Source: Agarophyton chilense (Eukaryota; Rhodophyta; Florideophyceae; Gracilariales; Gracilariaceae). Taken from it: a stretch of DNA of 64,000 bases. Below, one piece after another: positions 1 through 64,000 of the stretch. The DNA is taken from assembly GCA_030374765.1 (NCBI GenBank), contig JARGXX010000075.1, forward strand, positions 1,426,001 to 1,490,000, written 5' to 3'. Numbering within the stretch: position 1 is the stretch's first letter; each line of letters opens with the position of its first letter. The notes beneath the pieces are model-generated. The model did not search any database. It saw nothing but the letters and a program-made list of their open reading frames with translations, and had not been told where the DNA came from. The position numbers and the translations under genes are program-made.

Positions 1-199
1 TGTGCGCACACAGTTAGTACTGAAGTGCTATAAAGAAATTTTTTAAATAATATGTACAAATTGAAAGGTATTTCTATCTACATCCCATTAGCCCCATTTT
101 GAGCTGAAGCTCTATTGGAGTTTCTCTTTTGCGGGACTTACATCACTGCGCTTTCCTCTCTCGCCGTCTCTGTACAGCAGAAAGAAATTAGGAAACTGG

Positions 200-1500
200 A
201 AAACAGGACCTGCTTGCCGTAAAGATAGGTCTTTGGTTGAGGAGCCCATACCATCGAGGTCGCATATTCTTTCTACACACAGATCACGATCCTATTCGCT
301 ACATGCAGAAGAAACTAAAACGTTTTTTTCGTCAATCTCGTTGGATAGAAGAGGTTCAGAAGCATTCTTTAGAATTTTGGACACATACCTGGAAAGAAAA
401 ACGTCGTCCTAGATGCTCTCAGCAGCGGACCAGATGAGATTCCCCGACACTTTCCATCACCTTAATCTTCACTCGTCGACTTAGATTAGAAGATATGAAA
501 GTTATGCTTTTCGAAATTCATCGCTTGCACCACAATATCGATACCGCTGTCCAATTGATACACTCGACCAGACCCCACCGAAATAGAAGACTAAAATCAT
601 AGCGGTTCTCATTGAGAAGAACGACACCGTCCCCGATATGGTACGTCTTCTGCAGCCCACCACCGGGTTCATAACAAATTCGCCTCTTAACGAGGATCGG
701 TATTTAGGAAAGAAAGAGGCTCGCTACGCCTTTTTATACCTCATTCTCACTATGCCAAGATCTTACCGCCTATAATAATGGCACTGGTAGCTACAGGGCC
801 GATAAAACATACAATACACATTCAACAAGCGTGTATTGTTCCCACATGTACCAAGAGACGCTCCATTACGGTCGGAACAGACACAGCTTCCAAGACAGTA
901 AGACAAACAACCTTCAACCGTAAAGAGAGTTGTAGCCCCTCTCGCTCCTATACAAATGTCTAAAAGCGGATATTTTGGACTTCCTCATAGATTTTTAACC
1001 ATCAAATCGTGTTTTTGCCACCGTCTTCATCCTATTGGATAAACTTTCGAAGATATCCATACCTATACCGACGTTAAAAACAGTAACAGTTCAAGAAGAA
1101 GTCCATAGTTCGGAAGCAAATCTGTCTCAAAACTACCCCACATATCTTTGTCTCAGTTAAGCATCCAAAGATAACATCAATATTTCGAAAATCAATATTT
1201 TGAAAATCAATATTTTGAAAATCAATAATGCTTATAAACGTTCGATTCAAAGCTTCATTTGCTGACCACTTGCATACAGATAGCCAATCTGAGAACGTCA
1301 TTTTTACATTTACTGCTATGCCATGGAGCTGTATCCCAGCATGTCCGGGTTCCTGGGACTTGACGCCCACTGCAATCGAGTTTGAGTAAACTTCGCGATT
1401 CCAAAGCAGTAAACGGCTCTTACAATTCGAGATCTCTCTAGAACTAAATACGCACACGCAGCTGACAAGCACCTTGGAATAACAGCCGACCATTAGGGAG
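200..1500 (+). pseudogene. Decayed Ty3/Gypsy pol relic (RNase H and integrase)
   Basis: Conceptual translation shows a Gypsy RNase H-like stretch near 270-420 (TDHDPIRYMQ followed by a QSRWIEE-like segment). At about 960-1090 there is an integrase core-like stretch containing an ATVFILLDKLSK-type segment, which corresponds to the TVFVVVDRLSK region of Gypsy integrases, followed by a TVTVQEEV-like segment. The order RNase H then integrase on the plus strand fits Ty3/Gypsy pol. Many in-frame stops and frame changes occur, so no functional protein is possible. The limits are approximate, and the stretch to about 2200 may be further decayed integrase that I cannot align. Confidence 0.45.
1176..1227. 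repeat. 15-bp tandem repeat, 3.5 copies
   Basis: The unit ATCAATATTTTGAAA is repeated three times with one mismatch in the first copy, followed by a partial fourth. It lies inside the decayed Gypsy relic. Confidence 0.9.
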
Positions 1501-2199
1501 CAACCATAGATTACCTATCGCGCTGAGAGACTATGGGTACATTTGCTAGTAAAAATCTGACCTCCGCCCGAGTGACGGCAAGTTCTACGTCAGGAAAAGC
1601 CAAGGTCTTGAAGGTATCAAGAAATAAGGCCTGGTATTGTTACGCGCAGAGACCCTTTAAATGACTCACCGAATTCCCTTGTCGCAGAAGTGGCAATCTC
1701 TTCTTTTGGGAACCTTTTGATTACTTGCAATGTTCGGACTAGTCACCTACCTTTTCGACCAACTACCATGAATGTATGGCGCCTACAAAACTGCTCATAT
1801 ACTCGAGCCCTGCCGATGTCACATCGACAGCTAGAGCCTTTTTGACTTTGGTGGCAACGGAGAAAGAGATATAGAATAAAAACTGTAGATCAATCAGGCT
1901 CGAAAACTTTTCAAATGACGATTATTCTATCTAGTACAGTTTTCCAACGAATAATCAGGCGCAGTTGTCTGGCTACCTCAAAACCTTTGCAATTGCAAAT
2001 ATGCATTCAATGTTTTTCTTCACTTTTGCTTTTCGATGAAAACATCTCGGCCAAAACATCGGGCGCTTTTTTTGTATGTACTCTGCATATGCTACCCAAG
2101 ATCTATAGCTCGTCACATACCACTAGAGTGCGCAACGTAGATACAGATGTTAGAACAGGAAACCAGATAGCGGTTTAAAACGGAAGCACCATCTAAAGT

Positions 2200-3203
2200 A
2201 CATTGTTTTGATATGCTGTAACAGCTCATACAAAATAAAATTACTTCTACCATACGGACTACTGCTTAGGTGTAAGGACAACCAGTGGGCCTCTTGACTG
2301 AGGCGGCTAAACGTCGACTACCTGGATTCTTTTTCTCTCTCTCGATCTCCTTTTCCTTGAATCCGCTTATTTGTGCTGTTGCGCGACTTGACATATGGTG
2401 AGTGCGACACGAATATGCAACGCAGGATAGAAGAGAACCTTCCATGATCAAGATCAAATACCCTACGATGCTTAATTGAGAGATCGTCGGCAAAATTGCG
2501 TTTATGAGTTCTTACTTATTTGCTGTGACACATTTTCTGGGCAAATGCGTGTAATCAGAGCAAATAGGATAGATTGATGGATCCTGATGGGATCTCTTTT
2601 GGCATTAATACTAAACAGTATAGTTCAGGTACCTGGCCTCAAGATGAACGGAGCAGCCAACACTCCGCGAACATATTTGAACTGGTTATGGGCCCGTGCT
2701 TCATTCTCGCCACTAAATTGAAAAACTGTTTATTTAGCTCTTGGATTTGGCTGGCGTTTTGGGTGTTAGAATCCAAAAGTCGTGTGGTACATTCTTGGTT
2801 TCATGAAGAACAATATAAACGAATTGCTAAATTTCTTGGAAGAACAGGAGAACTTTTTCTTTATTGGAAGGCCGGCGGATAATCTCTAATGCAATCTGAA
2901 GATATCCGTCGTTTTGTCAGATTTGGCACCGTAGACACTGCTGAAAAATAAGATAAGAAGCTGTCAGCGAAGAAGAAGCCCGGCCTAGCTAAAACTATAG
3001 CTCTCTTTATGGGAGCGCTTTGAGATAAGCCTCTTCGGTAACGTTTTGCTGAAAAACACAATCCTTTTTTATTTAAAGAAAGTCCCAGAATAGATATACC
3101 GTTTCAAATGTAGTATCTCGTGTTCAACTGCAGACTCAGTTGACGCGAAAAAAGTACAACAGACAGTCCATGCTAAACTGAATCGACTTTCTGAAGATAC
3201 TTT
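2200..3203. other. About 1 kb without a recognised gene
   Basis: A 102-codon plus-strand ORF (2574-2882) is present, but I recognise no domain in it. A second plus frame after 2800 gives short protein-like stretches between stops, so this could be another very old element. Nothing here supports a functional gene. Confidence 0.5.
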
Positions 3204-3463
3204 TCTTATCGTAGATGCAGAAGTTGTTTCGTCGAAGCTACCGACGTTTTACTGTTGCGGTGTCGCGCTTCTATGGTCTTAAGTACTACTCGTTCTAGCT
3301 ACTTGGCCTCCAGCCTTCTAGTCACCCAAAATCCAAAATGTAATGCTGCACCGTACCAGTGCTCGTAATTGAGCGCAGTGTAGAAGCCAAACGTCCGTAT
3401 CAGAAAACAGTGGCCAAACGTCTATCTTGGACCGTCGGGGCCAAACGTCCAGATCGGACAACA
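3204..3463 (-). repeat. Copia-1 3' LTR
   Basis: This matches 7648-7907 over its whole length with a few substitutions and two single-base indels. In element orientation it begins TGTTGTCC. A purine tract lies immediately outside it, at about 3464-3477. Confidence 0.9.
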
Positions 3464-3477
3464 CTCCCCTGCTTCCT
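3464..3477 (-). promoter_or_regulatory. Copia-1 polypurine tract
   Basis: On the minus strand this reads GGAAGCAGGGGAG directly before the TG of the 3' LTR. This is the expected position of the plus-strand DNA primer in reverse transcription. Confidence 0.65.
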
Positions 3478-3516
3478 ACAACGAGCTGAATTGTGCAAGA
3501 CATTCTAAGTACTTTC

Positions 3517-5190
3517 TCAACCATCTATCATTCCCATTTGCAGGTCCTTGCCAACATGCTTGTACAAATATCTCTTCAAAGCCTTTGTGAAAGCATCGGC
3601 TTTCATTTCACTTGTCGCAATGTACTCAATGTGAACTTCTCCTTTTCGTGTTGTGTCACGAACCAAGTGGCACTTCACATCTATGTGTTTCGTGCGTTCA
3701 TTGCACACCTCGTCTTGGGAGAGACAGATAATTCTTTGGTTGTCCCCGTACAACTTATTTGGTCCATTCTGTAGGACTTGGAATTCCTTAAACAGTCTTC
3801 GCAGCCATACTGCTTCTCGTACGGCAAACGACATTACCACGTACTCTGCCTCCAACGTTGACTGCGCGACAACAGTCTGTTTCTTGCTTCTCCTAGCAAT
3901 CGGTCCACCCGCATGCAGGAAAACCAAACCACTTGTAGACTTCCTGTCTACTCTATCACCAGCAAAATCAGCGTCCGAGTAGCCAATCAACGTGCCATGG
4001 GTCTCAGAACCATAAGTGATGCATTGCTTGCGAGTTGTTTGTAAGTACTTCAAGACATTAAGGGCTGCTTTCCACAAGCTTTTGTTGTACTTTCTCATGT
4101 ATCTTGCGAGAAATACAACCGAGAAGGCAATGTCTGGCCTCACTGTACTTGCTAGATGCATCAGAGCTCCTACCAATTCTTGATAGGGCATATATTCCTC
4201 CCCTTCTGATGCTTCTGCCTCCTGTAGGGTCACTGTGTCCGGCAATGGAACGTGAACAGGCTTGCAGTTGACAATTCGGAACCTCTCAGAAAGATTGTCG
4301 ATCATCGGAGAGTTGTGAATCCGTACTTTACCTTTTTCCTTCCAGTGATCAACCACAATTCCAAGCAACTTCTTCGGCGTTTCTTCCGTTTGCAGCTCTA
4401 CCTTGGTTGTCAGCCCCGCCAGAAACCCAAGCAGCCGCTCACGATTGCGTCCTGCCACCAATCCGTCGTCCACATACATCAGTATCCAGATCCTTTGGTG
4501 TCCATTTCCATGGATGAATAGTCCTGGGTCAGCCTCCGACACCTTTCACCCCATGCCGAGTAGAATAGCCGCGTACTTCTTCCGCCACGCCCTTGATGCC
4601 TGCCGAAGACCGTACACCGCCTTGTATAGCTGATATACGTAGTCCTCTTTGCCTTCCTGGACAAACCCTTTCGGCTGTGACATGTACAGCGTTTCTTCTA
4701 GATCACCATACTAAAATGCAGTACAAAAATCGAACTGTATTTTTTCCAGTCTCAGTGAAGCGATGATTGCAAGCAAGGCACGCAAAGTGGCATATCGAAC
4801 CACTGGGGCAAACAGTTCGGTGTAGTCAATTCCTTCTCGTTGATTGAAGCCTCTTGCCACCAGCCGGGCCCGGTACCGCGCTACACGGCCCTGTTCATCG
4901 CGTTTCTTGTAGTACACCCAGCGATTGTCCAATGGTCTACACTCCGCAGGAGGCTTAACCAACCTCCACACACTCCTGCGTTCCATGTTACTCATTTCAT
5001 CCTGCATTGCAGCCACCCAGAGCTCTTTTTCAGAGCCATTCATAGCTTCTAGAAAGGTATATGGTGCCTCTATATCGTCTGCACCAAGAATAGATCGTGC
5101 CAGGAATGCAGTGGCTGCATCGGGCGTAAAGCGTGACGTTTGCTTGCGAGCACGCGTTAACTTTCTCGGCTCAGGTGGGTAGTGTGTCAC
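3517..5190 (-). pseudogene. Copia-1 reverse transcriptase and RNase H
   Basis: The reading frame is continuous from 5190 to 3517 except for a TAG at 4711-4713 and a TGA near 4545. The N-terminal part carries Copia RT motifs (DEQGRVARYRARLVARGFNQ-like segment, then FAPVVRYATLRALLA, then TAF-stop-YGDLEE where Leu is normally found). The later ORF has the catalytic YVDD motif (ILMYVDDGLV) and the RNase H region with DADFAGD and STLEAEYV. The LYGDNQ segment and the TKHIDVKCHLVRD segment are typical Copia RNase H ends. The frame ends before the polypurine tract. It is clearly a broken relic, but only moderately old. Confidence 0.88.
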
Positions 5191-5382
5191 CAGCTCAGGA
5201 TCTTAGCTATATTCTCACACAGCATCTTCAAACTTCTCTTCAGGTTCCGATTTGATGACTACAGAAGCGTTGGTGGTCTGGTGATTCTTCTCGACCTTGC
5301 TCTCAACCTTGCCCACACTATGCGAAACATTGCGCAATTCATGCAATATATGTGTGTTATCACTCTCCCCGGTCGCCTTGTC

Positions 5383-6723
5383 TCATCCTACCAGATCTTC
5401 ATTGAACCGTACATCCTTGGAGACGGTGGACTTGCGCGTCTCCGGATAGAAGACTTTGTAACATTTTCCTTTAGCGTAGCCCACGAGGATGCCCTTCACC
5501 GCACTTTCTTCATACTTGCTCGCGTGCTTCCTCGTCTCCTTAGGAATATGAACAAAACCCTGTGCGCCAAACGTGCGAAGATGCGCAATGTTGGGTTTGC
5601 GACCCGTGAATGCTTCGTAGGGCGTAACGTTCTGTCCATCACTGGTGCTGGTTGACGTGCGATTGCGGAGATAGTTGGCAGTGTTCACCGCATCTTCCCA
5701 CAGTTGCTTCTTATACGGTGTGCCCTTCATTTCAGAAAGCATGGTTCGAGCTTTGTCATTCAAAGTGCGGTTCAGACGCTCTGCCTTCCCGTTTGACTCT
5801 GGACTGTAGGCTGCAGTCGTCTCAATCTTGACACCCTTGCCTTTCAACCAAGCCTTGAAGGATTGAGACACATACTCTCCTGCGTTATCAAACCGAAACC
5901 GCTTCAACTGATGTTCAGATTGTGTCTCCAGCTGTTGAACCATTTCCTTAACTGCCGCCTCAACGTCCGAACGACGCTTGACAAATCGCACAAGAGAAAG
6001 CTCGCTTTTATCCTCGTAGATCGTGACGCAGTAGACCACACCAGACAGAGACGGGTGCGGCATAGGTCCCATCACGTCTGAGTGGAGTAGTTCTATGACC
6101 TTCTTGGCCTGATTCTCCGCGCCTAGTGCTTTCCGAGACACACGTGCGGATTTTCCGACTGCACATGGCTCACAAAAGCCTATGTCAGACACTATAGACA
6201 TTCCAAGACCTTCTACAACCTTCAGAGTCCTTCGGATCGCATCAGCACCAGGAGGCCCAAGGCGTTGGTGCCACAGTATTGTAGAGTCCTTGCTTGCCTT
6301 TGAAAGAAATGCCGACTCCTTGGACACAGAACGGAACACCATCTCGTAGAGGCCTGTCTTGATTTCTATACCAGAGGCCATGATATCGCCCGTTCGTTGA
6401 TTGATTACCAGACACAGTCCGTTCCCCAGCTGATCAGAGTTGAAAACGATAGAGCAGCCCTTACGGCGAATGACACTCACCAATAAAAGGTTGCACACTG
6501 GGTCCGGTACGTACTGAACATCTTCTAGCAATATCTGTTTCTCATTCCCGAAACAGACGCCTTTGCAATGTACATCACCTTCACCTCGAATGATGACGGT
6601 TTGACCATTACCGACCGCAATCTCCTTCTTCTTTGGAGCCCGAAGCTCCCCTGCAAAGATGTGCGCATTGTTGGCCATGCGCTTCGTGGCCCCAGAGTCT
6701 AAGTACCACTTGTGTTCTGCCAT
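5383..6723 (-). pseudogene. Copia-1 protease and integrase
   Basis: This 446-codon open stretch begins with an aspartic protease motif (WYLDSGATKRM), then the pre-integrase region (LWHQRLGP...CEPCAVGKSARVS, the HHCC zinc-binding part), then the integrase core. The core Asp residues (SDVMGPM and RFDNAGEYVS) and the Glu (SPESNGKAERLNRTL) are visible, so the DDE triad is intact. It ends at a TGA (5383-5385), after which the same frame continues with a hydrophilic linker into RT. The first codon shown is an internal Met, because the frame joins gag upstream through a TAG. Confidence 0.88.
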
Positions 6724-6735
6724 GATAGACTCTTT

Positions 6736-7584
6736 CTATCCAGAGGCCATATCTGCTGCAATGAATGACACCCAGGCATTTTCGTCTGCCTTGTCGTCCG
6801 ATCCTTGGGCCCTCTTCTGCTTCCCGGCGCCCTTCGAAGACGCCCCGTCCTTCTTGACGTAGTTCTCGCTACGCGGGTTCTTTCTGCAAAAGCGTTTGAT
6901 GTGTCCTTCTTCGTTACAGAAGAAACAGGTTCTGTCCTTGTTAGATGTTGACCCTCGAACGTGAAATGTAGTCCCACTACTGTTGCCAGCCGATCCTGAT
7001 GCGCCCATGTCCACCTGAACCTCCCTTGTGATTAGCATTGGAGTAGCTTCATGTAGCTTCTTGTCAGTGGCACGCATTACCTCTGCGGTCACTTCATACT
7101 CCTTCGATGACCCTCGAAGGAGTGCTCGTAGCTTATCTTTGTCCGATACAGAATGACCGACACTGCCGAGCTTCGATTCGACTTCTGCCAGACGGCTCAT
7201 GTATGCTAGCACAGATTCACTTGGTTGCATGCATATCTCCTAATACTTGTGGAGCAGAACGTCGATGCTGGCTTGTGACACCATTTCGAAGTTCTTCCGC
7301 AGTGTCTTCCACACGACTTGTGGATCCTTCTCCTCCAGAACAGGGGCAATATAGGAATCGCCCACAGAAAGAAGGATGCCCGAAAGCGCAATGTCGCGCT
7401 TCTCCTGATGTTTCTGCTGCTCGGCTACTGATTCGGGGTTCAGAATGCGGAAACTGTCATCAATGATACCCCAAACACCTTTGGCCCGCAACACCAGTTC
7501 AATCTTGCGAGACCACATGAAGTAGTTGTCAGCCTGCAGCTCAGGTACGCGTAGCTTAGAAAGCTCCACGAGCGCATTTTCCAT
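6736..7584 (-). pseudogene. Copia-1 Gag with CCHC zinc knuckle
   Basis: The ORF starts at ATG 7584 and is broken by a TAG at 7240-7242. The N-terminal half contains LKVPELQADNYFMW-like and VWKTLRKNF-like segments seen in Copia Gag (UBN2-type). The C-terminal half holds a CCHC zinc knuckle (CFFCNEEGHIKRFC) followed by basic residues. A second TAG at 6736-6738 separates Gag from the protease in the same frame. In an intact copy one polyprotein would run through both positions. Confidence 0.85.
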
Positions 7585-7633
7585 CTTGTTCAGCGATCGA
7601 AAGGATAGTTGAGAAGCACAGGTTTGCGTTACG

Positions 7634-7647
7634 ATAGGCTCATAACC
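7634..7647 (-). promoter_or_regulatory. Copia-1 candidate primer binding site
   Basis: Immediately inside the 5' LTR the minus strand reads GGTTATGAGCC. This resembles the GGTTATCAGAGCC-type initiator-tRNA primer site common in Copia elements, but the match is partial. Confidence 0.4.
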
Positions 7648-7907
7648 TCTTATGGTAGATGCAGAAGTTGTTTCGTCGAAGCTACCGACGTTTTACTGCT
7701 GCGGTGTCGCGCTGCTATGGTCTTAAGTACTACTCGTTCTAGCTACTTGGCCTCCAGCCTTCTGGTCACCCAAAAATCCAAAATGTAGTGCTGCACCGTA
7801 CCAGTGCTCGTAATTGAGCGCAGTGTAGAAGCAAACGTTCGTATCGGACAACAGTGGCCAAACGTCCATCTTGGACCGTCGGGGCCATACGTCCAGATCG
7901 GACAACA
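7648..7907 (-). repeat. Copia-1 5' LTR
   Basis: This is the partner of 3204-3463. Both copies contain several GGACGTTTGGCC-like short repeats near the start of the LTR in element orientation. Confidence 0.9.
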
Positions 7908-8141
7908 CTACGCATTGAAGCCCGTCACGCATGCAAAAAAAATTATTCCTCACTCAACAATAAAACTTTCACAATAAGTGGCTCTCCTTGACAAAAACCC
8001 AGACTACGCTAAACATTAGAGACCTTTTGGATGTCGAACTCTCGTCGAGTTACCGCGTAAAGAGAAAGCAAATATGAAGATCAGGTTGAAGAAAGGTGTG
8101 AATCTAGGACATATGAGCGGTTGACAGTATTCTGTGCTCGC

Positions 8142-8474
8142 TGATGGAATAAAATACACTCAAACGCGGATAACTCTTTGAAGTGTTGACTTGAATTCGT
8201 TTTTCTCGACTCAGTCTCTGTTCTTCTGTTCTTTTATATTACTTTAAAGCACTTATAAATTGTTCTAGATGCATATCATTTTGTTCTAAGATATTTCTTG
8301 CCTTTTCTACAAAGTTCTATAGAAGCTTCTAGAATCATCTACATACTTCTATTATGTAAAACAGTGTACAGTTGCATTTTGAAACCTTCTAGAGGTTTCT
8401 ACAACACTACATACTTCTATTACATAAATCAGTTTCCAGTTGCATTCTGGAACCTTCTAGAGGTTTCTACAACA
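8142..8474 (-). repeat. Copia-2 3' LTR with internal 68-bp duplication
   Basis: In minus orientation it begins TGTTGTAGAAACC and ends CCATCA. It is homologous to the solo LTR at 18204-18470. It is about 66 bp longer because a 68-bp segment is tandemly duplicated (8341-8408 and 8409-8476, the latter reaching the LTR edge). Confidence 0.85.
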
Positions 8475-8483
8475 CCCCTTCTC
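8475..8483 (-). promoter_or_regulatory. Copia-2 polypurine tract
   Basis: The minus strand reads GAGAAGGGG directly before the LTR. The stop codon of the RNase H frame (8482-8484) overlaps it. Confidence 0.7.
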
Positions 8484-9225
8484 AACTTTGAAACTTCTTA
8501 AGTCCAAGCATTTGCACAAATCGTTCATGCTTAACTTTTTGAAGAGCCTTAGTAAAAATATCAGCTACCACGTTTTCTGTAGGACAGAATTTGGTTTCAA
8601 TAAACTTCTGCTGCACACATTCGTGAACATAAAAGTGCTTAATAGCAATTAGTTTCGATTTCCAATGACTTTCTTCATTTTTAGAAATAGATATTGCTGA
8701 CGCATTGTCCACAAACATAGTTACTGGTGTTGATGTAGCATTTTTCAGTTCATAATTCATTTCGAGAGCCATTTTGCTTCTTTAACTGCTTCATATAATG
8801 CAATCAATTTAGCTTTTGTAGTTGATAAAGAAACAAAGTGTTGCTTACGGCTTCTCTACGATATTAAACAATTTCTATAGTATCTGGCGTATCCTGAAAT
8901 TGATTTTTGCTCTTCTTTATTTTCCCAACTTGCATCACTGAATATTTGGACAGTGCTTTTTTTTCTTTTCACCTACATAAAAGACACAGATCTTTTTATT
9001 CTGTATGTTGCCTAATATTCTTTTGCATGCAGACCAATGTTCTTTAGAAAAAGTATCAGAATATTTGCTTAGAGTAGTAATGGAAAAAGCTATCTCTGGT
9101 CTCCTTCTAAACATCTGGTATGTAATAAATCCAAATAGTTCTCAATACGGAACTGATTCCATGCCTGTTTACTATTTCTTACTTGCAACAATCTAGCCAG
9201 CTCTCTACGTTCGTATGCTAATAGA
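8482..9225 (-). pseudogene. Copia-2 RNase H and end of RT
   Basis: The last 96 codons are open (FVDNASAISISKNEESHWKSK, then HFYVHECVQQKF and ADIFTKAL), the standard Copia RNase H C-terminus. Upstream, to about 9225, translated pieces include SDASWENKEEQKSISGYA-like and KAKLIALYEAVKEAKWL-like segments, interrupted by stops. The frame is cut at about 9230 by the DIRS-like element and resumes at about 13015. Confidence 0.8.
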
Positions 9226-9456
9226 ACTACACTCGCTCACCGCTTGCGCTTGCACAAAAAGAATACTATTTGAAACAACAACATTTCTAAGGATTTATTG
9301 TAAAGCTTCATTAATTGTAATTCCACGCGAAGCCCATGCGAGCGCCTAAGTCTAGCTTGCCCTAGCCGGTTTAACCCGTCCTCCGTCAAACCCACCTCCA
9401 CGCCATACTACCCCAGGACCCAAGAAGTCCCGATGATGTCCGAAAATCAGAGTTTT

Positions 9457-10151
9457 TCAGAACTTATTGATTTTAAACAAAGCTTTTTGATTCTGATCAA
9501 TTTTCCGTCCAAAACTAAAATTGACCCACCGAGAAATCACTAAGTCCTGGAGCCTCCCTTTATTTCTACTCCTAGCTTCCTCTAGTGCTTGCACGTTCTC
9601 CCGACCCCCAACCCAAGCGGGTGGCGTAACGTTTAATAACGTTGCTGTTCTGGCAATAGCCGCCTCGAACTGAAGTCGCTGGGCGTCTGTCAAAGTTTTC
9701 ATGAACCCATACAACTTGTGGGGCTGTATGTAGAGTTTAAAGTTCTTATCTGACGCCCAACGACCTCTGTTCTTTATTTTATGGTCGGTGAGGCGACCAT
9801 AAAGTTTATTGTTTGTGGCACCGCCAAAACGCAGCATGTGAGGGGTAACACTTTTTGTTATTGGAAGTTGCGCAGCGGCACGCCGAAGATGCTCCTTAAA
9901 TCGTGCTGGAGGCATTTTAAAAAGCTTATGTTCCCTTAATACCCTTTTCTTTTCTATCAATCGAGACAACAATCCTGCCATAAATATGGGCGCATTGTTA
10001 CTGCCTCGTTTCGGCCGCACTTTGAAATAGAAATGTTCATGCTTCCATAGTGCGGCTTCCTTGATAGATCCAGTATCACAATATCGTCAATTCCAAGTCC
10101 CAAAAAATTCCCCAGACGGAGATATCCATCGAATAGCAGCAGTACTCCCAC
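9457..10151 (-). pseudogene. DIRS-1 tyrosine recombinase
   Basis: Two overlapping minus-strand ORFs in different frames (9957-10151 and 9457-10020) together cover the C-terminal catalytic domain. The first has the GYLRLGNFLGL segment where the first catalytic Arg is usually found in a LLxGxLRxGE-like setting. The second has TPHMLRFGGATNNKL (the HxxR motif), GRWASDKNFKLYI (W/H position, then the nucleophile Tyr). The frame change between them marks an inactivating indel. In DIRS elements this enzyme joins a circular cDNA to the target. Confidence 0.78.
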
Positions 10152-10489
10152 GCCTTGTCGTTGTCGAAGTGCCCATCGAAGCCCTAAAATGCACGCTTCC
10201 CCCTCGAGGATATGGATTGGTGATTTTTATGCCATTGGTGTCTAATAGCCAGCTTCCATGGTTGTGCGTTAATCCATCGTACTTTATCATCCGCGGACGC
10301 TGTCAGCAGCCCGAGAGGGTCTTCTGTCGCCGTGTAAACGACGCCTCCTCCCCAGCAACTGGCATCAACGCAAAGTACCGTCTACGCAAATTCTTTAGTC
10401 AAATCAACGCGTATTACGGGTGAGAGAGCAACGAGCAAAGATAATTCTTGCTTGGCGGCTTTTGAGGCCACCACGGACTCGTGTTCTGC

Positions 10490-11549
10490 TCAGGTCAACT
10501 TGTATACCGCGGATAAAACTGAAAACAGGGGACGTTGGAGCAACGAAAACCACGCCCACTTTCCTAACAGACAGTGTAACATTTTCACATTCCATCTTTT
10601 CCTACCTATGACTGCTTCCGTTAACTCTATTGGTTTACGCAACTTTACTGCGTCGGGCATCAGCAGGCCATTGAGGTGTACTTCAATGCCTAGGACTTTC
10701 GTAAACTCACTCTCTCCTGGCCACGATATTTTTCGTGGTTTGGAGGGCAGATTACTCTTCCTGGACTCTTTCGACAACCACTCTCAGATTCTGTACGCTT
10801 TTCTCCAAACTGGTACCCAAAGAAAAATAATCATCGACGTACGCCCCATAACGGAAAGCCGAGACCTCGATCACATTCGGTATCCAATCCTCTTGTCTCA
10901 ACCCGGCTCTCTCAAGCAGAAACCTGTGCACGTTCTGAGCTATGTAAACGGAATGAGACCATCCCATCGGCATCGAACAGACAACAGGAAACAACTGCGA
11001 GTCTCCAGAGCTGATACTGGGCAGACAAAATAACGTCCGTGACCACTCAGGCATCTTCATTCTGTGATACTGGTTGTCCATATCAGTTTTCCCTAGATAG
11101 AGCTTGGTGCCCGAAGGCAGATAAAGTCTAGCAAGGTTTGCTGGGTTGGGCAACTGTGTATCTGGGGCTGCGAAAAATGCGTTATTAGCATTTCTCGCAT
11201 CGATAATTAGGCGTTGACTGCCCTTTTCTTTCTTTGGGACCGCAAGGACTCCCTTCGTTCCTTCTGCTTGTTCCCTTTGCAACGATATTACTCCCCCTTC
11301 CTCCAGCTTTTCAAAAAGCCTTTGGTATGCTCCTCCCTCGACCCCACAGAAAGGCTTCTGGAGTGCCTTCCTTTCCCGTTTCGATTTCACTTGTGAGTCT
11401 CGCGACTCATAAGCGACCCGAATTTCTTCTGGCAGTAATGTCAAGACGTCCGAAGACGCCGCCAATCCTTCGACCGGCAGTGACACCAGATCAGGGTTGA
11501 TAAGCTCCCAGGAGTGCTTTTCATCATAATAAAATATGCCTTCATCCAA
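10490..11549 (-). pseudogene. DIRS-1 reverse transcriptase
   Basis: An open stretch of 265 codons (10752-11549) contains the RT fingers and palm: RLIIDARNANNAF, the TDMDNQYHRM segment, SMPMGWSHSVYIAQ and the catalytic AYVDDYFSLG. A second ORF (10490-10777) in another frame carries the following IEVHLNGLLMPDAVKL and LLGKWAWFSLLQRPLFSVL segments, typical of the DIRS thumb and RNase H connection. The RNase H itself, between about 10150 and 10490, is only seen in fragments. A frameshift near 10760 breaks the protein. Confidence 0.82.
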
Positions 11550-12260
11550 ACGACGGTAGCCGCCTCATCGAAATAATTTCGGCGGCACGCTACCTCCCCG
11601 ATTTCTCGCAAGAAGGTGGTCGCTACCCGTTGGACCGCGTTTCTCTCCTCACCTTGAAGTTCTAGAGAGAAGACATGCCCGGCATTTAGGCCATTCAGCC
11701 CTGCTACAAGTCTTCGAGTAACCGTGTCCAGCATGCGCCCCTTTGCGTAACGCTGCCTTAGTCGACTATTCATACTAGCTTGTTTTTGCACATGCCCAGA
11801 TCCACCTGGGATCGCCCACTGTAGGGGAAGCAAGTCCCGCATGTCCACTACTCCAAATCCCCCGAGCTGTTTTTGTCGTTGTTTTATTAAATGAACTCCT
11901 TAATTCGTCTCCCCGTCTCCGGGGCAGACTTATCTTTTCGGGAGCGTCCCGCGAGTTCACGACGTAATTTTGCAGATTTATGCAGCTTTCGTCGATATTT
12001 CTCCGGGACTAACTCGTTGTCATCCTCCCCTAGCTCGCGAGCAGCATCCCAGTTGCCTGAGTTCTCCGCCATAATGACGGCTGCCAAGCCCCGTAGAGCG
12101 ACTTCAACTGCCAATTCACGCCGGGCTCACATGACCCCAAACGATCCAATGATACAGCCTACTATTTTAGCAAGACTTGCTGCCTCTCGCTTGCTTCGGA
12201 GATTTGTCAAACGCCGAGCTTTTTACAGCTGTCCGTCGTGTCCATTTGTCCACGTGTAGT
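11441..12260 (-). pseudogene. DIRS-1 Gag-like protein
   Basis: Overlapping minus-strand ORFs (11441-11848, 11775-11960, 11887-12114) in changed frames make up a Gag-like region. The segment AENSGNWDAARELGEDDNEL is clearly homologous to VDKSGNWEATRKLKEEHDKL in the second copy at 45590-45660, showing that both are one family and that this is real coding sequence. No zinc knuckle is visible, as is usual for DIRS-type Gag. Confidence 0.65.
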
Positions 12261-12470
12261 ATCTATGTAGATTGAAGGAGAAAAACAGTCCTGAGAGAGT
12301 TCTCCAATCAATCCGCAACAACACACACAAACAGCAAAACACCAACAAACAGCACCAACGACTTCTTTTACCTCTCTCAGGACTCACCCACACAGAGAAG
12401 ATAAAAAAATTCTTCTCCGCAGCCCAGCCAGAATATTCAGAAAATTCCAAAATCCTGACCAGAACTGCAA

Positions 12471-12905
12471 AATTTGAATTCTATCGCTTACTAGCGTCAG
12501 AAATTGTAACTGAAAGCATCTGCTTAATAGCATCTGATTTCATTGACACGAATATCGCATCTTCTTGAATAAGTAATCCCCCTCGGCAACTCACCCTTAC
12601 AGCTAAAAAACCTTCTCGGGCCTCACCGCGACGGAAATGTGAGAAAGGTGACATTATTTAAGATTGTAGACTCTACATGACGTCTAATCAATTCCGGTTG
12701 TGCCCGAGGCATATAGTTTCGTCCTCATCACACTCGCAGTCTTTCATAACTTAGTCATCAATGTAGTCCCTAAAACTGGTCGTGCTCTTGGGGTATTCCC
12801 CATATCACACTTGCAGTCCCACCTTTCCCACTAATTTGAATTCTTTCGCTTACTAGCGTCAGAAATCGCAACTGAAAACATCTGCTTAGTAGCATCCGAT
12901 TTCTC
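12471..12905. repeat. Direct repeat pair of about 70 bp, 362 bp apart
   Basis: AATTTGAATTCTATCGCTTA at 12471 recurs at 12833 with scattered mismatches over about 70 bp. It lies at the 5' side of DIRS-1 and could belong to its terminal repeat system (split direct repeats as in PAT/Ngaro-like elements). Confidence 0.75.
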
Positions 12906-13014
12906 ACCCACCAAGGATCACTCCTTGACTTTCTCCGTTAGCCAGTTAATACTGCCCGGCCGGCACCGCGAGGAGGTGGAGATAAGTTTCAAACCGACCA
13001 TGTAGAGGCGTCTT

Positions 13015-13723
13015 GGATTGTTTCCCTCGGAAATAAAATTACCTACGCATTCGCTCGGTAATAAAACATCTCTTTTGGTTTAGAAAATGCCGTGTTAGGT
13101 TCTAAAGGGGTATGAAAGGGTTTGCTTTTTTCAATACCGAATCTTTTAAAAACGGTTTTCGAATACTGTCTCTGCGAGATTTCATTTTTCCTTCTTTCAT
13201 GTTGTACTCCACTTTCATTACAATAATATGGTATATTTGTTCCTGGTCTTTCATACCAAAATGGGAGCTCAACTTTGATTTGACGACCTACATTGTTTCA
13301 ATGTCTGCAGTAGAGATGATGAGGTCAAATACATACGAAGCAGTAAATATTAAATGCCCATTGATATTTCAACGATGATTCCAGTATTTGCGTTGCATTT
13401 TACGATTTTCATCTCTCGAAGTATCGAGAAAACTTCTTTGTACCAAGCTTTTGGTGCCTGTCTGAAACGGTAAATAGGTTTATACAATTTTCAAACATGC
13501 GTAGGATATTTTGTGCTTTTAAACCCTACTGGTTGCTCCAGGTATAGTTTTTCTTGTAGGACCGTATTTAGAAATGCAATTTTAACATCCATTTAACAAA
13601 TATGAATTTTAGGCTGCATAAAAAGTGCAAGAATCATTCGTAAAGATGCCATTCTTACAACTGGTGCACATGTTTCAAAATACTCCATTCTATATTTTTG
13701 TTGAAATCCTGTGGGTCGCGGAA
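13015..13723 (-). pseudogene. Copia-2 reverse transcriptase
   Basis: Translated on the minus strand, the pieces read YFETCAPVVRMASLRMILAL, then MDVKIAFLNTVLQEKLYLEQ, then RFRQAPKAWYKEVF, then ISQRQYSKTVFKRFGIEKSK and FHTPLEPNTAFSKPKE. This is the full Copia RT order. Stops and frame changes occur, and the YVDD box region is degraded. The 3' continuation lies beyond the DIRS insertion, at 9225. Confidence 0.82.
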
Positions 13724-13745
13724 TGTGTAGAAAGTTCTGCACTGC

Positions 13746-13771
13746 TGGCACACACGTGTAGAGTGTGCCAG
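13746..13771. repeat. Imperfect hairpin TGGCACAC...GTGTGCCA
   Basis: Near-palindromic arms TGGCACAC and GTGTGCCA lie close to the left edge of the LTR-like block. Its role is unknown; it may be a U3 binding site. Confidence 0.5.
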
Positions 13772-13958
13772 ACGCGGCTAGAACATCAGCGTCATTACTG
13801 TAGCTGACGTCACGGTCTCATTTTCGCCACGCTGTGCATATTTGGCGCAGCGTGATTGGTTAGTGTGCTGCTCCAACGGCTTCTAGAAGCCAATGGAGTA
13901 ACCTAGAAGCACATAGGGTAGAAATTAGTTTCTGAGTAGTTCTGCATGCTTCTAAACT

Positions 13959-13968
13959 CTATAAAAGG
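13959..13968 (+). promoter_or_regulatory. TATA box in LTR-like block
   Basis: CTATAAAAGG lies inside the LTR-like insertion. It closely resembles the TATAAAAGGAGG of the solo LTR at 18374, so a plus-orientation U3 promoter is plausible. Confidence 0.55.
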
Positions 13969-14819
13969 AGGTCCAGAGTCGGCGACTTCAGTCTCGACTC
14001 ACCTCAAGCCATCGACACACACTTCAAGCCCCCACCCCCACATCTTTCAATCATTCTTTCAACCTAATCAACCGTAATTGTCAATCATCAAAGCGCGCAA
14101 CTCTAGCGCGTATTGGGGTGGGGCACTACCGTCGCAAAGACCGGTTGAAGCGCCATTAGGCGTGGACGGGAGACGGGCAGCGTGTACCAACGGCGCTTCT
14201 GTCGCCTGTGAGCCCCCACTGGAGCTTTTGCTCGGATAACAGTGACGGTCGAAAGACCTGACGGTTTCCGGACGGTTGTGCTGGACGGGATTCTGTCCGC
14301 AGGCGACGTTCCGTGTAACCTTTCCCGCAACAGGCCAGCTTGGGTGTATGAATGAAGGCATATCTTGCTGTCATTAGCTCTCCTCGGGAAGTCTTGTAGG
14401 GATTGTATACGCGTTCTGCTGGTTGGCGCAGAAGTACGTAGGCTGCAGAAATCGTCTCACATCCGGAGTGTCTTACCGGAAGCCGAGTGTCTGACACTTA
14501 GTAGCCCTCGACATAAGTCTCGGGTTGCGCGTCGTTTGAAGAATTTTTAAGAAGTCGTCGAAGTTCTACAAGAGATTGAGCCTGTGCTCTCTCTTTGTTT
14601 TCATTTTTCATTAGTGTTGGGTTGAGTCTTTTTGGTCCACACACTCTTCTGTTTTCTGCTTTGGCCTTTGTTCTTTCTTGGCCGTTTTCATCTTCTGGGG
14701 CTTTTGAGTCTACGAGAAGCACTTTTCATTCATCTATTCGCTTTAATTTTAGCCCCCTGCGTCACAGTCCCGTGATGGCGCCCACAAATCCCTTACACAT
14801 TAGGCGGGTTTAAAAACGT

Positions 14820-15775
14820 TTTTTCTTGTTTTCCTGTTTTTGATTTGATTTTCTAAACATTATGGCGTAAGAATCTGCATTCCAACTTTCTTTGGTACCA
14901 GAGTACATGTATTATTTATTATGATAGAATTCATTTATATTTCCATTGCAATGGTCCAATATTTTTTATAAGATACTGTGACTGCTTCCTTAAAAGATTT
15001 AGGTTCCATTTCATTTGCGAACATAAAAACTGCTGCCGTAGTAGTATTTCCATCTTCTTCAGTATGATCGTACGTCAGTCATGCTGGAGTCTTTTTGACT
15101 CTTTTGGATCTCCTTTGGACGATTTGATTTGTTTCTAATGTTCTGTCGTCGTGATTTCCTGGTTCCTGAATATTTTCTGTGTTTGAACTGTTTTTTTCAA
15201 GTTGTTCGTCACCGTTGTTTTCATCTGCGTAAACTTCAAAAACATTGTCTTTTGGGAGCTCCAAAAAATGTGCATTTGCGCTTAATATAAGCGTTTTGGT
15301 ATTGCTGTTTATGGATCTGTAGTTTTGCCCTTCATACCCAATAATAGTGCATAGTCTTGATTTAGAATCTCATTTTGTGCAATTCTCCTTTGGAATAAAA
15401 CCTAGGCCCTACGTCCAAAAACTCTAAGATTGGAAAGGTTTGGATTCTTTCCAGACACTTTTTCTTCAGGACTCATGTTTTTTAAAAAATTTGTTGAAAT
15501 AATATTTCTGATTTTGTAAGCCGTCCGTACTTCCTTGGCCCAAAAACTTTTAGAAACAATGTGGTAAGAAAGCATTCAACGAGCTTTTTCACATAGTGTT
15601 CTATTTAGTCTTTTTGCGATTCCTTTTGGTTGCGGTTGGTGAGCAGCTGTAGGCTCAGGAACAATTTCTTTTGATTTGAAAAGTTCTTGAACTTCTGTTG
15701 AGACATATCCTCCTCCTCTGTCACTGCGAATTTTTTGACAGAAATTCCAGTTTGATTTTCAGCCATTTACTTGTG
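14820..15775 (-). pseudogene. Copia-2 integrase C-terminus and integrase-RT linker
   Basis: The minus-strand translation gives a GGGYVSTEVQELF segment, then PTAAHQPQPKGIAKRLNRTL (the third catalytic Glu is not obvious, PQP where PES is usual), then MLSYHIVSKSFWAKEV and NLRVFG. A 61-codon acidic linker follows (15079-15264, ending RRSKRVKKTP), the usual start of the RT half. Several stops occur. The frame is truncated at about 15775, where the plus-strand Copia-3 begins, so the N-terminal integrase, protease and Gag are missing from the window. Confidence 0.8.
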
Positions 15776-15781
15776 GTGGAT

Positions 15782-17362
15782 ATTAAGTGCTACGGGAATA
15801 CAATCAACCGTACTGACCCTCCCTCAATACGGTTCGAAAGACCGATGGACACGGCTGAGAGGCTGTTTTTCACGTATATCTCGTCAGACGATACTCACAA
15901 TGATCACCTTCGTATTGAGATCATACCGCACATAATTTCAACGGTGAAGTCTATGCTAGGACATGCAGGACCAAGAATGGACACCAACGAGCTCAAGAAA
16001 ATGCAAAGGTTCACACATGCGAATGATGATGAAATGAGAACTATACTAAACGATGCAGGAATGTTGACTGCCATACTATCAGAAACATGCGACAAGATTG
16101 AGAATGCATGCGATATATGCCGATCTACTGGAAGTCTCGCACATCGTAAAAAGATCTTTATAAGCCAAGTCAATGAGGACTTTAACCATTTTTTTCAAGC
16201 AGTCTTTTTCGTTTTGTATGTAGCTCAGCAAAAATACGAGGTGCTAAATATTATAGATGCCAGCACCAAATATGGCAAACGAGTGATTGTATCCAAAAGA
16301 GATGCCTGGGAAATATCGACGAAACTCGAAACTGAATGGATATACCACCATGGGGCGCCCCACACCTTTAGCGCTGATCCTGAGTTCACCAGGCCTGTAT
16401 TGAAGAAGATTCTTATGAACCATGGAATTGAGATCCACGAACGCTCGTCGGGCTCATCTTCTAAGAATGTGAAAGTGGAGCGCAACGATGGGCTCTTCAA
16501 GAAGATATTCGAACGTAAATCCCGTGAGAAGACTAACGCACCTCCACAAGTTCTCGTCGCACGTGCCTCATTTTTTTGTAACCTATTTCACGGAAGGTTT
16601 ACGCTCAGTTCTTTTCAGCTAGCACCTGGATACTCGCCGTCACTGCTCGACATACCTCGTGCGCAAGGTTCAGCTGACCTGCTTGAAGCGCACAGGAATA
16701 TGACTGCTACCGGAGCACTACAGAAGTTGATGAAATTCCATGACCACAGACTTCTACCCCAGTCTGCTATCAAACGGGGAGCTAGTATTTGGGTTTACTA
16801 CAACACTTCGAAGCAAAACGATCCAGTACGCTGGATTGCAGCCACAGCTATCTCAGCCACATCTTTCTATGTTGAGTTCAGGAAATCCAGCAGAGGTCCG
16901 CCAGTGAAAGTCACCTAAGAACATGTTCAATTAGCCCCCGAAGAAACACTAACTCAAAAACTACCGGAAGGTATTTTAGAAGACATACTTGCAGATGACA
17001 CACCAGATTCAGCCCACAAAGAAGATAACGCACAAGAAGAAGGAATCGCACGCACTCAAATACCGAACGACGACACGGAGCAGATTATGTTGGATGTACT
17101 CGGCTGGGAGGACGAAGATGATATAACACCGTCTTCTGTGCCTTTAAGAACGTCGTTCCTTACGATGCCCGTTTATGGGAACCCAACGAAAGATATTGGA
17201 ACGCAAGCAGTACAAGGGCCTAATACAACGCAAGACATAGAGCTACAGTCAGACGAGCAAAATGTATTCAGCGAATTCTACAATGTCGTTGATAGTTTGC
17301 AGTTCCACAGGAAGAAAATGGACTATGCACCTCAATGGATACTGGACAAAGCTGTAAACTAA
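15782..17362 (+). pseudogene. Copia-3 integrase and acidic linker
   Basis: The open frame carries a zinc-binding part (GHAGPRMDTNELKKM, then CDICRSTGSLAHRKK) and an integrase core with IDASTKYGKRVIV (first Asp), SADPEFTRPVLKKIL (second Asp) and a degraded third motif. A GASIWVYYNTSKQ segment near the end matches the beta-rich C-terminal domain. A TAA at 16916-16918 interrupts the same frame, which continues as an acidic linker to 17362, where another TAA occurs. The sequence left of about 15782 belongs to Copia-2, so the apparent start at 15698 is not a real start. Confidence 0.8.
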
Positions 17363-18200
17363 GAGAAAGACAAGTCTTAGAAAAACGAATATGAAAATAT
17401 GTTGGAACACATCGTACCATCAAAAGCAAATATCATCAGCTCCCACATAGTTTTCAACATCAAACGTGAAGAAAAAAATCATAAGAGATTGAAGGCCAGG
17501 CTATGTCGGCATGGAAACCGCGACAAGGAGAAATGTAACATTCGAACCGACTCTGCAAACGAGTAGTTTCATATTAAACGTATTCTTCTTTCCCTTGCCA
17601 CAATCTTAATGTTCAAGATAGGCTGTATTCATATCAAGGGAGCCTACCTACAGAGCGGCCCGATTAAGCTAGATCTCTATGTCCGACCGTCAGCAGAATG
17701 GCAAGGAAAACATGTAATACTTTGGAAGCTCATAAGACTTCCATATGGAATCAGCGAAGCTGGGCGTCAGTGGGCACAAGTCATCGAAAAATGGTTATTT
17801 TAGAAGGCTGGCTTTGACAGAGTTTTTGGGGTTGGTCAACTTTTTCTTAGAAGAAGAAGGGATGGAAAAGTCAGTCTGATGTTAGGGAAACTCACTGATA
17901 ACCTCCTCATGGCAGGTGCTGAAGAGACAATGCAGCAATTCGCTCAGGATATTAGCAAACGGGTCAGGATAAGCAATTCTATAATTGATGATGAGATCAA
18001 GTTCAATGGTTGCACAATAAGACAGGATAAGAACTGCACTATAAGACTTTCAATGCAATAATTTACAGACGCCATGAGGTCGCTTAATATCAGCAAAGCA
18101 AGGCGGACCATGCAACAGGATGGCCTTGCAACAGGCTGCGCACATCGGTTCCGTAATGCAGCAACGCTTAATACGAACTTCACCGGTTACAACCCATCAT
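17363..18200 (+). pseudogene. Copia-3 reverse transcriptase
   Basis: In the same frame as the integrase, pieces read HKRLKARLCRHGNRDK, then IHIKGAYLQSGPIKLDLYVRP (the DxKGAYLQ motif with Asp changed to His), then LWKLIRLPYGISEAGRQW. The palm active site is degraded: LTDNLLMAG stands where a YVDDLL-like motif is expected. A FNGCTIRQDKN segment marks the end of the palm/thumb. At least four nonsense codons occur. It is cut at 18203 by a solo LTR. Confidence 0.78.
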
Positions 18201-18203
18201 AAC

Positions 18204-18470
18204 TGTTGTATAAACCTCTAGCAGGTTTTGGAAGGCAACTGGAAACTGCTGTATGTGATAGAAAAATGTGGAAGCATCTAGAAGCTTCTATAGAACATTA
18301 TGTAGAAAATGCAACAACTATCTTAGAAGAAAATGATATGCGTGTAGAACAAATTACAAGTGCTTCAAAGCAGTATAAAAGGAGGGAAGAACAGAGACTG
18401 AGTCGAAGAAAACGAACTCAAGTCAACACTTCACAGAATTATCCCCGTTCGAGTGTACTTTATACTATCA
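18204..18470 (+). repeat. Solo LTR of the Copia-2 family with 5-bp target duplication
   Basis: TGTTGTATAAACC...CTATCA is flanked on both sides by ATAAC (18199-18203 and 18471-18475). It is homologous to the Copia-2 LTR at 8142-8474 in opposite orientation. No internal sequence remains, as expected after recombination between two LTRs. It interrupts Copia-3 between RT and RNase H. Confidence 0.93.
18374..18382 (+). promoter_or_regulatory. TATA box of solo LTR
   Basis: TATAAAAGG lies about 170 bp inside the LTR, a normal U3 promoter position. Confidence 0.6.
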
Positions 18471-18546
18471 ATAACCTTCAAAAGACCGCAAGGTATCATA
18501 GAGTGCGCAGAAGTAGTCAGGTTCTCCAGTGCAGCCTTAAATAACG

Positions 18547-19047
18547 TCAAGCATACATAACGGACAAACAGGACTCGTAACAGGTATAAGATACCGCACA
18601 ATTGAAGGTGATGCTACTTTGTACCAACTTTTTGACTGGGCAAGTATCAAACAGAGACCAGTGTCTTATTCGTCTTATGGTGCGGAGATATTGGCATGCA
18701 CCGACGCCGACGATCGCGGATACCACATAAAGTGTGCACTGATGTCCACAGCACCATCTGATGAGTTCAAGCACAGCCTTAATGTGGATTCTAAAGGAAT
18801 TTTTGACACAATAACGAGTCTACACGAGGTAAAGGAATATCGTTTACGGCACACTGTTCAGCACATACGAGATTTTTTTGAATCAAAATAGCTTAATGCA
18901 TTACATTGGATACAAGGCAAAGTAGATATCGCCGACGCACTTACAAAGCATAACCCTGATTCGTACAAACTGTTAAACAGGATAGCAGCATCTGGAAAAC
19001 TACCACTTCCTCCCCATAGATCCTTAGCTTTAAATAGCACGACGTGA
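18547..19047 (+). pseudogene. Copia-3 RNase H
   Basis: The segments RPVSYSSYGAEILACTDADDRGYHIK and SLNVDSKGIFDTITSLHE are Copia RNase H-like, as is YRLRHTVQHIRDFFESK followed after a TAG by the LHWIQGKVDIADALTKH-type segment. The latter matches the final WVDGKDQLADALTK region of this lineage. The frame is shifted relative to RT, and at least one stop (after 18888) breaks it. Confidence 0.78.
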
Positions 19048-19245
19048 AGATGAGTTGGTTTGGAGAAGACTAAAACAACTGGGAGGAATGTGAAACCTGT
19101 GAAAATGATCAAAGGCAAACAGGAGAGCAAAGCTGCCTTCGCTGGGTAAAGGCACCGAATTGAAACACGAACACTCCGCCGAGAGTGCCTAAGAATTGTC
19201 AGCTTCGCCGTGAGCACCAGCCCAGGAAAGGTCAAGCAACTAGGC

Positions 19246-19253
19246 TATAAAAG
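19246..19253 (+). promoter_or_regulatory. TATA box in Copia-3 LTR
   Basis: TATAAAAG sits about 160 bp from the LTR start, consistent with a U3 promoter. Confidence 0.55.
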
Positions 19254-19393
19254 GCAGCGATAACGATGAGTAAAAAAGAATCACAGAGGGAACATAAAAT
19301 GACCCAGAAGCGCGTGCACTTTTGTCCTGATCTTGACTTGGCCTCCTCCATCGAACCACAGAACAACCTTCGCACATCTTGTGTGACAATACT

Positions 19394-19438
19394 ATGTCTC
19401 ATTTAACAATGTCTCATTTGACAATGTCTCATTTGACA
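19394..19438. repeat. 15-bp tandem repeat, 3 copies
   Basis: ATGTCTCATTTGACA is repeated three times with one mismatch in the first unit, near the presumed end of the Copia-3 LTR. Confidence 0.9.
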
Positions 19439-19538
19439 ACACTATTGACGATTCTGGAGCAACTGGAGGCCACCATAGAAGATTAATTCGAAGAACGAAG
19501 GTTTCTCTAATTATTTCACGATTAACCTTGTAAGACTC

Positions 19539-20660
19539 TCAATAAAAGCTTAGACCGTTATCGAGCATTCCAATATAATCTTCAAAGTGCATGAGACCGT
19601 CGATTTCGCTGTTATAAGTGCCCCTTCGTGACCTAACAAATATACTGTGTAGCATGATGCAGGTGGTCATCAACAATGCCGTGCCCGTGCGCTTTCCTAT
19701 TCTGCAAGGGCGCGGCGGAATGTCAAAATAGGCTAGACGAACCCCGAAAGCGCGCTCTATATCATTTTTCAATGCTTCTTGAGCCTTCAGGCAGACCCTT
19801 TCTTCTGGAACTACTATGATTTTGATTGTTTTCGCGAAGATGGCCGAGTTTGGGTAGATGCCATCTGCCAGATATTACAACATCATGCGAGTGTTGTCGT
19901 CTTTCTTATACGGTATGGAAGAAGCAAACTCTCGCTCGCATATTTTTTGGCATTTTTATGGATGTGTTTAGAATGTTGAAATCGTCGTACGATCCAGGAC
20001 TGCCAAAACGCGCCCGTCAAATTCATAGATCAAAGTCACATATGGCCCAGAGCACGACTGTAGGTTTTTTTTCTTTTCTTTTGTACTTTCCAGCCCACGC
20101 GACCGGACACGGCTTCCACTCCCAGTGTTGGCAGTTTATACTACCAATGCAACGGGGAAAACAGCGGAATGAAATGATATCCTTTATGCGCTTCAGGTCT
20201 TGCTCTTTCGGCTGGTGCATCTACTCTGCACCATACTTCCCAACAATGAAACGGAAAAAAGTCCTTACTGAAAGTAGTAAAAAATCTTGACGCATTGGAA
20301 GATACATGTCTAAGGACTCTGCTGCAACTCCGTATCACAGCATTTGCAATGAAGCTACGATGCACTGCAGCGGATGAGTCCTAGTTTCACCCAGCCCATC
20401 TGCCCTTTAGAAAACATACCTATCCCTTCCAGTTGCTCATGGATGCGCTCGAAAGCGTTGCGTGGCGTCCAAAACGGCCGTTCAAAGATTCTGTCTCCGT
20501 ACTTTGTCGTTGCGGTGGATTAGTCACTGGAGAAGCGTTGAAAAGCTGCATTAAAGTTGCGGGCTACATTCGCACTTTTGTCGGATCAAGACCCAGCGCT
20601 ACGGAAAAAATGTCTTGGCTCAAGCCCGGGCAGAATTCCGGTAGCTGCAATATAAGAGAG
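19539..20660 (-). pseudogene. PIF/Harbinger-type (DDE_Tnp_4) transposase relic
   Basis: The minus strand encodes a GSINCQHWEWKPCPVAWAGK segment followed by KEKKPTVVLWAICD. This is the hallmark GSIDCMHW...CP.AW.GQ core of PIF/Harbinger transposases, with the first catalytic Asp replaced by Asn (SINC for SIDC). Nearer 19540-19770 there is KNDIERAFGVRLAYFDIP and LLMTTCIMLHSIFV, the conserved E-containing VERAFGVLQ and ILHNM region. The upstream part (20230-20660) fits the N-terminal portion but is broken by stops and frame changes. No terminal inverted repeats were identified. Confidence 0.8.
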
Positions 20661-20689
20661 TTTGTAGTCCTCGCTTGACTCTTTTGACA

Positions 20690-23092
20690 CCTGCATGGCG
20701 CCCTTGATCGCTTTTTATTGCCGGATATGGTAGGGGTAAATGATCTGCTTGAGAGAAAAGTTTCATGTCAATCTTTTGGATAGATTTCCATATGAAGTGG
20801 TTAAAAAACGCGATTAGATTCTATGATTCTATTCATGATAGAGATGCTTTTATGGATGAAATGAAGGTTGCAATTATTTTCGCGTCTTTTGAGAAAAAAG
20901 CACATATATATACGGTAATGTTTCTGCTCTGTAGACCTTTGATTCCGACAAAGGTTTTGAACCTGTTTCTTTTGAAGTGGTTCCAGAGTATGAAGAGAAA
21001 CTCGTTTTATTAGAATAGAACCCAGCTGAAAAACTGGAACTACGCTACAAACGTGTCATCGTTTTGGAACAAGGAAATATCGTAGGCAGCGAAAAAAGAA
21101 TCACAAATAACATGTTATACTTTAAGGTTCTACAGATCTAAACAGACCCCGGGTTTTATTGTTTATAGTTCAGGCTGCTTTTTATAAGCAGTAAAACTAT
21201 CTTCCACCTTTGAATTGTTTCAACCCAGAGCCTGTGTAGGGATTATTACTATTTGATATTTGACGAAAGATTGACGCCTCTGCGTTTGGTCGACAAAAGC
21301 TTTACTATACATCCTCGTTGTGTCAACTGGACAGCGTAAAATGGCTAACGAAGTAAGTTACGGATGGATACCTGCTGGACGGGGAAGTGATCAAGCCTCC
21401 GTAGGCCAGTGATCTTTATTTTGCTGGTGTGTTTTTCAGAAATCTTGAGACTTGTTTCAACTTTAGGAGAATATTAAATTAACTACATTACATTGCCCGG
21501 CGCTGTGGTATGATAGTGAAAATTTTTTTGTAGGGCTCAGTTTGGCAAAATGAAGAGCTTGAGTAAGTTCCCGTATGGACTTTTGTCTACTGGGCTTTAC
21601 TGGTGTTACTTTTGTTAAAGTTCGGAAACAAAATTATGTAAGGTCTTTCCCTAACTGGGTCACCAGGAGTTTTCCCATGTGCGCAAGATTATCGTTAGTG
21701 CAATCCGGAAGCTCTAGTGAAAAAAATTTCTGGCCAGGAGTTCTGCGTGTCTTTTAATCAAGTCTTAAAAGTTTTTATGAAGTTATAAATCGCAGTTAAC
21801 GATTTATTGTGACATCGGTGTTTGGTCCTTTAAGGGTTTTCTGAAAAACAATTTGTTGAAATTTCTGTACCATGCGCCCTGCGCAATGATGCAGGGCAGG
21901 GTGTTTTTTTAGCAATCAAGGCCTTTTCAGTAGTAACTTTTGGTAGTGCTGGCGTGGCACGAATCTCAGGGACCTGGCTGATACGAGGCCCGGACCTTGT
22001 TTTTCTGGCATGGGGTTCGGGTGATGGCTGGACTTAGTTAGATTGTACTCTCAGCCAGAGGATACCCTTCTAAAAGCGCAAGGCTGTATTACAGATCAAA
22101 GTTGTCCCGGGGACGGAATGGGCTGGTCGTATTAAGAGAAGATGGAGCCGCTACAAATAAATTATCAACTGCAAGGCTCTCGGACAGAAAATCTAGGACA
22201 TGGAGAAGAATGCCCTAGCCATCGTAAGAGAAGCTTTTTTGGCAAAGCTTTCTGTTTATCTCGGAGAAAAGTCGCAGAGCGAAATTTCTCTCCTTCGTGC
22301 AATTAGGAATATGATACCAGCAATTTTTAAAGAGGGTGAATTGGATGCTTCAATCTGTTGCATTGAAGATAAAACATCATTCAGTGACGGAGGGTGTGCG
22401 CCAAAAGAGGGATCTCCAAGGGAAGTAGTAGGGACTCGAGTCGTATCAGTCTCGGATCAAAATCGCCGAGGGCATTTTAAACGCACATTGCAGGGCAAAG
22501 TGGGTGAATCTTTCAGTGAATAAGAGTCCAAGTACGCTTCCAATTTCGACTCCGAAAAAAATCTCCTGCCCGCCCCAGTGAAATAAAGACGTTTTTTTCG
22601 CATTGAGAGTTTGGAGAAGACGCAAAAGCCCTTTACCAAACACCTTAATAAATTGGAGGAGTCGCACAAAAATTCAAAGGAGAAATCAGAGGGTGTAGGA
22701 CAACGCTTGGAGCGGAGACACCACGAAGATGTTCGGGATCTTTCTCTCTTGAGAGACGCCTCAGGCGGAGGAGACGCGTCCCAGCGGAGCACAGAAACAG
22801 AGCCACTCTGGAAAGGCACGACGGAGTCGGGTATAAGACCGAGGCCAATCCGGCGGGATATACCTAGAGTGTTTAGGTGAGCACGGCACAGTCCGGGGTG
22901 TGACCAATCCTAGGCGGAGCGGTATCACGGCAATTGTCGGAAAAGGAGCGAGGAAACACTCGTATGAGGTGGACGAGCGGGGTGAGTGAGGCGGCCACTC
23001 ACGAGATCTAAAAAGAGGAACAAGAGAAAAACGGGAGCGAAACCCTATACAAGGGCGAGACTACGACAAGTGTCGGCGATTAAATATGAACC
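20690..23092. other. 2.4 kb without a recognised gene
   Basis: This stretch is AT-rich to about 21900 and then more mixed. The longest relevant plus-strand frame is 22200-22523 (107 codons, listed separately). From about 22600 to 23060 the sequence is purine-rich on the plus strand and encodes charged, low-complexity residues. I see no transposon hallmark or RNA gene here. Confidence 0.5.
22200..22523 (+). CDS. Hypothetical 107-aa ORF
   Basis: It starts at ATG 22200 in a frame that opens after a stop just upstream. The N-terminal half is predicted helical (ALAIVREAFLAKLSVYLGEK, SLLRAIRNMIPAIF) and the rest is polar. There is no motif I recognise and no signal peptide or membrane segment. In the same frame, after the stop, another charged stretch runs to about 22880, so it may be the remains of a longer reading frame such as a Gag. 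Whether it is expressed cannot be told from sequence alone. Confidence 0.2.
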   Translation: MEKNALAIVREAFLAKLSVYLGEKSQSEISLLRAIRNMIPAIFKEGELDASICCIEDKTSFSDGGCAPKEGSPREVVGTRVVSVSDQNRRGHFKRTLQGKVGESFSE

Positions 23093-24268
23093 TGTAACGC
23101 AATGCCCTACTCGGGAGACCAGCTGCGGGCGGCGAGAGCTACACACAGGCAGAGCCTGGAAAGCCGGGGTCGGGTATCTGGCCCTAGAGTCCGCAACGAC
23201 TCAAGAGAGACGTCGTCTCACAGGCGAGGAGTGTCTACTAGGCACAGACTCCTATCGTTTTACAAGAGCTCTTGGCGTCCGGAAGACGTGCTCGGAGTGG
23301 TGTCGATCCGACACGAACCGAAGTGATCGGCCTGGATATACGCCGCGTATGACGAGTAGCCGGGGCGAGCCCCGGGATTGTACCAGAGCCCGGACGAGCG
23401 CCACGACCCTAACGTCGGCAACGGCGCACCAACCACTTCAACCGACGGGTGGCGATAGCAAAGCAGGGCAAGCCCTGAGATTGTACCAGCGCTCAGACGA
23501 GAGCGTCTGCTTGGCTATGCCGACTGGCGCCACAAAGTGGTAATCACTCACACCCAACGGGTGACGATAGCAAAGCAGGGCAAGCCCTGGGATTGAACCA
23601 GCGCCCAGACGAATGCGCCTGCCTGGCTTTACCAGCTGCACCTGGAAGTGATACTCACTTATCCGAGGCTCCCGATCCACACCTCGGTATCCAACGGATA
23701 CGGGTCTACAATCTGCTCGGGCAGTAGAACTGCCAGCGGTCCAATAGACCGGGCGAAAGTGCAATGCGCCACGCGGGGACCGATGGCCGTGAGGGCAAGG
23801 ACTGGACGGGGATTACTCGATAGGCTAAAACGCGAGAGGTACCTCTGCAGCAGTTGATCAGACTGCTGCCTGTCTTGTCGGCGTCGACTTGGAACGAAGG
23901 TCTGATAACCCTATAGTCTCAAGACACGAACTAGTAGTTCGGAGGGCCCCCTCTTCAGGACTTTACTTCGGTATAGCCCCCGGCGACCCGGCGCTCAAGT
24001 ACCGCCGGCCACTTAGCAGTTAGCCATTACTATAGATTACAACTAATAAATACAATTAAAAATTACAAGGCAGCAGTGCAGAGCACTGTATGGTGCCAAC
24101 CACACGAACTAGCTGCCGGCCATTGCCACACGTATGACACCTAGCGCCATGCACGGTATTTCATCCTGGCAGTATGCCAGCTATTACGGCGTCGTCACTG
24201 CTCAGTGTAAGGAGGTCGGAGGAGGATGGCTACTTGTCCTAAATAAGGGCCCGGCGCGTTGCGTCACA
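23093..24268 (-). repeat. Gypsy-1 3' LTR (1176 bp)
   Basis: Plus-strand ends are TGTAACGCAA and TTGCGTCACA, near-perfect inverted ends. It is colinear with 43480-44655 without net length change. It contains two tandem units of about 105 bp (from about 23445 and 23550) and a weaker third unit upstream. Confidence 0.95.
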
Positions 24269-24283
24269 TCACCCCCTTCTCAG
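24269..24283 (-). promoter_or_regulatory. Gypsy-1 polypurine tract
   Basis: The minus strand reads GAGAAGGGGGTGA immediately before the 3' LTR. This fixes the orientation of the element. Confidence 0.75.
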
Positions 24284-24372
24284 CTTGTAGCGTCCCCGCT
24301 ACAGCCAAGAGTGATCCCGATCACAAGACAGCACAGCATCGCTGATATTGCTTCAACTGTGACACGCACAGT

Positions 24373-26193
24373 ATGATAGGAACGGATCCCTGCAAGCACC
24401 GCCGCGATGGCCACCGTGAACCGCTCTTCGAGCGATCGCTTCAACGGGTTCGCTGGGCCTCAGAGACAACCTTGTCTCGTCCTGAAGTCCCAATAGGACT
24501 CACAAAAGTAGCCACATGGCTACAAGATGTCGCAGAAATTGAAGAGTGCTTCCGCTCGTACACCTTCAGAGAGATGGCTAGCCATCCTTCATCGGACCTG
24601 ACCGTGTGGGGTCGCCGTCACTTTTTGCGGCTGCTAATCGAACGACGAGCGCGTCTTGCCGCGTTCCGCCGCTTGATTTCCGATGACTTCATCGGCCGGG
24701 TAGACATCGAGTTCTACCGACGTCCGGCGGATGAACCGTACGTAGCGAGCACGCTACGCGAAAGCTTCCTGAACAGGGTTGAAAGTTGGGCGGACGTCCG
24801 CCCTATGGTTCACAAGCTTTGCTTGCCTTTCCCGTACCTCTGCGAAGATGATGAGGGGATTCCCTGGCTGACCACCTTCGAGGAAGTCCACAACGGCATG
24901 GGTGCCGAGGAGATTGAGCGCATCCTACGGAATCCGAAAATACTCCGTGTGCTGCCTCCGACGGTCATCCGTGACAACGGAGCCAATTGGGTCCTCGACC
25001 CCTGTAGGCGCGATGCGTCAGGCGACTTTGTCGCAAGGGTACTACCTCCGATGGACGCTTGGCGTGACCAAATCATGACGTACACGCCACATTCTTGGCG
25101 ACAATTCGAGCGCATGCGCCGACATAAGTACCAGGTTCTGGTAGCTTACCACCAAGTCGAGGTCGACTGCTTCCAGAAAGATGTGATCCGCGACATATCA
25201 TGGCCTTTGCAATCGTGGTGGGAGGAAGTTGAAGTCCCCTACGGGTTCTTCAACGAAATTCTGCCGGTAGTCGTCTACCGTGGCTCATACTTCACCAGGT
25301 ATCCTGGATACCAAACAGTGCTCCGCACTGAATGGGCCTGCTCGGTGGCACGCCATCTCATCTATGAGGCCCGCGCGGGACGCTTATGGTGGATCCCTCC
25401 ACCTGTACGCAAGGACATAAGAGATCTTAATCTCACTGGCGTTGAGCCCGATCTGGCTGATGACGAGCGACGTAACGCCGAAGCGGAGAGTCTGGAGACT
25501 CTACTCGAATTTATCGACAAGACCTGGTGGTCATCTCTTCCAAAAGACGGGGTGTTTCCTGAATTCCCTGCGACGCCACTCGTTTGAATGTGTGGCACAA
25601 TGCGCCCTGCCCACATCGATGGAGCAACTCCGGTGCATCGCGGCTGTGATTGGGTTGTCTTCAACCCAATCCTTTGGACTCTGAACATTCCAGAACAATA
25701 CCTAGTCAGCCATGACCAAGGAGGCAACCTCGTTGTGGAGAATCCCCGGGCGGACTTCATCGCTCCTCTCTCTGTAGGCCGGAGATCTACCTCGTCGAAC
25801 TCGACGAACTCGGTACGCCTTGCAGAATGGCAACGCCAACAACTAGCGAAGCTAGCCTCCGAACCGAAGGATGTCGACATGGTCGACCAACCGTTGGCCA
25901 AACGGTCAAAACTTGGATTGGTGCCCGCACCGCCAAGTGAGCTTGCAAAAGAGAACTCCGCTGCAGCTCTACTGGATGCCCTCAAGGCCTACGGGGTGAC
26001 GAGCCTTGCTCAACTCCAGGCCAGGATGGCCAACAACCCTTCGTCAATGCCGGGACCTGCTGCAGTAGCCGCACCAACCACTTCGACTACGGGGGCTATC
26101 CCTGATATCAGCAGCACTGCCGTGCCTGCAGGGCCGTCGACGGCCCCTGGGGACGAACTCCTACATAGTGAGGAGGAATTATCTCAAATGTAG
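24373..26193 (+). pseudogene. Antisense ORF of Gypsy-1, unknown function (broken by one TGA)
   Basis: An ATG at 24373 opens 404 codons ending with TGA at 25585-25587, and the same frame continues for another 201 codons to a TAG. This makes one original protein of about 606 residues, with TGA most simply derived from CGA. It lies between pol and the 3' LTR on the opposite strand to gag-pol. The first 480 residues look globular and Trp/Arg-rich (WGRRHFLRLLIERRARLAAF, then WPLQSWWEEVEVPYGFF), without membrane segments. The C-terminal 100 are Ala/Pro/Ser-rich with a basic KRSK cluster that could be a nuclear signal. I recognise no family. Long extra ORFs, some antisense, are known at this position in several plant Gypsy lineages. 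Confidence 0.7.
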
Positions 26194-26291
26194 CTGTCCA
26201 AACCTTCTTTTCATAAAACAAATGCGTTCCCTTGAACACCTGCTTGCCTCATTTGCTCTACCATTCCAGTAGGTTAGCTATCTAGCGAATG

Positions 26292-26353
26292 TGTTGGGAT
26301 TGGGACGGGCTCTGCTCCGGCCGCAATAGCGGGGAGCCCGCACAGGTCCAACA
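26292..26353. terminator. Imperfect inverted repeat between convergent reading frames
   Basis: Arms TGTTGG...CGGGCTC and GAGCCCG...CCAACA flank a GC-rich centre. It lies between the 3' ends of the antisense ORF (26193) and gag-pol (26369). A role in ending or processing both transcripts is possible but only inferred. Confidence 0.35.
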
Positions 26354-26368
26354 GTTTCAGTGTTGTGT

Positions 26369-26863
26369 TTACACTTGCGAGTTTGCCTCAGCGGGTTCCA
26401 CTAGGTCATGAGTGGAGCCATGGTTAGCTCGCAGAAGTATCTCACCCCGGTCGGGGAGGCTGATCTTCCGTCGTCGGCAGTAGCGAACCACGAGGTTCCA
26501 CGGCAGGCTATCAGCTCTGTGGAAGGTGTCTTCCTCTGCTGTATATCCGAGCCACCGAACTTTGTACTCGCGTTCCTCCGCCGCTCCCTGGGTATGACCC
26601 ACTATCTTGTCTATGACGCTTTCGTCATCTCCCGTCGCCGCGGGCGGCTTAGACGCCCCAATGACCACGTGGTCCAAGTTATGACGCTCCTCGAGTCCTT
26701 CGTTCTCAATAAGAACCGTGTGGTTTTCCTCGTCACCACTGATGACCTTGTGAGGTCCAACGACCTTTCGTCTCAATTTACGGGAGATCTTCTCACCTGG
26801 AACCTCTGGCTCCCTAGGGTTTAAGTGTCTCCGCAGGTACACATACGTACCGGGTTCCGGCAT
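26369..26863 (-). pseudogene. Gypsy-1 integrase C-terminus with chromodomain
   Basis: In frame with the upstream RT-integrase ORF after a TAA at 26921-26923 (CAA is the simple ancestor). The first part (GTYVYLRRHLN, then KVVGPHKVIS) is the GPY/F-like module of Gypsy integrases. It is followed at about residue 80 by a chromodomain (SVIDKIVGHTQ, then YKVRWLGYTAEEDTFHRAD), where the aromatic residues Y/W and the E-D-TF motif are seen. Chromodomains direct integration to heterochromatin. It stops at a TAA, leaving 2.1 kb to the 3' LTR filled mainly by the antisense ORF. Confidence 0.85.
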
Positions 26864-26920
26864 TCGCTTCTCAACGACGCGAGCATCGTATCGCTGCTTG
26901 TAGCGTTGCTGCGCTGTAGT

Positions 26921-29230
26921 TTAGGCACCGGTCGCGCGCGACAGCAGTTGACGCAGCTGTGTCAAAAACTGCATCTTAATCTCTCGAGGAGCCTTCCCTT
27001 TTAGGGTTCCGAGTCTCTGTAGAGCCAGCGGCTCCGGGGCGTTAGCGAGTACCAACTCGAACGGGGAATGGCCGGTGCTAGAATGGACTTGTGTATTGTA
27101 CCCAAAGGTCAGCGCATCGCTGTAAAGGTCCCAGTTGTGCTGATGCTCAGCAACATAATGCCTCAAGGCAGACAACATGGTTCGGTTGAACCTCTCGACT
27201 TGACCGTTGGTCTGCTGATGGTACGTGGACGTGAAGAGGTTCTTGATGCCAAGGATTTGGCAAGCGCTCTGAAAGAACTTCGAGGCGAAGTTAGATCCAT
27301 TGTCCGACAGGACAGTGACGGGTGGTCCGTAGACAAACACCCAATGGGTGCAGAACGCCCTTGCAATTGCGAACGCATCGGTGTTCCACAAAGGGATGGT
27401 CTTCGTCAACTTTGTGAAGCCCTCACAGATCACCAGCAGGTAACGATTACCTCTACTCGTAGTCTGAAGTGGCCCCAGGATGTCGATCGCGACACTTTCC
27501 AGCGGTGCGGTCGCCGGGAACAGCTTCAATCGGGAGCTTTTTCTCACAAGAGAAATCCTCTCCTTCACACACGAGTCACACTCGTTGACCAAACGGTACA
27601 CATTGGCAGCCATTCTTGGCCAGTAATAGCGTCGACGCATCGTGGTGTACATCCTTCGTCCTCCCGGGTGTCCTGCGACACGGGGGTAATGATGCATATG
27701 CATCACGCGCTCCTTTAGCGATTTTGGTGTAAGCAACTGCTCGCTTTGATCTATTCTAGCTTTGCGGTATAATAGTCCATCATGGTCCGTGTACACACGG
27801 CATTTGGGGTCATGGAGAGATCGTTCTCTCATGTCCTCACAGAACGAGTCTGTGGCTCGCTCGGCGAGCAATTCTTCTAGCAAAACCGCCGTCAGCTCAT
27901 GTTCTTCAACGTCGAGGGCGGCATCCCAAGGATGCGAGGCATTGCAGAACGTGATGCTCGGGCCTGTAGCCTCCGGCTCACACACAAAACAGGGTATATC
28001 CTCTGAAGGTCTCATAGCGGTCTCACCATCTGTGGGCATGCGCGACAACGCATCGGCCGCTTGGTTTTCCGAGCCCTTCTTGTAAATGACTTCGTAATCA
28101 TACTCTGCGAGGCGTAACCTCCATCTAGTTAGGCGGCTATTCGCGTCGGAGTCCGACAATCCGAGAAGCCATCTCAAGGACTGGTGGTCGCTGATCACTG
28201 AGAAGTGCGTGCGCTCTAAGTAAGGCCGTAATATGGTCAGCGCCCACACAACTGCGAGACATTCTCGCTCCGTAGTGGAGTATCTCCTCTCAGTGGCGGA
28301 CAAGGTCCGGCTCCAATACCCAACTGGATGACGGATTTCGTTATGAACTTGCGTCAAGACGCAACCAATCTGGCCAGCACTGGCATCGGTCTCCACCGTA
28401 AACGGGCGGTCTGCCCTTGGTAGCTTTAACACTGGCGCGTGCGTCAGTGCTTGCTTAAGCATTTCGAACGCTTCTAACTGCTCAGCTGTGAGCTGCGGCA
28501 ATCGAGGTGAAACCTCTTTCTTCGTAAGCTCCGTCAGCGGTGCAGCAACTTTCGCGAAATCTCGCACAAAACTTCGGTAGAGGTTGCACATTCCGAGAAA
28601 GGATCGAACTTCAGTCTGCGTCGCAGGTGGTCGCGCCTTCTGGAGAGCCTCAAGGTTCTTCGTGGCAACTTCCAACAGGCCCGGTTTGATTACGTGGCCA
28701 AGGTAATCTACTGACCTCCGAAAGAAGTGACACTTCTTCAACTTTAGGGTTAACCCTGCGTTTCGGAGAACAGTGAGTATCTCGTCCACATGTCGTATGT
28801 GTTCGTCCGCATTTTTGGAGAAGATGATGAAATCATCAATATACACCAGGCAACATTGCCATTTGAATCCTGCTAGCAGGATATCCACGATTCTCTCGAA
28901 CGTTGCTGGGGTGTTGCAAAGCCCAAAGGGCATACGAGTGAACCTACAAGTCCCTGCGTGACACGTGAACGTGGTTTTGTCCTGATCTTCAGGCGCGACG
29001 GACAGGTGCCAATACCCGCTATTGCAATCTAGCGTGGTAAAGAACTGGGCCTCGCCCAAGCTGTCAAGACACTCGTCTTTGCGGGGTAGGGGATAGGTAT
29101 CCTTCACGGTAAGGGCGTTGAGGCGCCTATAATCTACGCAGAAGCGTAGGCTTCCGTCGGGTTTCGGAACAAAGACAACTGGGCTTGCCCACTTTGACCT
29201 GGCCGGTTCGATGACACCTGCATCAAGCAT
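26921..29230 (-). pseudogene. Gypsy-1 reverse transcriptase, RNase H and integrase
   Basis: This 769-codon open stretch is the best-preserved protein in the window. RT: FCVDYRRLNALTVKD near residue 30, LDCNSGYWHLSV, MPFGLCNTPATFE and the catalytic LVYIDDFIIF near residue 130. RNase H: FTVETDASAGQIGCVL near 275, TERECLAVVWAL and VISDHQSLRWL. Integrase: a HHCC finger (HHYPRVAGHPG...CDSCVKER) near 500, then AIDILGPL, LSDNGSNFASKF and HQQTNGQVERFNRT giving D, D and E. All catalytic residues I can place are intact. It is joined upstream to the protease across a TGA at 29276 and ends at a TAA at 26921, so it is one original pol. Confidence 0.93.
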
Positions 29231-29275
29231 ACGCTTAACTTCGGCGAACTCGTGTTCTCTAATCTTCGGTCCAGC

Positions 29276-30415
29276 TCAATAAGGCTGCGAGTGAACAGGG
29301 GTTGCCCCTGACATCAACTTGATCCGATGAGGAGGTCCTCGAATCTCTCCAAGCTTACCGCTCCACATGTCTTCATGCTTACCAAGCATCTCTTTCACGG
29401 CACGCTGCATCTTTGGCGAGATCTCCGAGAGATCTATCGAGTCCAAGAGGCTCGTTAGAGGCTCGGTCGTCCGCGACTCTCTAGTGTCACATGCCGGGTG
29501 TGGCCTGAGGTTTCCGGGTTCCGGTTCCTCGGGTTGTCGATCGTGCAGGATTGCGTAGATGTCTGACGGGCGCTGCGGAACAGCACGACCAAGGACTTGT
29601 TCTTTACAAAGCGTCACTTCGTGACGAGCGAAGTTGGCGACAATAACTCTGAACGGTCTGTTGCTGCGAACGTTCGCGACGCCATTCGCCAGACGAACGC
29701 GATATTTGTGGAAGAGCTTCTCTTCTGGCTGGAGGAAGAAACTTCCTCCATCGGCGCACCTCGCCAAGACGATGGTTTCAGAGCTAGGAGAAAGGGCTAT
29801 CTTCCGTGCGATGTGAATACGTCTGCAATGGTAGAAGGGGTCCTTCTTTAGCTTCTTTCCCTCACCCTTCGGTGGCGTGCGACGCCAATCAGATGCCGGT
29901 CGTCGGTATATCGGAACAGATGAGTAGTTACTCATATATACGGTCCCCCTCTTAGGGTGGATAGCGTCAACATGCTTATCGATGAAATCACATCCTAGGA
30001 TCACGTCTGTACTCAGACGTTCAGCGACCAGGAATGGCACGCGTGCCAGATAATCCGCGATGCGGACGGTTAGCACGGTGGTGCCACGAATTTTGAAGGC
30101 ATGCCCTCCTGCGTCGTTAAGTCCGAGGGACTTCTGAGCGGGTGCCAATGGGGTTATCCTCAACCCCGGAACTGCATCCTGGTGGATGAGGTTGGGAGCG
30201 GCCCCTGTATCCAATACGGATAAAACCTCCATGGCATCTTCTTTGGTAAAGCCCACACGAGCTACAACTTTGTAGTTGAAGCGTCCTATTTTGAGGACGG
30301 GGTCCTGTTGCGGCGTAACAACTTCCGCACACTTGTCTAATAGACACTTGGTAAAGATTTCGTCACCTTCGTCTCTGATATCCGGAGTCTTAGAAGAGGA
30401 GACTTGAGCATCTAA
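29276..30415 (-). pseudogene. Gypsy-1 protease and RT linker
   Basis: The aspartic protease motif is VLSVLDTGAAPNLI with a later flap-distal IRGTTVLTVRIADY and ADVILGCDFID-like segment. The pol frame begins by overlapping the gag end and runs without a Met through LDAQVSSSKTPD and into the ORF whose first Met is at 30256, so a frameshift start is expected. It ends at TGA 29276-29278, in the context PY-stop-AGPK, where related Gypsy elements usually have Arg (CGA). The next frame continues REHEFAEVKRMLDAGVIEPA. Confidence 0.85.
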
Positions 30416-31871
30416 GTCCGGGGGACGTTTCTCTGAGCTTGGGGCTCAGCGTTGTCCTTGCGAAGGACCTGGGGTTGCGCGTACACCGCGCTAGGTCGTA
30501 GGGCCTGGTATCCTCTTCGTGGAGGCGTGAGTCCTGCCACGTAGTAGACCATCGCCGGCATCCTTGCCGCTATCACTGGAGAGGCCTCCAATATACGCTG
30601 TCGAGCCTGCGCTCGCATGGCCGGAGTGATCCACTCGCAATCATCGACCACGTGGTCGAGATTGGCGCACAAGTAACAAGCTCCGTAAGCTTCGCGTCGC
30701 GGCGCATGCTGGCTCCGCTGGAGCCTTCGATCAACCCATCCAACGCGCTTGGGCTGCGCCCACTCCTCCATACGGGGGTTATAGTTTGACACTACCGGAA
30801 GCGCGGGGTCACTCTGTCCCAACGGGTCATATTGCGGAAGGGTTTCCGCCTCTGTTGTGCTACAACTGTAGCTTGGGTCCGTAGGCGGACCCTCTACATC
30901 GGTGCCGATATGCAGAATGGCGTCATCGCCAAGATTACGGCCTGTCAGGGCCGTATCGGTGGAAAGGGTCGTACCCTGCAGTGACATCACCGGTGCCTTA
31001 GCCTGATACGGCTTAACATTCAACTGATGCCTGAGCGGTCGCGTCAGCTTTGACGTATGTCCATGAGACATAGCCAGTTCAACCACAGCGTCCAAGATCG
31101 TAAATCGATCGCAGTGGAGCTGGCGGTCTCGTGTCACACACGAAGCGACGCTGGGCAAGAGCCCTTCGATAAAGGAAGCAATTTGCTCTTTTTGTGAATA
31201 AACCCCACCAAGTCTCGAGAACTTCAGGCGGACACGCTGTCCGAAAGACTGCTCAGTCTCACCAGCCCTCTGGCGTAGTAATCGGAGATCACGTACTAGA
31301 TCCTGGATATACTCATCCTTCGCGTAGCTGCGTAGAAACCATTGGATAGCCTCTGGCCATGACTTGATTCCCGTGGAGGAATCGTCAATCGCGTCCACGT
31401 ACAAAGCACTGTCGTACGCTATACGGGCATTGCCCGTCAGGAAGTACGGTAGTACTAACTGCCATACCTTCGGAGACTCCGTTGTTATTGGCCTCGCGTT
31501 TGAACGCGTCTAAAAAGGTCAGGACTGACATAGGATCTGCTCCGTCGAACCGACGGTTCGCCATGGTGGTATTGAACCGCTTGACCATAAAAGCGACACG
31601 TCGCTTAACTTTCGAGCTCTCGCTTGTTGCTCGATTATCTAACCGATATGTCTTGTACGACAAGACTTTCTTGAAGCGGCTATTAGCAGGGTTAATCTCT
31701 GCAAGATTGTGCTTCCGCAAGTCCGCACCGGACTCTGAGCTCGAGGATGATGTATCATCCGTGGACGAAGATTCCGAACCGGATTTGCGCTTCACCTTAG
31801 ATCGTTTGCGCTGCTGCTTGGCTTTGGAAGCCCTGGGCTTGTGTGAGGGAACCTCACCTTCTGATGGAGAA
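30412..31871 (-). pseudogene. Gypsy-1 Gag, C-terminal part
   Basis: The 3' part of gag is divided between two overlapping ORFs (31385-31795 and its upstream extension, then 30412-31404) by a single-base frameshift near 31465. The joint falls between NNNGVSEG and VWQLVLPYFLTG. The core shows a retrotransposon Gag capsid pattern (VWQLVLPYFLTGNARIAYDS, then WPEAIQWFLRSYAKDEYI). Near the end one Cys/His group (CYLCANLDHVVDDCEW) resembles a CCHC knuckle. The upstream end at 31871 is the insertion point of the DNA transposon; the N-terminal part is at 42519-43375. Confidence 0.82.
30415..30425 (-). promoter_or_regulatory. Candidate -1 ribosomal frameshift site between gag and pol
   Basis: Sense sequence GTCCCCCGGACTTAG ends gag (Val-Pro-Arg-Thr-stop). 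The pol frame is reached by a -1 shift, which a run of five C just before the gag stop could allow. The overlap is only a few codons at this point. No downstream pseudoknot was assessed. Confidence 0.45.
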
Positions 31872-31875
31872 GTAC
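31872..31875. repeat. Target-site duplication GTAC, left
   Basis: GTAC occurs here and at 42519-42522. It can be read as 5 bp (GTACC) depending on where the inverted repeat is started. Confidence 0.75.
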
Positions 31876-31930
31876 CCCAGTGCGCAGCATGATGGGAAAA
31901 AATATGGCCGTAATATGGCCGTACTTAGAC
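31876..31930. repeat. Left terminal inverted repeat with subterminal ATATGGCCG motifs
   Basis: CCCAGTGCGCAGCATGATGG then AAAAAATATGGCCG. The reverse complement of the right end reads CCCAGTGAACAGTGATTTGG then GACAGAATATGGCCG. The motif AATATGGCCG recurs directly after, and twice more before 32060. Confidence 0.85.
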
Positions 31931-32958
31931 TTTAATTTTATTTAAAATTTCCGGCTAAAAACAGGCCAAAAAATGCCCTGAAATATGCCTTTTAACGTAT
32001 GCCAAAATATGGCCGACTATTATAGAACGAACACTGCACCAACTATGGCCGAGAATTAGAACACGTCAGCGTACCTCAAGAGTCCGAGATCATACGCAAA
32101 AAGGGCGTAATAGGACTAAATTGAGCCGAAACACGGCTGGAAAATTGGGCGAACCAAGTCCATTCTCAGTTCCGATCTGGTTCGAAATAATAACCCTTCT
32201 CCACAATCAAGACAAATGATTATTGGATATGGACGCTTGTTTCTTTCAGTTTCGGACAGATAGAACACCGAATTGTGACCTTATCAGGTCCATTAACTCT
32301 CCAATACAACACATATTTCACACCATTTAGGTTCTAGTTCTGGACATAGTTTACTCGTAAAATCCACCGAGAGGGGCTTTCTGCAGTCCCACTTCTTATG
32401 AAGATGATAGTCTCCAAGCTCTTCCATACAAAGATGGAATTTCCCTCACTTAGACTTACTTAGACGAAAAAACTACTTTGTATGATCAAAACTGTATCGC
32501 ATCTAGAACTCACACTTGATGCAAGTCAAGCAATGAACAACTACAACCATTTCGTACACCAAGAACCGCCTCATCCAGATTTCAAATCGTACTGTTCGCC
32601 CAATCTATGGTGATACATACGAACTTCATGGTAACACAAAGCTAATCGGGAGTCCTGACACATTGAAATCAAAAGAACGATAGTTGGTTAGTCTGGTGAG
32701 GCATATGAGGTTTTAATCATGGTTGCAAACGGGAGGAACTCACTGTACGTACTCCGTGGTTGGCGATAGCACCATAAACGTTATGTTGAATATGCTTCGC
32801 AATAGAGTAATTTTGAACATGATATCGTTTGCGAAAGGTTAGGGACCTGGAGCAGTTAGAGGTGTTAGCCAGCAGAGCCGGCATAAATCAATGAAGGCGA
32901 GTGTACTTACAATAGGAAACATGTCATTAGCAACACGACAGGACTATCACAAAGTCTC
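31931..32958. other. Left subterminal non-coding region of the DNA transposon
   Basis: No ORF of note is present. It contains extra copies of ATGGCCG (near 32008 and 32045), which are likely transposase binding sites by analogy with CACTA-type elements. The rest is AT-rich, without recognised features. Confidence 0.6.
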
Positions 32959-34350
32959 TCACGGCTTCATGGAGCGAGGGGCGCGGAATCGAGAAACAGC
33001 TGCCTTCGAATTTCTAATACGAGAGCTCTGACGTGCTTCTCTGTGGCGTGCAACCCAAGTTTTCTCTGCCCCGTGAAGCACAGTTGAGTCAGACTCATCT
33101 TCAGATGTTTCGCTTTCATGTAGCCTCTGCATGGTCCTGGAGTTGGAGATGCCTTTTCTGCATGCCCTTCCCTTCACTCCTTTCCGTGTTGTCTTACGCT
33201 GCCCCTGTTGTTTTTGTGGCGCTTGAGAGCGATACTCATCATTATGGTCTTTGTTGTCATCATCGAATTCACCCGAATTGTTGGACAATGTGGAAATTTG
33301 GTTGAAGGGGCGCTTGTTCGAGGCCCTCTCGGTCACAGCAGCCTGCAACTGGTTACTGTTCTGCTCGTTGCGATAGGGCTCACCGCTCTGATTGTGTATA
33401 CTATGTTGATCGGGTTGCGGAGGATGGCCACTAATGTCTCTTGAAAAGCAACTAGCAGACGAACCGGCGTTACTAATTGAATGCAGTGCAGAGTGGCCGT
33501 GGCGTTGAAGTACTTGATCGTCATCTGGAAGAGGTCCAACTTGTGCAGACCTGTCATTGCCCCTTGCAGTGCGCTTACGCGAACGTTGATTCTGGTTTCG
33601 TCGTTGAGTTTGGCTAGGGCGGCATCTCCCACCGTCAGACCTGTCATTCATTCGCATCGCACCACCTTGCACATGCTCCCCTGACCGGACGTGCATAGAG
33701 AGAACGGGAGACACAACGGGAGACACAACGGGAGACACAACGAGATTGGGACCGTTCTGCTCAGGTGCATGTGCACTCAAGTCGTTCTGGATTCCGCCAA
33801 GATCAGTGGACAATAAACGTCTCCTGGCTGCCTTTTTCGAAGCTTCGATCAAAGCCTTCTTATCGCGTAGCATGGATTCCTTGATAAACTCCGTCGCCAG
33901 CCAGAAGTTCTGAGCCGCTCCGAGAACTGGAAATGCATCCACAATCTTCCGCTTGAGATGCGTCAGTTGAGTGGCATACTCGATTTTCACAGAAGTGAAT
34001 GTCCTTTCTCCGCGCCTTAATGACATCCTCTGATACAGAAACTGCCTAATGAGGTCCTTGACTGCGTTTGCCATCTCTGCATACACAGGATAGTTTTCAT
34101 TCGATGGAGCCGAAGTTCCCATCTGCTCCCGGTACAGACGGTTAAAAACTAAGCGCGCTGAAAGAACGGTGCCGGGGGGAACTCCAGGCCTATCTGATAC
34201 CTTCATTCTCCGTTTATAGGCCGCTGTTGGAATTCCGATAGTGTTTGGGAGAAATATATGACCCCCCGACCGGCTGTCGATGATGCTTTCCTGCTGCATC
34301 GACGACTGATTGTAATCTGCAGTGACTGGGTTAATAACTCGAGACCCCAT
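32959..34350 (-). CDS. Uncharacterised basic 463-aa protein of the DNA transposon
   Basis: One uninterrupted frame starts at ATG 34350 and ends with TGA. Residues 1-190 look folded (MANAVKDLIRQFLYQRMSLR, then FPVLGAAQNFWLATEFI), followed by a basic helix (KKAARRRLLS). From about 200 the protein is low-complexity, with three VVSP repeats (a 12-bp DNA tandem repeat at about 33705-33742), a basic patch (RSRKRTARGNDR), acidic stretches (FDDDNKDHNDEY) and a Lys/Arg-rich tail. It is transcribed away from the transposase across a 640-bp gap. A DNA-binding accessory protein, like TnpA of CACTA elements, is a reasonable guess. I recognise no family. It is the only unbroken gene of the element. Confidence 0.65.
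   Translation of the reverse strand: MGSRVINPVTADYNQSSMQQESIIDSRSGGHIFLPNTIGIPTAAYKRRMKVSDRPGVPPGTVLSARLVFNRLYREQMGTSAPSNENYPVYAEMANAVKDLIRQFLYQRMSLRRGERTFTSVKIEYATQLTHLKRKIVDAFPVLGAAQNFWLATEFIKESMLRDKKALIEASKKAARRRLLSTDLGGIQNDLSAHAPEQNGPNLVVSPVVSPVVSPVLSMHVRSGEHVQGGAMRMNDRSDGGRCRPSQTQRRNQNQRSRKRTARGNDRSAQVGPLPDDDQVLQRHGHSALHSISNAGSSASCFSRDISGHPPQPDQHSIHNQSGEPYRNEQNSNQLQAAVTERASNKRPFNQISTLSNNSGEFDDDNKDHNDEYRSQAPQKQQGQRKTTRKGVKGRACRKGISNSRTMQRLHESETSEDESDSTVLHGAEKTWVARHREARQSSRIRNSKAAVSRFRAPRSMKP
33705..33742. repeat. 12-bp tandem repeat, 3 copies
   Basis: The unit GGGAGACACAAC is repeated three times inside the 463-aa protein gene and encodes the VVSP repeats. Confidence 0.85.
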
Positions 34351-34988
34351 GATGCATGAACAACCCTAAGTCATTGAAAACGCAGAGCAAACGAAATATA
34401 TGCATGAAAGTTAGCAGAAGATGAAGGACTCTCATCAATGTACACGTGAACTAGGCAGTACTTACAATGCGTTAGCCGTACGTTGGTACGCTGCCGTCGC
34501 TTTCGTTCGAAGAAGTCGAAAGAACGAATACGGTACGCGGTGCACGGGAACGGAAATGAACGAGATGGGGAATTGGATGTGGACCGGAGCGACGGGAAAG
34601 AGACAGAAAGGATGAAATGGAGCCTGGAAGGGGAAGACACGGGAGGTGAAGCTCGAAGAAATGTTTGAGGGGGAACTTATATGGAAGTCGCATCGAAAGA
34701 AAACAAGCGGACTTCAAACGAAAGCGCCAGCAAGCTTTCGGGTGAACCTTCTCCATTTGCCAAAAAGTTGGTCACAAAATGCCCTTTCTACATTCGCCCA
34801 CAAATTTGATAAACTTTGACCCTTGAACCTGCCCGGAGAGGTAGAGGGAGCTAGGACTATACGCCAGATCTGCGTTAGCCATCAATATTCAAATTCTGAA
34901 CTCCATGATAACGCGGCTACCTCGCTTTAGCACCATCGTTCAATACTGAGTTCCTCCTTCTCACAATATCCTTCTCTGCAGCTCCAAA
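34351..34988. promoter_or_regulatory. Divergent intergenic region of the DNA transposon
   Basis: 638 bp separate the divergent starts of the 463-aa protein and the transposase. No coding hallmark was found. It must hold the promoters of both genes, but I see no convincing TATA box. Confidence 0.45.
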
Positions 34989-37900
34989 ATGAACATGTCC
35001 ACGTCCTTCTTTCAATCTAGAAAGCGTAAGGGGAGATGGCAAATGCGTGGCAAACGATGGGAACCCCCAGCACCCGTCTCTCAAGAAAGCTCCGAACAAT
35101 ATACGAGGCTTCCCGAGCAAGCCCCTTGCAGAAAAAGAAGGTGCAGTTGGGAGCTCGAGCCCGAGCAGAAATTGCTGAATGATGAGCAATCTATTTCTCC
35201 ACTTCAAACGCAGAAAGATTTGAGCGAAATGGAGGAGAGCTCCGATGTGAGAGGATTTGATCTTGGTAGAGAGGAGGATTCACCCCTTCATGTGCCCATC
35301 GTGAATCCTCAAAACAGTTTCCATAATATTCCCGTGGATGCAAAAAATGAGGATGCGCAACTTTCGTTGTTGCAACCTGGCGCTATCAGTCCTTTGGATG
35401 CGTATGCTTTCGATAAAGACAGACAGAGCTCTGGCTTCTATGAAACCGATGATGGCCAAATGTCCAGAAGTTCCGAAGATTCTGACCCTCAACAGGCTTC
35501 CCGACTTTCCCTTTCCTCAGATGCCATTGTTGGTTTTGAAACCAGGAATACAGGTGTACAAAGCGCTGATGAGTTCAGAAGGCTTGGAGCCTTTCTCTAT
35601 ACTGCTGAACTGTCAGGTATATCTCAGAGAACATTAGAAAAGCTTCTCACTGTTGCCCCAATCAACGCCATGGTTTCATACCGTACAATGCTTTCGTTCG
35701 CTGTTCGCAACTCCCTCGCGACGGAATCATATGTGAAGATGTGCAGGGAGGGTCATACTGCTTCCGCCGGCAGGCTGAGAAACACAGTTAAATGTCCTGC
35801 CTGTGAAAATACTATCAAAGGAATTGGAAGTGCAAAGTTCTGGTACTGGAGACCGACAGTTGCAATCAAGGCACTATGCCGAGTTCGTGACTCGTTCCAA
35901 GAACTTATTGAAGGATGCAAGCGAGCCAAAGATGCTTGCATGGAATCAATAAATGTTGCCGAGGACCAAGATTTCCATCATGGTAATATGTTTCAAAGAA
36001 AATTCTCCAGTTGCATGCAGCAGTGGGATGAAGAATCAGGTGTGCTGCATGTGTTTCTCACATTCTCCACAGATGGTTTTGAGTGCGCAAAGAACAGAAA
36101 GGGGCAACCTATATCTTCTTGGCCCCTCGTTTGCACAGTATTGAATTTCAGCGTAAAGGAACGATCGAGAGCAAATAACACCCTTATCCTCGCCGTTGTA
36201 CCTGGCTCCCATGTATCCCAGTACTTTGACACATTCATGTCTGAAATTGTGAAAGACTTTCGCCAGCTACAGAAAGGTGTCCAGGTTGTCTGCCATGATA
36301 AGCGTATCCGACTTGTCCGAGCACACGTACTTTTCTGCACGGCTGACTGGCCTGCAGCTTCAAAACTGCTGGGGTACGTTGGACACACCGGTACAGTGTT
36401 TTGTAGATTCTGCCTCAAGCAAAAGACGTACATACCCGAGTGTAACAGCTCTTGCGTTGTTCCTCATATTTCATCTGGCCTTGTGAAAGCTGTGTTGGAA
36501 AAGAGGAGAGGGCGTAACATTGTCTACAAAGTTGGGGACATTATCAACATCGAATGCGGCTCGGCTCGCCACGAACGCGATATCATTTCCACGTGGGGCA
36601 AGCTCAAACGACTCGGCGATGATGCTGCTGCTGGAATGAAGGAAATTGCACGAAAAACCGGCATCAAACGCGATTCTTGTTTTCGAATGCTTTCGATGGA
36701 CTTCAAGTACTCTTTTCCTTACGACGTGATGCATCTGGTACTCTTGGGCTGGAGTAAACATTTGCTGAAGCTTCTCAGCGGATTTCACGCTCGCCATGAG
36801 AAGATGGAAACGACTCCGAGCTACTGTATACCAAGGAACACACTCCACAAGATAGATAGTAACATGGATCGATGTTCAGGAGGAATTTCTGTTTCATGGG
36901 GGAGGCCACCGTTGGCTCTCCGTGACATAGAAAGATATAAGGCCGAGGACTTCAAACGTCAGTTTGAAATGTACCTCGTTCCATTTCTGCATCGTGAAGG
37001 AGTTGAGGAGAAAATATTAACTATATGTAGGCTGACGTCGAGGCTGATATCAATATGCTTCCAATATCAGTGCGTGGATGGTGAAGTTGAAGAGTGAAAG
37101 CATGTTGTGGAGGAGCTGTACGCAAGGTTCGTGGATTTGTTCTACAGAAAATCTTCAGATGCGTACTGCTTCACACCTACAACTCATGCAGTATTGCACC
37201 TTCCAGACCTTTTGAAACAGTGTGGTTCTCTTCCAACGACATCTCAGTTTCTTATCGAGCGACTTCTTGGGGACATGGGAAGGCAAATGACCTCCAAGAC
37301 AAATGTATACTCTCACTTGTTCCATAAGAACCATAGACTATTCGCCCTTCGGATTATGAACAATGGACTTGCTCCGCGAGTCGTCGAAGAGAAAACTCTG
37401 AGGCTCACGAGCGAAACAAGTGATCAGGACTCTGAACCATCAGGCGAAGGGAAAAGTACACGTTATACCAGTACAGGCGTCGAGTGTCATGGAACTGGAA
37501 TCGAGAGCGAGGTATGCGGAGAAAAAAGAAGTTCTATATCAAGGTTCATGAGGCAGAACGTCTCCTATGGCGTCGAAAGCTATAGAATCACTCCTCTCAA
37601 ACAGTACCAGTGGGCCACAATCTTCAAGAGTAATCAACAATTTTCCATTGAAACCAAGGAGTGGTACACGAAACGATGCAATTCCACACGTGGAGAGCGT
37701 CAAAAGCATTGCATCGCGGGAGAGTTTTTGAGGGTTGAAGAAGCACAGATCGATGCTGATTCTCATTCTGGAGTATCCCATACGACATCACTTCGAAAGA
37801 CGAGAGATCTGTACTATGGTGAGGTACAACGGATATTCAAGGCCTGCATCGAAATTAATAGACAAGATGGGAAGCGAGTGCTCATGTTAGCTCTTTTTCA

Positions 37901-38186
37901 GATCAAGTGGCAGTATGGGTGTGTGCATGAGGAACAACTAGATCTTGTGTACATGAGGGATAGAAGGCGTTCAGAGGTTTCCATTGAGACAAGTGAATGT
38001 ATTCAACGCCTTGTCGGAGAACTTGACATATCTGGAAGGCGATATTTTGTTGACAAGGTTAGAAACAAGAGAATAAGCCGCGGTGACCTCCAAATTCCGG
38101 GCGCCCTTGCCGTGCGGGTAAAGTGGACGACGTTCTTTCGTTCTCGAAGCATGGATCGCAAAGGACGAAGACGCCATCTGTTTTAG
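34989..38186 (+). pseudogene. tnp2/Transposase_21-type transposase (one in-frame TGA)
   Basis: ATG 34989 opens 702 codons to TGA 37095-37097. The same frame then continues for over 350 codons to a TAG, giving an original protein of about 1065 residues. The first 200 residues are acidic and disordered. Family motifs then follow: CPAC...I (Cys pair, about 265), LTFSTDGFECAKN with a candidate catalytic Asp near 361, NTLILAVVPGSHVS, CTADWPAASKLLGYVGHTG with a second Asp near 451, CRFC, and FPYDVMHLVLLGW near 575. After the TGA, HAVLHLPDLLKQCG and LIERLLGDMGRQM match the late part of this family. The TGA (CGA ancestor likely) breaks the protein. The 3' end overlaps the channel gene tail by about 130 bp, tail to tail. 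Confidence 0.85.
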
Positions 38187-41100
38187 CGCATAATGTGTTA
38201 AGATCGGGATGTGTATAGACGTAGGGTAGCAAATTATCTATCACCGCTTTCTCCGTGTATTTCAGTTGCCCAAGGACATAAGTGACTGTACGTATCCTTG
38301 AAGCCGCACCCGTCGCACCGTGCCCTTCTTTGTCCGCTGGAGCAGTATATTTCTTCTCGTTAGTTCCCGCAAAGCCTGATAATTGATTTTGGGCATCTGT
38401 TGTAAAGTCTGCGTCGGATGCGTCGTTCACATCAATCGTGCTTGACGTATCTTCATCGGATGCAACAGCCATTTCATCATTGTGAGCCTCACCATTCAAT
38501 CGTCCATGGAATTCATTCCTTCCTTCCTGTTCTTGAACATGACTGGGAAGCACTTCTCAGAAAGTGCCAAAGACTCTTCGGAGAAGTCGCCTCACGCGAA
38601 TGAAGACAGATGATCCCTCGATTTCATTTCCTTCTTCGCCAGATAAAGACTCGTTTGTCAGCTGTCCCAAGTAGCGCAACACTGCTGCTCCCCTCTTCTT
38701 TCGGGATTTGGTGGGCAACAGCGCAGGTGCAGTACCAGAACGGTAAATTCCAAGCGGATTTACGCCTAATCTGATGAGGGCGTTGAAATTTTCTCGTATC
38801 GTACTAGCTCAAGATCACCTCTTTCAGCTGTATTGCGGGAATCAAACATGGTAGGCGGAATCCTGATAAGGCGGATCTTCATTCCAAAACTCTGCGAGTT
38901 AGTACCAAGAATATTGGTGAACAAATTAATGAAACCTGGTTCAATGTACTCCCGCGCCAGTAAAGTGATGGCATTAGATTGTACAAGCAGTTCTCCTGAC
39001 GCATATCTGCTTCTTGAAAATAACACGCTTTGGCGAGCTTTAATGGCACCAGGCTTAGGCGCGGGATCACCCTCGAACTCTGGAACGATATTAGCGGGGC
39101 TGTCCGGAATGATACCCCTCAAGTTTCCTAAGGGTTGTTGCGAAAGTCTTCCGTGGAGAGCATTTGACACATTGTGACGTGTTGACTCCTGACGAATCTC
39201 GTTACTTTGGCCGACGACAGTGCGTTTTCGTGATGGCGCCTGGGGTTTGACTGCAGATGCTGCATTTGAAGCTCCTTCAGTGGAACATGTATTGCGATTT
39301 TCAGCAGCTAAAGGGCCCTGACTAACTTCGTCACCGAGATCTGCAACCTTTCTACGTGGATGCAATGGTTCTCGCAAGTACTCTAGTGACCGTTCTTCTA
39401 CAAGCTCTAAACAAATAAAAAGATTCTGATCATCTTTGGTAACGACATCCAAAGCGAGAAGAGTGAGTAAGGTTTGAGCGTCAGTGCCATTTCCTTTTTG
39501 CCTGTAGTCAGCTGTGGTAACTAATGCCTTTGCATGGTCTATCCTAGCCTTTCTCCATGTGGCCCTCGATGTAAAACGTCCTTCTACAAAGAAGAGGGAT
39601 TGTCCAACAACGCGAGACAACCTGTCGCTAAAATCCGACGATATGCAGGGATGAACGACGACAACCTTTGCTTTGTGTGTTTCTCTGACTGACATACGTA
39701 CATCTTTTTTCCACAGGTTCGCAAGCAGCAACGTAAGTGTGTCCAACGCCCCTTCACCCTTGGGCGCAATGATGGCGTGGTCTTTCAAGTCTTCTGGAAC
39801 GCGATGAGCTTTGGATTTTGTGAGAAGCCATTCTGTCCTCTCTGCTTGATGTGCAATTCTCTCCAAATCTTCCTCATCAAAGAGCGCGTCAAGATCATCC
39901 CCTGACTGGTTTCGGCGATTTTGTAAAAGAGCACAGAATGATGGAGATATTTCACCCAGTTCTAGAATCTGACTTGCCTCCAGCTCATGAACATTGGGTG
40001 GGGAATTCTCTCTCGCCGTTTGCGACTGTCTCATTGACTCAAGAGGCGTATGAGTGGTTGAAACCAATTTTTCTCGACGTAGCTTTGCATAGCGCAGTGC
40101 TACAATGTTTAGAACGGCAGCAACTGCTCCCAGTTTATGATACGTCAACACCATCACTAAATCACCACGGGAAAGCAATGCATCGGTGTTAAGGACTAGT
40201 CTTGGAACAGGATTACTGACATCACTGATAGCCACGATGATAAGCCCTAGTTGACACAGCTCTCTTGCTAAATCCTTTATCGCAACGCCGTCGAGCTCTT
40301 TCGGAACAATTGCATAAGCGAGCTCGCACGATGCTCCCATATGGTATTCCGATAGCCACGGTGGCTCGTTTTCTGAGAATTCTGGAGTTTGCACGTCAAG
40401 GTACATATTTGACAGTAAAGTACCTACCCCATTCGCTCTTACATTTCCAGATATCAACGCCATTTGAATTTCTTGAATACAACGAGTTGTGAACGAGCAA
40501 GATCATCTTTCCCACGACCTGTTTCATAATTTCTCCTAGTATCCTCTTGCGTGTCGAGGTATCTATGCACATGTTCTTCAAATCTCCTCAGAACACTGCC
40601 TTTGCGTTGTAGCTCTGGAATAGTTTCGTATTCGAGCTCTAGGACTTTAAAATATAATCCGGTATATGCTGCGTTTCTACTCATTTCCTTTCCTCTGAAA
40701 TATGTCTCCTCTTTCGAAAAAGTAGATGGTGTGATGAGAGCAGTGTATGTCTGTAGATTAGAATTTTCTAGGATAGTCTGAGCGTAAATGGGTATATCTG
40801 TCCGAATGTTTCTGATCGCCAAGGCGCTCATAACGGTTTCGGTGTCTCGGATTGACGGTTCTTCACCGTTCCTAAACGAGCTCAAAATAAACACAGCATC
40901 AGCAGTCTCAATCCCGGCATGACTGAGATCTAAGTAGTTCCCAACAGAACCATGCATGTACTGCACCCTGTTCTGCAAGAAGTAATTCTTCGCAATATAC
41001 TGATACCAATCAGAGTCAAACCATTGTACTTCGCCTACGAGTACAACAATCCTGGCATTCTTGTTTGAACCGCGGGGGTCTGAAAAAAACTCTGAAATGA

Positions 41101-42061
41101 ATTGGATGAGGTCCGTACGGTTTGGAGATCCGGGTATAATGACGTGGCGAGTGTTCTTGTTCTTAACGAACCATCCGCTCCCACGACGACGACGGGCATG
41201 CGTCACGAGCTCCGAAACGATGGAAGCAAATATAACAATACCTATGATAATGATGAACAAAGTGAAGATGCGTCATTGCAAAGTCGAGGGAGAGAAATCG
41301 CCAAATCCTACGGTCGACAAAGTGACAATAATGAAGTAGCATGAATTCAAAAACGTCCATTCTCCAAAATTGAACCACCTTTCGCGAAAAGCTGTAGGGA
41401 GAAGATCACCTGGAATTTCGAGAAGCTGGATGGCACCAGCAAGCGTGTAAAACAGCACTAGATTCTGGACAAGTAGCTTTAAAAGAAGCCTTCTGGAGCT
41501 CATCATTCGAATAAAAAGTAGTCTTTCCAAGATCAAATAGAAAAGATATAGCGAAACCGCGCGAAGGAAAGCTAAGTTCAGATATTCATTCGGACCATCA
41601 GCAATCCACATCGATGGGTATGAGAAGGAATCAACCAGAATTTGTAGGGAGAAAACGGATGAGAAAGCTGACTCAGTTGATAGTAAACGTAGTACAGCAT
41701 CGATAACAAGTAGCCTCGAAGATATTCCGTACACAACTTTCATGTACGTACTTACATTCTGCAAGTATGTGCCATGTACGTACACAACACATACCAGCAA
41801 GTTAAGGGCAAATCTGATAACTTCAGGAAAAAAAAACAAGTGTAAATTCCCACCACGGTATTTCATGAAAAGGCCTTGTAGTTTTGGCAAGCGACGAAGG
41901 GAGCGATGAAGATTTCGCGGTCCATAATTGATAATGTAACGGCGACAATAGTCAAGCAGGAATGCGACGAAAGCCGTGACTCCAAACGTTATCAGACCGA
42001 GATACAGAGAACGCCCAATGAACCTCCAAAGCAAATCGTTTTTGGGCTCATCCAAGTCCAT
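38059..42061 (-). pseudogene. BK/Slo-type calcium-activated potassium channel, broken
   Basis: Starts at ATG 42061. Several membrane helices (from about residue 17) lead to a S4-like FLRAVSLYLFYLILERL, S5, and a pore with TLSTVGFGDFSP, the K+ selectivity filter at 250-255. After a TGA (41273-41275, aligned with the conserved Gly of the filter-S6 loop) S6 follows (RIFTLFIIIIGIVIFASIV). RCK1 begins near 303 (TRHVIIPGS, then HGSVGNYLDLSHAGIETADAVFIL). A one-base loss near 40463 shifts frame; the next ORF continues MALISGNVRANGVGTLLSNM and WLSEYHMGASCELAYAI. A second shift in an A run (38789) leads into FNALIRLGVNPLGIYRSG. Another TGA (38557) precedes the RCK2 tail YVYTHPDLNTLCAKTDGVFV. No calcium bowl was seen. 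It lies wholly inside the DNA transposon. Confidence 0.85.
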
Positions 42062-42518
42062 GGATTTTGAGGCGAATGCAACAGAACTCTCTGTGGCTTA
42101 ACCACGAATTCCTGAGAGCGGGAATTGAAGGCTCGGATGGCCACGGTTTTGAGGTGGATGTCTGAAATATGACAGCGTGAAATTTGGAGCACGACTCTTT
42201 TTTGTGTTTTACGATGCAGCAAAGCAAAGCGGCCTCCTGATGTTGAATGGCACGAGACTGCCGCAAATGGATTTTCAAATATAAATTGCCAAAATAGGGC
42301 CGGAGGCATCTCCATTGGGCTACATTGCGTCCATTTCTCGGACGGCCGTCAACTGCTGGCCTGCTTTTGGCCACTTTACGACGCATCAATATTTTTTTAA
42401 GATAATGCCACTTGTTTGGCGGCCCTGTGCCGGCCACTTCTGGATATGCAAAATAAAATTTGGATTTAATCAAGTCCCATTATCGGCCATATTCTGTCCC
42501 AAATCACTGTTCACTGGG
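42062..42518. repeat. Right subterminal region and terminal inverted repeat of the DNA transposon
   Basis: About 410 bp of non-coding sequence precede the right inverted repeat (about 42465-42518), which ends CACTGGG. GGCC-containing motifs recur here (ATCGGCCATATTC, TTTTGGCCAC, GGACGGCCG), resembling the left side. An open frame at 42048-42473 (-) has no recognisable product. Confidence 0.75.
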
Positions 42519-43375
42519 GTACCATGCTTCATAAAGAATGCCACCTGGCCTTGCAGGGCAGCTCGTTGGAACTCTAGGTTCTCAACCTTCTTGTCCAGGT
42601 TGACAATTCGAGTCTCCAGGCCCTGGAGCTCCTGTCCATTAGAAGTGACACCTCCTCGTTGTGTGGCATGCAACACCGGGCAGGGTACCTTGACCGCAAG
42701 AAAAGATTGAAGGCGTTGTTGCAGCGCAGCTTGCACTTCACCTACAACCTTTACAGTTAGTTCGGCGAGTCGAGCTTCGAGGGATTCCCTCCAACTTCGC
42801 TCAGCCTCGTTAACCTGCTGAGTCACGAGCCTGGGCACGAGGTCTACGACCTCGGCAACGACGAGCTGTCGGACTTGCACCGGTACTACGTCCATTGCAG
42901 GTCTTGGGGATGGAGTTTCATCCACTTTGATGGGAATTCCTCCCGTGGGTGGGGCATGAAGACCTTTTTCAGGGGGAAACACCTTACTGGGACGAACAGT
43001 ATCAGTCGTCGTAAACTGTTTCGCTGAGGGGTCCAGCCTCGGTAAGGGAAGGGTAGTGAACTCCACTCTAGGCGAGGTAGCAAGAGCTACCAATGGTGTG
43101 TTCACTGGCACACTAGGACCTGCGGGTCTGGAGGAAGAAGGTTCTTCCACGACTGGGGAGGGTGAGGAGGCAGCATCTCTCGCAGTCGCTGACTGCGCCT
43201 CCCCGGGCTTCGGGCCATGGGCTAACTGGGCAACTCCGAAAAGTTTCGGGGGGTTGCTTCCGCTGAGTGCTGAGGCGTTGTTCTTTGTAGAACTAGCCTC
43301 TCGACCACTGACCGAAACGGACTGATTGTCATTCGAAGTCGAACGCCTGAAGGAAGCACCTGATCGGGTGCTCAT
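42519..43375 (-). pseudogene. Gypsy-1 Gag, N-terminal part
   Basis: ATG 43375 lies about 100 bp downstream of the primer binding site in element orientation. The protein begins MSTRSGASFRRS, is Ser/Pro-rich for about 150 residues, then helical with a coiled-coil-like part near its end (LETRIVNLDKKVENLEFQRA). It is open up to the transposon junction at FFMKHGT, where gag should continue as SPSEGEV at 31871. The few codons past the junction (PVNSDLGQ) belong to the inserted element, not to Gag. Confidence 0.82.
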
Positions 43376-43461
43376 GACTGGGTCCGGGTGACGACCTGGG
43401 CAAAAAGACGAGTATCTCCTTGAATTTGAAGAAGTGAGACTGCGTAGTCTCTTGTGTTTCT

Positions 43462-43475
43462 AAGTCGGGAGACCA
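43462..43475 (-). promoter_or_regulatory. Gypsy-1 primer binding site
   Basis: Four bases inside the 5' LTR the minus strand reads TGGTCTCCCGACTT. This begins with TGG and is complementary to a tRNA ending CGGGAGACCA. It fixes this LTR as the 5' one. I have not assigned the tRNA. Confidence 0.75.
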
Positions 43476-43479
43476 GAAA

Positions 43480-44655
43480 TGTAACGCAATGTGCTAGTCG
43501 GGAGACCAGCCGCGGGCGGCCAGAGCTACACACAGGCAGAGCCTGGAAAGCCGGAATTGGCTATCTGGCCCTAGAGTCCGCAACGACTCAAGAGAGACGT
43601 CGTCTCACAGGCGAGGAGTGTCTACTAGGCACAGACTCCTATCGTTTTACAAGAGCTCTTGGCGTCCGGAAGACGTGCTCGGAGTGGTGTCGATCCGACA
43701 CGAACCGAAGTGATCGGCCTGGATATACGCCGCGTATGACGAGTAGCCGGGGCGAGCCCCAGGATTGTACCAGAGCCCGGACGAGCGCCACGACCCTAAC
43801 GTCGGCAACGGCGCACCAACCACTTCACCCAACGGGTGGCGATAGCAAAGCAAGGCAAGCCCTGAGATTGTACCAGCGCTCAGACGAGAGCGTCTGCTTG
43901 GCTATGCCGACTGGCGCCACAAAAAGGTAATCACTCACACCCAACGGGTGACGATAGCAAAGCAGGGCAAGCCCTGGGATTGAACCAGCGCCCAGACGAA
44001 TGCGCCTGCCTGGCTTTACCAGCTGCACCTGGAAGTGATACTCACTTATCCATGGCTCCCGATCCACACCTCGGTATCCAACGGATACGGGTCTACAATC
44101 TGCTGGGGCAGTAGAACTGCCAGCGGTCCAATAGACCGAGCGAAAGTGCAATGCGCCACGCGGGGACCGATGGCCGTGAGGGCAAGGACTGGACGGGGAA
44201 TACTCGATAGGCTAAAACGCGAGAGGTACCTCTGCAGCAGTTGATCAGACTGCTGCCTGTCTTGTCGGCGTCGACTTGGAACGAAGGTCTGATAACCCTA
44301 TAGTCTCAAGACACGAACTAGTAGTTAGGAGGGCCCTTTCTTCAGGACTTTACTTCGGTATAGCCCCCGGCGACCCGGCGCTCAAGTACCGCCGGCCGCT
44401 TAGCAGTTAGCCATTACTATAGATTACAACTAATAAATACAATTAAAGATTACAAGGCAGCAGTGCAGAGCACTGTATGATGCCAACCACACGAACTAGC
44501 TGCCGGCCATTGCCACACGTATGACACCTAGCGCCATGCACGGTATTTCATCCTGGCAGTATGCCAGCTATTACGGTGTCGTCACTGCTTAGTGTAAGGA
44601 GGTCGGAGGAGGATGGCTACTTGTCCTAAATAAGGGCCCAGCGCGTTGCGTCACA
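43480..44655 (-). repeat. Gypsy-1 5' LTR (1176 bp)
   Basis: This has the same length and ends as 23093-24268, with about thirty substitutions by eye. A disproportionate share, about nine, falls in its first 90 bp on the plus strand. It contains the same 105-bp tandem units (from about 43830 and 43935). Confidence 0.95.
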
Positions 44656-44660
44656 AAACC

Positions 44661-45360
44661 CACGGTGGTGGTAGCACTCTGGTCGACAGAGGGGTGGATG
44701 AACTAACGTGCGACGGGCGCTCACGCAGTATGCGGTGAAGACGCACCGAAGGCGAAAAGTTCAGAGCCAAGACTTCCTCCTTGGGATTTCCCAAGAGGGT
44801 GTTTACTGGGGAGCAGTGCTCAACCTCCTAAGTAGTGTGGGGCGCAGCCCCTGACAGTGGGCGCGCGCCCGAAAAATAGACACTAAATAGCGATAGCGTA
44901 GCTAAATAAATACTGAAAACTACTAAAGAATACTAACCATTAGGTACAATCCGGGCCACGTGTGGCACGCCTCGCACTCGAGCGTCGGCATCCGTGCAGT
45001 CCACGTGTTCCACCAGTGTGCACTTCCGGTCCTAACCCGCAGTCAGCACGGAATAGCGGTATAGCTTTCCATAGCCCAGGCTAGTCGTCAAGCGAGCGAA
45101 ATCTGTAAGTCATGGGAAGAAACCTCCTTGAAGGGCATTGTCCTTCAAAGGGTAAGGATTTTCTTTTCATTGTCCGACACGCGATGGACGGAGGGGTTTT
45201 AGATTCCAAAAATGACTCTGGCTCTCAGTCTGACGATTGCCACGGGGGAATTTGAAGCCTAGCGAGGATGGCTTTGATTTCGAAGCTGCAAAAGGCGAAA
45301 AAGAAGTTTTGGGTTGCTTTTGCTACCTAACTGTTTCCCGAACAACATGTTTCTGTCGAC
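44661..45360. other. 700 bp without a recognised gene
   Basis: GC-rich at first, with short self-complementary runs near 44838-44872 (GGGGCGCAGCCCC and GGGCGCGCGCCC), then an AT-rich stretch. No ORF or transposon signature was recognised. It may be the terminal region of the DIRS-2 element that follows. Confidence 0.5.
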
Positions 45361-45378
45361 ACTCTTGAAGTAGAAGAT

Positions 45379-46123
45379 ATGCTTCGTAAAACCCTAAAGA
45401 ATAATCAGACGGTCTCTGCGTGGATTGGAGCTCGTTGCCTCACGCGTATTCGGAACCGTTTGGAAGCTGCACTGTTGGCGCGTATTATTTACTGCCTCAT
45501 CAGCTTCTTCGCCGTTAAGCGCTCCAAAAACAATTCGTTGGAGGATTTGGAAATTCTTATGTTGGTGGCGGTGACAATGGTTGATAAGAGTGGCAACTGG
45601 GAAGCGACGAGAAAACTCAAAGAAGAGCACGACAAATTGAGTAGCGAGTCAATAAATTCAAGCTTCTCAATTCGGCGAAACTTCAGAAGGAGTTTAGAAA
45701 GGATAAGAATGCCTTGCGAAAGCAAGGAGGCGAAAACGAGGCTAAATATCAAAACAACGATAACAAGAAAAACTGTTTTTTATTTCCATAGACATGCCGT
45801 ACGTGCTTTCTATATCAGTGGCGTCCGAAAATAAAGACGGGGATATAAAGAAAGAAAGCGTACAACAACGGCTAAAGTGGAGTTGCAAGAAGATAATTCA
45901 GAGCATACTTGAGGGTCGAAGTGGGCTTCATTGCTTATATGCTGGACATATCTACACCTTTCTACCGATACAAGAGAGAAACGCTGTCCAAGGCCCGGCG
46001 AGCAATAAATTGAAAGGCATCGGAGAGGACTCATTTCTGGAAAATTATTTGGTGGCGGAGGAGGCCGTAGGGGAAGTTGATTTTACGTTCGAAAACATTG
46101 CTCACATCTATTGGTCTGGTTGA
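45379..46123 (+). pseudogene. DIRS-2 Gag-like protein
   Basis: Two plus-strand frames (45379-45834 and 45794-46123) carry the homologous block VDKSGNWEATRKLKEEHDKL, matching DIRS-1 Gag, and a second block (IQERNAVQGPASNKLKGIG, then VAEEAVGEVDF) which matches GEERNAVQRVATTFLREIG of DIRS-1. The frame change near 45660-45800 inactivates it. Confidence 0.65.
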
Positions 46124-46590
46124 ATCTAGATCGAGTACCATTATCAGAAAAAGATCTGGCATCCTCGGCTGAAATTATCTCATTACTACTAGAGGATACA
46201 AATCTAATATATATGACAGAAGAAAAGATTTATAATGAGTAAGAGGTTAAGAGAACTAAAAAATCTTTTTGTGGAGTAAAGGCTGAAAATTATGGTACAC
46301 TGATTAGAAGTTCGCTGAAGTCGGGCTATTAGACCTGAGAGAAAGAAAACCGAAACTTGTGAATTTGACATTTGTGGTCCCTAAAAAGGTGGGAAAAGAA
46401 AGGATCAAAATCGACGGTCTGAATCCGAATCCTTATTTTATTGACCCACCAAAAAATGGAGCTCCCTAATCTAGGACATCTAGAGAGATTAAACGTTTCG
46501 GCTGGACAACTGTTTTACGTTGAAAAATCATACATGGATAACCAACATCATCGAATTAAAATACCGAGATGGAGGTACTTTCGATAGATG
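46124..46590 (+). pseudogene. DIRS-2 reverse transcriptase, first part
   Basis: Pieces in changing frames read DLASSAEIISLLLED, KKSFCGVKAENYGTLIR, KKVGKERIKIDGLNPN and VEKSYMDNQHHRIKIPRW. These align in order with DIRS-1 RT (SSDVLTLLPEE, KPFCGVEGGAYQRLFE, KKEKGSQRLIIDARN, KTDMDNQYHRMKMPEW). The piece ends at the solo LTR. Confidence 0.7.
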
Positions 46591-47512
46591 TGTAGAGCAA
46601 CGCCCAGTTAGGGGATACTTGAAGATGCAACTCATAGAATGAGGGTTGAACCCTCCGAGGGTAATGACTATGATCCCCTCTAAGGTGTGCTGAGGTGGCA
46701 CTGTTTTTTAGTTAGAGTTCGCCTATGAAGGGAAGATTCGGATGGCCCATGGTTGGATTGGCCCCGTGATACACGTGGCTTAATTTTGGCACCGATTTTC
46801 GGATATTTGTTAGAACGTTGGACTTTTGGGCCCTGACAGTGGGATCTCCACGTGTATGGCCCTGAGCAGGTGTGCACTACTGTAATTAGTAGAGTTAAGT
46901 TAGTGGGCCCTACTTAGGGAGACGAGATCTGACTGTCCGAAGCTCAGAGTAAACGGAAACCAAGGTTGGTCTTCGATACCTTCAGAGGTTCTTCGTCGCC
47001 ATCGTTTCGACCTTACAACCCGGAACGGGCTCTGGTTAGCAACGCCTGCGTAGGGACACGACTCCACTTGGAGAGTGCCCACGTTTGGGTTCCGTGCAAC
47101 CACCCTCTTGGGACCGCTCAGACGACCTGCGTGCACGATACCCCGTGGGGGTTCTGCTTACTTGTTGCGTGCTTTTTGTGTTTCCTTTCGAGGACAGGTT
47201 TTCGCCCCTGTATTGGGTTTCTTTTGTTGTTTCGCCCCTTTCTGGTTCTCGGGTTTGGTGGCTGTTAGTGCCCGACCCTCGCCCCGTTTTTCCTCTTCGC
47301 CAGATTTTCCCCCATTCTTTGGGATACCCATACCCATTCCCGACCCAACGGTTTCTACACTTCACCTCCGTCGGTACTGCCGGAATCCCCCGTCGGAATT
47401 ACACCCCACACTACGGGTGGAACGGAGGGCTTTGTCTCTGAGTCTGCCTCCCCCAGGGAGCAAGGCTTCGAACACCTTGAGAGCACTTCCCGTCGCCGGG
47501 TTTTGCTCCACA
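46591..47512. repeat. 922-bp solo LTR with 5-bp target duplication
   Basis: It begins TGTAGAGCAA and ends TTGCTCCACA, near-perfect inverted ends (one mismatch in ten). AGATG flanks it on both sides (46586-46590 and 47513-47517). It interrupts the DIRS-2 RT, whose homology resumes on the right. No related LTR is seen elsewhere in the window. The 47160-47440 part is pyrimidine-rich on the plus strand. Confidence 0.9.
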
Positions 47513-47517
47513 AGATG

Positions 47518-47990
47518 ACTGGGTGACAGGTTCAATATCCGTTAGGGAATACGAATTTGGAACGTACGTGGATGTTTACTTTTCCCTTGTAACGAGAAAG
47601 GAGATGTCTAAAGGAAACTCGCGCGCCGTGATAAAGAAGTCTGAGCGTATCTCATTGCTTTCGCAGACGACAAAAGTATCATGTACTGCTGAGAAAGGAA
47701 GTACTTAAGAGATTGGAACTAAAGTCGAAGAGAAAGAGATATCAATTCCTAAGCGAGAGAAAATAAGAACGCTGATAACAATGGCAGAAAACCTGCTGGA
47801 GAAAAAGATATTGAGGGTGCAAGAAGTACAAATCATAGTTGGAAAACGAGCGTTGTTTATGCTCTTTAGAAGGCCGCTTTTACTATCTTTGAGAGGATAT
47901 GTACCGCTATTTCCTCGAACAGAGATTATATTGGCAGCAATGTACTTAGACAGAAGATGCTGGAATTAATCATGAAACTGGTACCGCTGA
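47518..47990 (+). pseudogene. DIRS-2 reverse transcriptase, second part
   Basis: An ISVREYEFGTYVDVYFSLVT segment aligns with AFRYGAYVDDYFSLGT of DIRS-1. The second catalytic Asp of YVDD is Val here, so the active site is lost. A later frame, GKRALFMLFRRPLLLSLRGY, matches GKWAWFSLLQRPLFSVLSAV. Stops and shifts intervene. Confidence 0.68.
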
Positions 47991-47999
47991 TCTGGATAA

Positions 48000-48830
48000 T
48001 ATGGCTACGCCATTCAACAAGACCGTTCTCTGTGCAGAAGTAGACTTACTTGATGGAGTAGTAGTATACATCGAGTGCCAAAATATCTTTCAAATTCGTG
48101 AAGGATCAAACGGGGTTGCTTGGAGTGGAGAACGTAAGTGGAAAATTGCATTAGGACATCGATAGTTCAAAGAACAGCATATTATTTTTGGCAAGGCGAG
48201 GCAGTCATTCGTAGGCTGCGTTGGCTGCTTAGGAATCATAATAATTATCGAACACAGGTAATTATCTTTATTGACTATCGATGGGTTCTTGGAGCTTTGC
48301 TGAAGTGATGTAGCAGTAAGAGAAGCTTTCACAAGATCTGCAGACGCGTGTTCGCTTTTGTTTTCGTCGGTGATCTAACAATGGATTATTTTTATATGCC
48401 TAGTGAGCACAATTCAGCCGATGAACCATCACAGGCTTTTTTATCTATGGCTCCGGTGGATAAAAGTGGCGACGTTGCAGAGATACCGTAAGAACCTTGG
48501 TTATCTTTTGGAATGGCTGTTGCAACAACCAGCCACTCGCTGTTGATTTAAAAACGCAAAGAAAGTCGATATATTGTTTACGAGGTATTGCATCGAACTA
48601 TTTTATGTTGTTAAGCAGTGAAAAGCGGTGGTGTCGCTCGGGATAAATCAGAGTTGGAATTTTTTCTCACCGGACTCAGCGGAAAATTGGTATAAGCAAC
48701 CAGACGCATACAAGTATGGAAGGCATCGAGTCCTAACCTGTATGTCGGCCTATATCCGGAAATAGTTGTGTAAGGACTGGCCCTGGATCTTTTCAGCCAC
48801 GGCGATACAGATATTTGAAATGGATTACTG
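48000..48830. other. DIRS-2 region between RT and recombinase, no clear ORF
   Basis: By position this should hold RNase H. I see only weak fragments and many stops, and no other gene. Confidence 0.4.
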
Positions 48831-48833
48831 CTG

Positions 48834-49330
48834 TTGTCTAACGCATACCTTAGACTAGGGGATTTATTGCAGTTAAAATTATTGAATGTAGCCGTGGTAG
48901 CCATGTTGCTGCTAACCGAAAAGCGACCACAATACGGCATGCCTAACATTTCAATAGGAAAACTTGGACGCAACAAACCCGTCACGATAAGACCGCTTTA
49001 TTTGGCGGTTTTGGTTAACAAACTATTTAGAATGAGTAATTTTACTAAAGCAGGGGTGCATTTTCTGTATCAAATAGCCTGGTTTCAAGCCGGTCTGCGA
49101 AGAGAAGTCGAACGTTTAGGAGTTCTGTTGGCAGTAACTCCGCGCATGCTAAAAAACGGCGGTGCGAGTACCGATGAGCTTTATGCTTGCCCCGGCGACC
49201 AGTAAATTAAATTCCGAGGAACTTGACAAACGGAAAAAATGATAAGGGACACATTCAAACACATAAACTCTACTAAGCAGTGAACGAATTATCTCCGGCC
49301 CAACGTCAATCATTCGAAGCGTTTTACACC
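48834..49330 (+). pseudogene. DIRS-2 tyrosine recombinase
   Basis: A 123-codon frame carries NAYLRLGDLLQLKLL, then MPNISIGKLGRNKPVTIRPL. It aligns with GYLRLGNFLGLGI and MNISISKCGRNEAVTMRP of DIRS-1. VTPRMLKNGGASTDELYA corresponds to the HxxR region (VTPHMLRFGGATNNKLYG) with His changed to Arg and Arg to Lys, so the catalytic residues are lost. It is followed by stops. Confidence 0.72.
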
Positions 49331-49339
49331 AGGCATTTT

Positions 49340-50220
49340 TTCGAACGTGTCGCTACCAGATTGAGCTGCAGGTTTCGATCATCACGTGGAAAGTTAGGCT
49401 GAAATTTGTTTAAGTCAATTCATCAGAATTCTGCACCCGACTTGCAGACTTTTGACACCCGGAATCATTTTTCTGAAAGAATTTTCATTACAGAAAACTG
49501 CATTCTTGAACACCAACTTGGAGCCTGGAACCTATATCAGAAGTACGAAGTTTACTTTGGAATACAGTAATGGACCTGGTTCTTCGAATGTAAATGGGCA
49601 TTTTGTCTAGGATTGTTTTTTGGGGAGATGGTGTGAGCTGGTTGGGACTTTTTTTATTATTAAAGCGCTCGGATGCCATCGCAAGATAGGTTGGAACACT
49701 ATAGCTTCGTATTAAAAATTGAATTGTCTTTTCATTAAAAAAAGCTTTACCTTGCTAATATTTCTAAGAAAGCGAATCCTTAAAGAACGAGCGTAGGGAA
49801 CTTTCACTGTTTCGTTGAGAGAAAATAATGGTGACAGGTTTTTCAAAATGTGTATCTTGTATTTATCGATTCGGTTACAAACTCCAAGTACCTGCCCACT
49901 ATCCAGATGCAGCCCTTAATTGTTCCTGGAACAGTTTGTGTTCGATGGTAAGCATCAATCGTTAGACATTCATACCTACCAGATTGCGCATTAACTTGTG
50001 CTTTTCTTTCACTAGCGCTTTTGTAGGAACCTTAGCTGTAACTTGCGCAGTTTTGAATTACTTTAAACATATGCAGTTCTCCTGAAAAGCCTTGTGTACA
50101 AAATGATGTTATACATCAATATGTTTGATTGTTTCGTTGACGGTTTTCTCCTTGCTGAAGTTCAGCATTACCTATCTATCACCGAAAATGGTGAAAGACG
50201 TTTCTACCACGCTCTAAATC
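49340..50220. other. 880 bp without a recognised gene
   Basis: AT-rich sequence with many stops in all frames. I see no domain, repeat or RNA gene. The right end may belong to the 3' side of Copia-4. Confidence 0.5.
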
Positions 50221-50221
50221 T

Positions 50222-51560
50222 CTACAAAAATTCTTCGTAGTGATAAACCTTCGCGCACCGCAAATGGTACCAAGAAGTATTTGCTTCAAGCGTAGACTGC
50301 GAAACTAGATTATGTTTCTTTGGACGCCTTGCGCTGGGTCTCCCAAGAAACGCGAGAATGTACCCGCTGATAGACTTGCGGCGTGAAATATCACCAGTAG
50401 TATCGGAATTTGAATATCCTACCAATGCACCTCTGTGTTTTTCGTAGAAAACCTCCGCTTCGACTTTTTTCTTCAAGTACTTAAAAATATTTTTCGCCGC
50501 AATACAGTTCTCTTGACTGTATGTCTGCATAAAACTGCCCAAGTAGGAAACAAAAAGTGCAATTTTAGGTCTATATATATTGACAAAGCGCCTCAGTGAC
50601 CCAACTAGTTCTCTGTAAGGTAGGAGTTCCTCCCCTTCTGTTCTTGTCGCCGGCAAGTTAGTGTACTGCAAAGTGACGTAAATATAAGCCACATGAGACA
50701 TTTTGAAGCGCTTTTAGAACTTCAAAACTATTGGCTTGCTATGAATTCGAATCTGGTTCTTAATAGCCTGTTGTTCGACAACCGCACCAAGAAACTTCCC
50801 AGGGTTCCCAATGATTTTTATTTTACCGAATGTTTGCATTTTTTATATGATCTGCTGAATGTCAGTTATGTCTTTTCCAGTTAATACACAATCATCTACG
50901 TATATCACAACCTAAATTCTTCTCGATCGTTTGTTTTTAGAAGAGCAAAATCTGATCGCTTTTTGATCGAGTGCTTCCAATTTGGCCCACCACAGAAATG
51001 ATCTTCTTCCTCCAGGCATGTGACGCTTTTTTGTGCTTAAGATTGGCTTCAGCCATCGTAGTTGGTGATGATTTTTGACCTAGATGACACTTTTTTGGGC
51101 AGCATCATATAAAATTTAAAATTCTAGATGAACGTAAAGAGAAGAATTTTGGACATAAATCTGTATCATCAGAAGACCTTTTTCTACCTTCATGGAAAAA
51201 AGCATGTGGATGGTATCTTATTTAGCTACTGGTGTGAACAACTCGCCGTAGTCGATTCTCTGCTTTCATCACGCTATTTCATGAATATCAATCGGTTATC
51301 AATTATAGTGCACTTTGTCGGGAGTGGAACAAGTTGCCATACTTTTTATTGCTTTTTGTTGGTTTTTGTTGCCCATCTCTTTTTGCATTGATTTAAACCA
51401 GTTCTGGTCATCCAGAGCACGCATAGCCTTTTCGTCAGTGCTTTGGTCAGAAGCAGTTGAACAACTCAGTGCGCTCTGTGGTATTTTAGCAAACACAGTG
51501 TCTGACATCTATTCTCTAGTTTTAAAAAATCGTCGTAGCTATATAGGATAGTGAGTGACG
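50222..51560 (-). pseudogene. Copia-4 reverse transcriptase and RNase H remnant
   Basis: A 159-codon frame (50222-50701) has EGEELLPYRELVGSLRRFVN, then IFKYLKKKVEAEVFYEKHRG, SNSDTTGDISRRKSISGYI and SQSTLEANTSWY. This is the RT end and RNase H of the lineage of Copia-1 (the Copia-1 SDADFAGD is SNSDTTGD here, so the catalytic Asp is changed). Farther upstream, 51299-51508 gives ALDDQNWFKSMQKEM, the start of the RT half. Confidence 0.72.
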
Positions 51561-52199
51561 TTCTCAGTTTCATAAGTAAAATATTGTTCAGAATCGATGA
51601 TATTTTCTCTTATTTGCCATATTTGTACTTAGTCTTATATTCAGTGCTTCCTCTGTCTTCCGCGGTTTTCGCTACATTGGCGTTGGGAATTCCTACCTCC
51701 GACACGTTGGCATTCTTTTCCAATGGAATGTTTTGTTCAACGGCAAAGCTGCATGTAGACGATTCAAGCTCCTGGCAGTCTACCAGCTTCTTGTTACAAG
51801 CTATGACATATTAACTGAAAAATGTATCTTTTAATAAAGTGTTCTACGATGCTTCCAGTAAAAACATTCTCTGACAGGTTCTCTTGTCATAGCTCACCGG
51901 TACTTCATTCATGGAATGATCACTTTAATTTTCATTTCTTGTTGTTCTCTCCTTGAGTATTTGTACAAAATATTCTGGTTCAAATGTCCGAAGCTGTGAT
52001 ATGTACAACCCTTTGCCAGTGAATTCTTAGAGTTCAGTAACCTGCCGCTGATCGCTTCGTTTCGTATAAATTGGTTTGCTTAAATGGTTTGCAATACTTA
52101 GAGCTTCATTCAATATCTGAGTGTCGCGAGGAGTTCCACTCATTGTTATCAGCATTGTCTCCGCTTTTCCATTGAGTGCAACATCCGAAACGTTCAGCT

Positions 52200-52700
52200 T
52201 TGCCGTTTGAATCTAGAATACACGCTGGGGAAGGCTCAAGGAGAACTCATTTGTCCCGTAATCACTTCGTGAAAGTGTTTTACTCGCAAACTATTGCATT
52301 TTCGAACCTTATTCTTTTGAGCATCAATCCCGGCGGATTTTTAAAGTCACGTAGTATATTTCTGAACCCCTCCTCACGGGAGAATTTCTTTCTCAAGAAC
52401 CAACCAGAGAACAGACCGTTCTTCTTTTCATATGTAATCAAAACGTATCTTTCCAGAAATAGAGACTGTATCCTGATCGGACTCATTACATGGGAATTAA
52501 CGAGTTTCAGAATGCTCTATGTTATTCGTTTGTCAGATTTAAAGGCTGTTTGGGTGCTTTGACTGTTTTTCCTAAGGCACATGGCTCACAATGAACCGTC
52601 TTCTGGAATTCTCTCACTGATACGAGTACAATCGAGAGCATGTCTCCTTGTCATAGGATACTGGGATGGCCTAAACTGTTATTTTACGCATTCGCGAAGC
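52200..52700 (-). pseudogene. Copia-4 integrase remnant
   Basis: The frame 52280-52486 reads YVLITYEKKNGLFSGWFLRK, then GLMLKRIRFENAIVCE. This is the Copia integrase core, with the second Asp (usually RxDNGxE) replaced by FENA. Surrounding frames are broken. Confidence 0.65.
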
Positions 52701-52779
52701 TGTGATCATCTCTCAAAATCAATACCGAGTCTTAATTTACTGAATCTTGTGTTAGTAGTAAGTTATAGAGGCCTTGGTT

Positions 52780-53130
52780 GATCTCTACAGCAATCATCAA
52801 GAGTTATATATTTCTCTGTAATCCTATCAAGGAAACGCCGTTGAAACTCTCATCAGAAGTGAACAGCATAGATACACGTTGTCGTTATATGACACTTACC
52901 GTGGGAAGGTTACATACGAGATTTGGAATGAAATAAATGTTCTCAATATTTAGAGTTTCATCCGTTCTTCGCACATTCATGTTACATTTAAAGCATCCTT
53001 CTCATTAAACCGACAATTTAGACGCGTTTTCCGCCAAGAACAATTTCTTCACAGACCGCGTCAAGGAACCTTACAATTTATTAAGGTCCTTCATTATGTC
53101 GAAAGAAGAGTCAAAGTCCAGGTGCCACGT
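52780..53130 (-). pseudogene. Copia-4 protease remnant
   Basis: Translation shows a WHLDFDSSFDIMKDL segment where Copia protease has WHLDSGASxHMTxD. An IENIYFIPNLVCNLPTVSVI segment follows, matching the downstream VLYVPxLxxNLLSV region. The active-site DSG is destroyed. Confidence 0.65.
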
Positions 53131-53699
53131 ACTCTGCCGATTTCTCAGCGGCTGGTGTTCTGTAACCAAAAAATAGTCAGCAAAAATCTAATCATCTTGT
53201 TTGAAATCCAATGGTGTTTCCAAGTCTTTTTCAATGCTGTAGTTCTTGCAATAAAAGTGAAGAACGAACTTCGATTGTTCTGCTTACCACTTCAAATTGC
53301 GTTCTTCAAAGTCTTGTCTTGCTTATCGAACTCTTGAAACCCCCTACTATCGGGATGATTAAACCAACAGTTCCACTTCAAGTGCCTCTTCTTGTCATAG
53401 AAGTAAAATGTTCTGCTTTTTGTTCAAACAGTCGTTGCCTGTCCCCGGTTTGAGAGGGTGGCGAGGTAGTAGGTTTTATATATTCCGTAAACCTTGCAAA
53501 ACGAGTAGATCCCTTGTAGCCATAATCACAGGGGGCCATTACAGTGCCTACAATCACTATCTTCGCCTTTATATCGTAACACTAACCAACACAGACGAGG
53601 GACCGCAAATTCATCTCTTCTATCAACAAGCTTCTCCAAGGGAGTTGTGCCAATGCTGTTCCATCACTTTTTGAAGCACCTTCATGCGTTGAGGATCAT

Positions 53700-54698
53700 C
53701 CATAATTTTTTTGATGTTTGCTCCAAACCTTTTCTTTGAGAGCTCTCGAACCATCATTTCCAGACCTTCATTTGTCCTTCTATTGTTTGGGTTCATTCTA
53801 AATCAACATTGGCACTACGTCATCATAGCTCTTCCAGGTGATGGGAAACCTTCGTGAGAGTGGTTTCCTATGACGTAGGTAATTCTAACCGCTTGCGCGG
53901 CTTTGTGTATATTGTCCATAACAGCGAGCATCATTGCCCGATGGACTGGTCGTACGCGCAAGCTGTGCTCATGTTCGTCCAGAACTGTTAGTTAGTCTAT
54001 ATATGCTATCTGCATTATTTGTATTAAGTTAGAGAGTTTACTGTAGTATTCTACACAATATATTGGGTCGGTGATGTAGCGTTTCGGCTCAGTGAATCCT
54101 CTCTAACTGGATTTCCTGGCTCTAAGTCTTTTCCGCTTTTGCTTGCTTTTACCCTCTTCGGAAGTTGGGGCCTGTCTCCCATGATAGAATTACCCACTCC
54201 GTGTCTTGAAGAGAACTTCCACATCCGTTGGCACCCGTTATTTATAACTTATCGTATTCTCGTCCCTGTATAGGGTTGTTCTGATTTCGATTCCTTTGGC
54301 TCCCCTGCCGTACATCCCGTTCGCCCCTCTCGGTGACTTCCTTATTCTTTCCCCCACTGTCGTGGGTTATTATCCCCTGTGCACCAATACCGTTAGAAAT
54401 ATCCTTTCTCATTCACTATCCCCGCTCTTCGTACTGGTTCGCTCCTGACTTACACCTCTACTTCGTCGTGCATTCCCGGAGAGGCTCCACTGCTGTGACA
54501 CCTCGTAGAGGTGAAGATACAGAACTTCTTTGTGTCGCTTTGTTTACCGGCCTTTCACCACAAAGTGTTTTCTCGACTTGGGAAAAGCTAGCTGCATCTT
54601 TGGTTTTTTGTCTAAAAGGTAGTCTCCACATTCGTGTGTTAGTTGTCTTTTGGCTTTCCCTCCCTTTTTCGTAGTTTCATAGCCCTTCGTAGAAGTAT
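53700..54698. other. 1 kb between Copia-4 and Gypsy-2, no certain gene
   Basis: A minus-strand frame of 57 codons (53797 downward, starting MNPNNRRTNEGLEMM) is present; its product is unknown. Inverted short repeats ACTACGTCATCATAG and CTATGACGTAGGT occur near 53824 and 53869. The right part is pyrimidine-rich on the plus strand and may be the leader or LTR of Gypsy-2, for which no edges are seen. Confidence 0.4.
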
Positions 54699-56010
54699 TT
54701 GAACTACCAGGACACTGATGGAATCGTTGTAATATACCACGACGGCCGTCAGATGCGATCTGGCACAAAAGCGGAGGCGTTCCGTCGCCAATGTGACACC
54801 CACTGCAGGTGTTTTTCTTTGAAAACGTTTCTCACTGACCCCCAACCTAAGGACGACCCCAAACACAACGATAAAAGCCCAGACTCTTTTAAGAGTCGAA
54901 AACAACCGGCGAAGACGTCGAATGAAGGACCCATTACTGGTGACGAACCAGATCCTACCCCGAAGCCTCAGGTCCTAGCTGATTCCGCGACGCCGCAGAA
55001 GAGAAACTGTTATATTTATGCTGACTCAAACCTGTGAAAGCAGTTTGCTCAGATGCACGAAGCTCATAACGTCCTCTTGAAGGATTTTGAATCCCTGCGT
55101 GACAGATTTGATTCCTCTTCTATGAATGATCTGTCCAAAGACCTCCGTATTATACGGGCAAATTTCAACCCACTGTTGGAGCATTTAGGTGGTCCTGCCT
55201 TTTACGTAAAGAACTTTGAAACTCGATTCGATTATGTTAGTTCTCCTCTACAGACGTTAGAGTAAACCATCACGATAGATTATAATGTCCCAGAGGGGCC
55301 CATTTCTATCTCACACAACGAGAAGCACAAAAAGAAGAATGACAACCACCGTAAAAAGCAAAACTGCAACGATTCTGATTCGCCGGACTCCTCTCAGTCT
55401 TTACGAAACTCTCACGATTCAAATGAGTAGACTTTACCATATTTTACGCCTGACGATGATCATCTAATGTACTCGCCTCTGTCTAAACGGCCATTTGCCA
55501 CTCAAGATGTATTTCTTACCAGTACTAAAGGAATCAAGCACACTGATTTTATTTAATTGAAGTGCACCATGACCTGGATAGGATACTGGTATTCTACCGT
55601 TTTTATCGGCTAGAGAACTCCTCATTGGATCGTACACCCGGAGACCGGGGTAATATCAAGGACTGCATAGAGCGCATGCAGATTTACCTATGTAACCATT
55701 CTTTTTCTAGAGACGACCCCATCTCGGTGTTGAATTTCTTTGCACACTATGTTGAGCAAGCCGACTTGCTCGGCATGACTGAGGGTCAACCTTAAATTGC
55801 AAAACCGTACTTTCTACTTGGGATGGCTGAGGATGAGTACGCCCCTGGGAGATGTTCATCTCGCGCCTCCCAAGGTTAAGTTACTTGTTGACGTGAAACT
55901 CGTGCAACACCTCTTGAACTCATACGCCAGAAATCAAGCGATCCAGACAGCAACTTTTTCTCCTCTGTATACCCACAAGAAGCCTGGAGAAACAGTGTTC
56001 AAGTTTTAGG
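54699..56010 (+). pseudogene. Gypsy-2 Gag remnant
   Basis: The frame 54699-55037 is hydrophilic (KPQVLADSATPQKRN) and, after a stop, continues as a helical segment (55053-55265: VLLKDFESLRDRFDS). At 55562-55795 a capsid-like block appears: DCIERMQIYLCNHSF, then ISVLNFFAHYVEQADLLGMTEG. It resembles retrotransposon Gag. The intermediate frames are broken by several stops. Confidence 0.5.
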
Positions 56011-57099
56011 TAAGTCTGAATAAGATTTTTCGCCGTTGTGGTAACATTTATTCTACTGGAAGGCACTCCACCCATTACATCGATTTATTGGATTACAAAA
56101 TTCGTACTTTGGCGGCCAGATATTGAAAAGAACGAAGAATAACCACATTTTTGGAGCTATTGAAAATCGCGCAAGCGGGAGGCGATGCCCCCCGAGCTTT
56201 TATTTCTGGTCAGAAGGCCGGTTCTGTAAATACATCGATGAAGAAAATGAATACGTAATCCTTATCTCTAGTCCCGAGTAGACCTCCGAAACGTGAATAC
56301 GATAATTTTCAATTCGATTGCAGCGATATCCAGTGTGTTCCAACAACAGAACTCCGAACCACCACAGATACCTCTTATGATACGGCCCGGTAACCACCTC
56401 TGCTTCACGAAGCTCCACTAACTGTGCAAGGACATCGTATTCTACATGCGAACTCGAGCATCCAACAGAGTCGCCCGGCGGTGAAACTCACGGATGCTCG
56501 TTCCCGGCTTTCGCCCCAACGTTCTGGACTCATATTCGAAGTATGTTATGAACACGGTCACATTTCCCTGGAGTGTATTCTCACTTTTAGATATATCGCC
56601 AGAATGATCGGTGATTATGATACATTGGCACCTCAAAAGAAGCAGATCATCCGTATGGTATCTCCGTGCTTAAACGAATTTCCCATGGAATTTCCCGGAT
56701 ATGTACATTTGGTATTGGTTGCCTCCCCTGGTTCACAAATCTACCGACCCCCGTCATGCTCATAGGCACAACGCCATTGACACCCCCACTTCTGGTGGTT
56801 CAGGATTGTGAGCCCCCGCCCCTGGCGGTACAAGCCCAAGAAAACTGAATACGGAAGCCTCCTCTTTGGGAGAGACGTTCCCCATGGTGAGGTTGTCGAC
56901 GCCAGAGACGTCAACGCCTCGCTCCCCGGTCAAAATCCTTCTAAGGAAACGAGGCGTCTCGGTCGAAAACTCTCAACACTTTTATTTTCCCCGCCGAGCG
57001 TTTACAAAGAGTAATAATTATCGATTCTCAGATAGATTCATGATAATAGCCAAGCACAATGACAAGATGGATACTAATATTTGATTTTCTGCCAAATTT

Positions 57100-57170
57100 A
57101 TGGTGCCAGTTCTCATCGTTTTAGATACAGATGCTGGTACCCTCTCCATCTTGGAGTTGCTGTTGCCTCC
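57100..57170 (+). pseudogene. Gypsy-2 protease remnant
   Basis: Translated sequence PVLIVLDTDAGTLSILEL corresponds to the protease motif LxDTGAxxSxI, with DTG changed to DTD. The rest of the domain is not recognisable. Confidence 0.4.
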
Positions 57171-58099
57171 GTTTTTGTGAAGTACTAGTCGTCACTGACG
57201 CGAATAAAACCCCGTTGTTAACGCTGGTAAATTTTGACTTTTTCGTCGGCTTGGGCTCGTCCATGGCGAAGATTGATTTCATCCTATGTTTATAAATGGC
57301 TGCCTGCGTAATACAGGGATTTGATTATTGTGAAAGACTCGTTGGTGCGATAAGGTCTCGCTTAAAGCGGGTGGAACTTGAAAACGGTTCTTCTGGTTTA
57401 GTTTTCCGTCGGCCGTTAAGGCGAGCCTTAAACAAGCTCATGCCCTTACCTGTACCGCAGGAGGCTCCAATCGCTTCTCGTAAATCTATTTAACTCCCTG
57501 TGGCCATGTTGTTACTAATTCCACTTGAATCTGAAATTTCGGTGTGTGTCAACTCTCGTCACTATTAGTTACGAGTTATTCAATTCCTTCTATTGCTATA
57601 AGATAGATATAAACTTGCCGTAGAAAATGCCTTTTATCAGATTGATTCAGAAAAAAGGTTACTCTTTCGGGTTCCAATCTTGGCGCCACACCAAATTTAC
57701 TAGTGAAAACTCACGTTTTTTTTCAGTAATGCCTCACCCCACAGCCGTGGTGTCTATGAAGTTGACCGCGGCTGATTTACTTGAACCAGTTCACTGTTAG
57801 AAGGGGGAGAGGGGCAGGAAACCGTCACTCCATCAGCAAGTAATCTGGAACTAAACTCTGCCAATGCAGTGGAAACCCCGGTTCCGACGGGCAATGACCG
57901 TATAGAGCTCGTGAAAAATCTTAAGGAACTCGACCTCGGCCACGTGCTGTAATCGCACCGTAAACGTCTCCTTGACATGTGACAAACGTTTACACCAATG
58001 CAGATTGGTTCTGTTGGTGTGATTATGATAACAAAACACTGTATGGAGATGTTGCCGAACGCTACACCGGTTGCTCAACACCCTTATAGTGCAGGCCTC

Positions 58100-59200
58100 A
58101 AGGCTGGTGACGAGTAACAGTTCCAAGTGGTCAAAATAATCCATTCTGCAGTGATCAACCGGCTCAGTTTCCGTCGATATCTCCAGTTGTACGGGCTCCA
58201 AAACCAGATGTTTCCTGGCGTTTCTGCATCGAATACCGTCGCTTTAACAATGAAACCTTCAAGAACGTGGATCTCATTTTATGCATGGATGAGTACATTG
58301 AAGCGCTCGGGAATGCTACTTTTTTCGGCTTTGAAAGCCAATAAGAGATACTGGCAAGTTCTTATTAGGGAAGAGAACCAGGACAAGATTAGGTTTGTGT
58401 GTTTTTCGGTACTCTAACGTTTTAAATGGATGCTCCTTGGTCTGAGCGATGCTGCCGCTACAAATTAGCGTGCTCTTGATTTCCTACTAGCCTGCTTTAA
58501 GTGGCATATATTCTTGGTGTATCTAAACGATATCATTGTTCTCTCAGATATTCCGGATCAACACCTCATCCATGTCAGGGATATTATGACACCGTTCAGT
58601 GAAGCTGGAATCGCACTCAAGTTAGGAAAATATAGCATCTTCACAGATACTGTCAAATACCGGGGTCACACTATCCGTCCTGGAAAGGTTATGGTTGGGG
58701 AAGCTCGAGTGAAATAGTTTCGCGATGCGATAGACGCCATACCTCAGGAGGAATTACGCTCTTTTAAAGTTTTCATCAACATCTACTAACGATTTACACG
58801 TAACTGCGCGGAAATCGCCGAGCCCTCAAATGCGCTTCTGCAGGAATGTAAATCACCTAAGCTAGAACCCTTTACATTCGCCCAGACGTATGTTTTTATT
58901 TCTTTTATTGAAGACATCACATATCCAGCCGATCTTATTTTTTTCGAAACCCACAATACCGCTTGCTGGAGAACCAGACGCTAGCCTCTACAATGGAGGT
59001 TGTGCTTTCTTTCAGAGAGCTTCCGAAAGAGATCGAAACCCCATTAGGTATCGGTCAATTTCACTGGCCATCCTCAAACGCAAATACTCCGTGCCGGAGA
59101 AAGAGTTTTTCCTTGTTGTGTGGGCCCTTTTCACTGTCCGCCTCTATCTCATGGGTGTGCGCGTTACTATCAATCCAGATCAATTATCCTTTCAATAGCT
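58100..59200 (+). pseudogene. Gypsy-2 reverse transcriptase and RNase H remnant
   Basis: Pieces include a KANKRYWQVLIREENQDKIRFV segment (palm, after the first catalytic motif) and FLVYLNDIIVLSDIPDQHLIH (the YVDD box altered to YLND). KYRGHTIRPGKVMVGEARVK is the thumb connection. RNase H is seen as PDASLYNGGCAFFQRASERD and KEFFLVVWALFTVRLYLMG. Frames change several times and the catalytic box is mutated. Confidence 0.72.
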
Positions 59201-60090
59201 TTGAACCGTCTTGGTACGGTCAGACCACTTAACGAGTTGAGTATTTCACCTAGCGATATTTGACTCCGAGATGACCTTTAAGAAAGGCACGCATATCGTG
59301 CATGCGGAAGAGCTTTTTCGTGTACGCACGAATGGAGAAGCTCCGTCAACCAGTCACGAGGATTTACCTTGCCTCATCGTGAGGTATCGAGAACCAAACG
59401 AACCGGATCGGATACAAGATAAATGAACTGAAAAGCCTTAGTTGAATGCTGAATGGGACACATTTCTCGTCGCTAGCAAAACTGAGAAGTCCTTATCATG
59501 TAATTTTTTGCACCAACGCCCGGAGTACATGGACAAAGACCAACCGAGTGACCTTTCCTGTACTTAGCAACGAGCTCGCCTTAACGGTAGACGACCACTC
59601 CCTTTCGTGGTAAATGGAATTGGATACCTCTTCATGACAGTACAGTCATCCCCACATTTAGTGCTCCTTAATATTTGAAATTTTAAAGTATTGTTTCTTT
59701 GGCACTATGCAAAGCTTGGTATACAGGGCGGTGGACGGAAGCTTTACCTCAATTTTCTGAGGAACTCTTATTGTTCAGCGATGGCTGTGCATTGTTAGCG
59801 ACAATACGGTTTCGCGCCGTACTTGTTCGGAATTGCGTTATACTACGCAAGAACTCAACAAAGTTGCTGCTTTTACACTCCACGGGCTCCTCTCGAGTTT
59901 GCGGCAATCGAATTTCTCGACTGACTCTTCACCATCTGACCTGGATACAAACTTGTACTCATTATAATGGATCGCTTCTTGAAGTTAATTCAGATAAAAC
60001 CTGTCAAGAAGATATCATTTTTAAATATTGCACAAGTCTTTGTGTCGCACTTGGTATTTTTCAACGGCCCGCCGTACAACGACTAAATTT

Positions 60091-60146
60091 GACTACGACA
60101 AATGGTCGTCACCGAAGACAAACAGTCGACTACGACAAATGGTCGT
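60091..60146. repeat. Short direct repeat, 37-bp period
   Basis: GACTACGACAAATGGTCGT occurs at 60091 and 60128. It lies directly left of the presumed Gypsy-3 LTR, and the motif ACAAACAGTCGA nearby recurs inside that LTR. Confidence 0.8.
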
Positions 60147-60445
60147 TGCAACAGACAGTAAGTGACACAATCTGGATGACGGGTGCGTAGGGAACTTAGA
60201 TGGAAGCAGAGTGAAGGGTTGTAGGCCAAACAGTCGATTTGGAACCCGGAGGGATGCAAGAAGAGTGAAGGTTTGTGGGACAAACAGTCGAATTAGAACC
60301 CAAAAGGATGCAAGGCGGCTGCTATAAAACCCACAGTAGAGACCAGATCGTTTGAAGGGATCTACGGCATCGGCCCGTCAGGGAATAGTTCCAATAAACT
60401 TGTCCGTACTGCTGTCACCATTAACTACCTAAGGTCTCTGTTGCA
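60147..60445 (+). repeat. Gypsy-3 5' LTR (left edge less sure)
   Basis: Ends are TGCAACAG and CTGTTGCA, a perfect 8-bp inverted pair, with a primer site directly to the right. It holds a 54-bp tandem duplication (60209-60262 and 60263-60315) and a TATA box at 60323. Similar short motifs just to the left of 60147 mean the left edge could lie farther out. Confidence 0.6.
60323..60329 (+). promoter_or_regulatory. TATA box of Gypsy-3 LTR
   Basis: TATAAAA sits in the LTR about 120 bp before its end, a normal U3/R position. Confidence 0.6.
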
Positions 60446-60446
60446 C

Positions 60447-60458
60447 TGGTAGCATCGC
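60447..60458 (+). promoter_or_regulatory. Gypsy-3 primer binding site
   Basis: TGGTAGCATCGC follows the LTR end after one base. It resembles the initiator-methionine tRNA primer site TGGTAGCAGAGC. Confidence 0.65.
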
Positions 60459-60464
60459 ACCAAA

Positions 60465-61277
60465 ATGGAACCACCAAACCCCCCTGTGTCGATCAATTTA
60501 AAACCCAACAAGCCGGAGTCTTTATGTGGAAAACGCGATTTTCTGGTACTTAACACGTGGTTATACAAAGTGGAGCAATATTTTAATCTGGTACAGGTCG
60601 CGAATGCCAATGTGGTCCTCACAGATGCCAACCGAATTTCATTTGCTACAACCCTGTTAACAAGCACAGCGGCTATATGGTGGTATACTTTGCTGAGATC
60701 CAACGAAGCCCCAAAGACATGGGATGAGTTCGTCGCTGCAATGAGAAAGAAATTCGTACCAGAAGATCACGAACGCAGAGCCCGAGACGCTCTGAGGTCC
60801 TGCAAGCCGAATGGTTCCGTCGCAGAGTATCTTTCCAACTTTCGGAATATTGTTCTCACTATCCCTAATATGAGCAGCAGGGAGAAGTGGGATAAGTTCG
60901 TCAGCGGTTTGAAGTCCAAAATTGAGTTTGAAGTTCGTAAGGCCGACTGCACGGAGTTTGAAGAAGCTACCAAGATTGCCATGCGTGTCAGGGCGGCGTT
61001 AGAAGGTCTTTCTCTAGATCAGTCGACCAACAAGGTATCTATTGCCGATTCTGAACCAATACAGATTGATAACACCGAATTTCGTCGCTCCGAGCGCTCA
61101 AAGCAGCGTTTGTTAGACATCCGCAACAACGCATGCTTTAAGTGCCATAAACCGGGTTGCCGACTGTGGAAGCATCGTTCCAATGATCAACGCAACGTCA
61201 CTGTTTCGAATCTTGAGGCTAGTCTAAAGACTGAAAATGCAGTTGATGAAGTAGTTTCTGATAGTTCGGAAAACTAA
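60465..61277 (+). CDS. Gypsy-3 Gag
   Basis: ATG 60465 opens 270 codons, only a few bases after the primer site. The capsid region contains FLVLNTWLYKVEQYFNLVQV, TSTAAIWWYTLLRSNEAPKT and WDEFVAAMRKKFVPEDHERR, the conserved W...W..F...F.P..Y pattern of Retrotrans_gag. The C-terminal zinc knuckle is CFKCHKPGCRLWKH, with the CxxC...H part partly altered. It ends at a TAA, with the protease in another frame downstream, so a frameshift or an indel separates them. It appears intact. Confidence 0.82.
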   Translation: MEPPNPPVSINLKPNKPESLCGKRDFLVLNTWLYKVEQYFNLVQVANANVVLTDANRISFATTLLTSTAAIWWYTLLRSNEAPKTWDEFVAAMRKKFVPEDHERRARDALRSCKPNGSVAEYLSNFRNIVLTIPNMSSREKWDKFVSGLKSKIEFEVRKADCTEFEEATKIAMRVRAALEGLSLDQSTNKVSIADSEPIQIDNTEFRRSERSKQRLLDIRNNACFKCHKPGCRLWKHRSNDQRNVTVSNLEASLKTENAVDEVVSDSSEN

Positions 61278-61504
61278 AGTGTCCTTCCCAAAGTAACAAG
61301 AGCACGTCGGAAGGGCTTCTTGTCAATAACGTGTCGCCGCATACAGGGAACAGCCGAGTTAAATGTATCCCTATGATGGTCATGGAGGGTGAATTCGACA
61401 GGGTTCCGGCTCGAATACTGAAAGATGACGGCTGTTCATCGAATGTGATTTCACGGGATTTTGCGGAATCCCATCGATCTAAGTTCACCTTTCAGCCGAT
61501 ATAG
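61278..61504 (+). pseudogene. Gypsy-3 protease, start
   Basis: A plus-strand frame in phase with pol reads LLVNNVSPHTGNSRVKCIPM, then ARILKDDGCSSNVISRDF. The latter is the protease active-site region with Asp-Asp-Gly in place of Asp-Ser/Thr-Gly. A TAG at 61502-61504 separates it from the following ORF in the same frame. Confidence 0.65.
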
Positions 61505-63166
61505 ATGGACTTGTCTCACTCCAAACAAGGCTCCCGTGAGATTGCCACAGAAATGGTTCTCAATGGTACAGTCACAGTCGGCAATTATTCCTACACTGTC
61601 AATTGGATAATGGCCGATGCAAGGTATGAAGTTCTGATTGGTATTCCTTGGCATGTTGACCCAAATCCCGAGACAGATTATAATCAGCGAATGGTGGAGG
61701 TTGGTGGCCATAGACTGTCGGGAGAAACCACAGAAAGACAGGGATTCTGTGCTGTGCAGACTATAGGCGTCAAACAGTTCCGCCGACAACTACGCCGCCC
61801 CAAGAAGGGAACAGAAATTTTTAGGATGGTGCAGGTTTCATCCTCTGAGCTATTGGGTCGACAGCCAGATTCAAAGTCAAAGATGCTTGATGAGGAGGAT
61901 GAAGACTTACGGAAAATTCTAGAAGACCATGAGGACGTATTCCAGTCCGAGCTTCCTTCCGGATTACCCCCTGTGCGGTCTGTCGATCTTGCTATTGAGA
62001 CTGATCCAATGTCACGCCCTCCTCATCGACCGCTATATCAGTTATCTCCGGCCCAGTTAGTACCTGCTCGAGAATACGTGGACAAACTTTTGTTGTCTGG
62101 AAAGATCCGTCCGAGTAAGTCGCCGTATGGCGCACCTCTTTTCTTTGTTCGAGAGCCTGGCCAGGAGTTGAGAGGTGTGGTGGATTACAGAGCTTTAAAT
62201 CGGATCACGAAGCGCAATAACGCACCTATCCCGCCATGTGACGAAATGTTTGACCGGTTGGGGCAGTCACAGTTCTTTTCTAAACTGGATTTGAAGACTG
62301 GGTTTCACCAAATTCGACTACGACCATCAGACATAGATAAGACGGCATTTAACCCAAAGTATGGTCAGTTCGAGTATTTGGTGATACCAATGGGATTATG
62401 CAATGCACCTGCTACTTTTCAGACCCTGATGAATGGAGTTTTTTCCGACTTCATAGACGGATTCGTAGTTGTATATGTGGATGACATTTTGATTTACAGT
62501 CGAACACGCGAGGGACACCTTGAGCATATCCGCGCTGTCCTCTCTCGGCTCCGTCAACACCAGCTGTACGTTTCGCCTAAGAAGTTCTCCTTTATGGCTA
62601 CAGAAACTGACTTCTTAGGTCTTCGAGTCAGCCGAGAAGGTATCTCTGTGCATCCCGGTAAGATTGAAGTTATTAAGAATGGGCCAAAGCCCATCAGTAT
62701 AACCGAACTACGGAGTTTCCTGGGCCTCGTTCAATTCTTTCGAAGATTTATCCCGCGTTTTTCCTTGCGTGCCGCCCCGCTCACGGCCCTCACACGGAAG
62801 AACTCTAGTCTCAAAGACTGGAATTCGGCTGCCAATGCGGCGTTTGTGGATCTGAAGGAAGCACTGGTATCAGCTCCTTTGCTTGTACCCCCAGACTGGT
62901 CCCGGCCGTTCCTAATCCATATTGATGCATCGCAGCTGGTAGTGGGCGCCACCCTCACGCAGCATGATAAGGATTCTCGAGACCGGGCCATTGTATATAC
63001 CTCCAGGAAGCTGAATGCCACTGAACAGAACTACACAGCTAACGAACGGGAGCTTTTGGGATTGATATGCGCCCTACAACGATTTAGATGCTACCTAGAG
63101 GGGTCTACTTTCGATGTTTTTACGGATAATCAGGTTGTGGCTAATCTTTTACGAAGGAGTCTCTGA
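61505..63166 (+). pseudogene. Gypsy-3 protease end, reverse transcriptase and RNase H
   Basis: A 553-codon open frame whose first Met is internal. It starts with the protease second half (YEVLIGIPWHVD) and goes on to RT: VVDYRALNRITKRNN near residue 225, LDLKTGFHQIRL, MGLCNAPATFQTLM and the catalytic VVYVDDILIY near 325. RNase H follows with LIHIDASQLVVGATL, NERELLGLICALQRFRCYLE and FDVFTDNQVVANLL. All catalytic residues are present. A single-base shift at about 63160 ends the frame; the next frame continues LNRREARWLDILDSFN. Confidence 0.9.
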
Positions 63167-64000
63167 ACCGCCGTGAGGCCAGGTGGTTAGATATTCTTGA
63201 TTCGTTCAACATTCGCGAGGTCAGCTTAGTCAAGGGGAAATTACATGTACTGGGTGATGCTCTATCACGAATCCCGGATGATCCGTGTATCCAGCAGATC
63301 CAATGCCTCACACCGTCGCTTGTGGTACTCGAGGAGACCATTGGACAATATGACAGAGATCAGGTTTTTGGTCCGATCATGGCAGCTCTTGACGGGCGTT
63401 GGCCCGCTGATGCCAAGGAATGCAAACGGAGTGAGGTTTTGTTGCCTTCATTTTCCAAGGAAGGCTCCCGTCTTTTATACAAAAGTAAGCTTTGTGTACC
63501 GGCGCATTGTCGCCGAGAGATTATGAGCCTGGCCCATGACTCCAAAGTAAGTGGTCATTTTGCATTCGCGAAGACACTTGCACGACTTGCGGACTTTCAT
63601 TGGAAGCATAAGGCCAGGCAGATAAAGTAGTACTACGAAGGTTGTGGATTCTGTCAACAACAGAAAGATGCCCATCGAAAGATGTTGAACGACCCTACAC
63701 CTCTTCCTGTGCCTAAGCGTCGGTGGGGCATCGTTGCCACTAACTTCATAGTGAAGCTACCAAAGACAGAACGAGGGTTGGACTCTATCTCTACATGGGT
63801 AGACAGGTTGTCACGGCGAGTTCGTTTCGTGGCATGTAAGGAAACCGATAAGGCGACTGATATCGCGCAAGTTTTCTTTAGGCACATTTTTCCCCACCAC
63901 GGGCTACCGGACTCGCTCATTTCGGACCGGGATCCTCGGTTCGTCTCAGCATTTTGGAAAGCGTTGATGGATCTATGCGGAGTCGAAAGCCGGATGTGTA
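63167..64000 (+). pseudogene. Gypsy-3 end of RNase H and integrase (partial)
   Basis: Continues pol in a shifted frame: NRREARWLDILDSFN and GKLHVLGDALSRIPDD, the usual RNase H end. The integrase finger is AHDSKVSGHFAFAKTLARL with a downstream CGFCQQQKD pair. The core has VATNFIVKLPKTERG (first Asp changed to Asn), then LPDSLISDRDPRFVSAFW. A TAG at 63628-63630 breaks it. The window ends before the third catalytic residue. Confidence 0.83.

Follow-up and report, generated by a model that had tools for sequence, protein, structure and literature searches.

Probable capture of a host BK-type channel locus by a CACTA-like transposon in the red alga Agarophyton chilense

In the red alga Agarophyton chilense, a gene for a potassium channel lies between the two ends of a DNA transposon, which raises the questions of where the gene came from, how it entered the element and whether it serves any function there. 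We analysed the whole stretch of 64,000 nucleotides that contains this locus (the window), together with the genome assembly, and the results make it very probable that a host BK-type channel locus was captured by a CACTA-like element via repair of a cargo-bearing sister element, which then spread with the channel as a neutral passenger. A BK-type channel with pore and RCK regions on the minus strand between transposon ends, as proposed in a previous sequence-only reading of the window, was confirmed by Pfam, which identified Ion_trans_2 (2.4e-10), Slo-like_RCK (1.1e-20) and BK_channel_a (9.2e-11), with the second RCK region just below the cut-off (23.7 vs 24 bits). The channel starts with an ATG at position 42061, and its frame is broken by stops at codons 263 and 1169 and by two 1-bp deletions. 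Of the limits given for the gene in that reading (38059 to 42061), the upper one holds, whereas the lower one is the end of a decayed frame that is fused at its 3' end to the antisense strand of the transposase gene; homology to host DNA stops at 38144.

The transposon covers positions 31876 to 42518 of the window, with the terminal inverted repeats CCCAGTG (31876-31882) and CACTGGG (42512-42518), the latter being part of a right end of 255 bp (42264-42518). It is inserted in the gag gene of a Gypsy element, in which Retrotrans_gag was found by Pfam, and GTAC is duplicated as the target site on its two sides (31872-31875 and 42519-42522, read by eye from the flanks). When the two flanks were joined through a single GTAC (440 bp) and used as the query, 29 of the 32 matches crossed the empty site at 95-97% identity (28 spanning positions 1-440, one 3-440), the remaining three being the two halves in the window and a piece of 63 bases. 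The earlier proposals that the two ends form a true pair and that the element interrupts a Gypsy gag were thus both borne out by these uninterrupted loci, and the former also by the alignment of seven copies over the whole span. Five Gypsy loci recovered in the empty-site search on contig C5 (4409-43784) are spaced exactly 9,734 bases apart, an arrangement suggestive of a tandem array of the Gypsy.

Subterminal repeats are typical of CACTA elements. The repeat AATATGGCCG was identified six times within the ends of the element, four times at the left end (31901-32051, plus strand) and twice at the right end (42293-42302 and 42484-42493). With at most one mismatch, there were eight matches in the whole window, compared to an expected number of 2.63, and eight were reached in 1 of 100 shuffles. 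The second gene of the element is an open frame of 468 amino acids on the minus strand (32959-34365), for which Pfam gave no match; a frame of the same length is open in the sister element on C111, the transposase of which carries four stops. No match was found inside the element in an Rfam scan. Elsewhere in the window, a match to the drz-agam-1 ribozyme was obtained at 12929-12998 on the minus strand, with a score barely above the gathering score (37.2 vs 37).

In the assembly (79.8 Mb, 135 contigs), 14 of 15 phycobilisome matches, ten of them with more than 100 bits, fall on one contig of 228 kb (C39), as expected for a red alga; the phycoerythrin alpha chain has its best PDB score with 1eyx, an entry from Gracilaria chilensis, and the beta chain with a different entry. 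We searched the assembly with a probe of 1.5 kb from the window channel, which matched 23 places, and long flanks were taken for ten of the other 22. A Blast comparison of window positions 29001-46000 with these ten identified six further copies that extend across 31876-42518, give or take a few chance-matching bases at the edges, at 96.9-97.5% identity. In total, the genome contains full channel-bearing copies in at least seven places (W in the window, C131, C1a, C1b, C28, C68 and C95), all with the CCCAGTG start and the CACTGGG end. Since these copies were found with a channel probe, the presence of the channel in each of them says little, and the unbiased count is that of the right end. Among 17 matches to the right end, 13 covered the full 255 bp at 95-100% identity, of which seven belong to the channel copies and six to channel-less sister elements, where different host DNA occupies the position of the channel. 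Elements with the same ends do carry the channel elsewhere, which was the test named beforehand, in 7 of 13 cases. Target duplications were present in all nine copies examined (seven channel copies and two sister elements, the eight outside the window being read separately), with a length of 4 bp in six and 3 bp in three. C1a and C68 have only 10 differences over 10.6 kb and are surrounded by different flanks, and one of the two therefore appears to have moved recently.

The transposase gene (34989-38120, plus strand) is of the tnp2/CACTA type, with a Pfam match to Transposase_21 of 43.4 bits (2.9e-11, cut-off 28.6 bits). In the window, it has a TGA at codon 703 and its terminal TAG is changed. 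The gene was present in all seven copies and is open over 1,044 codons in C1a, C68 and C131, while it is interrupted by a single stop in each of W, C28 and C95 and by a frame shift in C1b. A six-frame search with the 1,044-amino-acid protein gave 46 matches, and among the 44 of 296 candidates that were scored only the transposases of C1a, C68 and C131 were full-length and free of stops. Four older relatives of the transposase (C81:9524, C82:42298, C80:2245864 and C14:11019) have equal scores, lengths and stop counts, and three of them are located within 20 kb of a contig end; they may be copies of one old, perhaps subtelomeric, element.

The CMCT clade, which includes Plavaka, is described as having a tnp2-type transposase with C(2)C and H(3-4)H motifs between the catalytic residues and a target duplication of 2-5 bp, with the termini CAC..GTG in EnSpm and TGT..ACA or CATCA..TGATG in Plavaka (PMC12730594). 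The element resembles CACTA/EnSpm and the CMCT clade, as outlined there, in its tnp2-type transposase and in target duplications of 3-4 bp, which are within the range of the clade. The open protein contains CRFC, a candidate C(2)C motif, near which only HARH, an H(2)H, was seen by eye. In contrast, its termini CCCAGTG..CACTGGG fit neither the 5'-CAC..GTG-3' of CACTA/EnSpm proper nor those of Plavaka, for which the target duplication is 2-3 bp. As the termini are unlike those of EnSpm, we use the name CACTA-like, and from its sequence features we place the element, as a putative member, in a family of CACTA-like cut-and-paste transposons of this red alga.

The donor was identified on contig C79, which is 98.3% identical to window positions 38144-42263 over 4,122 columns, while the rest of the element was unmatched there. 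The channel on C79 is a single open frame of 1,327 codons in which Ion_trans_2, BK_channel_a and two RCK stretches all pass the Pfam cut-offs, and the selectivity filter is TVGYGD, as compared to TVGFGD in the window copy. With a K+ filter and pore, two Slo-like RCK regions and a BK_channel_a domain it is predicted to be a channel of the Slo/BK type, but the best match to a solved structure, fly Slowpoke, is limited to residues 124-430, which make up roughly one quarter of the protein, and the BK-type assignment is one by sequence. The gene is arranged tail-to-tail with an enolase gene, which is open and encoded on the opposite strand, with about 200 bp between the gene ends, and within 17 kb around it the channel alone matched the window element or the sister pieces compared. 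The earlier proposal that a host or foreign channel gene was captured and moved is upheld for a host gene, with a donor, two junctions, seven copies and an empty site; a foreign origin is not supported, given the nearly identical open copy at a resident host locus beside enolase. The host has two more BK-like channel genes, at C4:517832-519604 and C37:74813-78715, both with long open frames and with 30-49% identity by stretch. Judged by titles and the starts of abstracts, a literature search gave nothing relevant on BK channels in red algae or on captured channel genes. When C79 was compared to older channel copies (see below), no excess of third-position changes was seen for C111a, C111b and C6, and only a slight one for C16; this codon-position pattern gave no clear signal, and the open frame is the sole support for coding constraint on C79.

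The captured DNA (38146-42259, minus strand) is a piece of about 4.1 kb that begins approximately 200 bp upstream of the ATG and continues to about codon 1307 of 1327, the last 20 or so codons being lost at the junction; because it includes the DNA before the ATG, it was copied from genomic DNA. A three-way comparison of the window, the sister element on C1 and the host locus C79 placed the 3' junction at 38144-38145, with a microhomology of 2 bp (TC), and the 5' junction at 42260-42263, with one of 4 bp (GCCG). For random pairs of breaks, an overlap of at least 4 bp at one junction and at least 2 bp at the other has a probability of P=0.005. When the copies were checked for the junction motifs, six of the seven showed the 3' word and five the 5' word, the remainder being without the exact search word.

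Seven other places in the genome share the backbone of the element up to 38145 but are without the channel, and the right end was found in six of them. About 9.9 kb of other DNA separates backbone and right end in four (C1, C113, C121 and, on C25, the copy at 895-905 kb), and the same sister DNA is present, interrupted, in C88; the second copy on C25 is truncated where the contig ends, and C111 is an internal-deletion form with 2.1 kb in this place. Three blocks of this sister cargo are collinear at 70-75% identity with a host locus on C117 that encodes an AAA ATPase (which we take to resemble a subunit of the 26S proteasome), a GNAT acetyltransferase and a NIP7-like protein. Since the sister cargo, at 25-30% divergence from its relative, is far older than the separation of the copies (about 3%), this 9.9-kb cargo most likely came first and gave way to the channel, and not the other way around. 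Pieces of the sister cargo (74-82%) were also found beside a right end at 75% identity at C10:114362-127603, which suggests that an older element carries this non-channel cargo as well.

From the junctions, we infer that the element was under repair, most likely by gap filling and template switching, when the interior of a cargo-bearing sister, which would have held the other cargo in its slot, was replaced by the 4.1-kb stretch copied from the host channel locus. Junctions of much the same appearance would result if a free fragment had been inserted by end joining. The element would then have spread, presumably by means of its own transposase, still open in three copies, and the channel would have drifted as a neutral passenger.

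The pattern of decay is consistent with such a passenger. None of the seven channel copies is open: two frame-breaking deletions are common to C131, C1a and C68, a deletion and a stop are common to W and C95, which also have lesions of their own, and C1b and C28 carry their own lesions. Because no lesion is common to all seven, the founder channel was probably intact apart from the last 20 or so codons; C79 differs from all seven copies at nine sites. We counted substitutions private to one copy at sites that are gap-free in all seven (n=180), which were distributed over the codon positions as 71:51:58 and included 103 transitions and 77 transversions. Fifty of the 180 were synonymous, as compared to a neutral expectation of 49.9 from the transition and transversion counts; this count is confined to private changes and leaves aside 99 channel changes shared by subsets of copies (21 synonymous), of which 66 belong to the group of C131, C1a and C68. 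The private substitutions look neutral, and the channel copies look like a decaying passenger.

Neutral decay is equally expected if the copies act through RNA, in that antisense or small RNAs from them lower the expression of C79 or mark the element for silencing. The channel and the transposase are convergent, so that read-through from the transposase would yield channel antisense, and for a grapevine CACTA family an antisense transduplicate located downstream of the transposase has been suggested (PMC2528002). With a decay pattern that a mere passenger would give as well, we consider an RNA role improbable. A still poorer account is that the channel aids the element or the host, for example in ion transport or membrane excitability, and is kept by selection. 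Such cargo would agree with the capture of a nearly whole gene with its upstream DNA and with the finding that the three open full-length transposases, among the 44 of 296 candidates scored, all belong to channel-bearing copies. The absence of any open channel, the synonymous fraction at its neutral value and the codons missing at the junction make this very unlikely, and the suggestion in the sequence-only reading of a membrane excitability or ion function conferred on the host is not supported.

The same host locus also has an older history. Channel pieces with 75-85% identity were found on C111 (four), C16, C121 (two) and C6, while C80 holds a piece from the enolase side only. The piece C111a covers C79 positions 4514-8401, beyond the channel into enolase, and C111b has the same 5' start; C121 and C16 also extend from the channel to the enolase side, and C121 and C80 share the 3' end point at 8401. 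Flanks that do not derive from C79 are common to C111a, C111b, C16, C121 and C80 in overlapping pairs. These shared breakpoints or flanks rule out an independent capture by each of the five (C6 was left out), and the old pieces are what remains of a single earlier event, a capture or a duplication, at the C79 locus. On C111, the copies near 769 and 797 kb each lie downstream of a related transposase (30-31% identity), at a distance of about 0.7 kb, and near the copies at 769 and 819 kb a right end was found that is 74-76% similar to that of the channel element family; no right end was found in the 17 kb around the copy at C111:797195. A search of four old loci with the window transposase gave weak matches in two, and the 468-amino-acid frame gave no match in the four. 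The C79 locus has thus been taken at least twice, in each case probably into related elements.

A trace of contact between old and young copies was seen in C131, C1a and C68, which share a patch of about 350 bp at coding positions 2396-2747, approximately. The core of the patch is 95-97.5% identical to the old remnant C16, as compared to 84.5-84.7% to C79, and 52 of the 64 comparable changes common to the three copies match C16. Since the patch is closer to C16 than to C79, channel copies do exchange sequence, and the patch represents a later exchange from an old remnant. The three copies share 66 changes in the channel compared to 12 in the transposase, which at first suggested selection on the transposase; as the channel changes cluster in the patch, we do not claim such selection. 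Private transposase changes look neutral, and the changes on two internal branches (10 of 23 synonymous) are too few to carry weight.

It is conceivable, although we hold the idea only tentatively, that this group of transposons repeatedly exchanges DNA with one host channel locus: an older capture of the channel and part of enolase (C79 positions from about 4510 to 8401, by now 16-24% decayed), a recent capture (about 3340-7461) and a patch that went back from an old remnant into three of the young elements. Recapture may be made more likely by old remnants that lie in elements, which would lead to repeated takings of one gene, and the channel line is the only one with an open full-length transposase among the 44 of 296 candidates scored. 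The retaking of the locus may reflect chance, a hotspot or help from old remnants.

That older elements also bear channel pieces would fit a flow in the reverse direction, with the channel as an old transposon gene and C79 as a copy that settled in the host. However, C79 runs past both junctions into other DNA, has its native C-terminus and lies next to enolase, and C111a, C121 and C16 also reach the enolase side, so that this neighbourhood predates the old copies; together with the match of the channel alone in the 17 kb surveyed, these observations leave the reverse flow with very little probability. An assembly artefact or a chance join of unrelated repeats, for which no supporting point was found, can be dismissed almost entirely, given that the seven copies are spread over six contigs, that their flanks differ and target duplications are present, and that both junction words recur.

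Capture of a host locus by the element agrees with a process known from plants, where CACTA and other elements with terminal inverted repeats take up genes; Pack-TYPE transposons (Pack-CACTA and Pack-MULE) are defined as non-autonomous (PMC8903248, PMC13317346, PMC2528002), and grapevine CACTA copies contain a gene piece downstream of the transposase frame in opposite orientation (PMC2528002). As in Pack-TYPE elements and plant transduplication, as presented in those sources, host coding DNA is located between the ends, has been multiplied with the element and is mostly decaying. Unlike in them, all seven copies hold a transposase gene, which is open in three and may be active, so that the element is not Pack-TYPE by definition although it behaves like one, and the cargo is one nearly whole 4-kb gene in a red-algal host. 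For animal Pack-TIRs, gap filling and FoSTeST models have been proposed in which fillers are joined by microhomology with a median of 2 bp, and some were multiplied by transposition (PMC8277862). The junctions of 2 and 4 bp and the multiplied filler are similar to that description, but the filler here is from another contig and would have replaced an earlier interior of about 9.9 kb. The channel was called an unusual cargo in the sequence-only reading, and it is an odd gene to carry, but gene capture by transposons of this kind is already known.

The known process is transduplication by a CACTA-like element, and the uncommon traits are the transposase-bearing backbone, the nearly whole gene, the replacement of cargo and the second taking of the same locus. 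In the open-licence literature, judged from titles and the starts of abstracts, we found no report of such capture in red algae. With this locus, gene capture by CACTA-like elements is seen in a red alga as well, and it represents the theft of a gene by a transposon, not the provision of a new function to the host. It is also an unusually complete case, with donor, both junctions, alternative cargo, empty target, neutral decay and open transposase in one genome, and the two takings of one locus, together with the conversion patch, make the choice of fillers testable.
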